Shown: positions 1 through 51,439 of the stretch, one piece after another
Numbering within the stretch: the stretch's first letter is position 1
How the letters are laid out: each line of letters opens with the position of its first letter
Assembly (NCBI GenBank): GCA_029245725.1
Contig: JAQWOT010000129.1
Location: forward strand, 1 to 51,439
Direction: 5' to 3'
Origin: SAR324 cluster bacterium
GTDB lineage: Bacteria > SAR324 > NAC60-12
Length of the DNA stretch: 51,439 nt
Program-made: the position numbers and the translations under genes
Notes under the pieces: generated by a model
What the model saw: the letters and a program-made list of their open reading frames with translations, nothing else
What the model was told of the DNA's origin: nothing
Database searches by the model: none

Positions 1-424
1 AATCAATGGCTCCCTGGTTGAGAGTTTGGCTATTGAGTTTGGCAAGCAGTGTAGCTGAGCTGAGTATTTCAGCGTAGCGGTAGATGAAGAGGCGCAGGGG
101 AATGTTGAGATTTAAAGAGAGTGAGATTTGATTCGAAGGCAGGCTCAGGATTCCTGATCCAACAGAATTGGTGGGTCCCTGCTCGGAGAAGCTAGTCCCT
201 CCGGGGACAACGACAATGAACTCAGTGGCACGGGAACTGGAGCCCGCTCTTTGAGCACTGCGTTCCGAACTCCGGTGTTGCAGAGTTAGCGTGACCTCAG
301 CTTTATCAAGAGACTCACCTTCCTTCGGTAAAGGAGCACATGTGCTCAATGGCAGGGAAAGAGAAAGTAAAATTAGCCAGAAACAACAGAGATAAATTGG
401 GAATTTCTGCTTTGTTTTACCCAT
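1..424 (-). CDS. Partial secreted or lipoprotein-like protein (C-terminus off the window)
   Basis: An open frame runs leftward from an ATG at 424 to the edge of the window, about 141 codons without a stop. The first residues are basic (MGKTKQK), followed by a hydrophobic stretch ending in LSLPLSTCAP, which looks like a signal peptide. The Cys at about residue 30 could be a lipidation site, although Thr before it is atypical of a lipobox. The rest is Ser/Thr-rich with no domain I recognise. The upstream 190 bases are AT-rich and noncoding, so this gene probably has its own promoter. The product is exported by inference; its function is unknown. Confidence 0.6.
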   Translation of the reverse strand, partial: MGKTKQKFPIYLCCFWLILLSLSLPLSTCAPLPKEGESLDKAEVTLTLQHRSSERSAQRAGSSSRATEFIVVVPGGTSFSEQGPTNSVGSGILSLPSNQISLSLNLNIPLRLFIYRYAEILSSATLLAKLNSQTLNQGAID

Positions 425-567
425 AGATTTCGGCGTAGTAAATAGACTATGAACTACTTGCCAAGGAAGTAGCATTTTTATTTAACTAAAATTCTAATAG
501 TTGCTTATCATAAAAATTCAGCAAATTATTCACGAATCCAGTTAACAAGAACTCAACTTACTAGGAC

Positions 568-587
568 TTATTTTCAATTATTTTCAA
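568..587. repeat. Tandem 10-bp repeat, two copies
   Basis: The 10-mer TTATTTTCAA occurs twice head to tail, at 568-577 and 578-587. It lies in the AT-rich gap between the yejE stop and the lipoprotein-like gene, about 145 bases upstream of the latter. Spacing of one helical turn would suit a protein-binding site, but nothing else supports that and it could be chance in AT-rich DNA. Confidence 0.3.
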
Positions 588-616
588 ATTGCTGAGCAGT
601 GAGCCAATTTACAGGG

Positions 617-1651
617 TTATCCTCGATGCCGAGGATCAAAGGCATCACGGACGGCTTCACCAATGAATACGAGCAAACTGAGCATCAGAGCCAGCACGAA
701 GAAACCTGAGAGGCCAAGCCAGGGAGCGTGGATGTTAGCCTTCCCTTGAGCTAGAAGTTCACCCAGCGAAGGCGAACCAACTGGCAGTCCGAAGCCAAGG
801 AAGTCGAGGGAAGTCAACGTGGTGATCGAGCTGTTCAGCAGAAAGGGTAGAAAGGTCAGGGTGGCGACCATTGCGTTAGGCAGGATGTGACGACACATGA
901 TTGTGGTGTTGCTCAATCCAAGGGCTTGGGCAGCCCGGACGTATTCGAGATTCCGACCTCTAAGAAATTCAGCCCGGACGACCCCAACAAGCCCCATCCA
1001 ACTGAACAAGAGCATGATGCCGAGCAGCCACCAGAAATTGGGTTCCACAAAGCTGGAGAGGATGATCAACAAGAACAGCACTGGTAATCCAGACCAGACT
1101 TCAATGAAGCGCTGCCCCCCCAGATCAACCCAGCCTCCGTAGTAGCCTTGCAGGGACCCAAAAGCCACGCCAATGATCGAACTGAAGACCGTCAGGCAGA
1201 GTCCAAACAAAACCGAGATGCGAAAGCCATAGATCAAGCGCGCCATCACGTCGCGTCCCTGGTCGTCAGTTCCCAGCCAGTTTTCTGCAGAAGGAGGGGC
1301 TGGTGCCGGGACACTCAGGTTGTAGTTGATCGTGTCATAGCTGTAGCGAATCATTGGCCAGAGGATCCAACCTTTTTCTTTGATCAGGTCCTTGACAAAA
1401 GGATCAGTATATTCCGCTTCGGTCGCAAACTCTCCACCAAATTGAGTCTCAGAGTACTCTACCAAAAAAGGGGTGTAAAACTCTCCGTCAAAGCGAATCA
1501 ACAGAGGCTTGTCGTTGGAGACAAGTTCCGCCAGTAGGCTGAAGAAAAAGAGAAAGAGGAAGAACCAGAGGGACCAATAGCCTCGTCGGTTGGCACGGAA
1601 AGCCCTCAGGCGTCGTTGATTGATTGGATTGGAGAGAAGAGAAGAAGCCAT
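617..1651 (-). CDS. yejE: ABC transporter inner-membrane permease, YejE/OppC type
   Basis: Permease subunit of the peptide/nickel (Opp/Dpp) ABC family. It closely follows the Escherichia coli YejE pattern: an RANRRGYWSLW start to the first membrane helix, a large periplasmic insert (SNDKPLLIRFDGE, then GTDDQGRDVMARLIYG), and the EAA-loop region EFLRGRNLEYVRAAQALG near residue 235. From the ATG at 1651 it is 344 residues, the usual size for YejE. An in-frame TTG at 1750 would add 33 residues, but those codons are the remnant of the upstream comF gene (GATLNEIVRVLK), so I reject that start. The partner genes yejA, yejB and yejF are not adjacent: the left neighbour is a lipoprotein-like gene and the right neighbour is the comF pseudogene. 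It may therefore be an orphan subunit or serve a distant transporter. Confidence 0.9.
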   Translation of the reverse strand: MASSLLSNPINQRRLRAFRANRRGYWSLWFFLFLFFFSLLAELVSNDKPLLIRFDGEFYTPFLVEYSETQFGGEFATEAEYTDPFVKDLIKEKGWILWPMIRYSYDTINYNLSVPAPAPPSAENWLGTDDQGRDVMARLIYGFRISVLFGLCLTVFSSIIGVAFGSLQGYYGGWVDLGGQRFIEVWSGLPVLFLLIILSSFVEPNFWWLLGIMLLFSWMGLVGVVRAEFLRGRNLEYVRAAQALGLSNTTIMCRHILPNAMVATLTFLPFLLNSSITTLTSLDFLGFGLPVGSPSLGELLAQGKANIHAPWLGLSGFFVLALMLSLLVFIGEAVRDAFDPRHRG

Positions 1652-1662
1652 GAGTGTTTGCT

Positions 1663-2441
1663 TTAGGAATCCAACAAGCGTCGAGCGAGTGTTAAACTGC
1701 CGACAAAAGTCACCCCAGATTTTTTTAAGGACACGCACGATCTCGTTCAAGGTAGCCCCTTAGGTCATCACGTCATCCACAAGCCAGACACGATAAAGTG
1801 TGTGCGTAAAATGAACCTCAAAAACATTCTGCACATTCTTGCGTCGTTGTTCAAGGTGATCACTTGACTGGATCCTTGGATTTTTTGGGTAATTGGATTG
1901 GTCTTGGGTAGGCTTAAAGTGGGGATGTGTCTCTGAATTTCCAATGCCAGCAATTGAGTCTGGTTGAACTGTCGCTAGCGCAAACGACTTTTGGAAAGAG
2001 CTACCGGAACTAACGCCCAGTCAACTCGACCCCCTGAATCGTCAGTCCTTCATGAAAAAGCATCCCCAGCAATTTACGGAGCCTCGTTTGTTGTGTAAAC
2101 TTGAAGCTCAGCAGCCACTCTCGAATCGAATCTTCGCAAAGTAATACGCTTTGACATTCGTCCGGATGCCAGGTTGGAAAATTCTTGCAGGCTGAGCAAT
2201 CAAATTGGGAGGGGTTCAGGGTAGGTTGTGCACAACGCAGACAGTGATTCCTGATCCAAGGTAGGTTGACCTCACACGAATAGCACAGCAGGTTGGTGAA
2301 AGGGCCTTCCGAATCTCCCCGAAGCGCCTGACCACACTGCCAACATTGACAGGGCAACCATTTGCCTGGATTCAGCCAACTCTCAAATATAGTTCGCCAA
2401 TTTGTCTTCCGACTTCCCATCTGCGGTTGAAGTTGAATCAC
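1663..2441 (-). pseudogene. comF: Degraded comF-family phosphoribosyltransferase
   Basis: The ComF layout can be followed across three frames. The 5' part carries the zinc-ribbon Cys pairs (CQCWQC, CYSC, CLRC, CSAC). Then come DWALVPVALSKSRLR, RQFNQTQLLA, DHLEQRRKNVQ, the PRPP-loop start VDDVMT, GATLNEIVRVLK and the tail SGVTFVGSLTLARR before a TAA at 1663-1665. Five lesions separate these pieces: a frameshift at the C5 run 2030-2034, an in-frame TAG at 1975-1977, a frameshift near 1855-1870, a TAA at 1758-1760 replacing a Thr codon in the PRPP loop, and a frameshift at the T7 run 1720-1726. Intact ComF proteins act in natural competence and DNA uptake. With two stops and three frameshifts this copy cannot make a normal protein. 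Its 3' end lies 11 bases before the yejE ATG. Confidence 0.9.
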
Positions 2442-2739
2442 CTAGGGTAGGGTTTTTTTCGTCGAAACTTTGATTGTTCAAGGGCAACAGACCCTGGACA
2501 GTGGGACGACCACGCCAAATGCCAAGTATCAGAAAATAACCGGTCAGTCCCCCAATTACCAGCAAGCTGAACTCTCCCCACTGTGAGGTCAGCCCAAGAT
2601 CCAAACCAACCATAGCCCCCGGAATGATAGCGAATCCTGGAAATCTTAGCGCTCGTTCACTGCCAGCCAACAGCAATGTGAAAGCTCCAATGAATAGCCC
2701 CAGAATCGTAGCCAGGATAAGAATTTGTAGAAAAGCCAT
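2383..2739 (-). CDS. Small integral membrane protein, unknown function
   Basis: 118 residues from the ATG at 2739 (MAFLQILILATILG). Two or three hydrophobic helices are visible: residues about 3-23, about 33-50 and about 57-73. A polar, acidic C-terminal tail rich in Ser, Asp and Lys follows (DSTSTADGKSEDKLANYI). An upstream ATG at 2781 would add 14 polar residues but puts charge before the first helix and has no better ribosome-binding site. The 3' end overlaps the 5' end of the comF pseudogene by 59 bases in another frame. I do not recognise the family. Confidence 0.6.
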   Translation of the reverse strand: MAFLQILILATILGLFIGAFTLLLAGSERALRFPGFAIIPGAMVGLDLGLTSQWGEFSLLVIGGLTGYFLILGIWRGRPTVQGLLPLNNQSFDEKNPTLGDSTSTADGKSEDKLANYI

Positions 2740-2800
2740 GTTGTCTTTTGGGTGAGGGATTTGATGAATCAAAAATCTCATTTTCAGAGATGGTTATTTG

Positions 2801-3541
2801 TCAAGCAGGATCGTCAAATTCTGGAGGAGCCGCATAGGCTTCGTACTCGACCAAAGATTCCTGCAACAATCGATCACCGACGTCTAGGGTTTCCTTTTCC
2901 AATTCAGCAACCACTACTCGGTAAGGAGTGTTGCGCTCCACAAAGATCAGATAGAAGGGAAGCCATTCGCCAGTGAGTTGGTAAATTCCCTGACGATACC
3001 AGGCGGCTTGAAAGGCATAGTGCCATTGCGTGTTGGCCTCGGTGATGGTCCGATAGGAAAATTTGAGATCGGCAATAAAGGCTTTCTCCGGACAGAACAG
3101 ATCCAACCGGCCTTTGCAGCGCAAGCTGTTCTCAGGGGCTTGCCAGAAAAGCGAGACCTCCTTGAGGCTATTTTCCAGCATCCAGCTTGCCTGTGGGTGC
3201 GTGTTGACTGCATTCTGCGCATTCATTAATGCATCCCAGATGTTGGTGGGAAGCATGGTTGGACGAGATTCTTCGCTGGATGGTTGTTCCTCTGCTTCCA
3301 GTTTTTTTAACTTTCTGAGTGAAATCCCCGGAGCAAGTCGCTGATAATCCTGTTCAAATCTTTCAGGTTCAAGCAGGAGGCAGTGGCCCGCATTGCCGAT
3401 CAGGACTCCATGCGGGTTGTAGTAATTTCCAGGTCGAAAAATCTGCTTAAGGGTCGACTGATTCAATCCTTGAGCTTGTTGATATTGCTCAAAAGGCATC
3501 TCCTCAAAAATACCGGTTTGAAAGTTGGCTTCCTCCATCAT
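2801..3541 (-). CDS. PD-(D/E)XK nuclease-like protein (RecE/DUF3799 type)
   Basis: 246 residues. The core resembles the PDDEXK-like domain found in phage exodeoxyribonuclease VIII (RecE) and related proteins. An N-terminal region reads [10 protein letters not shown] and then [10 protein letters not shown]. The catalytic signature follows: [18 protein letters not shown] (Asp, then D-x-K) and a Gln/Tyr helix [12 protein letters not shown]. The start at 3541 overlaps the gcvP stop by four bases (ATGA), the signature of translational coupling; a longer start at 3565 would run further into gcvP. No phage genes surround it, so it is a chromosomal copy without visible recombination partners. DNA processing is the family role. 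What it does downstream of gcvP is unknown. Confidence 0.75.
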
Positions 3542-6420
3542 CGATATGATTCCACTGTTGGGCAAGAGCAGACAAGGTTTCGGTCTCCATAGGCATTGTC
3601 GATTCGATTGACGGTTGGCCAGAATTTTTGGGTTTGCATGCCTGGCAAGGGATACGCTGCGATTTCTCGACTGTAGAGATGATTCCAGACCTCAGCGGTT
3701 AGGTCCAATTGAGTGTGTGGAGCGTTGACCAATGGGTTGTCCTGCAAAGGCCAGGTTCCCTCTTCTACTTTGCGGACTTCTTCACGGATCTTGAGCATTG
3801 CTTCACAAAAACGATCCAATTCTTCTCTGGATTCACTCTCCGTTGGTTCAATCATCAGAGTTCCAGCGACAGGCCAGGACATGGTGGGTGCGTGAAATCC
3901 ATAGTCCATTAGACGTTTCGCAATGTCTTCCTCAGAGATTCCGGAAATGTTCTTCAGTGGTCGGATGTCCAGAATACACTCATGTGCCAAGCGTCCGTTG
4001 CGACCACGATAGAGAATCGGATAGGCACCGCTGAGTCGCTCTGCCATATAGTTTGCGTTGAGGATGGCAACCTGGGAGGCTATGCGCAGATTCGGTCCTC
4101 CCATCATACGAATGTACATCCAGGAGATTGGCAGAATGCTAGGGCTTCCCCAAGGTGCAGCAGAAACGGCACCACCTGTCCGATTTTCGGCAACTTTGAT
4201 GATGGAGTGGTTCGGCAGATAGGGGGCCAGGTGAGAACGGACGCCAATGGGGCCCATTCCGGGGCCTCCACCTCCATGTGGAATGCAGAAGGTTTTGTGC
4301 AGATTAAAGTGCATCACATCTGGTCCAAATTGACCGGGTTGAGCTATGCCCACCAGTGCATTCAGGTTGGCTCCATCCATATAAACCTGTCCACCAAAGC
4401 CTTGGATGATTTCACAGATGCTGCGGATTTCTTCTTCGAAAACTCCATGAGTCGATGGATAAGTTACCATCAAGGCGGCTAGTCCGCTAGCGTGTGCTTC
4501 TGCTTTTTGACGAAGATCATTGACGTCAACATTCCCTTGGGAATCGCAGTTGACAACCACTACTTTCATTCCTGCCATCTGGGCACTGGCTGGATTGGTA
4601 CCATGAGCAGAACTGGGAATTAGACAGATGTGACGATGTGCTTCTCCTCGGGAGATATGATAGTTGCGGATGGTCAGCAACCCTGCGTACTCGCCTTGTG
4701 CTCCAGAGTTGGGCTGCATTGAGATGGCATCAAAACCGGTCAATTGCATCAGCCAATCTTCCAGTTGTTGAATCATTTTCTGCATTCCTTGCGCCTGCTC
4801 CACGGGCACAAATGGATGAAGAGACCCTACACTTTCCCAGGTCACCGGGATCATCTCAGCGCTGGCATTCAATTTCATTGTGCAGGAGCCCAGAGGAATC
4901 ATAGCCCTATTCAGCGCCAGATCCTTCTCTTCCAGATTCCTGAGGTAGCGCATCAATTCTGTTTCGGAGTGGTATCGATGAAAAACAGAATGGCTCAAGA
5001 AATTTGATTCTCTTTGCAAGCTTTCTGGAATGCCGGCATCAGAGGAGTTGGCTTGACTGAGCAAGGCATCTAAATCTGCTTCTACTCCAAAAACTTTGAG
5101 AAGCTTGCTGACATCTTCTGGAGTCGTAGTTTCGTCAAGACTAACTCCGAGATGAGTTGAGTCTATCACTCGAAGATTGATCTTAGCTTCTTGTGCACGC
5201 TGCAGAATTTCTGGCTGTTGCGTTATGGCGTCGATGCAAAGGGTATCAAAAAACTGATCATTCGAGGCAAACCCACCCTGATCCAGACCTTGTCGAAGTA
5301 GTGCCGTCAGGGTATGAGTCCTTCTAGCGATTTTTTTGAGACCATCAGGACCATGATAAACTGCATAAAAACTTGCGATGACAGCAAGCAGAACCTGAGC
5401 TGTGCAGATATTGCTGGTGGCCTTCTCACGGCGGATATGTTGCTCACGAGTCTGCAAAGCCATGCGAAGGGCAAGCTGTCCCTGTCGATCTTGAGAGACA
5501 CCGATTAATCTTCCTGGCAGAGATCTTTTCAAGGTGTCACGCGTTGCCAGAAAGGCAGCATGCGGTCCACCATAACCCATGGGTACTCCAAAACGTTGGG
5601 CACTGCCAAAGACGATATCAGCCCCCATCTCTCCGGGTGGTTTGAGGAGCGTTAGGCTGAGTAAGTCCGTGGCCACAGCTACCAAGACCCCTTGCTGGTG
5701 CATGGCTTCGATCCATTCTGACCAATTATTGATCACCCCAAATGTATTGGGATACTGCAATAATGCTCCGAAATAGTCCCCGCTTGGTATTTCTGCTGGC
5801 TCACCAACCACCAAATGAATGTTCATCGGCTCCGCTCGGGTCTGCAGAAGATCGAGGGTCTGCCGGTGCACATTGTGATCAACAAAGAACTGATTGCTTT
5901 TTTTCTTCGAGTGACGTTGACAGAGTGTCATCGCTTCTGCAGCTGCAGTGGCCTCGTCCAACAGCGAAGCGTTGGCAACCTCCATTCCTGTGAGATCTAA
6001 GACCATTTGCTGGAAATTGAGAAGCGCTTCCAATCTTCCCTGGGCAATCTCCGCCTGGTAGGGAGTATAAGCGGTGTACCAGCCTGGATTCTCCAGGAGG
6101 TTTCGGCGAATCACATTAGGCAGGTGTGTTCCATAGTAACCCTGACCCAGAAAGCTCTGCCAAAGCTGGTTAGCCTCCATCATTGATTTCAACTCATTCA
6201 GCGCCTGCTCTTCACTTGCTGGTTTCAGGTCCAGCTTGCTTTGTGGCTGCAGAATGTCATAGGGCACCGTTTTTTCGAGCAAATCCTCTAGAGATTGCAG
6301 CTCTAGGAACTGCAACATTGCTTGTTGTTGAGCCTGGTTTGGCCCAATGTGACGGTGGACAAAATCTGCCGAAGGATGAAGTTGATTAAGTTCTTTGAGC
6401 AAGCTTGATTGTGTAGGCAT
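3538..6420 (-). CDS. gcvP: Glycine dehydrogenase (decarboxylating), glycine cleavage P-protein
   Basis: 960 residues from [12 protein letters not shown], full length for the single-chain P-protein. It decarboxylates glycine with pyridoxal phosphate and transfers the aminomethyl group to the lipoyl group of the H-protein. The PLP lysine sits in [18 protein letters not shown] (Lys about 709). Other family blocks are visible: [13 protein letters not shown] near the N-terminus, [15 protein letters not shown] in the first lobe, and [16 protein letters not shown]. No gcvT or gcvH lies in the window, so the rest of the system must be elsewhere. An upstream extension to 6468 is possible but lies before the canonical N-terminus. 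I saw no glycine riboswitch in the 5' region. The stop overlaps the next gene by four bases. Confidence 0.97.
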
Positions 6421-6608
6421 GAAATATTCAAGGAAAATTAAAAGATCAGGTAAGTAGCTTGATATCACTCAATGAATCATGACAAATTCCGGTCATCGCT
6501 GCAAGGTTGGTACTAGTAAATCTTAAGATCTTGAAAGCCAATCCGACTTTGCCAAAATTTTCTGATCATTCTTCCATTCTTTGTTTGCAGCGAACAGGAG
6601 AAATAGTT

Positions 6609-6647
6609 ATGGTTTGCAAATTAAATTGCAGTTGTTCTTTCATTTAG
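6609..6647 (+). CDS. Possible 12-residue Cys-rich leader peptide
   Basis: A short open frame encodes MVCKLNCSCSFI and ends in TAG. It is preceded by AGGAG at 6596-6600, eight bases before the ATG, which is a much better ribosome-binding site than any seen before the next gene, whose ATG lies nine bases after this stop. Three of twelve residues are Cys. The layout fits a leader peptide that couples translation to the HTH-EIIA gene or senses Cys-tRNA supply, but no attenuator hairpin was identified. This is inference from position and Shine-Dalgarno quality only. Confidence 0.35.
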   Translation: MVCKLNCSCSFI

Positions 6648-6656
6648 TCGAAGTCC

Positions 6657-7322
6657 ATGGCTCAGATGCTCACCATCACGGAGGTGGTTAATTTACTCCG
6701 GGTGCCAGAAACAACGATTCGTCGCTGGATTCAGCAAGGGGAATTCCCTTGTACTATTCGGAACGGCAAACCGCTTGTCAATCAGGCTACGCTGATTTCC
6801 TGGGCAGAAGCCAAGCACCTCCGCTTGGGTTCATCCGCACTGGGCAAAAAGGGAAATCTTGTTACAAACAATTTGTTGGCTGCCTTAGAATTGGGTGGCA
6901 CTCATTACAGGCTCAAGGGTGAAGATCGAGATGCAGTTCTTAGACATCTGCCGGGACAGATGCAGTTGAATAGGATCTCGCCACAAAAATTAGAGACACT
7001 CCTATTGGAACGTGAGAACCAGTCGTCAACTGCTCTGGGTAAAGGAGTAGCGGTTCCTCATCCTCGCTATCCATTGCCCATCTCGAAGTCCCAATCCCGT
7101 GTGGATGTTTTCTTTCTCTCTTCACCTATCGAATGGGACGCACCAGACAGACAACCTGTCCATACACTTTTTGTTTTGCTCAGCGCCGAATCTTCCCACC
7201 ATCTTAAGATCCTTTCGCAAATAGCTGGTCTGCTGCGGCAAGCAGGCGTCGAGGACTTTCTGCAGCAGGCACCCCCACAAGATGAACTCTTGGACTACAT
7301 TCAAGCAAGAACTTCACACTAA
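6657..7322 (+). CDS. HTH domain fused to PTS EIIA (PtsN-like) regulatory protein
   Basis: 221 residues with two parts. The N-terminus (MLTITEVVNLLRVPETTIRRWIQ) is an excisionase/MerR-type helix-turn-helix of about 60 residues. The C-terminal 150 residues form an EIIA domain of the nitrogen/fructose type; the phosphorylatable His is His135 in GVAVPHPR. This architecture suggests a DNA- or protein-binding sensor whose phosphorylation reports phosphotransferase status. No EI or HPr gene is in the window. The 3' end overlaps the ClC gene by 41 bases, so the two are cotranscribed and the EIIA may control ion transport. The start is uncertain: no ribosome-binding site precedes 6657, and a leader ORF ends nine bases upstream. 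Confidence 0.85.
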   Translation: MAQMLTITEVVNLLRVPETTIRRWIQQGEFPCTIRNGKPLVNQATLISWAEAKHLRLGSSALGKKGNLVTNNLLAALELGGTHYRLKGEDRDAVLRHLPGQMQLNRISPQKLETLLLERENQSSTALGKGVAVPHPRYPLPISKSQSRVDVFFLSSPIEWDAPDRQPVHTLFVLLSAESSHHLKILSQIAGLLRQAGVEDFLQQAPPQDELLDYIQARTSH

Positions 7323-9057
7323 GCTTCAAACTCTCCTACCAAGCACGCCTCTAGGAGAGGGCGAACGACTGTCACACTTTCGAGCTCATTCTGCCCGTGA
7401 AACTGTTGTGATGATGCTATGTGCTCTGATCATTGGAGCTGGTAGCGGGGCCTTGGCAGTGAGTCTAAACTGGGGTGTCCACTTCCTACAAGAATCCATT
7501 CTCTTTCTCCCTGATCTTGGCCAGATTCTGATGCCAGCACTGGGAGCGGGTTTAGCTGTTTTCATGATTCGAAATTTGTTGAGAGATCCTTCAGGACACG
7601 GGGTTCCCGAAGTGATTCATGCTGTACTGCATGACGCGAGAAATCTGAAAAAAAGGATGATTTTTTCCAGGTTTTTAGGAAGTCTATTAACTGTTGGAAC
7701 TGGGAATTCTGCTGGACTAGAAGGGCCCACAGTCTGTATTGGAGCTGCTTGGGGGGCTGTGGTTGCGCGCTGGCTGAATACAAATGAGCGCCGTAGCAAA
7801 CTACTACTTGGCTACGGGGTAGCAGGTGCGGTTGCAGGGATTTTCAACGCTCCTTTGACGGGTCTGATTTTTACACTGGAGATCATTCTTGGTGAGTGGT
7901 CGGTATTGACTGTCTTGCCTTCGATCATTGCTGCAGTGACTGCGACAGAGTTCAGTCGGGTCCTGATGGGCAATAAGATCACATTTACACATGAGTTTGA
8001 GTTCTTCGACCCAACCTCCTTGGTCGCCTGTGTTCTCCTTGGAATCCTGACAGGCCTCGTCTCAATTGCATTTTCCAGAAGCCTCAGTTGGTCTGAGAAG
8101 AAATTTCATAAGATAGGAAGTCCGTGGGCGAGAGCTGCCCTCGGAGGTGCAATCATTGGGGGAATGGCCTACCTCAATCCATCCGTGCTTGGAGAGGGCT
8201 ATAACATCACCCAAGAGTTCCTGGCACAGATGGATCAGCATACGGTCGAATGGGTCCTATTTTTTATCTTACTGAAATTCATCGCCTGTTGCGTGACTCT
8301 AGGTTCCGGTGGTGTGGGAGGTGTCTTTGCTCCAAGCCTCGTGCTTGGCAGTGCGGTAGGTATGTCTTTCGGCTTAATATTGGGATTGACTGGTTGGGAA
8401 GGTGTGGCAGAACCAGCAGCCTTCGCTCTGGTTGGTATGGCTGGGATGGTGACTGGAGTGATGCATGGGCCTCTGACCGGGGTTTTTCTGGTCATGGAAT
8501 CCACAGGGGGATATTCGCTGATTCTTCCCTTGATGCTCACTGCAAGCAGCGCCATGGTAACGAGTTCATTTTTGGAAGTGGGTTCTGTTTATACTCGAAA
8601 TTTGATTTTCAAAGGTGATCTAGTCAAAAGAGGATCTGATCAACATTTACTACGATCACTGTCGAGGGATTTTCGGGATTTGTTGGATCATGATTTCCTA
8701 ACAGTCCGAGACAGTACCCTCTTGGGAGAGTTTGTAGAGGTCTTCAAAAATGCGCATCGTAATTATTTTCCGGTTCTTGAAGCAGATTCTGATCGTTGCA
8801 TCGGAATTGTTTTTCTAGATGACATCCGTTCCTACCTATTTGATACCCATCTCTACAACATAGTTTCCATGGGTTCAATCATGCGCTCTCTACCCACCAT
8901 CTCTACAAATGAGTCTATTGAAGAAGCGCTGGATAAATTTGAATTGAGTGGGGCTTGGGCGTTACCGGTGATGGATGGCAAGGAGCGCTTTTTGGGGATG
9001 CTTTCAAAATCAACTTTGTTTGATCATTACCGAAGGGAGTTGCAAATCACGGTTTAA
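7282..9057 (+). CDS. ClC-family anion channel or transporter with two CBS domains
   Basis: 591 residues. The membrane part (about 35-415) carries the ClC signature loops: GTGNSAGLEGP (139-149, with the gating Glu at 147), GVAGAVAGIFNAPL, and GSGGVGGVFAPSL near residue 345. The C-terminal 150 residues contain two CBS domains, ending in GAWALPVMDGKERFLGMLSK, which in this family bind adenine nucleotides. By alignment to the E. coli exchanger around FNAPL, the internal proton Glu (E203 there) is Ile201 here (TLEIIL), so strict chloride/proton exchange is questionable. The start at 7282 lies inside the EIIA gene; later starts would remove part of the first helix. It ends one base before a convergent gene. 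Confidence 0.93.
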   Translation: MNSWTTFKQELHTKLQTLLPSTPLGEGERLSHFRAHSARETVVMMLCALIIGAGSGALAVSLNWGVHFLQESILFLPDLGQILMPALGAGLAVFMIRNLLRDPSGHGVPEVIHAVLHDARNLKKRMIFSRFLGSLLTVGTGNSAGLEGPTVCIGAAWGAVVARWLNTNERRSKLLLGYGVAGAVAGIFNAPLTGLIFTLEIILGEWSVLTVLPSIIAAVTATEFSRVLMGNKITFTHEFEFFDPTSLVACVLLGILTGLVSIAFSRSLSWSEKKFHKIGSPWARAALGGAIIGGMAYLNPSVLGEGYNITQEFLAQMDQHTVEWVLFFILLKFIACCVTLGSGGVGGVFAPSLVLGSAVGMSFGLILGLTGWEGVAEPAAFALVGMAGMVTGVMHGPLTGVFLVMESTGGYSLILPLMLTASSAMVTSSFLEVGSVYTRNLIFKGDLVKRGSDQHLLRSLSRDFRDLLDHDFLTVRDSTLLGEFVEVFKNAHRNYFPVLEADSDRCIGIVFLDDIRSYLFDTHLYNIVSMGSIMRSLPTISTNESIEEALDKFELSGAWALPVMDGKERFLGMLSKSTLFDHYRRELQITV

Positions 9058-9058
9058 A

Positions 9059-9841
9059 TCAGCTCCAAAGATACACTGTCCCAATCCCAGGCCAGTAAAG
9101 CTCTCCTTTCCAAGGGTTTAGACCGAATTCCAGTGCAAACGACTGAAAGCGAAGCCCCTCTTCAATTCCAATAGAAACTCCAAAAATTCCCCAAATAGTC
9201 AGCTGCAATCCTCTTCCACCTGTCGTGGGTTGTATCCAAAAACTCAAAGGAAAATCCTTACCAATGGCAGTGGGCGGTAAAGTCACTCGAAGTTCTGGGA
9301 CTTGCCGAAGCACATGTGCAGTGAAGGTGTTGCTGTTTGGACCAGGCCAGACGCGATAGAATTCACTCGCAGGATAGCTGGCGATTGCGTCCTCAACTTT
9401 CCTTATTAATTTTTCAGCTCCCTGACCACGTACTTGACCATAAAGCTCAGGAGCATTCCCAAACCATGCTCGGTTTGGTAGTCCAATTGATTCAGAAACC
9501 ACGGGCATACTACGAAAGTGTCGCCAACCGATTACATCATATCGTCGAAAGTCAGTATCTCCTGCTTCTTTGATCGCAATCCAGGTATGGACTGCAAATG
9601 CTCCTCGCCAGTTATAGGCTCGTGCTCCATAGATTTGAATGACTGCTTCATCCTTTGTCACTTCAGCATTAGGAATCGTAACTGTTGCTTGAGAGCTTCT
9701 GCTCCAGTGGGTGTCCAAATCTAGATCAGAGAACTTCCAAGTCCACAACGGGCCAGTCAAGAGCAAGAGAGTCAATGAGACTAAGCAAAGGAGCAACAAG
9801 CGAATCACTCTCCAGTATAGTTGGTACCTGATGGAAATCAT
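9059..9841 (-). CDS. DUF3750 family protein, membrane-anchored
   Basis: 260 residues. One N-terminal transmembrane segment (RLLLLCLVSLTLLLLTG, about 13-31) anchors a periplasmic domain. Blocks typical of DUF3750 are clear: IYGARAYNWRGAFAVHTWIA, RYDVIGWRHF and WPGPNSNTFTAHVLRQVPEL. No catalytic function has been established for this family to my knowledge. The His in AVHTW and the Asn/Ser in GPNSNTF are the best-conserved polar positions I can see. It is the last gene of the lptF-lolA operon, 39 bases after lolA, so a role in the cell envelope is a fair guess. Confidence 0.85.
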   Translation of the reverse strand: MISIRYQLYWRVIRLLLLCLVSLTLLLLTGPLWTWKFSDLDLDTHWSRSSQATVTIPNAEVTKDEAVIQIYGARAYNWRGAFAVHTWIAIKEAGDTDFRRYDVIGWRHFRSMPVVSESIGLPNRAWFGNAPELYGQVRGQGAEKLIRKVEDAIASYPASEFYRVWPGPNSNTFTAHVLRQVPELRVTLPPTAIGKDFPLSFWIQPTTGGRGLQLTIWGIFGVSIGIEEGLRFQSFALEFGLNPWKGELYWPGIGTVYLWS

Positions 9842-9880
9842 TTGTCGAAGAAGATGAGAGATTCTGTGATGGTCGAGAGG

Positions 9881-10516
9881 CTAAGGGCGAATGACTTCCA
9901 TACCAGGAGGAATCTCAAAACTAAAAAAATCCTCTGAAAATTCGACGTTGTAGCTTAGCGCTTCAAATTCAATGATTCTTACTGAACCACTGTTATCCCT
10001 GAAGAGCAGCGCCTCCAGGGCTCCCGTTTGGCTATCCACACCGAGTTGTAAAAACTCGATCGCACTTTGTTCTCGGTTGGGAACCAGTTCCAAAACTTCC
10101 CATGATTTATCAGGATCTAGTAAGGACTTCTGCATCCTTTGCTGTGTGAAGTCTTCACTCAATTCACCCGCACCGAGGAGGAACGCCAGGGCAGTCCCGT
10201 CTGTCACAGTGGCCAACTCCTGAATCATCACATTTTCCAGCAAAGGGTCGTATAACCAGAGAGTGTCACCATCAGTTACAAGTAACTGAGGATCTGGTTC
10301 TTGGTATTCCCAGCGCATTTTGCCAGGACGTTGATATGCAATGATGCCAGAGGCACTTGCTCGCCGGTCTTCACTTTCAACAATTGTGGTTTGCAAGAAA
10401 TTTCCTTGGAAGCTCTGCATTTCTAGGTAGCGTTCCTGAACTCGCTCCAAAGTAATTGCCTGGATAAAGTAAGGACAGAAGAAAACTGAAAACAGAGTAA
10501 TGAAAAATTTTGTCAT
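9881..10516 (-). CDS. lolA: Outer-membrane lipoprotein carrier protein LolA
   Basis: 211 residues with a signal peptide (MTKFFITLFSVFFCPYFIQA). LolA carries lipoproteins across the periplasm from the LolCDE transporter to the outer membrane. The fold is recognisable from SFQGNFLQTTI, GIIAYQRPGKMRWEYQEPDPQLLVTDGDTLW and LLGAGELSEDF. The start overlaps the lptF stop by four bases (ATGA), so translation is probably coupled. No LolB or LolCDE gene is nearby. Confidence 0.92.
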   Translation of the reverse strand: MTKFFITLFSVFFCPYFIQAITLERVQERYLEMQSFQGNFLQTTIVESEDRRASASGIIAYQRPGKMRWEYQEPDPQLLVTDGDTLWLYDPLLENVMIQELATVTDGTALAFLLGAGELSEDFTQQRMQKSLLDPDKSWEVLELVPNREQSAIEFLQLGVDSQTGALEALLFRDNSGSVRIIEFEALSYNVEFSEDFFSFEIPPGMEVIRP

Positions 10517-11643
10517 GTTTTAGGGTCGCTCAAATTCTTAAAAGGCAGGTGATCCCAGCACCATACGAGAGGGCCTCTCCAATTTTGATGATTCAATTGG
10601 ATTTGATACACTCCCCACAGTCCAATCAAAATGGGGGGAACCCAGAGAACAACAGCTTTTATCGGTTCTTTCCCAATGGTCAGGTCCTTTGAGAAAGACC
10701 ATAGAATGTAATGAATGATGATCAAGGCCAGAGCTTGGAGATAAGCGTTAGATCGCCCTCTTCTAGGGTCTACCATACCAATGGTCAGTGCTGCCAAAGC
10801 AAAGGCGAGGCAAGCCATCGGTGTCGTGAGTCTGAGTTGAAGTTCCCTTTGCCGTGTTTGCTCTCCAAAATATCGATCTGACTGAATGAGATCCATGGTG
10901 GAAACTCCCCAGACTTTTCGATTTGGCGAACCATCCAACTGAGGAGGACGAAACTGGTATTGGAATTCCTCAAAATCGATTGTTCGATATCCACCTTCAA
11001 CATTGCCAAAGTGCATCGTACCTTGTTTCAATTGAAGAAGGATGTCCTGCTCTTTCTCCCTGATGAGGAGTTGACCTTTCGAGGAAAGCGAAACCATCGA
11101 GCCCAGACTCAATTCAGTATCTGAAATAAAAATCCCTCCCAACTCCTCATTGGGAGATTTGGTCTCCACATAGAGGACTTTGCCTGGAAAATCATAGTTC
11201 AGGACTCCAGGTCGAATCGTTTTCGCAGTTTGCGATCTTAACAACCTTAGTGTCTCCTCTTCATAGGCAGCATATCCAGCTGGTTGCATCCACAGGGTAA
11301 TTCCCATGTCCAGAATGGTTGCTAGCAATCCAAAGGTTGCGACGGGTACACTAAGTTGCCACGGACTTAAGCCCGCAGCACCCATGGCTGTAAGTTCCAG
11401 ATCGTTTGATAATCGAACCAAAACAACCACAACTGCAATCACAACTGCAATTGGCAGAGTGACAGATAGAAACTGGGGTAGTCGGTGGAGTAACATCAGC
11501 AAAACGCTCCCTACCGGTACACCTCTGGAGACAATAAGGTTAATAAGTTTGTAGACCGTATCCATCGAAAGGATGAAGGTCAGAATAAAGGTGGCAAGCA
11601 GGAAAGGGGGGATGAGCTGAAGGAAAAGGGAACGGGCCAGCAT
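10513..11643 (-). CDS. lptF: LPS export permease, LptF/LptG (YjgP/YjgQ) family
   Basis: 376 residues with six predicted membrane helices, three on each side of a periplasmic beta-jellyroll domain (about 130-265). The first block ends in SNDLELTAMGAAGLSPWQL, the cytoplasmic coupling region typical of this family. The C-terminal block has GMVDPRRGRSNAYLQAL. With LptB it moves lipopolysaccharide from the inner membrane to the Lpt bridge. Only one permease is present here and I chose LptF over LptG on overall resemblance, so the letter is tentative. It lies four bases from the oxidoreductase gene upstream and overlaps lolA downstream. Confidence 0.85.
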   Translation of the reverse strand: MLARSLFLQLIPPFLLATFILTFILSMDTVYKLINLIVSRGVPVGSVLLMLLHRLPQFLSVTLPIAVVIAVVVVLVRLSNDLELTAMGAAGLSPWQLSVPVATFGLLATILDMGITLWMQPAGYAAYEEETLRLLRSQTAKTIRPGVLNYDFPGKVLYVETKSPNEELGGIFISDTELSLGSMVSLSSKGQLLIREKEQDILLQLKQGTMHFGNVEGGYRTIDFEEFQYQFRPPQLDGSPNRKVWGVSTMDLIQSDRYFGEQTRQRELQLRLTTPMACLAFALAALTIGMVDPRRGRSNAYLQALALIIIHYILWSFSKDLTIGKEPIKAVVLWVPPILIGLWGVYQIQLNHQNWRGPLVWCWDHLPFKNLSDPKT

Positions 11644-11647
11644 AAGA

Positions 11648-12577
11648 TTAGTTTGTGGCCAGTAGGTCTTTCAATTGCCAGGCTACTTGCAGGGCTTGAC
11701 GACCATCTTTCGCTGAAACTTGAGGGCCATTACCCTGTTCTATACATTTCAAAAAATCAGCAATTTCAGCGAGTAAATCATCTCCACGCTCCAATTGAAG
11801 GTTCTCCGGTTGGAGATCTTCAGGACTCAGGTTACTACTTAAATCCACTTGTAGTTTCCGAGCCAGCCCTGTTCCAAAATCCAAAGAGAGATAAAGGCCG
11901 TTTTGAAAGATGCGCATCTTCCGTTCTGCTTTATCGGAAACACGGCTGGCTGTCATACTAGCTACGCAACCATCAGGGAAAACCAATCTAGCGTGAGCTA
12001 GATCTGTGAGGGGGGTTAGGATTGAAACTCCAGTACACTCAACTTTAGTTGGAAGTTGCCCAGTGATAGCAAGCACAAGATCAATGTCATGAATCATCAA
12101 ATCTAGAATCACATCGACATCGGTGCCTCTTTTTGGGAAGGGTGCAATCCTGAGATTTTCGATGAACTTCGGTCGTTGGATGGCTTGGCGGAATTCTTTG
12201 AAGACTACGTTGTAGCGTTGAACATGACCAATCTGCAGTGCAAGCTGCTTATGATTTGCCAATCCCTCTAAATCCTCTGCTTCAGCTATGGTACTAGCAA
12301 TCGGCTTTTCAAGGAGAACATGAACTCCTGCTTCCAGAAAAGGCCGTGTGATTTGATGATGATGGACTGTCGGTACAACGATGCTGACAGCATCAACTTC
12401 ACAAAGCAAATCCTCATAATTTCGATAAGCTTGGGTGCCTGTCTCTTCAGCTACAATAGTGGCTCTGTCGAAATCGCTATCTACAACACCAATTAGATCT
12501 GCATTTGACAGTTGGGCATATTTTTGGGCATGAAATCGACCAAGGTAGCCTACGCCGATGACGGCAGTTCGGAGCAT
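11648..12577 (-). CDS. Gfo/Idh/MocA oxidoreductase, GnnA-like (possible lipid A amino-sugar enzyme)
   Basis: 309 residues. It has an N-terminal NAD(P)-binding fold with GxGxxG at residues 8-13 (GVGYLGRFHAQKY) and the family motif EKP at 90-92. The wording GVGYLGRFHAQKYA and the VVPT-HHH region resemble the UDP-GlcNAc 3-dehydrogenase GnnA group, which with the aminotransferase GnnB makes the 3-amino sugar of some lipid A molecules. Its position directly before lptF and lolA supports an envelope role. No gnnB-like aminotransferase is in the window, so the specific reaction is inference; a generic sugar dehydrogenase remains possible. Confidence 0.8.
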   Translation of the reverse strand: MLRTAVIGVGYLGRFHAQKYAQLSNADLIGVVDSDFDRATIVAEETGTQAYRNYEDLLCEVDAVSIVVPTVHHHQITRPFLEAGVHVLLEKPIASTIAEAEDLEGLANHKQLALQIGHVQRYNVVFKEFRQAIQRPKFIENLRIAPFPKRGTDVDVILDLMIHDIDLVLAITGQLPTKVECTGVSILTPLTDLAHARLVFPDGCVASMTASRVSDKAERKMRIFQNGLYLSLDFGTGLARKLQVDLSSNLSPEDLQPENLQLERGDDLLAEIADFLKCIEQGNGPQVSAKDGRQALQVAWQLKDLLATN

Positions 12578-12588
12578 TCAATTACTCT

Positions 12589-13662
12589 TCAACGCAATTT
12601 TGGTTCGTTCAAAAAACGACCGACTGGATTGAGAACGTCAATATTTTCACAAGTGATGCGAAATACAGAAATGATGGGTACGGAGAGAATCATTCCAACG
12701 GGACCCCACAACCAACCCCAAAAAATCAGAGCAAGCACAACAATCAATGGGCTCATTCCTAAACTATCACCCATCACTTTTGGCTCAAGCACATTCCCCA
12801 CAAATACTTGAGTTGATATGAGTAGGACCATGATGACCAATGGCTCGGCCAGGGTTTCAAATTGGACAAAAGAAATTATGATTGGTGGAATGGTCGCTAG
12901 GATTGAGCCAAAAGAGGGGATAAAATTTAGTAGAAACGTCAAGAGTCCCCAGAAGAGAGCAAAATCGACCCCAAAAAGTAGGAGAAATCCAGCAACCACA
13001 ATTCCTGTAAGTGCTGAAACTCCCGTCTTGATGTTCAAGTAGCTGGCAATTTGCTGATTGATGGAATGAATCACCGCAACTGCTCTGGAGGCCCCGCTGC
13101 GATGGGAAAAAGAATTTTCCAACCTTCGAATAAAACTCTCCCGTTCGAAAAGCAGATACACTAGATAAAGCAGTACAAGAAACAGGTTCGTGAGGAACTC
13201 AACAAAGTTCCCCAATCCTTGCCCTAAAATTTGTGCAATCGCTCCAGCATTGATATGATCCGTCCACTGAATTTCTGTTAGTTGTTCTTGTATTACTGAA
13301 GGAGGGATGCTGAGGGCATCTGCCGCATCGATAAGCATCCCTTGTATCCGCATCTGATAGCGAGGAAGGTTAGCTGTTAACGCATTGACGCTGTTGTAGA
13401 CCAATTGCCCGACAAGATATAGAATCAGAGCAGTGCTGAGTAAGACAAGGAGAACTCTAAGACCGGTTGGGAAACGGCAACGGATCAGAAGTTTCTGAAG
13501 AGGCTCTGCAAGATAGGCTAGAAAGAGCGCTACAAAAAAAGGGATCAGAATCCCAGAGAGAGTTTGAAGGATAAATCCACAAGCAATCACGAAAAGCCCA
13601 CCCGCAAAAAAAGTCAGTAAGCCTAGGGTGGTCTCAGCAGAAGAGGGAAGTTTGCTTTTCAT
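12589..13662 (-). CDS. AI-2E family transporter (PerM/YdiK-like) membrane protein
   Basis: 357 residues with about eight membrane helices: a pair near the N-terminus (TLGLLTFFAGGLFVIACGFI), then helices after a soluble insert of about 90 residues. The family end block is clear: FLLNFIPSFGSILATIPP, then VLEPKVMGDSLGMSPLIVVLALIFWGWLWGPVGMILSVP. Family members export autoinducer 2 or act as ion antiporters in different species, so the substrate cannot be named. The start overlaps the TerB-like gene by four bases. Confidence 0.9.
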   Translation of the reverse strand: MKSKLPSSAETTLGLLTFFAGGLFVIACGFILQTLSGILIPFFVALFLAYLAEPLQKLLIRCRFPTGLRVLLVLLSTALILYLVGQLVYNSVNALTANLPRYQMRIQGMLIDAADALSIPPSVIQEQLTEIQWTDHINAGAIAQILGQGLGNFVEFLTNLFLVLLYLVYLLFERESFIRRLENSFSHRSGASRAVAVIHSINQQIASYLNIKTGVSALTGIVVAGFLLLFGVDFALFWGLLTFLLNFIPSFGSILATIPPIIISFVQFETLAEPLVIMVLLISTQVFVGNVLEPKVMGDSLGMSPLIVVLALIFWGWLWGPVGMILSVPIISVFRITCENIDVLNPVGRFLNEPKLR

Positions 13663-14126
13663 GTAATATATTCAGGGTGCAGTTCCACTCCAGAATCAAT
13701 GATCTTATGCATTTTATTTCGCCAGATGATGCCTTCAGAAGCCCAGCGAATCAATACTTTCGCAAATTCACGACCAAAGCCAAGAATCCTGCCGACGTTC
13801 ATCAAGAAATCCATTTCACGCGTACTGATCACATCATCAGCAGTTGTGATCAATGCCAACTCGATAAAAATTTTGACCTCCAGTTCTCGTGTTGCCAAAG
13901 GAAACTTGTCCAACTTTGGCAGCTTTTGGTCCTTGACCGCCTGCACTAGGGAGTCAACCTGGGTTTTTGAGCTTAGGAAGGACAAAGCCTGTTCTAAATA
14001 ACTCAGTTCGCTAGGATCAATATTCCCATCTGCTACAATGGCGTGGCAAACTGCTACGGCAAACCAAGTTTTCTGTTGTTCATTGAGGATTTCTGGCTGT
14101 AGGCCAGTTAACATCTGTACACTCAT
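13659..14126 (-). CDS. TerB-like (tellurite resistance fold) protein
   Basis: 155 residues, soluble and all-helical by appearance. The segment AVCHAIVADGNIDPSELSYL holds the acidic DGxxDxxE pattern typical of the TerB-like fold, which can bind metal, and the second half repeats this style (ALITTADDVISTREMDFL). TerB domains occur in many stress and membrane-associated systems. Here there are no other ter genes, so tellurite resistance should not be inferred. It is translationally coupled to the AI-2E gene (ATGA overlap) and may assist that protein. Confidence 0.75.
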   Translation of the reverse strand: MSVQMLTGLQPEILNEQQKTWFAVAVCHAIVADGNIDPSELSYLEQALSFLSSKTQVDSLVQAVKDQKLPKLDKFPLATRELEVKIFIELALITTADDVISTREMDFLMNVGRILGFGREFAKVLIRWASEGIIWRNKMHKIIDSGVELHPEYIT

Positions 14127-14160
14127 GTGATTTTGCAGGCTAAAGGTTTTTCATGCACTT

Positions 14161-14955
14161 TCAGGGGATTTCGCCAGAAAGGTTTTTGAGCTCCTCAGTT
14201 ATGCGTAATGGTAGTTCTCTTTTTTCAGAACGGCTAAGCAATGCAGTGTCCACGGGAGTTCCAACGTGAACCGAAAGGTATTTTCCTGCATTAATCTTGA
14301 AGCCAGTTGGGGGCATGACAGTTTCAGTACCACGCAATCCGATTGGAATGATTACCGCGTCAGTTTGCCTGGCGAGCAGGAATCCACCTTTACGAAGGGG
14401 TTGCATCTTCCCGTCTGGGCTCCTTGTCCCCTCTGGTGCCAGCCAAATCAAAACCCCATTTTCCATCAATCTTTTGGCTCTGGTCAAAGACTTCATTGAG
14501 TTTTTTGGATCATTCCGATCAATTGGAACAAATTCAGCGGCGATCATACCTTGTCCCCAGATGGGGACTTTAAACAACTCTTGTTTACCAATCATTCTGA
14601 CGGCTCCAGGAATTGCCGCCAGGACTAAGGGAATGTCAAAATAACTTCGATGATTACTCATCAGGACGTAGCGTCTACCGGGTTCGATGGACCAAGGTTT
14701 TTCATAGTGAACGACGTAGTTAACATCAGCATACTTAAGCAAGCGTTGCGCCCATAGTTTGACTCGGGGGCTGATCACCTCTCTTCCAGCATTTCTCAAT
14801 GAAACATCAACCATGGTCAGGAAAGATAACCAGAGAGTACACCAGATCGACCTGAGCAGAATGAATGTTGACGTTAATGAATCGGCCTCTTCATTTTTCA
14901 AGGATTCAGACGGGCTCTTGGCTGGCTCTACTGTGGAAAGTTTTTGGTCGTTCAT
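14161..14955 (-). CDS. plsC: 1-acyl-sn-glycerol-3-phosphate acyltransferase (PlsC family)
   Basis: 264 residues. It adds the second acyl chain during phosphatidic acid synthesis, or a related acyl transfer, at the inner membrane. The catalytic motif NHRSYFD is at residues 101-107 (His102, Asp107). The second family block PEGTRSPDGKM, which binds the glycerol phosphate, is present with the Arg. A polar 28-residue N-terminal extension precedes a hydrophobic anchor (SIWCTLWLSFLTM). It is the first gene of a minus-strand run reaching DUF3750, 34 bases ahead of the TerB-like gene, and is divergent from phoH. Confidence 0.92.
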   Translation of the reverse strand: MNDQKLSTVEPAKSPSESLKNEEADSLTSTFILLRSIWCTLWLSFLTMVDVSLRNAGREVISPRVKLWAQRLLKYADVNYVVHYEKPWSIEPGRRYVLMSNHRSYFDIPLVLAAIPGAVRMIGKQELFKVPIWGQGMIAAEFVPIDRNDPKNSMKSLTRAKRLMENGVLIWLAPEGTRSPDGKMQPLRKGGFLLARQTDAVIIPIGLRGTETVMPPTGFKINAGKYLSVHVGTPVDTALLSRSEKRELPLRITEELKNLSGEIP

Positions 14956-15112
14956 TTTGGAAAGAAGTCCCTAGGGTCCGTGCTGAAACTGTTTAGGATG
15001 AAGACGAGTTTGACTAAGCAACGTTGACTCTGCCACAAAGCTAATTCACTCTAGTAGTCTTTGATTAAAGTACAAGTTCACCCATCCCGTCCTTACATCA
15101 ATCAATTTTAGT

Positions 15113-16414
15113 ATGGAACAGCTTTTCCCCCGTTATGTTCTAGATACAAATGTCTTACTTTATGATCCCGACTCAATTCACGCCTTCCCAACCTCCCAAA
15201 TCATTATTCCCTTACATGTGATTGAGGAAATTGATCGATTTAAGAGCGTGATGAGTGCGACAGGTAGTAATGCCCGAAACATTTCTCAGGTTCTGGATCA
15301 ATGCCGAAAACTGGGGAATCTATCAAAAGGAATTCATCTATCGAATGATAGTGAATTAGTGATTTCCATGAGTACTCCAGATGACATCGATTTTCCAGAA
15401 GAACTAGATCTGGATCGAGCTAGCAATAGAACCTTGCTTGTTGCGTGGGAACTCCTCTATCAGCAAAAGGAAGTAACCTTGGTTACTTTGGACACAAATG
15501 TACGGGTCAAGGCGAATGTACTTGGAATCCCAACGATCAATTATGATGGTCGTCACCAGGATGAGCCCTACCAAGGCCTGACAAGATTGGAACTTTTAGG
15601 GACAGAGTTGGGTCTATTTCGTGATCGTCACATTCTCTCTGGAGATCAAGAGTTTTTACCTAACGAGGGAATTTTATTGCTGAACAAAGACAGGCAGGAT
15701 GATGCAGAGATGGCGATCTTTGACAGCAAGATTGGCTATCTACGTCCTTTTCATCACGATGAAGGTGTTTGGGGGATTTTACCAAGAAATCCTGAACAAC
15801 ACCTCGCTCTGGAATTACTTTTGGATCCAGAAATTCCCATCGTGACCCTGAATGGAAAAGCAGGAACAGGGAAGACTCTGTTAGCATTGGCTGTTGGCTT
15901 ACATATGATGTTGATGGAAAATCGCTACACACGAATGATTGTTTCCCGTCCAATTTTTCCAATGGGTCGTGATATTGGCTACTTACCGGGGGATTTAAAC
16001 GAGAAATTGAATCCCTGGATGCAGCCTATTTTCGACAATCTGGAGTTGTTAGTAAGTAACTCAGGTCGGAAGGGAACAAAAGGCTATCAAGAATTGATTG
16101 ACCAAGGCTTCATCACAGTTGAGCCACTCACTTACATCAGAGGTCGAAGTATTCCAAGACAATACATGATTGTTGATGAGGCACAAAACCTCACTCCACA
16201 CGAAATGAAAACGATCGTGACCAGAGCCGGTGAAGACACAAAAATTGTCTTAACAGGGGATCCACACCAAATTGACAACCCATACGTAAATGAGGGTTCA
16301 AACGGTTTAAATACTCTTGTTGAGCGCTTTAAGAAGTATTCTCTGGCAGGGCACGTGACGTTGGTTCATGGGGAGCGTTCACCGCTAGCAGATTTAGCAG
16401 CAAATGTACTTTAA
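15113..16414 (+). CDS. phoH: PhoH family ATPase with N-terminal PIN domain (PhoH2/YlaK type)
   Basis: 433 residues. The PIN domain starts with YVLDTNVLLYDPD (Asp11) and continues through HVIEEIDRFK and TLDTNVRVKANVLG; these acidic residues would form an RNase active site. The C-terminal PhoH domain has Walker A NGKAGTGKT (247-255), SRPIFPMGRDIGYLPGD, and Walker B MIVDEAQN (Asp355, Glu356). PIN-PhoH fusions act as RNA-unwinding nucleases in the species studied. It is transcribed alone, divergent from plsC, and is followed by a good intrinsic terminator. Confidence 0.95.
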   Translation: MEQLFPRYVLDTNVLLYDPDSIHAFPTSQIIIPLHVIEEIDRFKSVMSATGSNARNISQVLDQCRKLGNLSKGIHLSNDSELVISMSTPDDIDFPEELDLDRASNRTLLVAWELLYQQKEVTLVTLDTNVRVKANVLGIPTINYDGRHQDEPYQGLTRLELLGTELGLFRDRHILSGDQEFLPNEGILLLNKDRQDDAEMAIFDSKIGYLRPFHHDEGVWGILPRNPEQHLALELLLDPEIPIVTLNGKAGTGKTLLALAVGLHMMLMENRYTRMIVSRPIFPMGRDIGYLPGDLNEKLNPWMQPIFDNLELLVSNSGRKGTKGYQELIDQGFITVEPLTYIRGRSIPRQYMIVDEAQNLTPHEMKTIVTRAGEDTKIVLTGDPHQIDNPYVNEGSNGLNTLVERFKKYSLAGHVTLVHGERSPLADLAANVL

Positions 16415-16433
16415 GGTGTATTCAGGTGGGAGG

Positions 16434-16459
16434 ACCGTGCCCATTTGGACACGGTTTTT
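16434..16459 (+). terminator. Rho-independent terminator after phoH
   Basis: The stem ACCGTGCCC pairs with GGACACGGT (one mismatch) across a short loop and is followed at once by five T residues. It lies 20 bases past the phoH stop and just before the convergent nitronate monooxygenase stop, so it suits the plus-strand transcript. The reverse direction lacks a T tract. Confidence 0.8.
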
Positions 16460-16465
16460 CTTCAG

Positions 16466-17767
16466 TTAGGCCGCGGCTACTTCTGCCACAGCGGTAGTTT
16501 GGGATGATAGAGCAGTTTTTTTAGGAAGCTTGACCTGATGATCTCCGCTGAATTGATAATCATTGAAGATGTGTTCTGCTGTAAGCAACTGATAACTTCC
16601 GTCCTCTAGTTGATGGGTAGTGTCTTTCAGACGATACACGTAATGTCCACAGGTCCATATCTTAAAGTTTCGCATCTGGGTACACAAGCAGGTCTTGTCT
16701 TCTACTATCAGCTTGCCACCTTCTTTTTGGGTTCGCTCTAATTCTCGGTTGTAGGCATCCACGTAGGCACAATGCCCATCACTATCAAGTATGTAACCAA
16801 AAGCTTCGCAGTTTGGTCGAATACCCTGTCCAATGCCCGGTGAATTGGTCAGCATTCTCATGGGATAGCCTGTTGGTGAAACTTGATTGACTACCACATC
16901 CTTTTCTAGGGCTTCGAAATACTTTTGTTTAGCTCGATTTGGAAGGCCACATTCCTCGGAGACGGTGAATCTGGTGGCAACCTGAACTGCAGCAGCCCCA
17001 AGCTCCATGTATTCAACAGCATCGGAACCGGTAAAAATCCCACCAGCAGGGATGACAGGTATCTCGAGGTCGTTATCTTTCAAAAATTCGACTACTTCAA
17101 CAAAAACGGTCTTGAGATCATACTCAGCCCAATCCATCCCAAATCCCAGGTGGCCACCTGCTAGGGGTCCCTCAACAACAATGTAGTCCGGCATCCGATC
17201 AAGCTTAGCTGCTCGCTTGAGAAATGGACGTAGAGCTCTAACAGATGAAACAATGATTCCCAAAAATGTATCCCGGAATCTAGGATGATCACTGACCAAA
17301 GCCATGGTGCCCAAATGGAGTCCAGCGCTAAGCGTAATACCATCTATCCCAGCGTTCATGGCCCCAACCATTCTTGCTTGGAGAGTTTCCCGAGGATTAT
17401 TCATCGAGAGCTTTTCCATGCAATTGACGAATATCATCCCATTGCCGCGTTTCGCATTCATCGTGTTGTCGACATGCAGAAAAGCAGCATCTTCCACCAT
17501 TTTCAGATCGAAATGAACCTGAGTTTTGTTTGAACTTGAGGTGTTCGTCTTGTACTTCTGATACTTTTGTTGCACGAAGTTGGTCTCGTATCTTCGGTCT
17601 GAAACAGTAGGTCCCATCGCATCGGAAATGTGACCGATACCGCCAAGGCGAGCTGATTCCAGAGCCAATGTGGCTGTTGAGATGTCCACACCCATGCCGC
17701 CGGTCATGATCGGGACATACTCTTTTTGGCGCAGTTTCCAGCGAAAATCGTCAACCATCTTCATCAT
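16466..17767 (-). CDS. Nitronate monooxygenase / 2-nitropropane dioxygenase family flavoprotein
   Basis: 433 residues with a TIM-barrel FMN fold. Recognisable blocks: PIMTGGMGVDISTATLA at the N-terminus, VVEGPLAGGHLGFG in the middle (the GGHLGF loop with His), IPVIPAGGIFTG and AAAVQVATRFTVSEEC, which bind FMN phosphate. Family members oxidise alkyl nitronates or act as FMN-dependent enoyl-ACP reductases, so the substrate is open. An extra C-terminal region of about 90 residues follows the barrel. It contains CLCTQ and WTCGHYVYRL, three Cys and a His that could bind metal, and ends in an Ala-rich tail. It stands alone, convergent with phoH. Confidence 0.88.
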   Translation of the reverse strand: MMKMVDDFRWKLRQKEYVPIMTGGMGVDISTATLALESARLGGIGHISDAMGPTVSDRRYETNFVQQKYQKYKTNTSSSNKTQVHFDLKMVEDAAFLHVDNTMNAKRGNGMIFVNCMEKLSMNNPRETLQARMVGAMNAGIDGITLSAGLHLGTMALVSDHPRFRDTFLGIIVSSVRALRPFLKRAAKLDRMPDYIVVEGPLAGGHLGFGMDWAEYDLKTVFVEVVEFLKDNDLEIPVIPAGGIFTGSDAVEYMELGAAAVQVATRFTVSEECGLPNRAKQKYFEALEKDVVVNQVSPTGYPMRMLTNSPGIGQGIRPNCEAFGYILDSDGHCAYVDAYNRELERTQKEGGKLIVEDKTCLCTQMRNFKIWTCGHYVYRLKDTTHQLEDGSYQLLTAEHIFNDYQFSGDHQVKLPKKTALSSQTTAVAEVAAA

Positions 17768-18043
17768 TTGCTATACTCCAGAGTAATATTCTTCGGATTC
17801 AGTTGCAGCGCTTATCCCGGAGAATGGAGAATGGGGGGTGGGAATCAAAGCGAGGCGATCTCAGCGAACTGAGGAAATAATCTTATCAAATCGTTTGCTT
17901 CAATAGTTTCATCCCAAAAAGGTTAGAAAAAATTCTTTCAAGAAAAGAACCAATCTTCAGCAAATACTAACGTTGTAGCCGGGCTAAGGAAAGCACAAAT
18001 TCAAAAGTCTCATTTTCTTGCACCGGAAGTATCAGGATTTTGA

Positions 18044-18805
18044 ATGACCCAAACAGCACGATTGCTCGAAACGCTTAAACATTATTTAAAGATTCAAGGA
18101 ATCACTTATCGCATTCTTGCGCAACGTCTCAAATTAAGTGAATCCAGCGTGAAAAGGTTGTTTTCGGACCAATCATTAAGTCTGAAGCGCTTAGAAAAGA
18201 TTTGCTCTGTACTGGGCCTCGATTTCTATGAATTGGTCAAACTCAGTCGGGAACAACAACCTCTCGTTGATTCATTCAATGATATGCAGCTAAAGACTCT
18301 GCTCAGTCAGCCGAGTTTAGTAGTTTTGCTCGTTTTATTCGTCAACGGTTGGGCAACAGAAGAACTTGTTGAAGAATTTGGGCTAGAAGAAGTTGAACTC
18401 AGAGTACAACTTGGTCAATTGGAACAACTGAAGCTGATTGAATGGCTACCAAAAGACCGCATTCGTTTGTGTTTTGAACGAAGTGTTCTTTGGCAAAAGA
18501 ATAGTCCGCTCTGGCAAATTTGGGGTCGAACAAACATGACAGAATTTCTCAATGATGAATTTGATCAAAGCAACGAGCGCTGGCATTTTGCTGCAGCTCA
18601 ACTTTCAGTAGATTCCAGAAAGCTGATCGTGAGTGAACTGGATCGGCTTATGCAGACGCTGCGAGAATTACAGGATGTTGATGCTGCTTTACCCGCTGAT
18701 GAGCGAGAGCCTACAGGATTTTTGGTTGCACACCGAGCTTGGGTCCCATCTCTGTTGGATAGTTTGCAGTCACAAACCAAAGACTTGGCTTCAAAAATTA
18801 AGTAA
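18044..18805 (+). CDS. XRE-type HTH transcriptional regulator
   Basis: 253 residues. The N-terminal 65 residues form a Cro/C1-type helix-turn-helix (YLKIQGITYRILAQRLKLSE, then SVKRLFSDQSLSLKRLEKIC). The remaining 185 residues are helical and acidic with no domain I can name; this is the layout of many stress regulators with a private sensor region. It sits 168 bases upstream of yeaH in the same direction, so it is the obvious candidate regulator of the yeaH-spoVR-prkA unit. The 275 bases upstream show no gene, only a G-rich patch near 17826-17841. Confidence 0.85.
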   Translation: MTQTARLLETLKHYLKIQGITYRILAQRLKLSESSVKRLFSDQSLSLKRLEKICSVLGLDFYELVKLSREQQPLVDSFNDMQLKTLLSQPSLVVLLVLFVNGWATEELVEEFGLEEVELRVQLGQLEQLKLIEWLPKDRIRLCFERSVLWQKNSPLWQIWGRTNMTEFLNDEFDQSNERWHFAAAQLSVDSRKLIVSELDRLMQTLRELQDVDAALPADEREPTGFLVAHRAWVPSLLDSLQSQTKDLASKIK

Positions 18806-18843
18806 ATCAAAAATTATAGAATCTGATTTAGATCAGTGTATTA

Positions 18844-18857
18844 AGTAATTTATTACT
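18844..18857. promoter_or_regulatory. Inverted repeat upstream of yeaH, possible operator
   Basis: AGTAAT-TT-ATTACT is a perfect 6-bp inverted repeat with a 2-bp spacer. It lies between the XRE regulator stop and the yeaH start, where an operator for that regulator would be expected. A second small repeat, CTGATTTAGATCAG, is just upstream. The function is inferred from position only. Confidence 0.35.
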
Positions 18858-18973
18858 ACTATCAAAAGCCGAAAAAATTTGCTCTCTTTGGGCAGATGTT
18901 CTAGCCCTATAAAATAACATATTGAGGCAATGGCTTACCGATTGTGCGCACAAAGACTCCTCTTCGGTTTCCT

Positions 18974-20038
18974 ATGAATGTGACAGATCAGATTAATTCC
19001 AGCGAATCGGAAGGGGCTTTCAACGAATTCGTTGAAGAACAATTGGAAAACCTTGTCGACACTATTCTCACAGAGGGGGATCTTGAGAACTTTGGCGAAC
19101 GGGGGAGTGATATTCTGGTAGAAATGGATGACATCGTTGCCCCCACCTTTGTCTATGGTGACGAAGGAGAAGGGAGCGGAGGTAGTGGTGGGGGAGGACC
19201 GGGTAGCGGTGGAGGGAAAATCAGATTCAACGTCCCCTTTCAATACTTGATGGAAAGAGTCGCTAGATCCCTGAAGCTGCCGCGTCTTGTTAAGCAAGGA
19301 CATGGGAAAATCAAGGAGGTCTCCTACGAATTCAAAACCTTTGCTCCCTCAGGGATTGTTCTTGATAAGAAGCGGACATTCAAACGTGCTCTACGTACAA
19401 GTATTGGTATGGATGTTTACGCTCCCCACGAAGAACGCTATGAATTTCAATTCATGCGACGGGATCGTCGTTTCAAAGTGCCAGAGCGAGTTGAGAAACC
19501 TCGATTCAAGGCAGTAGTTTTTTACATGGGGGATATCTCCTATTCAACATATGGGGAACGTCTTCGCCTCGAAAAACGCTTGGTCAATTTCATCCAAAAC
19601 TGGATTGACTACAGCTACGGTGCAAAGAACGTCGACCATCGATTCTTCGTCCACGATGCAGAAGCCTACGAGGTCCAGGCTGAACAATTTTACCAAGTCG
19701 GAAATTCTGGGGGTACGCATGCAGCTCCGGTTTACCAATTGATTCACCGGATCGCCACGAACGAATACGACCCAGCATCAACAAACTTTTACGGCTTCTA
19801 TTTTGGTGATGGTGAATTGTTTGACGATGACGCCAAGGAAATTGTCAAAATTCTTGAAGGACATCTGCGCCCAATCTTTAATCGAATCGGGGTCATAGAA
19901 GTCCAACCAGGGCGCTTAAGTCTGCTGAATCGGCAGATTGCAACACAATTTTATCGTGACTCCATCATTCGTCTTGGAGAACTAAACGATAAACTTGAAA
20001 CCATTGAAGTTATCAAAACGCTTTTCGCTGAACACTGA
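18974..20038 (+). CDS. yeaH: YeaH/YhbH (DUF444) protein with von Willebrand A-like fold
   Basis: 354 residues from the ATG at 18974; a GTG at 18944 would add ten residues, and neither start has a clear ribosome-binding site. A Gly/Ser-rich linker (about 67-83) separates an acidic N-terminus from the DUF444 domain. The metal-ion-dependent adhesion site DxSxS is present as GDISYST, followed later by SGGTHAAPVYQL. In Proteobacteria YeaH works with the kinase YeaG (PrkA) and YcgB (SpoVR) in starvation and stationary-phase responses. Here it leads the trio, 16 bases before spoVR, behind an XRE regulator. The N-terminal RNR-rich region of E. coli YeaH is not seen, so this is a shorter variant. Confidence 0.88.
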   Translation: MNVTDQINSSESEGAFNEFVEEQLENLVDTILTEGDLENFGERGSDILVEMDDIVAPTFVYGDEGEGSGGSGGGGPGSGGGKIRFNVPFQYLMERVARSLKLPRLVKQGHGKIKEVSYEFKTFAPSGIVLDKKRTFKRALRTSIGMDVYAPHEERYEFQFMRRDRRFKVPERVEKPRFKAVVFYMGDISYSTYGERLRLEKRLVNFIQNWIDYSYGAKNVDHRFFVHDAEAYEVQAEQFYQVGNSGGTHAAPVYQLIHRIATNEYDPASTNFYGFYFGDGELFDDDAKEIVKILEGHLRPIFNRIGVIEVQPGRLSLLNRQIATQFYRDSIIRLGELNDKLETIEVIKTLFAEH

Positions 20039-20054
20039 GAACTAGGGAAGTTCA

Positions 20055-21674
20055 ATGCGTGCAGTCCAGACAGATCCAGAAATTTATGGATTGGAACAGC
20101 GAGTAGTTCACCATGCTAAAGCATTCGGACGAACGCTGCCTGAGATGCGATTCTTTATTCTGGATAGCTTGGAGTTTATGTCTCTCCTTGAAAAATATGT
20201 CTATCCCGTAAGCCCGCTAAACATTTGGGAAGGCAAACGGATGGTGACTCGTAAGCACCGAGTTGAGACCGGACAGGAGGCGAGTATCTACTACGAGGTA
20301 GTTCAAACTGGAAATCCTTCTTACGCCTACTTGAACAGCACGAATTCACCCATGATGCAGGCCTCAGTCATGGCACATGTCGTGGGGCACTGCGAATTTT
20401 CCGAACTGAATGTCCTAAAGGACTCTAACCCAGATCGTACAGAGTGGGTGATCTATCTTTCCCGCAAGGTGGATCGGGCTCGTCAGCAAATGGGTGAGAT
20501 TAACTACTCCCAGTTCTGGAACGCCTGCGAATCTTTTGTTCCTCTGATTGCTCCTCATTCACAATTTAACTTGGCCAGGACTGTAGAAACAGAAACGGCC
20601 CGCCAGCAGGAGACAGATACGTATGTATCTGAAGACAAACCTGTTCCTCGGTTAACACCCTCTTTCAGTACTATTGATAGCCTGATGCGAAACGTCAGTC
20701 CAGAGACAACTTGGCAAAGGGAGATGCAGGCCAAGCAGCATCAGGAAACCATCAGCCGCACAGGATTTAAGCTAAAGGCTCCCTGTCAGGATATCATGGG
20801 TTTTCTGTGTCGCCATGCTCCAGCAAGTCAGAGTGAGCGAGCGGTTTTAGATTACATTTACTCAGTCCATTCGACCCATGATTTCGTAATCAGAACGCAA
20901 ATCATGAACGAAGGCTGGGCGATGTACTGGGAAAAGAAAATCATGACTGAGCTTTTCAAAGAACAATCAGTCAAAGGGATTATTGATTACGCTCGTGTCT
21001 TCTCAGGTGTCTGTTATCCACGGCCATATTATATGCGAAATCCGTATCATCTGGGTTTCTACCTTTGGACTCACATCGAGGAGCTTTACTGTGATGGGAA
21101 AGTAAGTTTGGATTTTCATGAGGAAACAAGCCAAGACGTCAAAGATCATTGGAAACGACCCACAACCAAGACACCGATGCAGCAGATGGAGCATCTTGTC
21201 AAAACGGTGACAGACTATGAGTTCCTCAGACGATTTTTGACTCCAGAACTGGTGCACGAATTTCACTTGAATCGATTCAGTAAACGCCAAGCACAACAAC
21301 TTAGAATTCCACCTGATAGCATTGTTCAGGAGGATCACTACAATGTCTGGATTAATCCAGAGCCTATCAAGAACGAAATGCTAAATTTCTTTACTCACTT
21401 CCATCGTCCGAGGATTTATCTGATCGATACAGATTTTCAGGATGGAGGCTTGTTGCTTTATCACCGAGACGACGGTCGTCGCCTCCGGAAAGATTGGATA
21501 AAACCCACACTAAAGAATCTGAACTTGATTTGGAAAGCCCCTGTTTATCTGATCTCTCGCAATTGGCTTTATTCCTTTTCGGCAAATCTATTCAAAGAAA
21601 CCGTGGTTACGGCAGTTCGCTTTGAAAGCATTCTGGAACGAATGCGAAACTCGGAAAAACCATTCCGTATTTAG
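20055..21674 (+). CDS. spoVR: SpoVR family protein (YcgB)
   Basis: 539 residues. SpoVR was named for spore cortex formation in Bacillus but is widespread in non-spore-formers next to prkA and yeaH. Family blocks: MMQASVMAHVVGHCEFSELN, DIMGFLCRHAPA, the catalytic-looking NEGWAMYWEKKIM, NPYHLGFYLWTHIEE and DGGLLLYHRDDGRRL. The many conserved His and Glu residues suggest metal binding, which is inference. A GGGAAG ribosome-binding site precedes the start. It lies between yeaH and prkA with gaps of 16 and 14 bases. Confidence 0.95.
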   Translation: MRAVQTDPEIYGLEQRVVHHAKAFGRTLPEMRFFILDSLEFMSLLEKYVYPVSPLNIWEGKRMVTRKHRVETGQEASIYYEVVQTGNPSYAYLNSTNSPMMQASVMAHVVGHCEFSELNVLKDSNPDRTEWVIYLSRKVDRARQQMGEINYSQFWNACESFVPLIAPHSQFNLARTVETETARQQETDTYVSEDKPVPRLTPSFSTIDSLMRNVSPETTWQREMQAKQHQETISRTGFKLKAPCQDIMGFLCRHAPASQSERAVLDYIYSVHSTHDFVIRTQIMNEGWAMYWEKKIMTELFKEQSVKGIIDYARVFSGVCYPRPYYMRNPYHLGFYLWTHIEELYCDGKVSLDFHEETSQDVKDHWKRPTTKTPMQQMEHLVKTVTDYEFLRRFLTPELVHEFHLNRFSKRQAQQLRIPPDSIVQEDHYNVWINPEPIKNEMLNFFTHFHRPRIYLIDTDFQDGGLLLYHRDDGRRLRKDWIKPTLKNLNLIWKAPVYLISRNWLYSFSANLFKETVVTAVRFESILERMRNSEKPFRI

Positions 21675-21688
21675 CATATGGAGTTAGC

Positions 21689-24193
21689 ATGGCCGAATTA
21701 CCGTTGAAGTTGCGCGACTTGTTGGGATATCGGCGAAAGAACACAATTCATTTCTCCGATTTTGTAAATAATCTTCTCGAAGAACCTGAAACCCATCTAC
21801 ATACCTCTTCCTCAATTATCTCTGCCGCAATCAAATATTTTGGACACGAAATTGTGATTCAGAGCGGTGAACCAGTCATCAGTTACAACGTTTTCAGGGA
21901 TCCTTTTAGCAATGGTATCAATGCAGTATTTGGTCAGGAATACTGCATCAAGCAGGTACTGGACATCATTGAATCAGCAGACAAAGAGGTTGGGCCAAAT
22001 CGGGGAATTATTCTTGTGGGTCCCCCCGCATCAGGAAAAACAAATGTTGTAGACCTGATTATTCGTGCTTTGGAGGAATACACTAAGCAGGTTTCTGTAA
22101 GGCTCTATACTTTCTTTTTCCGCTTTGAAAACGAAGATGGAAGCCGCTGCGTAGAAGTACACTCTTCTTTCCATCATAATCCCCTGCTGCTCTTCCCTAC
22201 TTTGATGCAAAAAGCTGATGGGAATCTAAGCCGTCCCCGGCAAGAACTTTTCGATCATATCAACCAGCAACAAGAAGAACGAACACTTCTAATTCCCAGT
22301 TTTTACCAAAATGCCAATCTTGATAAAAAGACTCTCGATATTCTTGAAGAACTCCTCAGTAATCCGAAAAACAAAGGGATGAGTCTTTTTGAGGTCTTAG
22401 AGAGGTATGTTCGAGTGGAAGAGATCGAGTTTTCTGGGGCCCAAGCTCATGGAATTTCCAATATTGATGACATGCAACACCTGCGAGTCCGTGTCAGTCC
22501 ACAGGATCTCAGTGCAGAAGATATGGGGATTGTCAATGAACACTTACCAGGCAAGTCCTTGAGGTATTATGAGGGGTCAATTATTGGATCTAATCGAGGG
22601 ATTCTCCATATTCATGACGCCTTTGGTGTGAGTGGAGAGCGGATTTGTGAAAGTGATTATAAGCCCCTACTGATGTTACTGGGCAGCGGTAGAGTTTCAG
22701 TTGAATCCACGCAAACGGCAGTTGATAGTACAGTAATCCTGACAACCAATATTGAGGAAATGGAACTGCTGGACCACCAACTGACCTCCTCAAAGTTGCT
22801 GGACCGCATAGAGAAGGTTCCCGTCAACTATCTTTTAGATGCAAGTAGTGAAACCGATATTCTCCGTAGAGATCTGGCAAATATGCGCGAGAAGTACGAC
22901 GTTGATCCAAACCTTCTGAGGATCGCCTCATACTACTCTGTGATGACAAGACTCCTGCCACCAATGCGGAAGAAGTTTCCTTCAAGTTGGAATCAAAGGA
23001 AAATTGAACTCTATCTAAACATCACTCCTGAGCAAAAGCTTTTCATCTACTCGGCGTACGCTGAAGACCCTGTCAATACCATCAAAAAACTTCCGCACTG
23101 GCATCCTTTCCGAAACGAGGCCCTGCGACTTGGTTTGAATCTAAACGATGAACATAGTTTTCGAGATCAGATCTCTCACCATCCTGAATCGGTTAACCTT
23201 CGTGACTCAGGGCTTTTCACTGAGGAAGATTTAAGATTAATTGACGATGAATTTATGCGGGATTTGTGGAAGGAACACTATCCCAACGAGGGGCGCAATG
23301 GGATCTCGATCAGACAGTTGCAAAATGTGATGCGAAACACGATGGCAAGTTCAGATGGACTGAAAGTGCACGTCGGCATCTTCCTAAGCCAACTGAACCG
23401 CATCATCACAGAAGGCCCAGATTTACATCATTGGTTGGAGATCGATACCCTTTACACACGCAAGCGGAAGCCCATACCAGACCGAAGTGTCGGGCGCCAT
23501 GAGTTGCAGGAAGGGGAGGGAGACTACGGAGACTTCCATGGATTGGTGGGCGTAGTACGAGCCATTTACTTTCACATCATTCGCAATGAAGTCACTGTTT
23601 GTACTGTGGACCGCGATCCACGGCAAATTGAGGCTGATCTGAGAAGATACCTTCAATACGCACTATTGGCTCGTGCACAAAGAAACAGAGCTTTTGCCCA
23701 CGTGATGGTGCCTCGCTTTACCTTCATTGATCCAAACAGCGGAATGAAAGTAGACGAGCCTGATTACAACTATATGAAGAGCATGGAGAGAGTGATGGAG
23801 CCGGAAATGGATGAAGAGTTGTTCCGGCAGATGATTGCACAAAAGTTCTTAGATCTGCAATCTAGTGGAGAGTTAGTGCTAGAAGGAAATAGGACAATCA
23901 TTAACTCAAGAAATGACAACCTGCTCAATTGCTTTGCACAAGAGTACTCCAGAGCACTCTCACATCGCAAAATTGAGGAGGAGATCAACCCGGAAGTGCT
24001 GCACAATGCCTTCTTCCACAAGTTGAATGACGTAAATCACTACAATAGCATTGACCTGGGAGTTCAGAAGCTTGTCGAGACAATCATCACCAACATGCAT
24101 CAACGGTTTGGCTACTCACGAAGCATTGCGCTGACCACAATCGTTTATGCCTTGAGAAAAGATATTGTCAATTTTAAGACAATCCTGAGTTGA
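21689..24193 (+). CDS. prkA: PrkA-type serine protein kinase / AAA+ protein (YeaG-like)
   Basis: 834 residues. The AAA+ part has Walker A GPPASGKT at 111-118 and a downstream sensor region (STVILTTNIEEMELL). The C-terminal part carries the PrkA kinase-like domain. GGAG lies seven bases before the start. PrkA/YeaG proteins are usually about 630-650 residues, so this one has roughly 190 extra, spread over the middle and C-terminus rather than as one obvious fused domain. It ends the yeaH-spoVR-prkA unit and is convergent with csaA, seven bases apart, without a visible terminator. PrkA proteins have been linked to protein quality control and starvation signalling; substrates here are unknown. 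Confidence 0.92.
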   Translation: MAELPLKLRDLLGYRRKNTIHFSDFVNNLLEEPETHLHTSSSIISAAIKYFGHEIVIQSGEPVISYNVFRDPFSNGINAVFGQEYCIKQVLDIIESADKEVGPNRGIILVGPPASGKTNVVDLIIRALEEYTKQVSVRLYTFFFRFENEDGSRCVEVHSSFHHNPLLLFPTLMQKADGNLSRPRQELFDHINQQQEERTLLIPSFYQNANLDKKTLDILEELLSNPKNKGMSLFEVLERYVRVEEIEFSGAQAHGISNIDDMQHLRVRVSPQDLSAEDMGIVNEHLPGKSLRYYEGSIIGSNRGILHIHDAFGVSGERICESDYKPLLMLLGSGRVSVESTQTAVDSTVILTTNIEEMELLDHQLTSSKLLDRIEKVPVNYLLDASSETDILRRDLANMREKYDVDPNLLRIASYYSVMTRLLPPMRKKFPSSWNQRKIELYLNITPEQKLFIYSAYAEDPVNTIKKLPHWHPFRNEALRLGLNLNDEHSFRDQISHHPESVNLRDSGLFTEEDLRLIDDEFMRDLWKEHYPNEGRNGISIRQLQNVMRNTMASSDGLKVHVGIFLSQLNRIITEGPDLHHWLEIDTLYTRKRKPIPDRSVGRHELQEGEGDYGDFHGLVGVVRAIYFHIIRNEVTVCTVDRDPRQIEADLRRYLQYALLARAQRNRAFAHVMVPRFTFIDPNSGMKVDEPDYNYMKSMERVMEPEMDEELFRQMIAQKFLDLQSSGELVLEGNRTIINSRNDNLLNCFAQEYSRALSHRKIEEEINPEVLHNAFFHKLNDVNHYNSIDLGVQKLVETIITNMHQRFGYSRSIALTTIVYALRKDIVNFKTILS

Positions 24194-24200
24194 CGAATTT

Positions 24201-24539
24201 TTAGAAGAGTCGGCTTCCGTTGGGAACAACTCTTTCGGGTGTTGCCAAAACTACAGATCCGTGCTCATCTGGGAAACCTGTGACCAAGCACTCTGAAATG
24301 AAATGCCCAATCTGCTTTGGTGGAAAATTCACGACGGCAACGACTTGCCTGCCGAGTAATTCTTCTACTTGGTAATGTTTGGTGATTTGAGCACTTGAGC
24401 GCTTCACCCCTAACTCTTCTCCAAAATCAACCCAGAGTTTCCAGGCTGGTTTGAGTGCCTCTGGAAAAGTTTGCACATCAACAATGGTCCCCACCCGAAG
24501 GTCCACCTTCATAAAATCTGTCCAAGATAGATTGCTCAT
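24201..24539 (-). CDS. csaA: CsaA-type tRNA-binding domain protein
   Basis: 112 residues, a single OB-fold of the tRNA-binding (EMAP/CsaA) type. The block [14 protein letters not shown], then [20 protein letters not shown] and [16 protein letters not shown], is diagnostic. CsaA is described as a dimeric chaperone-like or tRNA-binding protein with a role in secretion. The start overlaps the glutathione transferase stop by four bases, so the two form a unit. Confidence 0.93.
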
Positions 24540-25234
24540 GTCTTCGCCAATTTATTGCCAAAAAGAGTTTGCCATTCTTCAGGTTTTATCTGCTTGGCAT
24601 CAACTCTTCGGTATTGTTGCCCGATCTCATAGGCTCTTTTGACAGCGGGTCGGCTACCAATCAGGTTTAGGTAGTCAGCCACGTATGGAAACATTGATAA
24701 ATCCTGCTTCTGCCTCTCCCAGCCGGTTGCCCAAGGATAGATCGCCATATCTGCAATGGAATAGGTCCCAGCCACAAAGTCGCGACCCCTCAGCCGATTA
24801 TTGAGGACACTGTAGAGACGGCTGGTTTCCTGAGTATAACGTTCCTGAGCATAGGGCACTTGCTCTGGAGCATAGATGTTAAAATGATGATTCTGTCCCA
24901 ACATTGGACCGAAGTGCGCAACCTGCCAAGTTAGCCACTGCTCTACCTCCCAGCCTTCTCGAATTTCTTGAGGATAAAATCTTTCCGTCTTTTGAGCGAG
25001 GTATCGCAAGATTGCACCCGATTCAAATAAGGGAAGAGGATTCTCTCCATCCTCAGGCTCGGTATCCACAATTGCGGGCATCTTGTTGTTTGGAGAAATC
25101 TTTAGGAACTCGCTATCGAATTGATCACCTTTGAGAATATCAACCGGATGAATTCTGTAATTGAGCTGGGTTTCCTCGAGAAAGATGGTGATTTTATGCC
25201 CATTGGGCGTGGGAAAATAATAGAGTTCGATCAT
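24536..25234 (-). CDS. Glutathione S-transferase family protein (YfcG-like)
   Basis: 232 residues. The thioredoxin-like N-terminal domain begins [20 protein letters not shown] with the Asn-Gly-His-Lys active-site region typical of YfcG/Nu-class disulfide-bond reductases. The glutathione-binding cis-Pro segment NNKMPAIVD and the [15 protein letters not shown] block follow. The helical C-terminal domain has the usual [18 protein letters not shown]. Likely a cytoplasmic glutathione-dependent disulfide reductase. It is translationally coupled to csaA. Confidence 0.92.
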
Positions 25235-25272
25235 CTAGACTTATCCGATCACAAGAGAGGGTATACAAGAAA

Positions 25273-26154
25273 TTACTGAGAGGGCTTCTTCCACTCCCAC
25301 CAAGCCTTGGTCAATAGTCCACTCAATACGAGTCCTCCACCAAGAATGCCCAACTTACCGGGTAATTCATGCAAGAATATCCAGGCTAGTAGGATACCGA
25401 AAACGCTTTCCAGAAGCATGATCATGCTTGTTTCTGGTGCGCTGATATAGCGTGGACCAGATTGAATTCCAATGTAAGCCATCGGGAGACAAACTCCCCC
25501 TAACAATAACAACCAGCGTAAATTTTCCCATGGGGGCAATGTAGCACCACCGAGTAAGCCAGATCCAATACTAAGCAGGAAACAGGCTGGCACAAGCACT
25601 GGTGTCACATCTAAGGGAGCCCGAGAACGTGCGCCCAAAAAATTAATTGCGGTCGCCAGCGCAGCACCAAGCGCCATTAAAAGTCCAAACACGCTTGAAC
25701 CTGATTCACCCATGGCAGCGCTATCCATAACAATTAAGGTCGACCCAACAATGCTGATCCAGATCAAAATCCAGGTCAAGCGGTTGATTTTTTCTCCCAG
25801 CACCAGCCAACTCAGTAACCCCGCGATTACTGGAGTGGTATTTAGCAACAACAGGACGTGAGCTACTTGAGCATGTTGAATTGCCAGAACAAAACAAGTG
25901 GAGCTACAAATCAAACCTATCATCACGACCCATCCTGGTCGCCCAACTTGTCGAACCTGCTTCCACCAATTAAGTTGGTAACGCAAACCTGTGAATAGTG
26001 CGAGTCCGATACCTTGCAACAAGCTGCGCCAAAAGAGTTGGATTTCCAAAGGTTGATCAGCTAACCGAATTAATAGGGAGTCGGGTGAGATGAACAGAAC
26101 CCCCATTGTGACCAGCAGGAATCCCCGAATGCGATGAGGAGATTGATCAGTCAA
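25273..26154 (-). CDS. EamA/DMT superfamily transporter
   Basis: 293 residues with ten predicted membrane helices in two repeated halves of five, the hallmark of the EamA (drug/metabolite) family. The first repeat ends with AHVLLLLNTTPVIAGLLSWLVLGEKINRL and the second with ISAPETSMIMLLESVFGILLAWIFLHE; the two matching E-K/E positions near the helix ends are visible. It is probably an inner-membrane exporter of small metabolites. The substrate cannot be told. It stands 38 bases from the glutathione transferase gene. Confidence 0.93.
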   Translation of the reverse strand: MTDQSPHRIRGFLLVTMGVLFISPDSLLIRLADQPLEIQLFWRSLLQGIGLALFTGLRYQLNWWKQVRQVGRPGWVVMIGLICSSTCFVLAIQHAQVAHVLLLLNTTPVIAGLLSWLVLGEKINRLTWILIWISIVGSTLIVMDSAAMGESGSSVFGLLMALGAALATAINFLGARSRAPLDVTPVLVPACFLLSIGSGLLGGATLPPWENLRWLLLLGGVCLPMAYIGIQSGPRYISAPETSMIMLLESVFGILLAWIFLHELPGKLGILGGGLVLSGLLTKAWWEWKKPSQ

Positions 26155-26223
26155 TGAGTTGTTTGCTTTCTTGTCGTAGAGACTGATTCTGAAAGGTAGA
26201 AAAGAATGACCAGCGGTTATCGT

Positions 26224-27396
26224 TCAAAGGTAGACCAGAACAAGGACACCCGTGTAGGAATAGAGTTGAAGCCCCAAGGGTACCTGGGCTAATTCAAAAG
26301 CTCCAAAGTAACCAATGATTGGAAAGGAACCCAGACGTTGATTTATCTGCTTGAGGTCGACATCATCTTCACCATAGAGTGGACGCCCACGTGCAGCACA
26401 GTTGAAATAGATTCCAAAATCAGGTGTCTCTGGCAAAGTATCCCAGATTCGATCTAACATAATCTCTAGATCTTCTTCTGCGGCTAACCGATTACGCAGG
26501 GCAAAGGAGACAACATTACCCTCTTTCACCAGCTCCGGGACTTCCAAGCCTTGGGTGACTACATCGATTCCACTGAGATGCCTTATGATTGTAGACTCTC
26601 CAACAAACTGGGGCTCTTGAGGATTTAACGGAAAGCTGAGCATCAACTGTTGCGCAGCGCTTTCGATATCATTGAATCCAAGTTCCACGGCTGCCTGTAC
26701 ATAAGACTCCAGCGCTGAGTGTCCATCCAATTCGATAATCTGGTTGTTTTCTACTTTTGTGATGAACATGGGTTCCCCAATCACAAGGGCTGATTGAGTC
26801 ACTCCTACTTGGTAGCGAAATTCTCCGATCAGCGTCATTCCAGATATGCCATGCTCGACGATTTCCTCCTGTCCCAGTTGGACTGAGCGATTCCAAGCAC
26901 CATCATCACAGGAACCTGCACCAAAAACTTGCGGCTGATTGCTTGTATAGCGCAGGGTATTGATGAAATTATGTGGAGTTTGCTGATAGGCATCAGGGAA
27001 GAAGAGGAAAAGGGGCTCCTCGCACTTCAGCCCTTCAAGAAATTCACGAAGTTGGTGAGCCACACTAGGAGAATGCTCTCGACGCTGGCAGGTTGTTAGG
27101 GCATTGGTTCTGATTTCTGGGGTCTGGGCCAATAAGATGACAAGACCTGGTTCCCCAAAGATTTCTCCATTTTCAGAAAGTACACCACCGGCACTGCAAC
27201 CGGTCCATTGCGTTCCGGGTGTATTTTCAACCAGGATTTGTCGAATCTTCTCAGCATGATCAAGATGCTCTGCTGAGAAGAAGATCAGTCCCCAATCCAC
27301 AAGCCCCTGAACTTTCATGCGAGCTTGTTGGAGGGCTTCTTCGACTGCCTGAACGGAGTTAGATTTACTGGAACTTCCTGTCCCGATAGCGCTCAT
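26224..27396 (-). CDS. FIST domain sensory protein (FIST_N plus FIST_C)
   Basis: 390 residues without a membrane segment. The N-terminal FIST domain has WTGCSAGGVLSENGEIFGEPG and VFGAGSCDDGAWN. The C-terminal FIST_C domain ends with FGIYFNCAARGRPLYGEDDVD, then PIIGYFGAFELAQV. FIST domains are sensory modules thought to bind small ligands such as amino acids and are often joined to signalling domains; here the protein is free-standing. No two-component partner lies next to it. Cytoplasmic ligand sensing is inference from the family. Confidence 0.9.
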   Translation of the reverse strand: MSAIGTGSSSKSNSVQAVEEALQQARMKVQGLVDWGLIFFSAEHLDHAEKIRQILVENTPGTQWTGCSAGGVLSENGEIFGEPGLVILLAQTPEIRTNALTTCQRREHSPSVAHQLREFLEGLKCEEPLFLFFPDAYQQTPHNFINTLRYTSNQPQVFGAGSCDDGAWNRSVQLGQEEIVEHGISGMTLIGEFRYQVGVTQSALVIGEPMFITKVENNQIIELDGHSALESYVQAAVELGFNDIESAAQQLMLSFPLNPQEPQFVGESTIIRHLSGIDVVTQGLEVPELVKEGNVVSFALRNRLAAEEDLEIMLDRIWDTLPETPDFGIYFNCAARGRPLYGEDDVDLKQINQRLGSFPIIGYFGAFELAQVPLGLQLYSYTGVLVLVYL

Positions 27397-27647
27397 GAAC
27401 TATAATCTCCAGTGACTTCGCCGCTCAGCTATGATTGGTGTCGAGTAGGGCCGTGTTTGAAATGGAATTATCAGTCTCGATGCTGAGGTATTTTATCGGT
27501 AAAATGACTATGAACCATTTTTTTTGAATCTAGCAGATCAAAGCTAACAAAAAGCGTTTTCAAAGGCCATGAATTTCATGATCTAAACGATCTCTTCTTC
27601 AACAGAGTGGAGATCAATTCACAAGCCTCATTTTCACAAGATAAATT

Positions 27648-28058
27648 ATGGAAAAAGTGATCAAGTCAGAAAAGGAATGGAGGAATCAACTGACCTCTGA
27701 GGAATTTTACGTTTGTCGCCAAAAAGGTACCGAGCGGGCCTTCACTGGGACTTACAATCAATATAAAAAACCTGGAATCTACGTTTGTAGATGTTGCGGT
27801 CAGTTATTATTTGATGCAAACGACAAGTTTGATTCTGGAACAGGATGGCCGAGTTTTACCCAACCAATACATCCAGAAGTGGTGGCAACTGAAGTGGACC
27901 GGAGCCATTTTATGGTTCGAACTGAGGTACTTTGCGCTCGTTGTGATGCACATCTTGGTCATGTCTTCGAGGATGGCCCAGCCCCAACAGGTCTCCGTTT
28001 CTGTATGAATTCAATTTCGTTGCAACATCAGCCACCTCAGCCAGATGAGACAGAATGA
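27648..28058 (+). CDS. msrB: Peptide-methionine (R)-S-oxide reductase MsrB
   Basis: 136 residues, a single MsrB domain. It reduces methionine-R-sulfoxide in proteins. Zinc-binding Cys pairs are in CRCCG (about 48-52) and CARCDAHLGHVF; the catalytic Cys is Cys119 in RFCMNSISL. There is no signal peptide, so it acts in the cytoplasm. The stop overlaps the hydrolase start by four bases. The 250 bases upstream hold no gene; a palindrome CATGAATTTCATG is at 27568-27580, about 70 bases before the start. Confidence 0.97.
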   Translation: MEKVIKSEKEWRNQLTSEEFYVCRQKGTERAFTGTYNQYKKPGIYVCRCCGQLLFDANDKFDSGTGWPSFTQPIHPEVVATEVDRSHFMVRTEVLCARCDAHLGHVFEDGPAPTGLRFCMNSISLQHQPPQPDETE

Positions 28059-28771
28059 ACCCCGAGCAATATCCTGCCGTCTTGCTGCATGGTCTGGCTT
28101 GTGATCCTTACCTCTGGGAAACAACTGAAGGACATCTTCAGAGAGCTGGTTTTGAGGTACACCAACCTCTTATGCGAAATCAAGATTCTATCTCCAAAAT
28201 GGCGGAGTTCGTTTTGGAGGAGGTCGAGGGAGAATTCATTCTTGGGGGACTTTCAATGGGTGGCTATGTCTCCTTTGAAATTTGGAGAAAGGCTCCAGGG
28301 CGTGTAAAGGCCCTGATTCTCTGTGATACAAACTATCGACTGGACACTCCAGAGCGTGTAAAGGCCCGTGAACAAACAATGCGACTGGTGGAAAAGGGCA
28401 ATTTTGATCAGATGGCTAGCCGTTTCCATGGGATGCTAACAGCTCAGGATTATCTAAATGATGTTCAGAAATCAGAGAAGCTGAAGGCGATGATCTATCG
28501 AACTTCCCCTGAAGAATATTTAAGGCAGCAAACTGCAATTTTTAACCGTCCGGACAGTACTGAAACTTTGGCAGCGATTGACTGTCCTACCCTGATTCTG
28601 TGTGGGGAGTTTGATCAAATGACTCCTCCTGCTGTTCATCAGGAAATGGCTGCTAAAATAACAAGAGCTCAACTTGAAATCATCTCAGGGGCTGGACATC
28701 TATCCACTCTAGAAGCTGGCGACAAGGTAGGACCACTTATTTGTAATTGGTTACTGGGATTAGCCGATTGA
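28055..28771 (+). CDS. Alpha/beta hydrolase
   Basis: 238 residues of the alpha/beta-hydrolase fold. Oxyanion region LLHGLACDPYLW, nucleophile elbow GGLSMGG (Ser67), catalytic Asp in CGEFDQMTPP and His in GAGHLST are all present, so it should be active. No signal peptide. Substrate unknown: esters, lactones or related small molecules are typical. It is coupled to msrB by an ATGA overlap. A 13-bp direct repeat inside it (CGTGTAAAGGCCC, near 28300 and 28354) simply codes two RVKA segments. Confidence 0.9.
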   Translation: MNPEQYPAVLLHGLACDPYLWETTEGHLQRAGFEVHQPLMRNQDSISKMAEFVLEEVEGEFILGGLSMGGYVSFEIWRKAPGRVKALILCDTNYRLDTPERVKAREQTMRLVEKGNFDQMASRFHGMLTAQDYLNDVQKSEKLKAMIYRTSPEEYLRQQTAIFNRPDSTETLAAIDCPTLILCGEFDQMTPPAVHQEMAAKITRAQLEIISGAGHLSTLEAGDKVGPLICNWLLGLAD

Positions 28772-29007
28772 TCAAAATTCTTTTCATGATTGAATAAGCC
28801 TGAGAATCCAAGATTCAGCAGAAAAACTGACGAAGTGTCCGTTAATTGAGTTCAAATGACCCCGTGAATTAATAGAAGCTTAGATTCCTTGACTTACCTA
28901 CGGCTTGAGCGAGGTATGGATTTCCTTCTTGATAATTTGCCTGCTTGAATGTTGGAGAGTCTTATCAGCTGCTTGCTTAGGATGATCTTTACCCATAGGA
29001 GTCAGAC

Positions 29008-29871
29008 ATGTTTAAGCAATCGACCATCGAACTTTACGATGAATACACAAGCTCAAGATTGCCACGACGTCATTTTCTGGAGATATTGGCCTTATTAGCA
29101 GGGGGGCCCACAGCTCCAGTAGCTCTGCTACCAGTATTGGAGAATAATTATGCGATGGCCGCCCAGGTAGTAGCGGAGCAGAATATCTGGCTGACGGCTG
29201 GGACTAATGAAATTCTGAGACCAAATGGCCCTATTCAAGCTTACGTCGCAAAACCAAAGAACGCATAAAGCTACCTGCTGTGACAGTGATTCATGAGAAT
29301 CGAGGTTTGAATCCGCATATCATGGACATTTCTCGGAGAGCAGCGGTGGAGGGTTACTTGGCCTTAGCACCTGATGCTCTCAGTCGGGGGGGAGTTGCCA
29401 AATGATCAGGATCAGGCTCGTAGCTTGATTCGGGAACTGGACAGGGGAATCACCCAGCAGGACTACTTGTCTTCAGTCAGTTTCGCCAAGAATCACAGCG
29501 ATAGTTCCGGAAGAGTTGGCTGCGTCAGTTTTTGTTGGGGAGGTGGGATGGCAATTCAATTGGCTGTAAACTCAACTGAGTTTAGTTGCTCAGTTTCTTT
29601 CTACAGAAGTCAAGTCAGCGCCGAGGATGCGCCTAAGATGAAAATTACTTTAGTGTTACACTATGCGGGCCTGGATGAACGAATCAATAAAGGCATTCCT
29701 GAATTCATCAATGTACTGACAGTAAACGCTGCTCCTTTCACAATGCATATGTACCCCGGTGTCAACCACACGTTCCATAACGAGACCAATGGTGCACGTT
29801 TCGACCAAGATTCAGCAAAGCTAGCCTGGCAAAGAACGGTTGCATTCTGGAACCACTACATCAAGATTTAA
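29008..29871 (+). pseudogene. Frameshifted dienelactone hydrolase, YghX-like
   Basis: Three frames together give one dienelactone-hydrolase protein close to the YghX type. Frame 1 (29008-29268) has AGGAGT before the ATG, a signal-like NSSRLPRRHFLE-style N-terminus and AYVAKPK. Frame 2 gives [20 protein letters not shown] and LALAPDALS. Frame 3 (to 29871) holds the nucleophile block SFCWGGGMAIQLA, LDERIN, GVNHTFHN and WQRTVAFWNHY. The breaks are near 29255-29268 and at the G7 run 29386-29392. The catalytic Cys, Asp and His codons all survive, so decay is recent, or the shifts are sequencing errors in homopolymers. No partner genes are adjacent. Confidence 0.85.
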
Positions 29872-30149
29872 TACCTACTTTGATCACCGGGCTCTAAGCT
29901 CGGTCCTCAGATCAGATCACTCTACATATCCCCATCCATCGACCTGATTTGTTTATTAAAATCAGGATCTGACTAAATTATTGTTCAGCAAAAATTATAT
30001 ATGATAAATTTTTTTCCAACAAAAATTAAACTGTATATGGAAAGAATTTAGAAAAAAATTTAAAATTATTTTGCAAGTGCGAAAAAATTAAGTAAAATTA
30101 CTAAACATAAACTAAAAATTAATTAACAATTTTTTCTACAGGAGACAAT

Positions 30150-30377
30150 ATGCTTCCCGCCTATCAAAGATATCAAGAAATTGAGCTTCAACGGTATTTC
30201 AAGAATGAGTATCGAGATGACTGGGAGTTTGCAATGACCCAGTTTGTCAAAGTGCGAGAAGAGAGAAAAAGTGTGTCAGTTCGTCAGTTTTTTCTCAAGG
30301 GTTGGCAAGGTCTGCTAGGTTTTGCTGGTATTCACAAGCAGTATGGGATTGATCACAAGCATCCTCAAGCCGTCTAA
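30150..30377 (+). CDS. Small charged protein of 75 residues, unknown function
   Basis: MLPAYQRYQEIELQRYFKNE begins a 75-residue soluble protein rich in Arg, Lys, Glu and aromatic residues, with no signal peptide. The ribosome-binding site AGGAGA lies six bases before the ATG, one of the best in the window. The 270 bases upstream are very AT-rich and hold no other gene, which suits a strong promoter. A long imperfect hairpin begins three bases after the stop. I do not recognise the family; the C-terminus (GIHKQYGIDHKHPQAV) is His-rich. Likely a real, well-expressed small protein. Confidence 0.65.
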   Translation: MLPAYQRYQEIELQRYFKNEYRDDWEFAMTQFVKVREERKSVSVRQFFLKGWQGLLGFAGIHKQYGIDHKHPQAV

Positions 30378-30379
30378 TC

Positions 30380-30447
30380 ATCGCTTGAAGGCAGGAGGTC
30401 TCGTCAAAGATGTGGGGCCTTCCTGCTTACCCAGACTTTCAAGCGAT
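30380..30447. terminator. Long two-part hairpin after the 75-residue gene
   Basis: ATCGCTTGAA at 30380-30389 pairs perfectly with TTCAAGCGAT at 30438-30447. Inside it GCAGGAGGTC (30391-30400) pairs with GGCCTTCCTGC (30416-30426) with one bulge. No T tract follows, so it is not a classical terminator; it could be a transcript-stabilising or regulatory structure, or a bidirectional stop. The remaining bases to 30685 hold no gene that I can see. Confidence 0.5.
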
Positions 30448-30685
30448 CATTGTTCTGATCAATAACCTCTATCTACTCCCACCTAATCTTAGATTTTTTT
30501 GGTTTGGATCAGAAACCGAAGGCTCAATTAGGCCTCATTTGAATCCTCCACAAATCTCCGATCAATCCCTTCTTTATTATTGGTAGTAAATCCAAGGGTG
30601 GACACCAAAAGTGATCTACGGCAGACTATCTCCATTTAGTTAAATGAGTGTCTTGTAAATTCGATTCTTCAATCTCCCACCCTTG

Positions 30686-31117
30686 ATGTTTAGCAAACTT
30701 TCCCAATCGTCTCAGTTTTGGATAACGTTGATCCTAGTGGTAGCTGTCCATTTGCTCATCATATTTGTAGCGCTGATGGATTATCAAACGATTGATCGCG
30801 CCTCATCGAAAGAGAATCTGGCGGAACCAGAAGTTGTGAAATCAGAGTCCCCTTGCGATGGAAAAGATCTGACTGGCAAGAACAGAGAAGTAGTTGGAGA
30901 TCGGGTGAACCTGAGAGTCGGACCTGGAACCAAGTTTGAGAAGGTTACTTACGTAAATCCCAACGATTCAGATCAGGAGTTGGTGGCTAGGTTGGAATCC
31001 GGTATGAGAGTTCTAGAACAGTGTCTCTCAGGAGATTGGGCAAGAGTGATGGTTGATCGGCCAGCCCGTTACAAAGAAAGCCACAAAGGCTGGGTTGCTC
31101 GGGAATATTTACGCTAA
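30686..31117 (+). CDS. Membrane-anchored protein with bacterial SH3 domain
   Basis: 143 residues from the ATG at 30686 (a TTG three bases earlier is less likely). One N-terminal transmembrane segment (FWITLILVVAVHLLIIFVALM) puts the rest in the periplasm. The C-terminal half is an SH3b domain: NREVVGDRVNLRVGPGTKFEKV, then CLSGDWARVMVDR and GWVAREYLR. Such domains bind peptidoglycan or proteins. It is convergent with the LDH2-family gene, 12 bases apart, with no terminator visible. Confidence 0.8.
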   Translation: MFSKLSQSSQFWITLILVVAVHLLIIFVALMDYQTIDRASSKENLAEPEVVKSESPCDGKDLTGKNREVVGDRVNLRVGPGTKFEKVTYVNPNDSDQELVARLESGMRVLEQCLSGDWARVMVDRPARYKESHKGWVAREYLR

Positions 31118-31129
31118 AATTGGTATAAA

Positions 31130-32215
31130 TCAGTTGTAACCAAGTTCTTTCACACCATAAATTCCGCAAAGTCTGCTGAATTCTTCTTCCAGATAAGCTG
31201 GTATTGGAACTCCAAGCTCCGATCTTTCCTCTTTGACCCGCCACTCACGATCTCCAGGTGCCATAACAGCCATTCCTTCTTGTGCTGGTAAGGAACGCAG
31301 TTCCTGTAAATAGTTCTGCATCAATTCCATGAAAGTAGAACGAGAGACAAAAAGATCTGGCTTAAGAACCATGAAAAATTGGCCAAGATGCCTGGGGATT
31401 GACAAATCGTCAGAGTTCATCTTTAAGATTTGTGAGCAAAAAGGCATACCCGTTAGAGGTGAACAAAGCACTTCGATCATCCCACCCAGAGCTGCACCCT
31501 TGTAGCTATAGTCGTTGCCACCAAAGGAATTGAGCGCAACGGCTTCTTTGTGATTCTTCGTTGGTTGTCCGTTTTTATCGACGGCAATATCGTCAGGTAA
31601 TGGTCGTCCTTGAGCTTCATAATCGGCCACACGATTCCAAGGAACACAGCTTGTAGCCATGTCTATTAGGAATGGCGTATCATTGTCGACTGGGGCTGCG
31701 AATGCGATCGGGTTTGTACCATGGAAGGGCTTTTTCGATCCATGAGGCAAAACTAGAGTGTCAGTGTTGGAGAAACCAAAGGCAAGAAATCCCTCATTTG
31801 CAGCTTCTTCAACGTAACTACCAAGTGCTCCCAGATGTGAAGAGTGAATCACTGAAATCATACTGATTCCGTAAGTTTTGGCTTTTTGGATTCCCTCCTC
31901 AATCGCACGATAAGATGCATAATGTCCAAAGCCGTTGTTTGCATTGACCTCAACTGCGACTGGGGTTACTTCCCTCACTTCTAGTTGTGATTTTCCATTG
32001 ACCCGCCCTCCTCGAACAACCTTTTCATAGTGTGGTAATAATCGTACACCATGGCTATCCACACCTTTTATAGAGGCTGAGCAAAGAGTTTTGGCAACTG
32101 CTGAAGCGCTCTCACTTCGGGTTCCTGCTTTTTCCAGAACAGTTATCAGGAACTGGTTCAATTCCTCCACGGAGGAACGCTTCATTTGATTTTCCCAGTC
32201 TCGATTCTCGCTCAT
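31130..32215 (-). CDS. Malate/L-lactate dehydrogenase (LDH2) family oxidoreductase
   Basis: 361 residues. The family covers malate, L-sulfolactate, ureidoglycolate and 2,3-diketo-gulonate reductases, all NAD(P)-dependent and unlike classical LDH. Seen here: the catalytic region DSHGVRLLPHY, then HSSHLGALGSY, HGTNPIAFAAPV and FLIDMATSCVPW. It is the last gene of the catabolic operon, 16 bases after uxuB, so a role in processing a 2-keto or 2-hydroxy sugar acid from the imported sugar is likely. Diketogulonate or hexuronate-derived keto acids are candidates; the exact substrate is inference. Confidence 0.88.
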   Translation of the reverse strand: MSENRDWENQMKRSSVEELNQFLITVLEKAGTRSESASAVAKTLCSASIKGVDSHGVRLLPHYEKVVRGGRVNGKSQLEVREVTPVAVEVNANNGFGHYASYRAIEEGIQKAKTYGISMISVIHSSHLGALGSYVEEAANEGFLAFGFSNTDTLVLPHGSKKPFHGTNPIAFAAPVDNDTPFLIDMATSCVPWNRVADYEAQGRPLPDDIAVDKNGQPTKNHKEAVALNSFGGNDYSYKGAALGGMIEVLCSPLTGMPFCSQILKMNSDDLSIPRHLGQFFMVLKPDLFVSRSTFMELMQNYLQELRSLPAQEGMAVMAPGDREWRVKEERSELGVPIPAYLEEEFSRLCGIYGVKELGYN

Positions 32216-32231
32216 CGAATGTCTCTGTTGA

Positions 32232-33716
32232 TTAGGCTATTACCGTTTGCCGCAGCACTGAACGCACCCCATTCTCTGTTAGTTCTTGAAGGACTGAGGT
32301 AAGTTGCTGAGAGAATATAGTATTATTAGCTAGGTCGCTGCTGAAGATTTCCTCTATTTGCAGTAATTGATTTACGTATTCTGTAGTCTTTTCACTATTC
32401 AACTGACCATTAAGAAATCCAGACTCTTGGGCAAGCTGACGCAGCTTTGGAGTCAAGGGGTCCTGCACCTCAAAACTATTACCATTCTCCTGAATTCCCG
32501 TCACATAGCGCATCCAGCCTGCAATGGCGAGCAGGACCCTTTTTGGAAGTCGATTGGCAGCATGATGATCGCGGAGGGTACCTAATAATCTTTGAGGGAG
32601 CTTCTGGGAGCCATCCATCGCAATTTGATAGAGGCGATGATTGAGTTCTGGGTTTTGATAGCGTGCCATAAGGTCATGGGCATAGGCCTGAAGATCAATC
32701 CCTGCAGGCATACTGAGAGTTGGAATGATCTCATCCTGCCACATTCCAAGAAGGAGCTTTTGAAAATCAGAATCACTGGCGGCATCAGCAACAAACTCAT
32801 GGCCTGCCATGAAGCCTAAATAGGCCAGAGTCGAGTGTGTGCCATTAAGCATTCTTAATTTCATGTGCTCGAATGGTGTTACATCATCAACCATGGTTAC
32901 CCCGACTTCTTCCCAAGCCGGACGACCTTCACAAAAATTGTCCTCCAGGACCCATTGAGAAAAACTCTCAGTGACTACAGCTCCTTGATCTTCTAAGCCA
33001 AGCTGCTTTTGCACATTCTGATGATCTTTCTCTGTAGTCGCGGGTACGATCCGGTCAACCATTGAGCTTGGACAGGTAACGCGATCGTTGATCCAGTCTG
33101 CAAGTTCAGCATCACGAAGTTTTGCAAATTCGATGAGTAGTCCCCTCAGCACTTTGCCGTTGCTCGGCAGATTGTCACAACTAACAATGCTGAACGGACC
33201 CAAATCTTGTTTCCAACGCCGATTAAGTGCCTCACAAAGATAACCCAAGGCGGAGCTAGGTTGATTTGTGTTTTCGAGATCTGCTATCACTTGAGGGTGT
33301 TTCTGGTTTAAACGACCCGTAGCTGGATCGTGACAGTAGCCCTTTTCGGTGACTGTTAAGGAAACAACTTTGGTTTCTGGGTGACAAAGCCGATTGAGGG
33401 CAGCTGCTGGGTTCTCAGGAGCACAAAGTACCTCACGAACGGCTCCAATGACTTCCATACGCTGCCCGCAGCGGTCATTCTCCACCAGAGTGTATAATCC
33501 ATCTTGGGGAGCCAATTGATCTCGCACATTTGGGCTCCGAAGACTGATACCGGAGATGGACCAGTTTCCAGGGTATAGGCTCAGTAACTTGTCAGTATAC
33601 CAAGCTTGGTGAGCGCGATGAAATGCGCCGATACCAAGATGAACAATACCAATCCCACAGGATTCTCGAGGGTAGCGATTACCAAATTTTTCTTGCAGTG
33701 CTAATGCGCGACTCAT
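32232..33716 (-). CDS. uxuB: Fructuronate reductase / mannitol dehydrogenase family
   Basis: 494 residues. N-terminal NAD-binding segment IVHLGIGAFHRAHQAWYTD; catalytic and binding blocks SCDNLPSNGKVLRG, SMVDRIVPATT and MKLRMLNGTHSTLAYLG (Lys and His conserved) match the long-chain mannitol dehydrogenase family. Beside uxaC the expected reaction is D-fructuronate to D-mannonate with NADH. A mannitol or arabinitol dehydrogenase would be the alternative, but the neighbour argues against it. The start overlaps the uxaC stop by four bases. No mannonate dehydratase (uxuA) follows. Confidence 0.88.
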   Translation of the reverse strand: MSRALALQEKFGNRYPRESCGIGIVHLGIGAFHRAHQAWYTDKLLSLYPGNWSISGISLRSPNVRDQLAPQDGLYTLVENDRCGQRMEVIGAVREVLCAPENPAAALNRLCHPETKVVSLTVTEKGYCHDPATGRLNQKHPQVIADLENTNQPSSALGYLCEALNRRWKQDLGPFSIVSCDNLPSNGKVLRGLLIEFAKLRDAELADWINDRVTCPSSMVDRIVPATTEKDHQNVQKQLGLEDQGAVVTESFSQWVLEDNFCEGRPAWEEVGVTMVDDVTPFEHMKLRMLNGTHSTLAYLGFMAGHEFVADAASDSDFQKLLLGMWQDEIIPTLSMPAGIDLQAYAHDLMARYQNPELNHRLYQIAMDGSQKLPQRLLGTLRDHHAANRLPKRVLLAIAGWMRYVTGIQENGNSFEVQDPLTPKLRQLAQESGFLNGQLNSEKTTEYVNQLLQIEEIFSSDLANNTIFSQQLTSVLQELTENGVRSVLRQTVIA

Positions 33717-35143
33717 TTTTCCTCATTGAATCGATAAGCTTTCTTTACGAGCTGGTAGGCTAAATCAATTGCAACTTCCCTAGCTTCCTCTTCGCTCATT
33801 CGATGTTCACAGACGAGTTCTGCCAGATAGCGGCAGTCAATTCGTCGAGCTAAATCGTGTCTAGCAGGGATTGACATGAAAGCTCGGGTGTCATCATTGA
33901 AACCAACAGTGTTGTAAAAACCTGTGGTTTCGTTTGTTTGTCTACGGAAGCGTAACATCCCTTCTGGACTGTCATAGAACCACCAGGCAGGGCCTAGCTT
34001 GAGGATAGGATAGTGTCCAGCAAGTGGGGCTAACTCTCGGCTGTAGCTGGTCTCATCAAGGGTGAACAGAATCATGCTGAGTCGAGGTTCATTGCCAAAT
34101 TTGTTTAGTAGTGGTCTAAGCCCATTGACATAATCAGTCGTTATTGGGATATCCGCTCCTTTGTCACGACCAAAACGTTCGAAGAGCGGTTGATTATGAT
34201 TACGGAAGGATCCCGGATGCAACTGGACAACAAGGTCATCGTCCAGACTCATCCTCACCATTTCTGTGATCATTTGTCCGCGGAATTGGTCTGCTTCTAC
34301 AGCACTGAGATTCCTTGCTAGTGCTCCCGACAAAAGCCGCTCACATTCGGCTCGGGAAAGATCTGCTGTAGTTCCAGTTGGGTGCCCATGATCTGTGGAA
34401 GTAGCTCCCATCGACTTGAAAAATTCTCGTCGCTGTTGCAAGGCCTTCAGGTACCCATTCCAGGTATTAGCATTTTCTCCAGTAATTTCAGCCAACTTCC
34501 CAATATTTTCAGCAAAGCCCTCAAACTCAGGATCAACCACTGGATCTGGGCGGAATGCGGTAATGACATTACCCTGCCAGCCTGAATCTTTTATTGTTTG
34601 ATGGTGAGTCAGGGGATCAAGAGGAGATTCAGTTGTTGCCAAGATCTCGATTTGAAAGCGTTCGAACAAGGCACGCGGACGAAAGGCTTCGCTTGAGAGT
34701 TTTGCGTTCACTTCGTCATAAATTTGGTCGGCATTCTCCAGCAGCATGGGAACATTGATTCCTAGAACCTCATGCAGGGCGTGATCGAACCAAATCTTCG
34801 ACGGAGTCCCACGAAACAGATAATAATGTTCAGTAAATATTCGCCAAATTTTCCTGTGATCCATTTCTGTAGGTGAACTGTCACGAGTCGGAATTCCCAA
34901 GTCTGTTAGGGAAATCCCATGACTGTAGAGCATTCGGAATAGGTAGTGATCAGGAATCAGGAAGAGTTCTGTCGCATTACCAAAATTTTGGTTTAGAGCA
35001 AACCAACTTGGATCGGTATGACCATGTGGACTAACGATGGGGAGATCACGGACTTCCTCATAAAGTCTTCGCGCAACATTGCGTTGGGATGGATCTGAAC
35101 TGAACAGTCTATCTGGGTGATTAAATGGCGAATAGGGTTTCAT
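33713..35143 (-). CDS. uxaC: Uronate isomerase (glucuronate isomerase)
   Basis: 476 residues from MKPYSPFNHPDRLF, the E. coli length. The ATG at 35143 follows GGAG by eight bases; upstream starts at 35149 and 35239 are less likely. It interconverts D-glucuronate and D-fructuronate (or galacturonate and tagaturonate). The metal-binding amidohydrolase-like block SPHGHTDPSWFA is near the N-terminus, and IPDHYLFRMLYSHG and LHPGSFRNHN follow. Its neighbours are nagA upstream and uxuB downstream, which ties an amino-sugar pathway and a uronate pathway to one transcript. Confidence 0.93.
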   Translation of the reverse strand: MKPYSPFNHPDRLFSSDPSQRNVARRLYEEVRDLPIVSPHGHTDPSWFALNQNFGNATELFLIPDHYLFRMLYSHGISLTDLGIPTRDSSPTEMDHRKIWRIFTEHYYLFRGTPSKIWFDHALHEVLGINVPMLLENADQIYDEVNAKLSSEAFRPRALFERFQIEILATTESPLDPLTHHQTIKDSGWQGNVITAFRPDPVVDPEFEGFAENIGKLAEITGENANTWNGYLKALQQRREFFKSMGATSTDHGHPTGTTADLSRAECERLLSGALARNLSAVEADQFRGQMITEMVRMSLDDDLVVQLHPGSFRNHNQPLFERFGRDKGADIPITTDYVNGLRPLLNKFGNEPRLSMILFTLDETSYSRELAPLAGHYPILKLGPAWWFYDSPEGMLRFRRQTNETTGFYNTVGFNDDTRAFMSIPARHDLARRIDCRYLAELVCEHRMSEEEAREVAIDLAYQLVKKAYRFNEEK

Positions 35144-35187
35144 TAGCATCGCTCCATTTGAGTTTTTGTGTGTTTCCAGTTGTTTCT

Positions 35188-36312
35188 TCAATGAATTTTG
35201 ATGAACTGCGTGCCAAGTTGAACAGATGCTGGGCTCCAACGGTCATTGATGTATTCCCACTCCAACAATTCAGCAAGATCTCCAACATTTTGTGTGGTTG
35301 GCCAGCCCAATAGCTTTCTAGGTTGGATTGAGGTCCAGCGAATTCCTTGTTCAAGAGAGACGTTGTACCAACTTATGACATTTTGCAGACATTCCAGCAG
35401 AGTTGCTGCTGAACCAGCAAGATTCTGGGTTCCAAAGAGATGCACCACACCTTCAGGTTTGGATTGAATCTTTGTAGCGCCTAAAAAATAGATTCCAGGA
35501 ACTGCCCCAGAAGCTGCTGTTCCATCACTGACTAAGATGGTTCGGTCTGAACCCTTGGCTTTGATATAGACGCTCAGTACATGAGGTTTCTGATGAAAGC
35601 CATCCGCAATAAAACTAGCAGAAAGACCTTCCTCAGCAAGTTGGCTCAGAATCGGATTGTCAACTTTCGGTAATAACTGGGCAACCCCATTGCCCAAGTG
35701 TGTTGATAACGATGCCCCAGCATTCACTGCTTTTCGGATATCTTCATGCGAAGCGTTCGTATGACCGAGAGATACGCGGACTCCACTTTCAACACATTTG
35801 GCAATCAATTCAAGGACACCAGGCATCTCTGGAGCCACAGTCAGAAGCTTGATTCGACCTCCTGCTGCAGCTTGCCAACTCGCGAACTTTTCCCAAGATG
35901 GCTTTTCTCCCATGAACTGAGAAGGATGGCAACCTGCAAAACCTTGTGCTGGATTGAGAAAAGGTCCCTCTAGGTGATATCCCTGCACCATCATCTGTGC
36001 AATGGGAGAGAACGCCCGTGCCCTCTCTAATGCTTCAAAGTTTTGATGCAAATCTACTTGATCAGCAGTGATCAAAGTCGGAAGTACGTTGGTCACCCCA
36101 GTTTTCAGGAGAGCCTGCATCGATCGATGGAATTCTTCGGGGTTTAAGTCTGGATTGTTAAAATCAATGCCAGCAAAACCATTGAGCTGGATATCACACA
36201 ACCCAAGGGTTCTCTTTCTTTCAGATTGAACTGCACCATCAACAGTCTGAAGGGACTCTTTTAGAGTCCCTTGTTCATCGACGTGAATTTTTTGGTCAGC
36301 TGAAAAGAGCAT
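35188..36312 (-). CDS. nagA: N-acetylglucosamine-6-phosphate deacetylase
   Basis: 374 residues of the amidohydrolase superfamily. Metal and substrate motifs: YHLEGPFLNP (Glu and His), VSLGHTNAS, LSTHLGNG, and the catalytic Asp in LVSDGTAASG. The HLFN motif usual in NagA reads HLGN here, a small departure. It removes the acetyl group from GlcNAc-6-phosphate, giving glucosamine-6-phosphate for NagB, whose gene is 8 kb upstream in the same operon. Its substrate must be phosphorylated, yet no kinase or PTS is in the operon. Confidence 0.92.
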   Translation of the reverse strand: MLFSADQKIHVDEQGTLKESLQTVDGAVQSERKRTLGLCDIQLNGFAGIDFNNPDLNPEEFHRSMQALLKTGVTNVLPTLITADQVDLHQNFEALERARAFSPIAQMMVQGYHLEGPFLNPAQGFAGCHPSQFMGEKPSWEKFASWQAAAGGRIKLLTVAPEMPGVLELIAKCVESGVRVSLGHTNASHEDIRKAVNAGASLSTHLGNGVAQLLPKVDNPILSQLAEEGLSASFIADGFHQKPHVLSVYIKAKGSDRTILVSDGTAASGAVPGIYFLGATKIQSKPEGVVHLFGTQNLAGSAATLLECLQNVISWYNVSLEQGIRWTSIQPRKLLGWPTTQNVGDLAELLEWEYINDRWSPASVQLGTQFIKIH

Positions 36313-36325
36313 GTTTCTACTAGGA

Positions 36326-37390
36326 TCAGGTTGGCTGAGAGACTCCAGACAATGCTAACTCGGCTTGCCGATGACAGGCCACGAAGTGATTAGGTTGGAC
36401 TTCTTCCAAGTCTGGTGCTTTTTGCCGACACAAATCAGTGGCAAAGGGGCATCTGGGATGGAAATGGCAACCACTAGGGGGATTGGACGGACTGGGCACA
36501 TCTCCCTCCAAGGGTTGCATCTTTGAGCGAATTCTGGGATCAGCAACCGGTACGGCTGATAGCAAAGCCGCGGTGTAAGGGTGTTTTGGAGCCAGGAAAA
36601 GCTCATCTGTTGGAGACATTTCTACAATCCGGCCCACATACATTACGGCCACACGATCGCTAATGTGACGAACGACACTCAAATCATGCGCAACAAACAG
36701 GTAAGTCAGCTTCAACTGTTCCTGCAGATCCAGCAATAAATTGAGTACCTGGGCCTGTACTGAAACATCCAAAGCAGAGACTGGCTCATCGGCTACGACC
36801 AGTCGAGGATTTAGCGCCAGGGCGCGGGCAATCACGATTCTTTGCCGCTGACCTCCACTAAACGCATGTGGAAACCGACGCATATATTCTGGTCTCAGGC
36901 CCACAAGATGAAGCAGATCAGCGACTCGATCACTTCGTTCTTTGCGATTGGCGACACCGTTGACCAAAAGAGGCTCACCAACAAGATCAAGTAAGTTCAT
37001 TCGAGGATTGAGAGAGGCAAATGGATCTTGAAAGATCATCTGCATCTCCTTACGTAGTGCTCTCAGTTGGTCACTGGTTAGTTGTGTCACATCCACCAAC
37101 TGCCCATCAGCTTGACGATAACGGATTTCACCAGATGTTGGATTGATGGCACGTAGCAGACATCGGGAAGTGGTTGTTTTTCCACAGCCACTTTCACCCA
37201 CAAGCCCTAAGGTCTCTCCCTGGTTTAAATGAAATGTAACCCCATCAACAGATTTTACCTGGCCTACTACACTTTTAAAAACCCCCTTTCGGATAGGAAA
37301 ATATTTTTTTAGCTCCTTGACATCTAGCAAGCGCTCCGGAGGCATGAGTGTACTAGCAGTCAAAGTTGATGGGGTTGGTTCAGCTGACAT
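36326..37390 (-). CDS. ABC transporter ATP-binding subunit, OppF/DppF type
   Basis: 354 residues from the ATG at 37390, which follows AGGAGG; a start at 37405 adds five. Walker [13 protein letters not shown], signature [15 protein letters not shown], Walker [13 protein letters not shown] and the switch His in FVAHDLSV are all intact. The C-terminal [14 protein letters not shown] segment is typical of OppD/OppF and can bind an iron-sulfur cluster. It energises the import system together with the OppD-like neighbour, whose stop it overlaps. Confidence 0.93.
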
Positions 37391-38411
37391 TGACCTCCTC
37401 TTCATGAAGGAAGCAACTCACTGATTGGTGTTCGTTGATCACTTTGAGTACTGGTGCTTGATTGGAACACTTCTGTTGCGGGAGAGCCTCTTGGCAACGG
37501 GCCACAAACGGACAACCTGTACGTTTCTGAAATGGGTGAGGAATTGATCCTGAGATCGTTGGTAGACGACTGCGATTATTTGTGTAGACGGTTGGGATAG
37601 ATCTAAGTAGAGCCCGCGTGTAGGGATGTTGGGGATTATGAAAAATTTGATCAACTGGGCCACTCTCCATCACCTTTCCTAGATACATCACCACGACATC
37701 ATCAGCGAGTTGGGCGATCACTCCAAGGTCACGGGTGATGAAGATAATTGATGTCTGATGCTCCTGTTGTAGCTTGCGCAGTAGGCTCAGCACTTGAGCC
37801 TGTGTGGTGACATCAATGGCAGTGGTGGGTTCATCAGCTATAAGGAGCAGTGGATCGCAGGTAAGAGCCATTCCAATCATCGCACGTTGACGAAGCCCGC
37901 CACTAAGTTCCCAAGAATAGCGATTCATTGCGCTTTCTGGATTTGGAACTCCAACTTCTTTGAGACGATTCACAGCAATCTTTTTCGCTTCTTCATCACT
38001 GCCGGGTTGATGGAGTTGAATCACCTCTATCAATTGATTGCCAATGGTATGCACTGGACTGAATGCAGCCATTGGTTCTTGGGGAATCAGGGCGATCTCA
38101 TTCCCTCGCAAGGCCCGAAGTTGAGCACTCTTAGCCGGTAACTGAACAAGATCAACCATTTCATCAGAGGAATTACCCAGAATTTTTGACCGAAAGCGAA
38201 TGGCACCGTTTGCAATTCTGCCAGGTTTTTCGATCAAACGTAGGACTGACTTGATCGTGACACTTTTGCCGCAGCCACTTTCACCAACAATACCGAGAAC
38301 TCTCCCTGGATACACATCAAAGCTGACTCCATCAACCGCTTTGACAGATCCCTCATCAAGCTCAAAAACAGTCTGCAGATCGCGGACTTCTAGCAGAGGC
38401 TGATTTGTCAT
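37380..38411 (-). CDS. ABC transporter ATP-binding subunit, OppD/DppD type
   Basis: 343 residues from the ATG at 38411. Walker [13 protein letters not shown], the signature [13 protein letters not shown], Walker [14 protein letters not shown], and C-terminal [13 protein letters not shown] with Cys residues. In the switch region the usual His reads Arg (FITRDLGV rather than FITHDLGV). That His helps ATP hydrolysis, so this site may be degenerate and the OppF-like partner may carry most of the hydrolysis. The other motifs are intact. It sits between permease C and OppF in the operon. Confidence 0.92.
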
Positions 38412-38419
38412 TTGTATTC

Positions 38420-39553
38420 TCAACTATAAGGATCTGCGGCATCACGCAAGCCATCCCCCAGGATGTTGAGCGCAAGAACGGTAAAGATGACAGCCAAGCC
38501 AGGAAGCAACAACCAAGGAGCCAGGGCAATCGACTGAAGATTCTGTGCTTCTTGTAAGAGTACACCCCAACTGATAGCAGGCGGACGCAAACCGAGACCT
38601 AAGAAGCTCAAAAATGTTTCGTTAATGATCATTACAGGAATAGCCAGAGTACTGGTGGCAATGATGTGACTGGTGAAGGTGGGTAGCATATGTCGGAAGA
38701 TGATTCGACTTTGGCTGCACCCGGAAAGTTTTGCGGCCATGACGAAGTCTTCTTCTCTCAATGACAAAAACCTACCACGAACCTCCCTCCCTAGTGTTGT
38801 CCAGCCCAACAGTGAGAGGATTAGCGTGATCGCAAAGTAAGTCTGCTCTACCGTCCAGTCTCTGGGCAAGGCTGCAGTCAAGGCCATCCAGATGGGAATA
38901 GGTGGCAGTGATTGAAGGATCTCGATCAACCTTTGAATGACTAAGTCGGGCCAGCCTCCGTAATATCCTGATATTCCACCGAGCAGGATTCCAAGAAAAA
39001 TACTTAGCCCAACTGCGACCAGCCCGATTGAAAGTGAAACTCTGGTTCCATGCATAAGTCGAGACCATTGATCTCGGCCTAGACGATCGGTACCCAGCAG
39101 GTGAAACGAATTTCGAGCGGATGGTTTTTCAACACCAAAGAGGTGTAGATCTGTTTTGAAAAGCCCAAAGACCTCGTATTCATAACCACTTGTCAAGAAA
39201 TGAAGAGGTAAAATTCTCTTCTCATCGACACCCCATTCCATCTTGAGTGTTGTCTTATTCCGTTTCCCTTTAAGTGGTTTAACATGGATTTGGAAACTTC
39301 CATCATGGAAAAAGGATATCCCCTGAGGCGGCATGAAAGATTCACGAGCACTCGATTTGTTGGGATCTTGAATACTGAAGAAATCTGGAAACAGAGCAAT
39401 CAGAATGATTCCAAGCAACACAAATGCACTGACTAAAGCTAACCGATGCTTCTTAAAACGCCACCAGATAAGCTTCCAATTAGGAGCTAAGTCAAAGGCC
39501 TCATCCTTGACCGTTTCGTTGACTTCATTGCTCAAGGTGATTTGAGAAGTCAT
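38420..39553 (-). CDS. ABC transporter permease, OppC/DppC type with large periplasmic insert
   Basis: 377 residues. An N-terminal helix (LALVSAFVLLGIILIALF) is followed by an insert of about 110 residues (roughly 60-165, Lys/Gly/Phe-rich) before GTDRLGRDQWSRLMHG and five more helices. The EAA loop is GREVRGRFLSLREEDFVMAAKLSG. The insert is longer than in standard OppC; a similar extension occurs in YejE-like and oligosaccharide-type members. It pairs with the OppB-type permease, but the sulfatase gene sits between them. Confidence 0.92.
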   Translation of the reverse strand: MTSQITLSNEVNETVKDEAFDLAPNWKLIWWRFKKHRLALVSAFVLLGIILIALFPDFFSIQDPNKSSARESFMPPQGISFFHDGSFQIHVKPLKGKRNKTTLKMEWGVDEKRILPLHFLTSGYEYEVFGLFKTDLHLFGVEKPSARNSFHLLGTDRLGRDQWSRLMHGTRVSLSIGLVAVGLSIFLGILLGGISGYYGGWPDLVIQRLIEILQSLPPIPIWMALTAALPRDWTVEQTYFAITLILSLLGWTTLGREVRGRFLSLREEDFVMAAKLSGCSQSRIIFRHMLPTFTSHIIATSTLAIPVMIINETFLSFLGLGLRPPAISWGVLLQEAQNLQSIALAPWLLLPGLAVIFTVLALNILGDGLRDAADPYS

Positions 39554-39575
39554 CTGTAGGCTTGTGCAAAATGAT

Positions 39576-41078
39576 TCATACAGGCATCCCCGCTTTGCCC
39601 CAATTGGCCTTCATTTCGTTAGGTTTTTCCCAGGTATTGGCTGGATAGAGACGCTGCCAATTTCTATGATGCCCAGCATGATCTGGAGTAAGTGTCATGT
39701 AGGGATATGATTTTTCTTGATGACCCTGAACCAGACCCTCCATCAACGATTTGGTTAACTCTGCTTCCATGTGGTTGCGGATATCATCAAAATCAGGATC
39801 AAGAAGTAGGTTGTTTTGTTCGAGGGGGTCCGCTTCCATATCAAATAAAGTACTGAGTCCATTTTTGTAGCGTGATAATTTCCAACGCTCTTCAAACCAC
39901 ATTAGCCCAGCACCTGTAGCTCCAAACAGGTTTTTACGAGCCTGCTGCTCAGGCTTTGTGGAGATTACCTGGGAGTCCTGAGCTATCATATTTATTCCCG
40001 CATGACTGAGGATTGTTGCGTATAGATCTGTCAACGAAACCAAGCTCTTGGATTGTCCAACCTGATAGGGTGTTCCTTTCGCAATCAGCGGTATACGAGA
40101 AGAGGATTCGTAAAATAAAGCCTTACCAACCATGTCGAAGTCACCGAGAAAATCACCATGATCTGATGTGAAGAAGATTAGTGTCTCACGCTCAGAATTC
40201 TGCTCTTCTATAGCACTTAAAATTTGTCCGACTTGGTGATCAATGATCTGAACCAAACCTGCATAGTGTCGTCGAATGGTCTGTTTGGCTAATTCTGGAA
40301 ACTCTCGAAAATCTGCTTGAGCTGATCCAGTGAGGTGGGCTTGAATAAACCCCTTTTGAAAGTTCTGACTGTCTGCGGTTCCAGGAATTGAAAAGGGAAA
40401 CTCTTCTGCCGGACGCATGTAATCAAGAATTTCTGAGGGTGGGTTGTAAGGATCATGTGGTCCTGGGAAAGCCACCCACAGAAAGTATGGTCTATCCTGG
40501 CGGAAATCCTTGATAAACTCCACACTCCGATCTCCAACCCAAACGTCCACTTGGTGTTCCAATGGGATTGGGTTGACGGAAGCCATTCGGCCCGCTCGGT
40601 AGCCAGGTTCTTCTGTGCCAGCAAGCTTCCGAAGATCTCGTGCTGCCAAATAATCAGCGTAGTCATCCTGAATATGGATATGGCGCTTGTCTTCAGCAAT
40701 CCAACGATGACTGAATCCCTCCTCTTGGTCCCAGGGAATGAAGTGCATCTTGCCGATGCCTTCATTATGATAGCCATTTTCTAAAAGGGCGTTGGTAAAA
40801 CTGAGAAGACCACAATCTTCATGGTCTGGGCGCAGCCAGTAGTTGTTCGTTAATACTCCAGTTGAGAGGGCGTTGTGTCCTGTGAGTAGAGATGCCCTAG
40901 CTGGAATGCAGATTGGGGAGGGAGATAAGGCCCGGTTGAATTGTAACCCTTGTTGGGCAAGCATATCGATATTGGGAGTTTGAACGAATTTGCTGCCGTA
41001 GCATCCAAGAAAATCAGGCCTGAGTTGATCCGGCATGATCAAAACAATATTGGGTTTGTTTTCTAGCTTTTGTGACAT
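39576..41078 (-). CDS. Cytoplasmic type I sulfatase (formylglycine-dependent)
   Basis: 500 residues of the arylsulfatase/alkaline-phosphatase fold. The formylglycine motif C-x-P-x-R is PICIPARASLLTG with Cys57, so a maturase (FGE or anSME) must exist elsewhere. Metal ligands are visible in IMPDQLRPD (Asp17) and TSDHGDFLGDFD. The sequence starts MSQKLENKPNIVLIMP with no signal peptide, unlike most GAG and algal polysaccharide sulfatases, which are periplasmic. It lies between the two permease genes, two and 22 bases from them. Together these say the sulfate ester is removed after import. The sulfated sugar (uronate 2-sulfate, hexosamine 6-sulfate or another) cannot be told. Confidence 0.9.
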   Translation of the reverse strand: MSQKLENKPNIVLIMPDQLRPDFLGCYGSKFVQTPNIDMLAQQGLQFNRALSPSPICIPARASLLTGHNALSTGVLTNNYWLRPDHEDCGLLSFTNALLENGYHNEGIGKMHFIPWDQEEGFSHRWIAEDKRHIHIQDDYADYLAARDLRKLAGTEEPGYRAGRMASVNPIPLEHQVDVWVGDRSVEFIKDFRQDRPYFLWVAFPGPHDPYNPPSEILDYMRPAEEFPFSIPGTADSQNFQKGFIQAHLTGSAQADFREFPELAKQTIRRHYAGLVQIIDHQVGQILSAIEEQNSERETLIFFTSDHGDFLGDFDMVGKALFYESSSRIPLIAKGTPYQVGQSKSLVSLTDLYATILSHAGINMIAQDSQVISTKPEQQARKNLFGATGAGLMWFEERWKLSRYKNGLSTLFDMEADPLEQNNLLLDPDFDDIRNHMEAELTKSLMEGLVQGHQEKSYPYMTLTPDHAGHHRNWQRLYPANTWEKPNEMKANWGKAGMPV

Positions 41079-41079
41079 T

Positions 41080-42069
41080 TTACTCCTCGTCCAGTCGAAT
41101 TCTGGGATCCAGCCAAGCCAAGAGAATGTCAGAAATCAATGTGCCAACCACTGCTAGCATCATGTAGAAGAGAATGATTGTGCCTGCCAGAAACATATCC
41201 TGGCTGATCAGAGCCCTAAGCAACATAGGGCCTATGGTGGGCAAATTCATTACCGTTGCGACAATTACACTTCCAGAAAAGATAAGAGGTAGATACCAAC
41301 CAATCGTACTTATCAGGGGGTTCATTGCTAAACGGACAGGATATTTCATGACGAGATGCCACTCGGAGAGACCCTTGGCTCGTGCCATCTCCATGTACGG
41401 TTTTTTTAGCTCGTCGAGTAAGTTGGCCCGCATAACTCTGGCAAGACGGGCAGTTCCATCCAACCCAAGAATGACAACGGGAAGCCATAAGTGCTGCAAC
41501 AAATCTACGACTCGATCCCAACTCCAGGGAGCATCGATGTACTCTGCTGAGAAAAGTCCTGTGACGCTCACACCATAGTATTTAAAGGCTATCCACATCA
41601 GGACTAAAGCCGTCATGAAAGTTGGAGTGGCAACACCGAAGTAATTAAAAACAGTGAAGAAGTAATCAAAAAAAGAGTACTTGCGTGTGGCTGAGAAAAT
41701 TCCAATCGGGATCGCAATCAACCATGTAAATACAAAAGTCCCCAAGCCAAGGGCGAGGGTGAGCCCCATGCGTTCACCGATTAGTTCACTAATGGGACGT
41801 TGCCAATCCAATGATACTCCCAGGTCTCCAGTCAGGATTCTTCCCATCCATTTGAAATATTGGAGGTACATGGGCTGATCAAGGCCATAGAGCGCACGCA
41901 ACGCATCAATCTGGGCCCTTTCCATCGAGGATCCCGATGCTGCCAATTCAGCAATATAGCTGGTTAGAAAGTCACCAGGAGGAGCTTGGATCAAGAGGAA
42001 GGCGATGACAGAAAAGATCAGTAGCAGGAACGGCAACAGCAGGAGCCGCTTGATGATATAGATTAACAT
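41080..42069 (-). CDS. ABC transporter permease, OppB/DppB type
   Basis: 329 residues with six membrane helices. Typical start MLIYIIKRLLLLPFLLLIFS; then APPGDFLTSYIAEL, GDLGVSLDWQRPISELIGER and the EAA loop LARVMRANLLDELKKPYMEMARAKGLSEW. Forms the inner-membrane channel with the OppC-type subunit. It is one base upstream of the sulfatase gene and 73 bases downstream of the solute-binding protein gene, with a hairpin in that gap. Confidence 0.94.
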   Translation of the reverse strand: MLIYIIKRLLLLPFLLLIFSVIAFLLIQAPPGDFLTSYIAELAASGSSMERAQIDALRALYGLDQPMYLQYFKWMGRILTGDLGVSLDWQRPISELIGERMGLTLALGLGTFVFTWLIAIPIGIFSATRKYSFFDYFFTVFNYFGVATPTFMTALVLMWIAFKYYGVSVTGLFSAEYIDAPWSWDRVVDLLQHLWLPVVILGLDGTARLARVMRANLLDELKKPYMEMARAKGLSEWHLVMKYPVRLAMNPLISTIGWYLPLIFSGSVIVATVMNLPTIGPMLLRALISQDMFLAGTIILFYMMLAVVGTLISDILLAWLDPRIRLDEE

Positions 42070-42099
42070 TCAGAAATGTCTGGGACAGACGTTTGGAGT

Positions 42100-42130
42100 G
42101 CGGTCTGGCTCCAAAAAGAAGTCAGACCGC
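42100..42130 (-). promoter_or_regulatory. Hairpin between solute-binding protein and permease genes
   Basis: GCGGTCTG (42100-42107) and CAGACCGC (42123-42130) form a perfect 8-bp stem with a 15-base loop, 12 bases after the binding-protein stop. A second small stem, GTCTG-GGA-CAGAC, is at 42078-42090. No T tract follows on the minus strand. Such hairpins commonly protect the upstream message and so raise binding-protein output relative to the permeases. This is inference from position. Confidence 0.65.
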
Positions 42131-42142
42131 TAGGAGTGTGAC

Positions 42143-44053
42143 TCAGCGTGAATAGAAATACTGTTCGAGACGGGTATCTCCTGGAGTACGCAGAGGCCAA
42201 TCGTTTCCAGCAACGGCTGGAACATTGCGCAGCTTATCATTCGCAACTAGAACTCCCTGAATCATTGGGGTCATCCCAACGGTTCCAATTTCCCAGACAT
42301 TATCAGCCCAGATTTGGAAGAGTTCTTTGGCCAGGGCGATTTGCCGATTACGTCCAGAAGTTTTGGCTTCATCAATGATGTCGACCAAGCGCTTGATTTC
42401 AGCAGGTGGAGCTTGTCCTTCCTTACCGCCGGATGCATACCACTTGGCAACTAAGGGTGCAAAGGTCAAAGCTGGATCACTTCGGGGATCAAACTTGGGT
42501 TGACCACTGAAAGGGAAGCCCGTGGTGTCTTCGTTCCAGACTTCTGACATCAACTCATTGGCTGGGCGCATCGAGAAGTGTTGAGCTCGCTCACGAACTT
42601 CCACATGTGCTTTGACTCCGACTTCTGCCCAATTCTCCACAATCAATTGTGCGATATCTGTCCAAGCACCAAATTGAGGGACCACCCCAATTTCAATGTC
42701 AAGTACCTGTCCATTGGACATAAGACGATGTCCATCGCTGTTTTTGTTTGGAAGAACTTTATCCAACATTGCCGAAGATTCTTCTGGATTGAACTCGGTA
42801 TAGCGGAAGGCGTATTCATCTCCAGGGTAGTAAGGGTGGAAGGGAGCAGGGACTCCTTGACGAGCTTCACCAAGGCCGAAGAATGCTAGCTCCTTGATGG
42901 CATCTCGATCAATTGCGTGAGAAAGCGCGATGCGGAAGTTCTTATTGCGGAAGTATTCACCTTCAGGGCCTATCCACGTTTGGTTCAGCATCACAACTGC
43001 ATCTGAGCCTCCAAAGGTTGGCCAGGTAACCACACGATAGTTTGCGTTGTTCTCGTTTTCTTTGAGAACAGGATAACTACTCATGTTGATGTGACGCCCC
43101 TGAAAATCAATCTCACCAGCAACTGCTGCAAGGTTCAAAGCTTCCTTGTCCGCAAAGAAGGTAAAGCGGATTTCGTCAATATAGGGCAGTTGGTTGCCCT
43201 GTGGATCGACTCCCACGAAATACGGATTACGTTTGATCGTGAAGACCTGGTCCGAAACAGTTGTTCCATCTGGAACCCAAGCCGCCATGCCTGGTCGATT
43301 ACCGCTCAAATGCGGGAGTGCTTCCACCGCGAATAGTTGGGTCCAAGTATCAAAACCTGCTGCTTTTACCTTGGCATCCAAGCTAGCCTTGCTGGTATGG
43401 TCAGGATGGAATTGCTTCAAATAATGAGCTGGAACAAATACTAGATTGCTGATCGATTTGTCAGCACCATCCAGGTTCGCCATATTTAGCAGGAAGGCTG
43501 TGTTTGGCTGCTTGTAAGTCCACTTGACCAAGTAGTCCGAAAGCTTTTGGACTGAGGCCAATGAACCATCTCCGTTTTTCATCCAGCCAACACCACCGGG
43601 CATTAGTTCTTGGTTCATCAAAATATTGTCGTACCAGAACATAATGTCATCAGCGTTGAATGGAGTGCCGTCTGACCATTTAGCGCCTGGCCTGAGGCGA
43701 ATAATCCATTCTGTGAAGTTTTCGTTAGATTCCCAACCTGCTGCGATATGAGGAACAATCTGGCTTCCGTCTGGTGCATAACGAACTAGTGCGTCGTAGA
43801 CGGCTCTTGTGTAGTTGTTGTGGTCACCTGGACCAAGGAACGCACGACGGAGTGTGCCACCGTATTGACCAATTTCGTCAACAACAGGCAGCATCAATGG
43901 AATCTCAGGGAGACGCTCATTCAATGGTGGCAATGTCCCGGCTTTGACCATTGCTTCGAGATCGGGGGATTCCCCTGCAATTACTCCTGTGCTCCCAATG
44001 ATTGTAGAAAATCCAAGAGCAACGAGAGATTTGAGAAAAGTAGATCGTTTCAT
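42143..44053 (-). CDS. Periplasmic solute-binding protein, family 5 (oligosaccharide-type Opp)
   Basis: 636 residues with a signal peptide (MKRSTFLKSLVALGFSTIIG). Family-5 blocks: GTLPPLNERLPEIPLMLPVV, IRLRPGAKWSDGTPFNADDI, and LSHAIDRDAIKELAFFGLGE. The opening, with a short KAGTLPPLNERLP segment, resembles the larger members of this family that bind oligosaccharides (for example alpha-galactosides in Sinorhizobium, chitin oligosaccharides in Vibrio) rather than peptides. This fits the catabolic genes around it. AGAGGAC precedes the ATG by five bases, and an inverted repeat is just upstream. Confidence 0.9.
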   Translation of the reverse strand: MKRSTFLKSLVALGFSTIIGSTGVIAGESPDLEAMVKAGTLPPLNERLPEIPLMLPVVDEIGQYGGTLRRAFLGPGDHNNYTRAVYDALVRYAPDGSQIVPHIAAGWESNENFTEWIIRLRPGAKWSDGTPFNADDIMFWYDNILMNQELMPGGVGWMKNGDGSLASVQKLSDYLVKWTYKQPNTAFLLNMANLDGADKSISNLVFVPAHYLKQFHPDHTSKASLDAKVKAAGFDTWTQLFAVEALPHLSGNRPGMAAWVPDGTTVSDQVFTIKRNPYFVGVDPQGNQLPYIDEIRFTFFADKEALNLAAVAGEIDFQGRHINMSSYPVLKENENNANYRVVTWPTFGGSDAVVMLNQTWIGPEGEYFRNKNFRIALSHAIDRDAIKELAFFGLGEARQGVPAPFHPYYPGDEYAFRYTEFNPEESSAMLDKVLPNKNSDGHRLMSNGQVLDIEIGVVPQFGAWTDIAQLIVENWAEVGVKAHVEVRERAQHFSMRPANELMSEVWNEDTTGFPFSGQPKFDPRSDPALTFAPLVAKWYASGGKEGQAPPAEIKRLVDIIDEAKTSGRNRQIALAKELFQIWADNVWEIGTVGMTPMIQGVLVANDKLRNVPAVAGNDWPLRTPGDTRLEQYFYSR

Positions 44054-44069
44054 GAAGTGTCCTCTTTTT

Positions 44070-44085
44070 ACTAACTCCAGTTAGT
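44070..44085. promoter_or_regulatory. Inverted repeat before the solute-binding protein gene
   Basis: ACTAACT-CC-AGTTAGT has perfect 7-bp arms and a 2-bp spacer, lying about 17 bases upstream of the binding-protein ATG and directly before its ribosome-binding site. It could be an operator for an internal promoter in the 123-base gap after nagB, or an RNA hairpin affecting translation. The FadR-type consensus (TnGTnnnACnA) is not matched, so it is not obviously a site for the operon's GntR protein. Confidence 0.45.
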
Positions 44086-44176
44086 TAAGATTTTTGGAAT
44101 GAAATGAACTCATTGGACAAAAGACTGCTGTCATTTACCCGTAATTTAAAGCATAGGCAACTCCATTGTTATATGA

Positions 44177-44953
44177 TTAGAGTAGCGAAGCTGAATCTTG
44201 GTCCAGCAACAAGGTAGCATGTGAGACTGTTCTCAGGATGGAGCCTGGCCTAGATTCATCCACCGGCTCAGAAAGACAGGCCTTTACTGCCGAAGCCTTC
44301 CTCGCTTCAGGAACAATACAAAGGATGTGTACTGGAGACAGAAGGGCAGGAATTGTCAAGGTAATCGCTTGTTTTGGTACTTCATCCAGTGAATTAAAAT
44401 GCCCTTCACCGACCTGCTGAAGCTGACTTTCTTCTGCTAGATCGACGATTTTTACCCAATGTGGGTCATCAAAATGTGCATCTGGGGGATCGTTGAAGGC
44501 GATATGCCCGTTTTCTCCCCACCCCATTGCGACAAGATCAGCAGGATGTTGACGAATCAATGCCTCATAGGCCTTGCAGGCGGAATCCACATCCGCAGGC
44601 TCACTCGGAATCGGATGAAAATGACCAGGATTCGTAAATTGAAGAAAATGGTTTTCTAAGAACAGAGGGAAACTGGCTGGGTGTGATGGATTGATTCCAA
44701 TGTACTCATCCATGTGGAAGATTCTGACCTTCTGCCAATCAACATCCCCCAAACTTCTCAAAGCTTTTAGAAAAGTTAGTTGAGAATTCCCAGTTGCCAA
44801 TATCAAGTTAGCGAATCCTTTTTTGTCAATTGTCTCCCTCAAGATTTGTTGAGCTTTATTTGCCGCTGCCTGTCCGAGTTCTTCGTTACTAGCGTACAAT
44901 TCAACAGGTAGTTGGTCTACGAGCCATCGTTTTTGAGGATCAGGTGTAGTCAT
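44177..44953 (-). CDS. nagB: Glucosamine-6-phosphate deaminase
   Basis: 258 residues of the sugar isomerase/deaminase fold. Active-site blocks: LATGNSQLTFLKAL, IFHMDEYIGINPSHPASF (Asp-Glu), and MGWGENGHIAFNDPP with the catalytic His. It converts glucosamine-6-phosphate to fructose-6-phosphate and ammonia. GGAG lies seven bases before the start, which overlaps the AGE gene stop by four bases. With nagA it completes the entry of GlcNAc-6-phosphate into glycolysis. Confidence 0.93.
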   Translation of the reverse strand: MTTPDPQKRWLVDQLPVELYASNEELGQAAANKAQQILRETIDKKGFANLILATGNSQLTFLKALRSLGDVDWQKVRIFHMDEYIGINPSHPASFPLFLENHFLQFTNPGHFHPIPSEPADVDSACKAYEALIRQHPADLVAMGWGENGHIAFNDPPDAHFDDPHWVKIVDLAEESQLQQVGEGHFNSLDEVPKQAITLTIPALLSPVHILCIVPEARKASAVKACLSEPVDESRPGSILRTVSHATLLLDQDSASLL

Positions 44954-46149
44954 GTTGTTTCTCCAAGTTCATCAAGGATTTGAATTGAATAAATTAGGGC
45001 TCTGGGCAAATGAAAAGGATCCTTCACTGGAAGAGTTTGTAAATAGGGAGTTGTCGGTTTTCCCGCCCGATCGAGATTGTGAAACCATTCACCTGAATCC
45101 CAATTGGGAAAGTGAGTGAAGCTGTAATCATGAATTTTCCAGTACCAATCCTCAGCCCATTTTTCTCTGGTATGAGCGTAAGCCATCAGCAGAGCTTGTA
45201 GACTCTCAGTGTGGGGCCACCATATTTTACCATGCGGATTGTGCCACTTGGGCTTCCCATCTCCAAGATGAGTGGCAAGAACTAAACCTCCAAATTGTTG
45301 GTCCCAGCCGATCTCCAGATGTGTCCGAATGGTTTCCAGTAATAGCGGAATTTTTTCTGAGAGGCCGTGGTAACGGTAGATCTCTTCCAAAAACCACATG
45401 CTTTCCACCACATGCCCTGGAATCGTTGTCTGCCCAATATCACTTGAATCTTTTTGACCACCAGAAACAACGAACTCATGAAGTTGGCCGGACTCAGGAT
45501 CAAGATGTTGAGATAGAATCCTTTCTGCCAATTCAAGGGCTCGCTGCTTAATGTCATCTCTGCCACTCAGGATTCCCAGTTCATGAAACACATGTGCAAA
45601 CAACATCAGGGGGCCATGGGACTGGAATCCAGTTGGAATTGGGTGAGGCATTGTCCTTACTAGGCGATGATCCTCCAACTTGGGACTCGCGTGGGTGTAA
45701 GCCTCCAAAGCTATGTCTAGACTCTTTGAGTGACCGGTTGCTTTCGCATATTCTGTCAGCCCATAGATACAGAAACCATCTACATAGATAGATTGAGATT
45801 CTCTTGCAGGGGTACCGTCTGCGTTTAAACTAAAGTGCCAATCTCTGTCAGTGTTCCTCCCATAATCTGTTAATAATTTTGAGATAGGAGTTGCCATCTC
45901 CAGCCATTTATAGTCCTGATCAATGTCATTAAAAAGTTTACTCAACACCCAAAGAGCTCGGCCTTGTGACCAAAGATATTTTTCGGTGGAGAGGACTTCA
46001 CCATCATCCTGAACACAATTGTTTAAGCCCCCGTATTTCTGATCAATCAGTTTCGGAAACCAGAATGTGAGAACATGCTCAGTGAGATGTTGGTGCAAAA
46101 ATTTTCTGAGCTCAGGCCAACTGAGACGAATTCCAGTGGTTGGTCTCAT
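44950..46149 (-). CDS. AGE family epimerase/isomerase (N-acylglucosamine 2-epimerase-like)
   Basis: 399 residues, an (alpha/alpha)6-barrel. Family blocks: FWFPKLIDQKYGGLNNCVQDDG, KYLWSQGRALWVLSKLF, PGHVVESMWFLEEIY, and PHGKIWWPHTESLQALLMAY (catalytic His/Glu). Members interconvert GlcNAc/ManNAc, mannose/fructose, or cellobiose forms. With nagA and nagB beside it, epimerising an N-acyl-hexosamine, perhaps ManNAc to GlcNAc, is the natural guess, but mannose isomerase cannot be excluded. It is coupled to both neighbours by ATGA overlaps. Confidence 0.85.
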   Translation of the reverse strand: MRPTTGIRLSWPELRKFLHQHLTEHVLTFWFPKLIDQKYGGLNNCVQDDGEVLSTEKYLWSQGRALWVLSKLFNDIDQDYKWLEMATPISKLLTDYGRNTDRDWHFSLNADGTPARESQSIYVDGFCIYGLTEYAKATGHSKSLDIALEAYTHASPKLEDHRLVRTMPHPIPTGFQSHGPLMLFAHVFHELGILSGRDDIKQRALELAERILSQHLDPESGQLHEFVVSGGQKDSSDIGQTTIPGHVVESMWFLEEIYRYHGLSEKIPLLLETIRTHLEIGWDQQFGGLVLATHLGDGKPKWHNPHGKIWWPHTESLQALLMAYAHTREKWAEDWYWKIHDYSFTHFPNWDSGEWFHNLDRAGKPTTPYLQTLPVKDPFHLPRALIYSIQILDELGETT

Positions 46150-46997
46150 ATTGTTTCAGGTATTAGTTTGAGAAGAGCTGAAGGGATTTTTCGATCAACC
46201 TTATCACCCATAAAATCAACATCTCCACTTTCACTAAATCTTTTCAGCCCAACCATTTTGATAAGAGTGTCATCCACTTGCTCTAGAGGAGTATATTGGG
46301 GATGTCTAGAAGTTTTGAACGGATTATTACGTGCAGCGTTGTAGCAACAAATCATCGCCCAGCGAGGATCAGGAGAGTGGTTTTGACCCGAGCAATGCAG
46401 AAGATTGCAGTGAAAAAGCAATGTGTCGCCAGGTTCTAATTCTACAGCGACTCTGTCGAAGCGTTCTACAGCGATCTCTACTCTTTCAGGGTCTGCGCCG
46501 GATTGCTCTCCAGCTAAGGAATGATCGAGGCGGCCTAGAATATGACTTCCTTTCAGAACTTCGAGACAACCGTTGCTCACTTTGGCAGGATCCACCGCAA
46601 TCATAGCGCTCGTCATGAGAGGTTGGAGGCATCCATAGTGATACCAATAACCATAATCTTGATGCCATTCCCAAGCTCCTCCAATTTTAGGATCTTTGAG
46701 GATCATCTTTGAATGGTAATGGTAGACCTCTCCACCCAGCAGCTCTTCCATTCTGCCTACAAGCTTTTTGCACCGGGCAAACATTCCATAAATTCCATCT
46801 CCTGGATGATTCCAGAGTGTAAGACGGACTTTGGCACCTGACCTGTCTTTTCTTCCTTGGCTTCGAAGATCCAATTCCTGATCATCTTTGGCAGTTTTCT
46901 GAAGTAGTTGGATTTCATCGGAATCGAAAAGGTTTCTTTCGATCAGAAATCCATTTTGTTCAAAATCTAACAGTTGTGTTTGAGTCAGAAGTGGCAT
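46146..46997 (-). CDS. Phytanoyl-CoA dioxygenase (PhyH) family oxygenase
   Basis: 283 residues from MPLLTQTQLL at 46997; an upstream TTG at 47066 lies in the regulator gene and is unlikely. A non-haem Fe(II)/2-oxoglutarate oxygenase: the iron site HxD is in EWHQDYGYWY, the distal His in LLFHCNLLHCSGQN, and the 2-oxoglutarate Arg in DPRWAMICCYNAARNNPF. All three sites are intact, so it should be active. PhyH homologues hydroxylate many small molecules. Inside a sugar operon it may act on a modified sugar (O-methyl, O-alkyl or sulfate ester), which is speculation. No signal peptide. Confidence 0.9.
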   Translation of the reverse strand: MPLLTQTQLLDFEQNGFLIERNLFDSDEIQLLQKTAKDDQELDLRSQGRKDRSGAKVRLTLWNHPGDGIYGMFARCKKLVGRMEELLGGEVYHYHSKMILKDPKIGGAWEWHQDYGYWYHYGCLQPLMTSAMIAVDPAKVSNGCLEVLKGSHILGRLDHSLAGEQSGADPERVEIAVERFDRVAVELEPGDTLLFHCNLLHCSGQNHSPDPRWAMICCYNAARNNPFKTSRHPQYTPLEQVDDTLIKMVGLKRFSESGDVDFMGDKVDRKIPSALLKLIPETI

Positions 46998-47022
46998 TTG
47001 TAAGTTTTTTTTAAACGACAAG

Positions 47023-47730
47023 TTACTGAATAAAATACTCTGAATGTTCTGTTCGAATTCGCTCAATATCCGAAAAAATCACGCTGAGGTGATCTTGGAT
47101 GGCTCTCACAGCTTCATCTGGTTGGTGCTGAATTATACAATCAACAACCCGTTGATGTTCATCAGCAATTTCGTAAATCCTTTCTGGGAGCGGAAGGGTT
47201 AAGTGCCGAACACGGTCCATGTGGGATTTTGCGATGTTTGTGATTTTCCAGAGTCTGTTTTGGAAGCGGAACTCTGCAATTGTTTTATGAAAGAGTTCAT
47301 CCAATTCGAATAAAAGATTTTTATCAGCAGTGCCTAAAGAATCATTGAACTCTTGAAGACGAGTGTTCAGTTGCTTATGTAATTGGGAATGACCCTGCTG
47401 TGCCGCAAATCGGACCGTGGCGCTTTCCATGGCTTCACGAATGAAATGACTCTCACGGACTTCTTCCATACTAATTTTGGAAATACGTGTCCCAGATTGA
47501 GGATAGATCTCGACAAGGCCTTCTTTCTCCAGTTGCAACAGTGCTTCTCGAATTGGTGTACGGGAAACCTCCATTTGTTCACTCAGATCTTTCTCGCGGA
47601 TGGGGGAACCCGGTGGAATCTCACAATGAACAATCAAGTGATGTAGAGTTGAGTGGACTTGGGGTACGATAGGTAAGCGACGATTAATACAGATCGTCTC
47701 AGTATCAGATTTTTGTGGAAGAATACCCAT
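47023..47730 (-). CDS. GntR family transcriptional regulator, FadR/FCD subgroup
   Basis: 235 residues. The winged helix runs about 24-85 (SPIREKDLSEQMEVSRTPIR, then ALLQLEKEGLVEI). The helical FCD effector domain carries a metal site: DELFHKTIAE, SHMDRVRHL, DEHQRVVDCI and IQDHLSVIF supply Asp and three or four His. Related FCD regulators (UxuR, ExuR) respond to hexuronates, fitting the uxaC-uxuB genes downstream. It is the promoter-proximal gene of the operon, so it probably also regulates itself. Confidence 0.93.
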   Translation of the reverse strand: MGILPQKSDTETICINRRLPIVPQVHSTLHHLIVHCEIPPGSPIREKDLSEQMEVSRTPIREALLQLEKEGLVEIYPQSGTRISKISMEEVRESHFIREAMESATVRFAAQQGHSQLHKQLNTRLQEFNDSLGTADKNLLFELDELFHKTIAEFRFQNRLWKITNIAKSHMDRVRHLTLPLPERIYEIADEHQRVVDCIIQHQPDEAVRAIQDHLSVIFSDIERIRTEHSEYFIQ

Positions 47731-47777
47731 GATTATTTTTATGAAAATTTATCATTTCTATAAATTCTCGATGTATT

Positions 47778-47805
47778 GATATATTAGTTTTTTTCATAAA
47801 GTCAA
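47778..47805 (-). promoter_or_regulatory. Candidate sigma-70 promoter for the catabolic operon
   Basis: Reading the minus strand, TTGACT (47805-47800) is followed after 16 bases by TATATC (47783-47778), about 48 bases before the GntR start codon. The -35 box is near consensus, the -10 box only fair. The stretch around the -10 box is AT-rich (ACTAATATATCAATAC), suitable for regulator binding, but I see no clear palindrome. Confidence 0.4.
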
Positions 47806-47856
47806 CCAAAGTTTGGGGCTTGGTAGAACTGGATCAGTGGAGCTTATGTCTTTGGC

Positions 47857-48534
47857 TTAGTTCCTAAAGTGTTGGAAAAAGTTTTTGTTCAAAAAGAAAA
47901 ATGTCTGATTTTGATGGTGAATCTCAAGACCTTCTGGTCTGTTGAAAAATTCAATCAATCGATCATTAATAGTCAACGTCGCATTTTCATTGTTATAAAA
48001 TTTAAGTTGTCCATTGATCTCTTGAATAAAATCATTGTCAATTGAAACTTGGTTAAAATGGAATTTGAAATCAAAAAACCTAAATCGGGTAAATAGTCGT
48101 TGAAAAACATCACTATCAAAATAAAATTTTTTAGAGTAAGTGATATGCTTATTTTGATTAAACATTAAATTTTTAGAATTTGCTGTAAATTTTCTGCAAT
48201 CAAGATCTAAAAGTAGATATATTAAACTTAATTTAAAAATACATTCATCGAAAACCATTCTTTTTGTCAAATTTAGAATATGAGATTTTTCATGCATTGG
48301 AATTTCAATGATAAATTTATTAAAATTTAGGGAGAGATTTAAAATATCTGAAGAGTAACCTTCAGCAAATAACTTAGGTTCATTTGGGCCCCAATCCATT
48401 GAAAGATTTCTTTCAATATTTTGTTTTACTTGAATATTGAACGTTTCAACGTTTTCTTTAAGGTAAATAAAACAAATACAAAACAAAAAAATTAAAAATA
48501 ATATTATATAGATAAAAATTGATTTTCTTCTCAT
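47857..48534 (-). CDS. AT-rich membrane-anchored protein of unknown function
   Basis: 225 residues. One N-terminal hydrophobic segment (FIYIILFLIFLFCICFIYL) is followed by a Lys/Asn/Phe/Ile-rich soluble part with no domain I recognise; it contains several Cys and HxxxK patches. The base composition is far more AT-rich than the neighbouring operon, as in the adjacent membrane protein gene. Its ATG directly follows the upstream gene's stop (no gap), so the two are cotranscribed. The frame is long and continuous in AT-rich DNA, which favours a real gene. Confidence 0.65.
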   Translation of the reverse strand: MRRKSIFIYIILFLIFLFCICFIYLKENVETFNIQVKQNIERNLSMDWGPNEPKLFAEGYSSDILNLSLNFNKFIIEIPMHEKSHILNLTKRMVFDECIFKLSLIYLLLDLDCRKFTANSKNLMFNQNKHITYSKKFYFDSDVFQRLFTRFRFFDFKFHFNQVSIDNDFIQEINGQLKFYNNENATLTINDRLIEFFNRPEGLEIHHQNQTFFFLNKNFFQHFRN

Positions 48535-49977
48535 TTATTTTGTAAACCAAATTAGATAATTTTTAAATTTATTCTGAGATAGTTGAAATTTTTCATTTAA
48601 GAAATCATGAATGATAATTGATAGATCGTAATGATTTTTCTGTACAAGCATCCAATCACAACTTGAGACTATTTCCTTTAATTCTCCGTGTTGCATATAG
48701 GTATGAATCCCATTGGGGGTAACATATCGTACCCTCGCGGAATTAGGACATCGATTTTTCACATATTCTGAAAAAATCTCCTGATATCCAATGTCAGTGG
48801 TGTAGGGCCGAATTGATTCTGAATTTGCTCGCCAATAACTGTATGTGCCCTGAGTAAGAATTACAAAAGAAAGTAATCCCATAAATAATTTCTTTTTATG
48901 AACTTGGAAGTTGATTCCTAAAACTAAAATCAAAGCAATGGTGGGATTTAAAAATTGGAAATGGTGAGTATTTACTCTTAACCCAAGGAAGAAAAAAAGA
49001 AGTGAAAACAGATTAATAAGGCCTATAAAATATGCTAAACTTCTCCAAGAGATATTGATTTTCTGATCAAATCTATTGGTTAAAAAGTGAAAACTGAAAG
49101 AAACTACCAATAGTATACAAACAATTGTTGAAATCTTGAGAAGAGGTAAAAAATATTGATTTTCCGGAGAAATTATTGTTCCATAATCCAAGAATTTTCC
49201 AGTTTCTTGGGTCAATCCCCAACCTCCAATATAACTCGTATATTCAAGTAAGGGTGCTGTGAAGTCTTTGAATATTGTCGAGTGTGTCGGTGCTTTTGAT
49301 GAAGGGTTTAAGATGCGAGTATGAATTAACCATGGAGATATTAAAATGAAATGGCAAATAGCATGATTAAATAAATGAATTAGTTTTGGTAATTTATTTA
49401 ATATTATTATCGTAATTCCAAATGAAAATACCAATGAAATTGCTTGTGGTGACATCTGAACAATCAAATTTATAATTAATCCAGATATGTGAAAAAAAAT
49501 GGTTTTTTCAGTGTCAAAAAACTTAAATGTAAAGATAAATAAAAGAGTCATAAAAAAGGGAATTAGATTTGGATTCCAGAGAAATGATCCATAATATAAA
49601 CCCCAAACATTTGTAATACTATAAGCTCCAAATAAAATTGCAGAACTAATATTTAATTTAAGATATAAAAAGGTTGTAAAAATTAAAATTGATATGACAT
49701 TAATAAACGCTGTAAAATAATATAACCCAATTGGATCCTTTAAAAAGTAATATACTGGTGACATAATATAATAAAATGCAGCAAATGATGGTATCCCGTT
49801 GCTGTGATTGTATCCAACTAAAGGAAACTGCCCGTCAATAATCTTTTGGAAAACCTCAATTGCTGCTCTCTGGTCGTGCCAGATACTATTTGCTGGCACT
49901 GTCCAATAGTAATAATAAGATGTGCCTGTTATGAAAAAAATCATAAATAACAGGAACGTAATCAGCTGTTTAGACAT
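48535..49977 (-). CDS. Multi-spanning membrane protein, GT-C glycosyltransferase-like
   Basis: 480 residues with about ten to eleven membrane helices. The first extracytoplasmic loop has SIWHDQRAAIEVFQKIIDGQ, then PLVGYNHSNGIPSFAAFYY: an acidic residue near the start of loop 1 and a His/Pro-rich segment, the layout of PMT/ArnT-type GT-C enzymes that use lipid-linked sugars. A C-terminal soluble part (about 385-480) contains paired Cys. Family assignment is by topology and weak motifs only; a polymerase or flippase-type protein is the alternative. Very AT-rich, unlike the operon to its left, so lateral gain is likely. Confidence 0.65.
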   Translation of the reverse strand: MSKQLITFLLFMIFFITGTSYYYYWTVPANSIWHDQRAAIEVFQKIIDGQFPLVGYNHSNGIPSFAAFYYIMSPVYYFLKDPIGLYYFTAFINVISILIFTTFLYLKLNISSAILFGAYSITNVWGLYYGSFLWNPNLIPFFMTLLFIFTFKFFDTEKTIFFHISGLIINLIVQMSPQAISLVFSFGITIIILNKLPKLIHLFNHAICHFILISPWLIHTRILNPSSKAPTHSTIFKDFTAPLLEYTSYIGGWGLTQETGKFLDYGTIISPENQYFLPLLKISTIVCILLVVSFSFHFLTNRFDQKINISWRSLAYFIGLINLFSLLFFFLGLRVNTHHFQFLNPTIALILVLGINFQVHKKKLFMGLLSFVILTQGTYSYWRANSESIRPYTTDIGYQEIFSEYVKNRCPNSARVRYVTPNGIHTYMQHGELKEIVSSCDWMLVQKNHYDLSIIIHDFLNEKFQLSQNKFKNYLIWFTK

Positions 49978-50011
49978 TAAGAAATGATCTTTCTTTTACA
50001 AATTTGGTTAA

Positions 50012-50479
50012 ATGATGATTAGAAAAAATTCTAAATATTTATCTGTATTAGTTGCTTGTTTGTTGACGAGTTCTTGCTTCGTCCCAGAAACCAAACCAAA
50101 CCAGAACTACGATTGTCAATTGGTTACGAAGGAATGGTCACTTGAAGTCAAGGGTTTAGATAACTCTGATTCAATTGTGATTGAAGGACTTTCTGGAGCA
50201 ACACGGGGTTGCCAAGATGCTGAGTGTGTTTTGGCAAATTTAGTCATAGTGACTGCAGGTGCAATAACTGTATCCGCAGGTTCTTTGATAGTATCAGGAA
50301 GTGTTGTGGTCGTTGGAAATACTGTTCACTGGCTGGAGCAACAAGGATCCTGTGATGACAGCATCACTCAGAAAACTGTGGATGGGTTTGTTTCAGGATT
50401 GAAAGGAACCGGGGGTTACTTGATTTCGACGAGTAAAGGCATGTTGGAATGGCTAACAAGTCCTCTTTCTAGTGATTGA
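50012..50479 (+). CDS. Small lipoprotein, unknown function
   Basis: 155 residues with a lipoprotein signal: ACLLTSSCFVPETK, lipobox LTSSC. Mature part has several Cys (DCQL, GCQDAECVL, GSCDDS) and a central hydrophobic Gly/Val/Ser-rich stretch (LVIVTAGAITVSAGSLIVSG) that could insert in a membrane. The name of the family is not known to me. It is divergent from the AT-rich pair, 34 bases away, and its composition is closer to the rest of the genome than theirs. Confidence 0.65.
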   Translation: MMIRKNSKYLSVLVACLLTSSCFVPETKPNQNYDCQLVTKEWSLEVKGLDNSDSIVIEGLSGATRGCQDAECVLANLVIVTAGAITVSAGSLIVSGSVVVVGNTVHWLEQQGSCDDSITQKTVDGFVSGLKGTGGYLISTSKGMLEWLTSPLSSD

Positions 50480-50649
50480 TAGAATTCTATTTCGTTGAGT
50501 CTCATAAAATCGGGCTCATTCGAACCCAAGCTAAGCAAACAATTTATTCCCTAAGCTTTGGATCAGTCGCTGTTAGGAATTCATCGGTGAGGGATACATT
50601 ACACTGAGCCAAAGCATTTTCTAGTTTGAATAGCCACCCATCCCCGAAT

Positions 50650-51066
50650 TTAGTTACCAATTATAAACAGGTGCAGCTGCAGCTTTGTAAGCAGCTTTTT
50701 CTTAAGAGTTGGTACATAGATGGTACCTCCTGTCTTTTTGAAGTCTTCATAAGTTGGCACTTGCTTACACATTGGGAAAGCTAGAGCAGTTGTTTTCTGA
50801 TGCTGGAAACTATCAAACAAAATGAGTTGGTGCGTTCTTGGAAACTGCTGCCATCTTGCTTGATTAAAGAACCACAAAGCTCCATGTAGGCATGTCCATC
50901 CAACGTGATGTGCTTCAAATGCTCGTGGAACTTCATCCCCACGATATCCCTGATGCCATTTTTCCCCGTAAACTACGCCAGTTGCGATAGAGATACAGAC
51001 CTCAGGCCAGGAAATTGGGGTAGGATTCTCTCCCATTGCCTTCACTAATTCAATTTGGACATCCAC
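50650..51066 (-). CDS. Hypothetical protein of 138 residues
   Basis: The frame begins at a GTG (51066) and runs 138 residues. It is rich in Trp, His and Cys (WHQGYRGDEVPRAFEAHHVG, then CLHGALWFFNQARWQQF), with a basic hydrophobic tail (KKKLLTKLQLHLFIIGN). No signal peptide and no domain I recognise. The start lacks a good ribosome-binding site. Likely but not certain to be coding; it could be a remnant of a longer gene. Confidence 0.45.
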   Translation of the reverse strand: MDVQIELVKAMGENPTPISWPEVCISIATGVVYGEKWHQGYRGDEVPRAFEAHHVGWTCLHGALWFFNQARWQQFPRTHQLILFDSFQHQKTTALAFPMCKQVPTYEDFKKTGGTIYVPTLKKKLLTKLQLHLFIIGN

Positions 51067-51151
51067 TTTAATGGTCCTGACTAGGCAATCCGTAACTTTA
51101 ATGCTTTTTATTCGCTATTCTAGGCGATAGCTCTTCCAAGAAGAAGAAAAA

Positions 51152-51226
51152 GTAGCAAAAAAGTCGTAATTGCATTGAGAAATCGTTCCAACCAGCATTG
51201 GACTTTTGGTAGCAAAAAAGTCGTAA
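51152..51226. repeat. Pair of 18-bp direct repeats, 57 bases apart
   Basis: GTAGCAAAAAAGTCGTAA occurs at 51152-51169 and again at 51209-51226, in a 257-base gap with no gene. The repeats are identical and unlike anything else noticed in the window. They may be binding sites or the edge of a mobile or phage segment; two copies are too few to decide. The rest of the gap shows no gene. Confidence 0.6.
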
Positions 51227-51323
51227 ATGTGGGCAAAAAAACACAGGTAGGATCAATTAACAGCAAACAAAAAATCAGTATAAGATTCTGAAATGATTAC
51301 TGTTATTGATTGTAAAATGTTGG

Positions 51324-51439
51324 CTATTTTGGCCTTGGCGGGACTTTTAAGCCGTTCACTTCATTTGGTGCCCGAATCTGTTTCTTTGTATTAGTGATAT
51401 CTTTCCACCCTCCACTCCAGTATTGGAAATTGCCATCAG
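51324..51439 (-). CDS. C-terminal end of a gene running off the window
   Basis: A minus-strand frame enters from the right edge and reads 37 codons to a TAG at 51324-51326. It includes DGNFQYWSGGWKDITNTK and ends in VNGLKVPPRPK. The residue mix looks like real protein rather than random translation, but the piece is too short to name. A 33-codon plus-strand frame overlaps it and is judged less likely. Confidence 0.4.
   Translation of the reverse strand, partial: DGNFQYWSGGWKDITNTKKQIRAPNEVNGLKVPPRPK

Follow-up and report, generated by a model that had tools for sequence, protein, structure and literature searches.

A leaderless sulfatase encoded within an Opp-type uptake operon of a SAR324 bacterium, and its probable role in desulfating imported sugars

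The window analysed here, a 51,439-nucleotide stretch of DNA, is one whole contig (C129) of a SAR324 cluster bacterium whose genome assembly comprises 4.4 Mb and is 99.3% complete. It contains a tightly packed array of 14 genes on the minus strand, running from 47730 to 31130. In the order of the array, these genes, together with one ribosome-binding site, are:

47023..47730, minus strand: GntR-FCD transcriptional regulator (PF00392, PF07729)
46146..47066, minus strand: PhyH-type Fe(II)/2-oxoglutarate oxygenase (PF05721; PDB matches 7dt0 and EctD)
44950..46149, minus strand: N-acylglucosamine 2-epimerase-like protein (PF07221; best PDB matches the GlcNAc 2-epimerases 6f04 and 2gz6)
44177..44953, minus strand: NagB-like glucosamine-6-phosphate deaminase (PF01182; best PDB match NagB, 2bkv)
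42143..44053, minus strand: family 5 solute-binding protein (SBP) with an export leader (PF00496)
41080..42069, minus strand: OppB-type ABC permease (PF00528, PF19300)
41083..41088, minus strand: likely ribosome-binding site GAGGAG of the sulfatase gene, within the end of oppB (GAGGAGTAAA-ATG)
39576..41078, minus strand: leaderless type I (Cys-type, S1) sulfatase of 500 amino acids, CIPAR motif with Cys57 (PF00884)
38420..39553, minus strand: OppC-type ABC permease (PF00528, PF12911)
37380..38423, minus strand: OppD-type ABC ATPase (Walker A, LSGG signature; 4-base overlap with OppC)
36326..37405, minus strand: OppF-type ABC ATPase (Walker A, LSGGQ-type signature; overlap with OppD)
35188..36312, minus strand: NagA-like N-acetylglucosamine-6-phosphate deacetylase (TIGR00221; PDB 3egj)
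33713..35239, minus strand: UxaC glucuronate isomerase (NF002794, 564.8 bits, over the cut-off of 387)
32232..33716, minus strand: fructuronate reductase, UxuB-like (NF011611, PF01232, PF08125)
31130..32215, minus strand: Ldh_2-family dehydrogenase, the last gene of the array (PF02615)

The sulfatase gene and oppB together span 39576-42069. As an earlier note on this DNA had described, the sulfatase lies between the two permease genes, with gaps of 1 base to oppB and 22 bases to oppC. Several of the sugar enzymes score below the cut-offs of their families: the NagB-like protein (TIGR00502, 131 bits against 236.9), the NagA-like protein (TIGR00221, 198.8 against 225.65), the fructuronate reductase (best family NF011611, 468 against 603) and, likewise with its best family, the epimerase-like protein. 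An Asn in NagB that might be taken for a substitution of Asp is shared with Bacillus NagB, and we do not count it as a change. The hexuronate branch (31130-33716) has UxaC and fructuronate reductase without a mannonate dehydratase (UxuA), and ends instead with the Ldh_2-family dehydrogenase. For the PhyH oxygenase gene, the true start probably lies downstream of the TTG. Two adjacent open reading frames of 225 and 480 amino acids at 47857-49977, upstream of the GntR gene, have no Pfam match; the larger has many membrane segments.

The sulfatase begins MSQKLENKPNIVLIMPDQ and carries the motif C57-I-P-A-R61. It matches PF00884 with 143.5 bits against a cut-off of 25, and thus has the Sulfatase domain of type I sulfatases. 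Only nine residues precede the first catalytic strand. The AlphaFold model (pLDDT 84, pTM 0.88) places strand 1 at residues 10-14 and shows no N-terminal extension. Upstream of the ATG, the frame is open over just 19 codons (FLTFSWLGWIPEFDWTRSK), which include no in-frame ATG, GTG or TTG and encode no signal-peptide-like or hydrophobic leader. This rules out an upstream start that would supply one, and the earlier claim that the protein lacks a signal peptide is borne out. Further, the likely ribosome-binding site sits 4 nt ahead of the ATG, and same-genus relatives have GAAGAG (locus L024) or GAGGAG (L026) as their ribosome site. The operon's solute-binding protein does have an export leader, MKRSTFLKSLVALGFSTIIGSTGVIAGE.

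The active site is intact, as had also been claimed for the C-x-P-x-R motif. All eight aligned members of the ortholog group share the type I catalytic set of D17, Q18, C57, R61, K110, H112, H208, D306, H307 and K319. Seven further residues (W81, R83, H86, W116, E129, H133 and H175) are invariant in the group and, judging from this conservation, likely form the sugar pocket. The gene is under purifying selection, looser than that on OppB, with a dN/dS of 0.10-0.15 against two same-genus relatives, compared with 0.012 for OppB. No viral relatives were found.

Orthologs are 87-90% identical to the sulfatase within the same genus, 58-59% in other SAR324, 56% in Granulosicoccus, 53-54% in Rhodobacteraceae and 45% in Geminicoccaceae. 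The next full-length relatives outside this group reach at most 33% identity, and the orthologs at 45-90% constitute one discrete group of sulfatases. In each locus complete enough to judge, representing at least four lineages, an Opp transporter is encoded near the ortholog, in varied arrangements. In SAR324, the sulfatase gene is flanked by oppB and oppC; in Granulosicoccus, it follows PhyH and precedes nagB; in Geminicoccaceae, it lies immediately upstream of oppB; and in Rhodobacteraceae, it is on the opposite strand beside the Opp cluster. That the pair has persisted despite this reshuffling is an argument for the sulfatase acting on the cargo of the transporter. The binding proteins of the Rhodobacteraceae and Geminicoccaceae loci are about 33% identical to that of the window. 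NagA, NagB and UxaC are absent from the Rhodobacteraceae sulfatase loci, which carry enolase-superfamily and SMP-30 genes and, in one locus, a DHDPS-family gene. One ortholog (genome G022, L027 6580-8079) has an in-frame TGA near its C-terminus, past which homology continues; this is either a sequencing error or a recent truncation. Another ortholog (L030) is carried by the culturable Oceaniglobus trochenteri G4.

The absence of a leader extends well beyond this gene. Signal peptides were called with a home-made rule rather than SignalP, allowing any in-frame start within 70 codons. No leader was detected in any ortholog examined. The earlier note had taken exported sulfatases as the norm among marine bacteria. 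This holds for Flavobacterium sp. UMI-01 (leaders in 21/21 sulfatases) and Pelagicoccus sp. SDUM812005 (15/15), but not for the host genome, where all 11 CxPxR sulfatases are leaderless, nor for its family, where 34 of the 36 sampled are leaderless, although many of these 36 are orthologs from sister species, such that the counts are not independent. The few Alphaproteobacteria sulfatases sampled are mostly leaderless, and a review describes Cys-type bacterial sulfatases as typically cytosolic (PMC3920027). Consequently, the idea that a leaderless sulfatase is an exception does not survive: in the host genome and its family it is the rule. In Lysobacter, the rule for calling leaders overlooked some that are likely of the Tat or lipoprotein type, and unusual leaders can therefore be under-called; where no more than about 1-11 residues stand ahead of the first strand, however, there is no room for a leader to be missed. 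Genome G012 accounts for both family members that do have a clear signal peptide (L112 and L173), which were possibly acquired or mis-binned.

Proximity to transporters is less general. A motif and phmmer screen found ABC-transporter genes within 5 kb of 6 of the 11 host-genome sulfatases, compared with none of the 36 from Flavobacterium and Pelagicoccus. Such genes are absent at 26 of the 36 family sulfatases, and it is only partly true that SAR324 sulfatases are generally encoded near ABC-transporter genes. Other leaderless sulfatases of the host genome are encoded on contigs C332, C345, C163, C404, C101, C271 and C320 (L104-L108, L110, L111), and several adjoin ABC-transporter, GntR or other sugar-acid genes.

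We consider it likely that this is the cytoplasmic sulfatase of a sugar-uptake operon, and that a sulfated sugar is imported intact and desulfated in the cytosol. The lack of a leader and of any alternative start, together with the Opp link conserved in at least four lineages, makes this the best reading of the locus, in agreement with what had been proposed before. In this scheme, the periplasmic family 5 binding protein would capture a sulfated sugar or short oligosaccharide of N-acetylhexosamine and/or hexuronate, and OppBCDF would bring it in with the sulfate still attached. An FGly-type sulfatase would then take the sulfate off in the cytosol. NagA and NagB would pass the amino sugar, and UxaC and fructuronate reductase the hexuronate, to central metabolism. 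Sulfate release inside the cell, which the earlier note had regarded as an additional sulfur source, follows from this model. Sulfate is plentiful in seawater, and the gain of carbon and nitrogen is therefore a likelier benefit than that of sulfur.

Gene content suggests a cargo with an amino sugar and/or a hexuronate, and our best guess is a sulfated hexosamine, alone or joined to glucuronate. That the Opp importer carries a sugar at all is suggested by the nearest solved relatives of its binding protein, namely 5ipw, the pectin binder SPH1118 (7ver), and binders of alpha-galactosides and chitin oligosaccharides. Among solved sulfatases, the best profile match is BT1918 (7oz8, S1_46; 4.8e-53), which removes the 3-O-sulfate from 3S,6S-GlcNAc (PMC10154612). 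This match would fit an amino-sugar operon, but BT1918 is a periplasmic Bacteroides enzyme, and at the 27% identity of the fold match specificity can be neither read nor transferred. The operon has no glycosidase, lyase or GlcNAc kinase genes, which counts against the model of import and desulfation, as it provides no enzyme to cleave an oligosaccharide or to phosphorylate GlcNAc. Unsaturated disaccharides released from glycosaminoglycans (GAGs) by lyases are an unlikely cargo, given that the host genome has no GH88 and that the uronate genes suit saturated glucuronate.

An alternative is that the enzyme is a phosphonate monoester hydrolase (PMH) or phosphodiesterase, freeing a phosphate- or phosphonate-linked group, not sulfate, from the imported sugar. 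PMHs have the same Cys motif and fold (2w8s and 2vqr, TM about 0.72), and H307, the fourth metal ligand of the SAR324 enzyme, also occurs in PMHs, SpAS2 and EfAS, where classical arylsulfatases have Asn (PMC12421950). The GntR regulator has a weak, below-cut-off phnR-like match. Of 11 active-site residues, SmCS and SpAS1 share 9 with RlPMH and differ from it at two (PMC5870055). Against this, the best profile and fold matches are sulfatases (7oz8, 9koq, choline sulfatase and SpAS1), the sulfatase-type residues K110 and H112 are invariant in the ortholog group, and the operon contains sugar genes and no phosphonate genes. On balance, we regard phosphonate or phosphodiester hydrolysis as unlikely.

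The enzyme could instead be a general scavenger of small sulfate esters, encoded beside a transporter whose own substrate is unsulfated. Arylsulfatases and choline sulfatases of this branch do take small esters (PMC5870055, PMC6189696), yet sulfatase and Opp genes co-localise repeatedly across arrangements and lineages. Further, identification as a choline sulfatase (BetC) was rejected, as TIGR03417 gives 182.3 bits, far under its cut-off of 433.45. Sulfate is also plentiful in seawater, and we consider scavenging very unlikely. Export to the periplasm without a classical leader, with desulfation before transport, is highly improbable. A leaderless gene does not strictly preclude other kinds of export, and those Bacteroides glycan sulfatases that have been characterised are mostly periplasmic (PMC10154612). 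Nevertheless, orthologs uniformly lack a leader while the binding protein of the operon has an ordinary one, leaderless sulfatases occur across the lineage, and the structural model starts without an extension.

Cytosolic desulfation after import is a known strategy. In Streptobacillus moniliformis, an ABC transporter imports sulfated GAG disaccharides unmodified, and the sulfatase is predicted to be cytoplasmic (PMC5430744). That cluster (sulfatase Smon0126, importer Smon0120-0123) resembles the SAR324 operon in its combination of such a sulfatase with an ABC importer and in a substrate of uronate and amino sugar. It differs in its importer, annotated as aldouronate/multiple-sugar type rather than Opp, and in having lyases, GH88 and KduI/KduD, where the SAR324 operon has UxaC and fructuronate reductase for saturated glucuronate. 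The SAR324 operon may thus work like the S. moniliformis GAG cluster, but we do not class it as one because it encodes neither polysaccharide lyase nor GH88, the latter being absent from the whole genome. Bifidobacterium breve UCC2003 likewise has intracellular sulfatases for GlcNAc-6-sulfate, clustered for use of the sulfated amino sugar, according to the account in PMC7326374 (citing Egan et al. 2014, 2016); it is a Gram-positive gut bacterium, and the passages of that source concerning it mention no hexuronate genes. The SAR324 operon is probably a further case of this known kind, which differs from the precedents in transporter family and uronate route and comes from a new lineage.

Other characterised proteins resemble single components of the operon. 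SpAS1 and SpAS2 of Silicibacter pomeroyi, EfAS of Enterococcus faecium and the choline sulfatase SmCS belong, as does the SAR324 enzyme, to the Cys-type arylsulfatase/choline-sulfatase branch, and share its fold and catalytic set. They act on aryl sulfates or choline sulfate, and the parts of their descriptions consulted link none of them to a sugar-importer operon. SPH1118 of Sphingomonas sp. A1, which ranks second among the solved proteins matched by the SBP of the operon, is an Opp-family binder of an acidic uronate polymer (PMC7055323). Its ligand is pectin, not a sulfated amino sugar or glucuronate, and the section of that paper dealing with it describes no sulfatase.

The operon points to a way of handling organic sulfate in SAR324, an uncultured lineage abundant in the ocean: esters would be imported whole and desulfated in the cytosol. 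This contrasts with polymer-degrading Bacteroidota and Verrucomicrobiota, which export their sulfatases. If true, both sugar and sulfate would stay inside the cell, pointing to small sulfated sugars released by others as the resource.

Cys57 is predicted to be converted to FGly, and the earlier note had proposed looking for an FGE or anSME gene elsewhere in the genome. The search yielded neither, which also counts against the model: the 99%-complete host genome has no match to anSME (TIGR03942) or to a SPASM domain, and its seven matches to the FGE-sulfatase domain PF03781 (L016-L022) all lack the paired cysteines of FGE. One of these, L019, is cut by a contig end, and its same-genus counterparts (L215 and L216) are also without the pair. 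Across genomes, the FGE motif pattern occurred in 0 of 39 from the lineage versus 7 of 12 others, with no matches in the reversed control. Three relatives (G006, G031 and G035) have an anSME above the cut-off. The maturase gene may have been lost from these draft genomes, have diverged, or have been replaced by another system. FGly formation by machinery not yet identified occurs in E. coli, and a choline sulfatase left unmodified retains slow turnover (PMC6189696). We speculate, as a rather doubtful extension, that the SAR324 lineage combines cytosolic Cys-type sulfatases (11 here) with whole import of sulfated sugars and, lacking FGE and anSME, with a different FGly-forming system. As no known sulfatase-maturing enzyme was found, these genomes form a defined set in which to test whether a third maturation system exists, a long-standing question.

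PhyH-type oxygenase genes adjoin leaderless sulfatases repeatedly, at 46146-47066 in the window, on contig C271 of the host genome (L110, near 4332-5930) and in Granulosicoccus (L029, 7117-7923). This recurrence may point to oxidation of the sugar that the sulfatase acts on.
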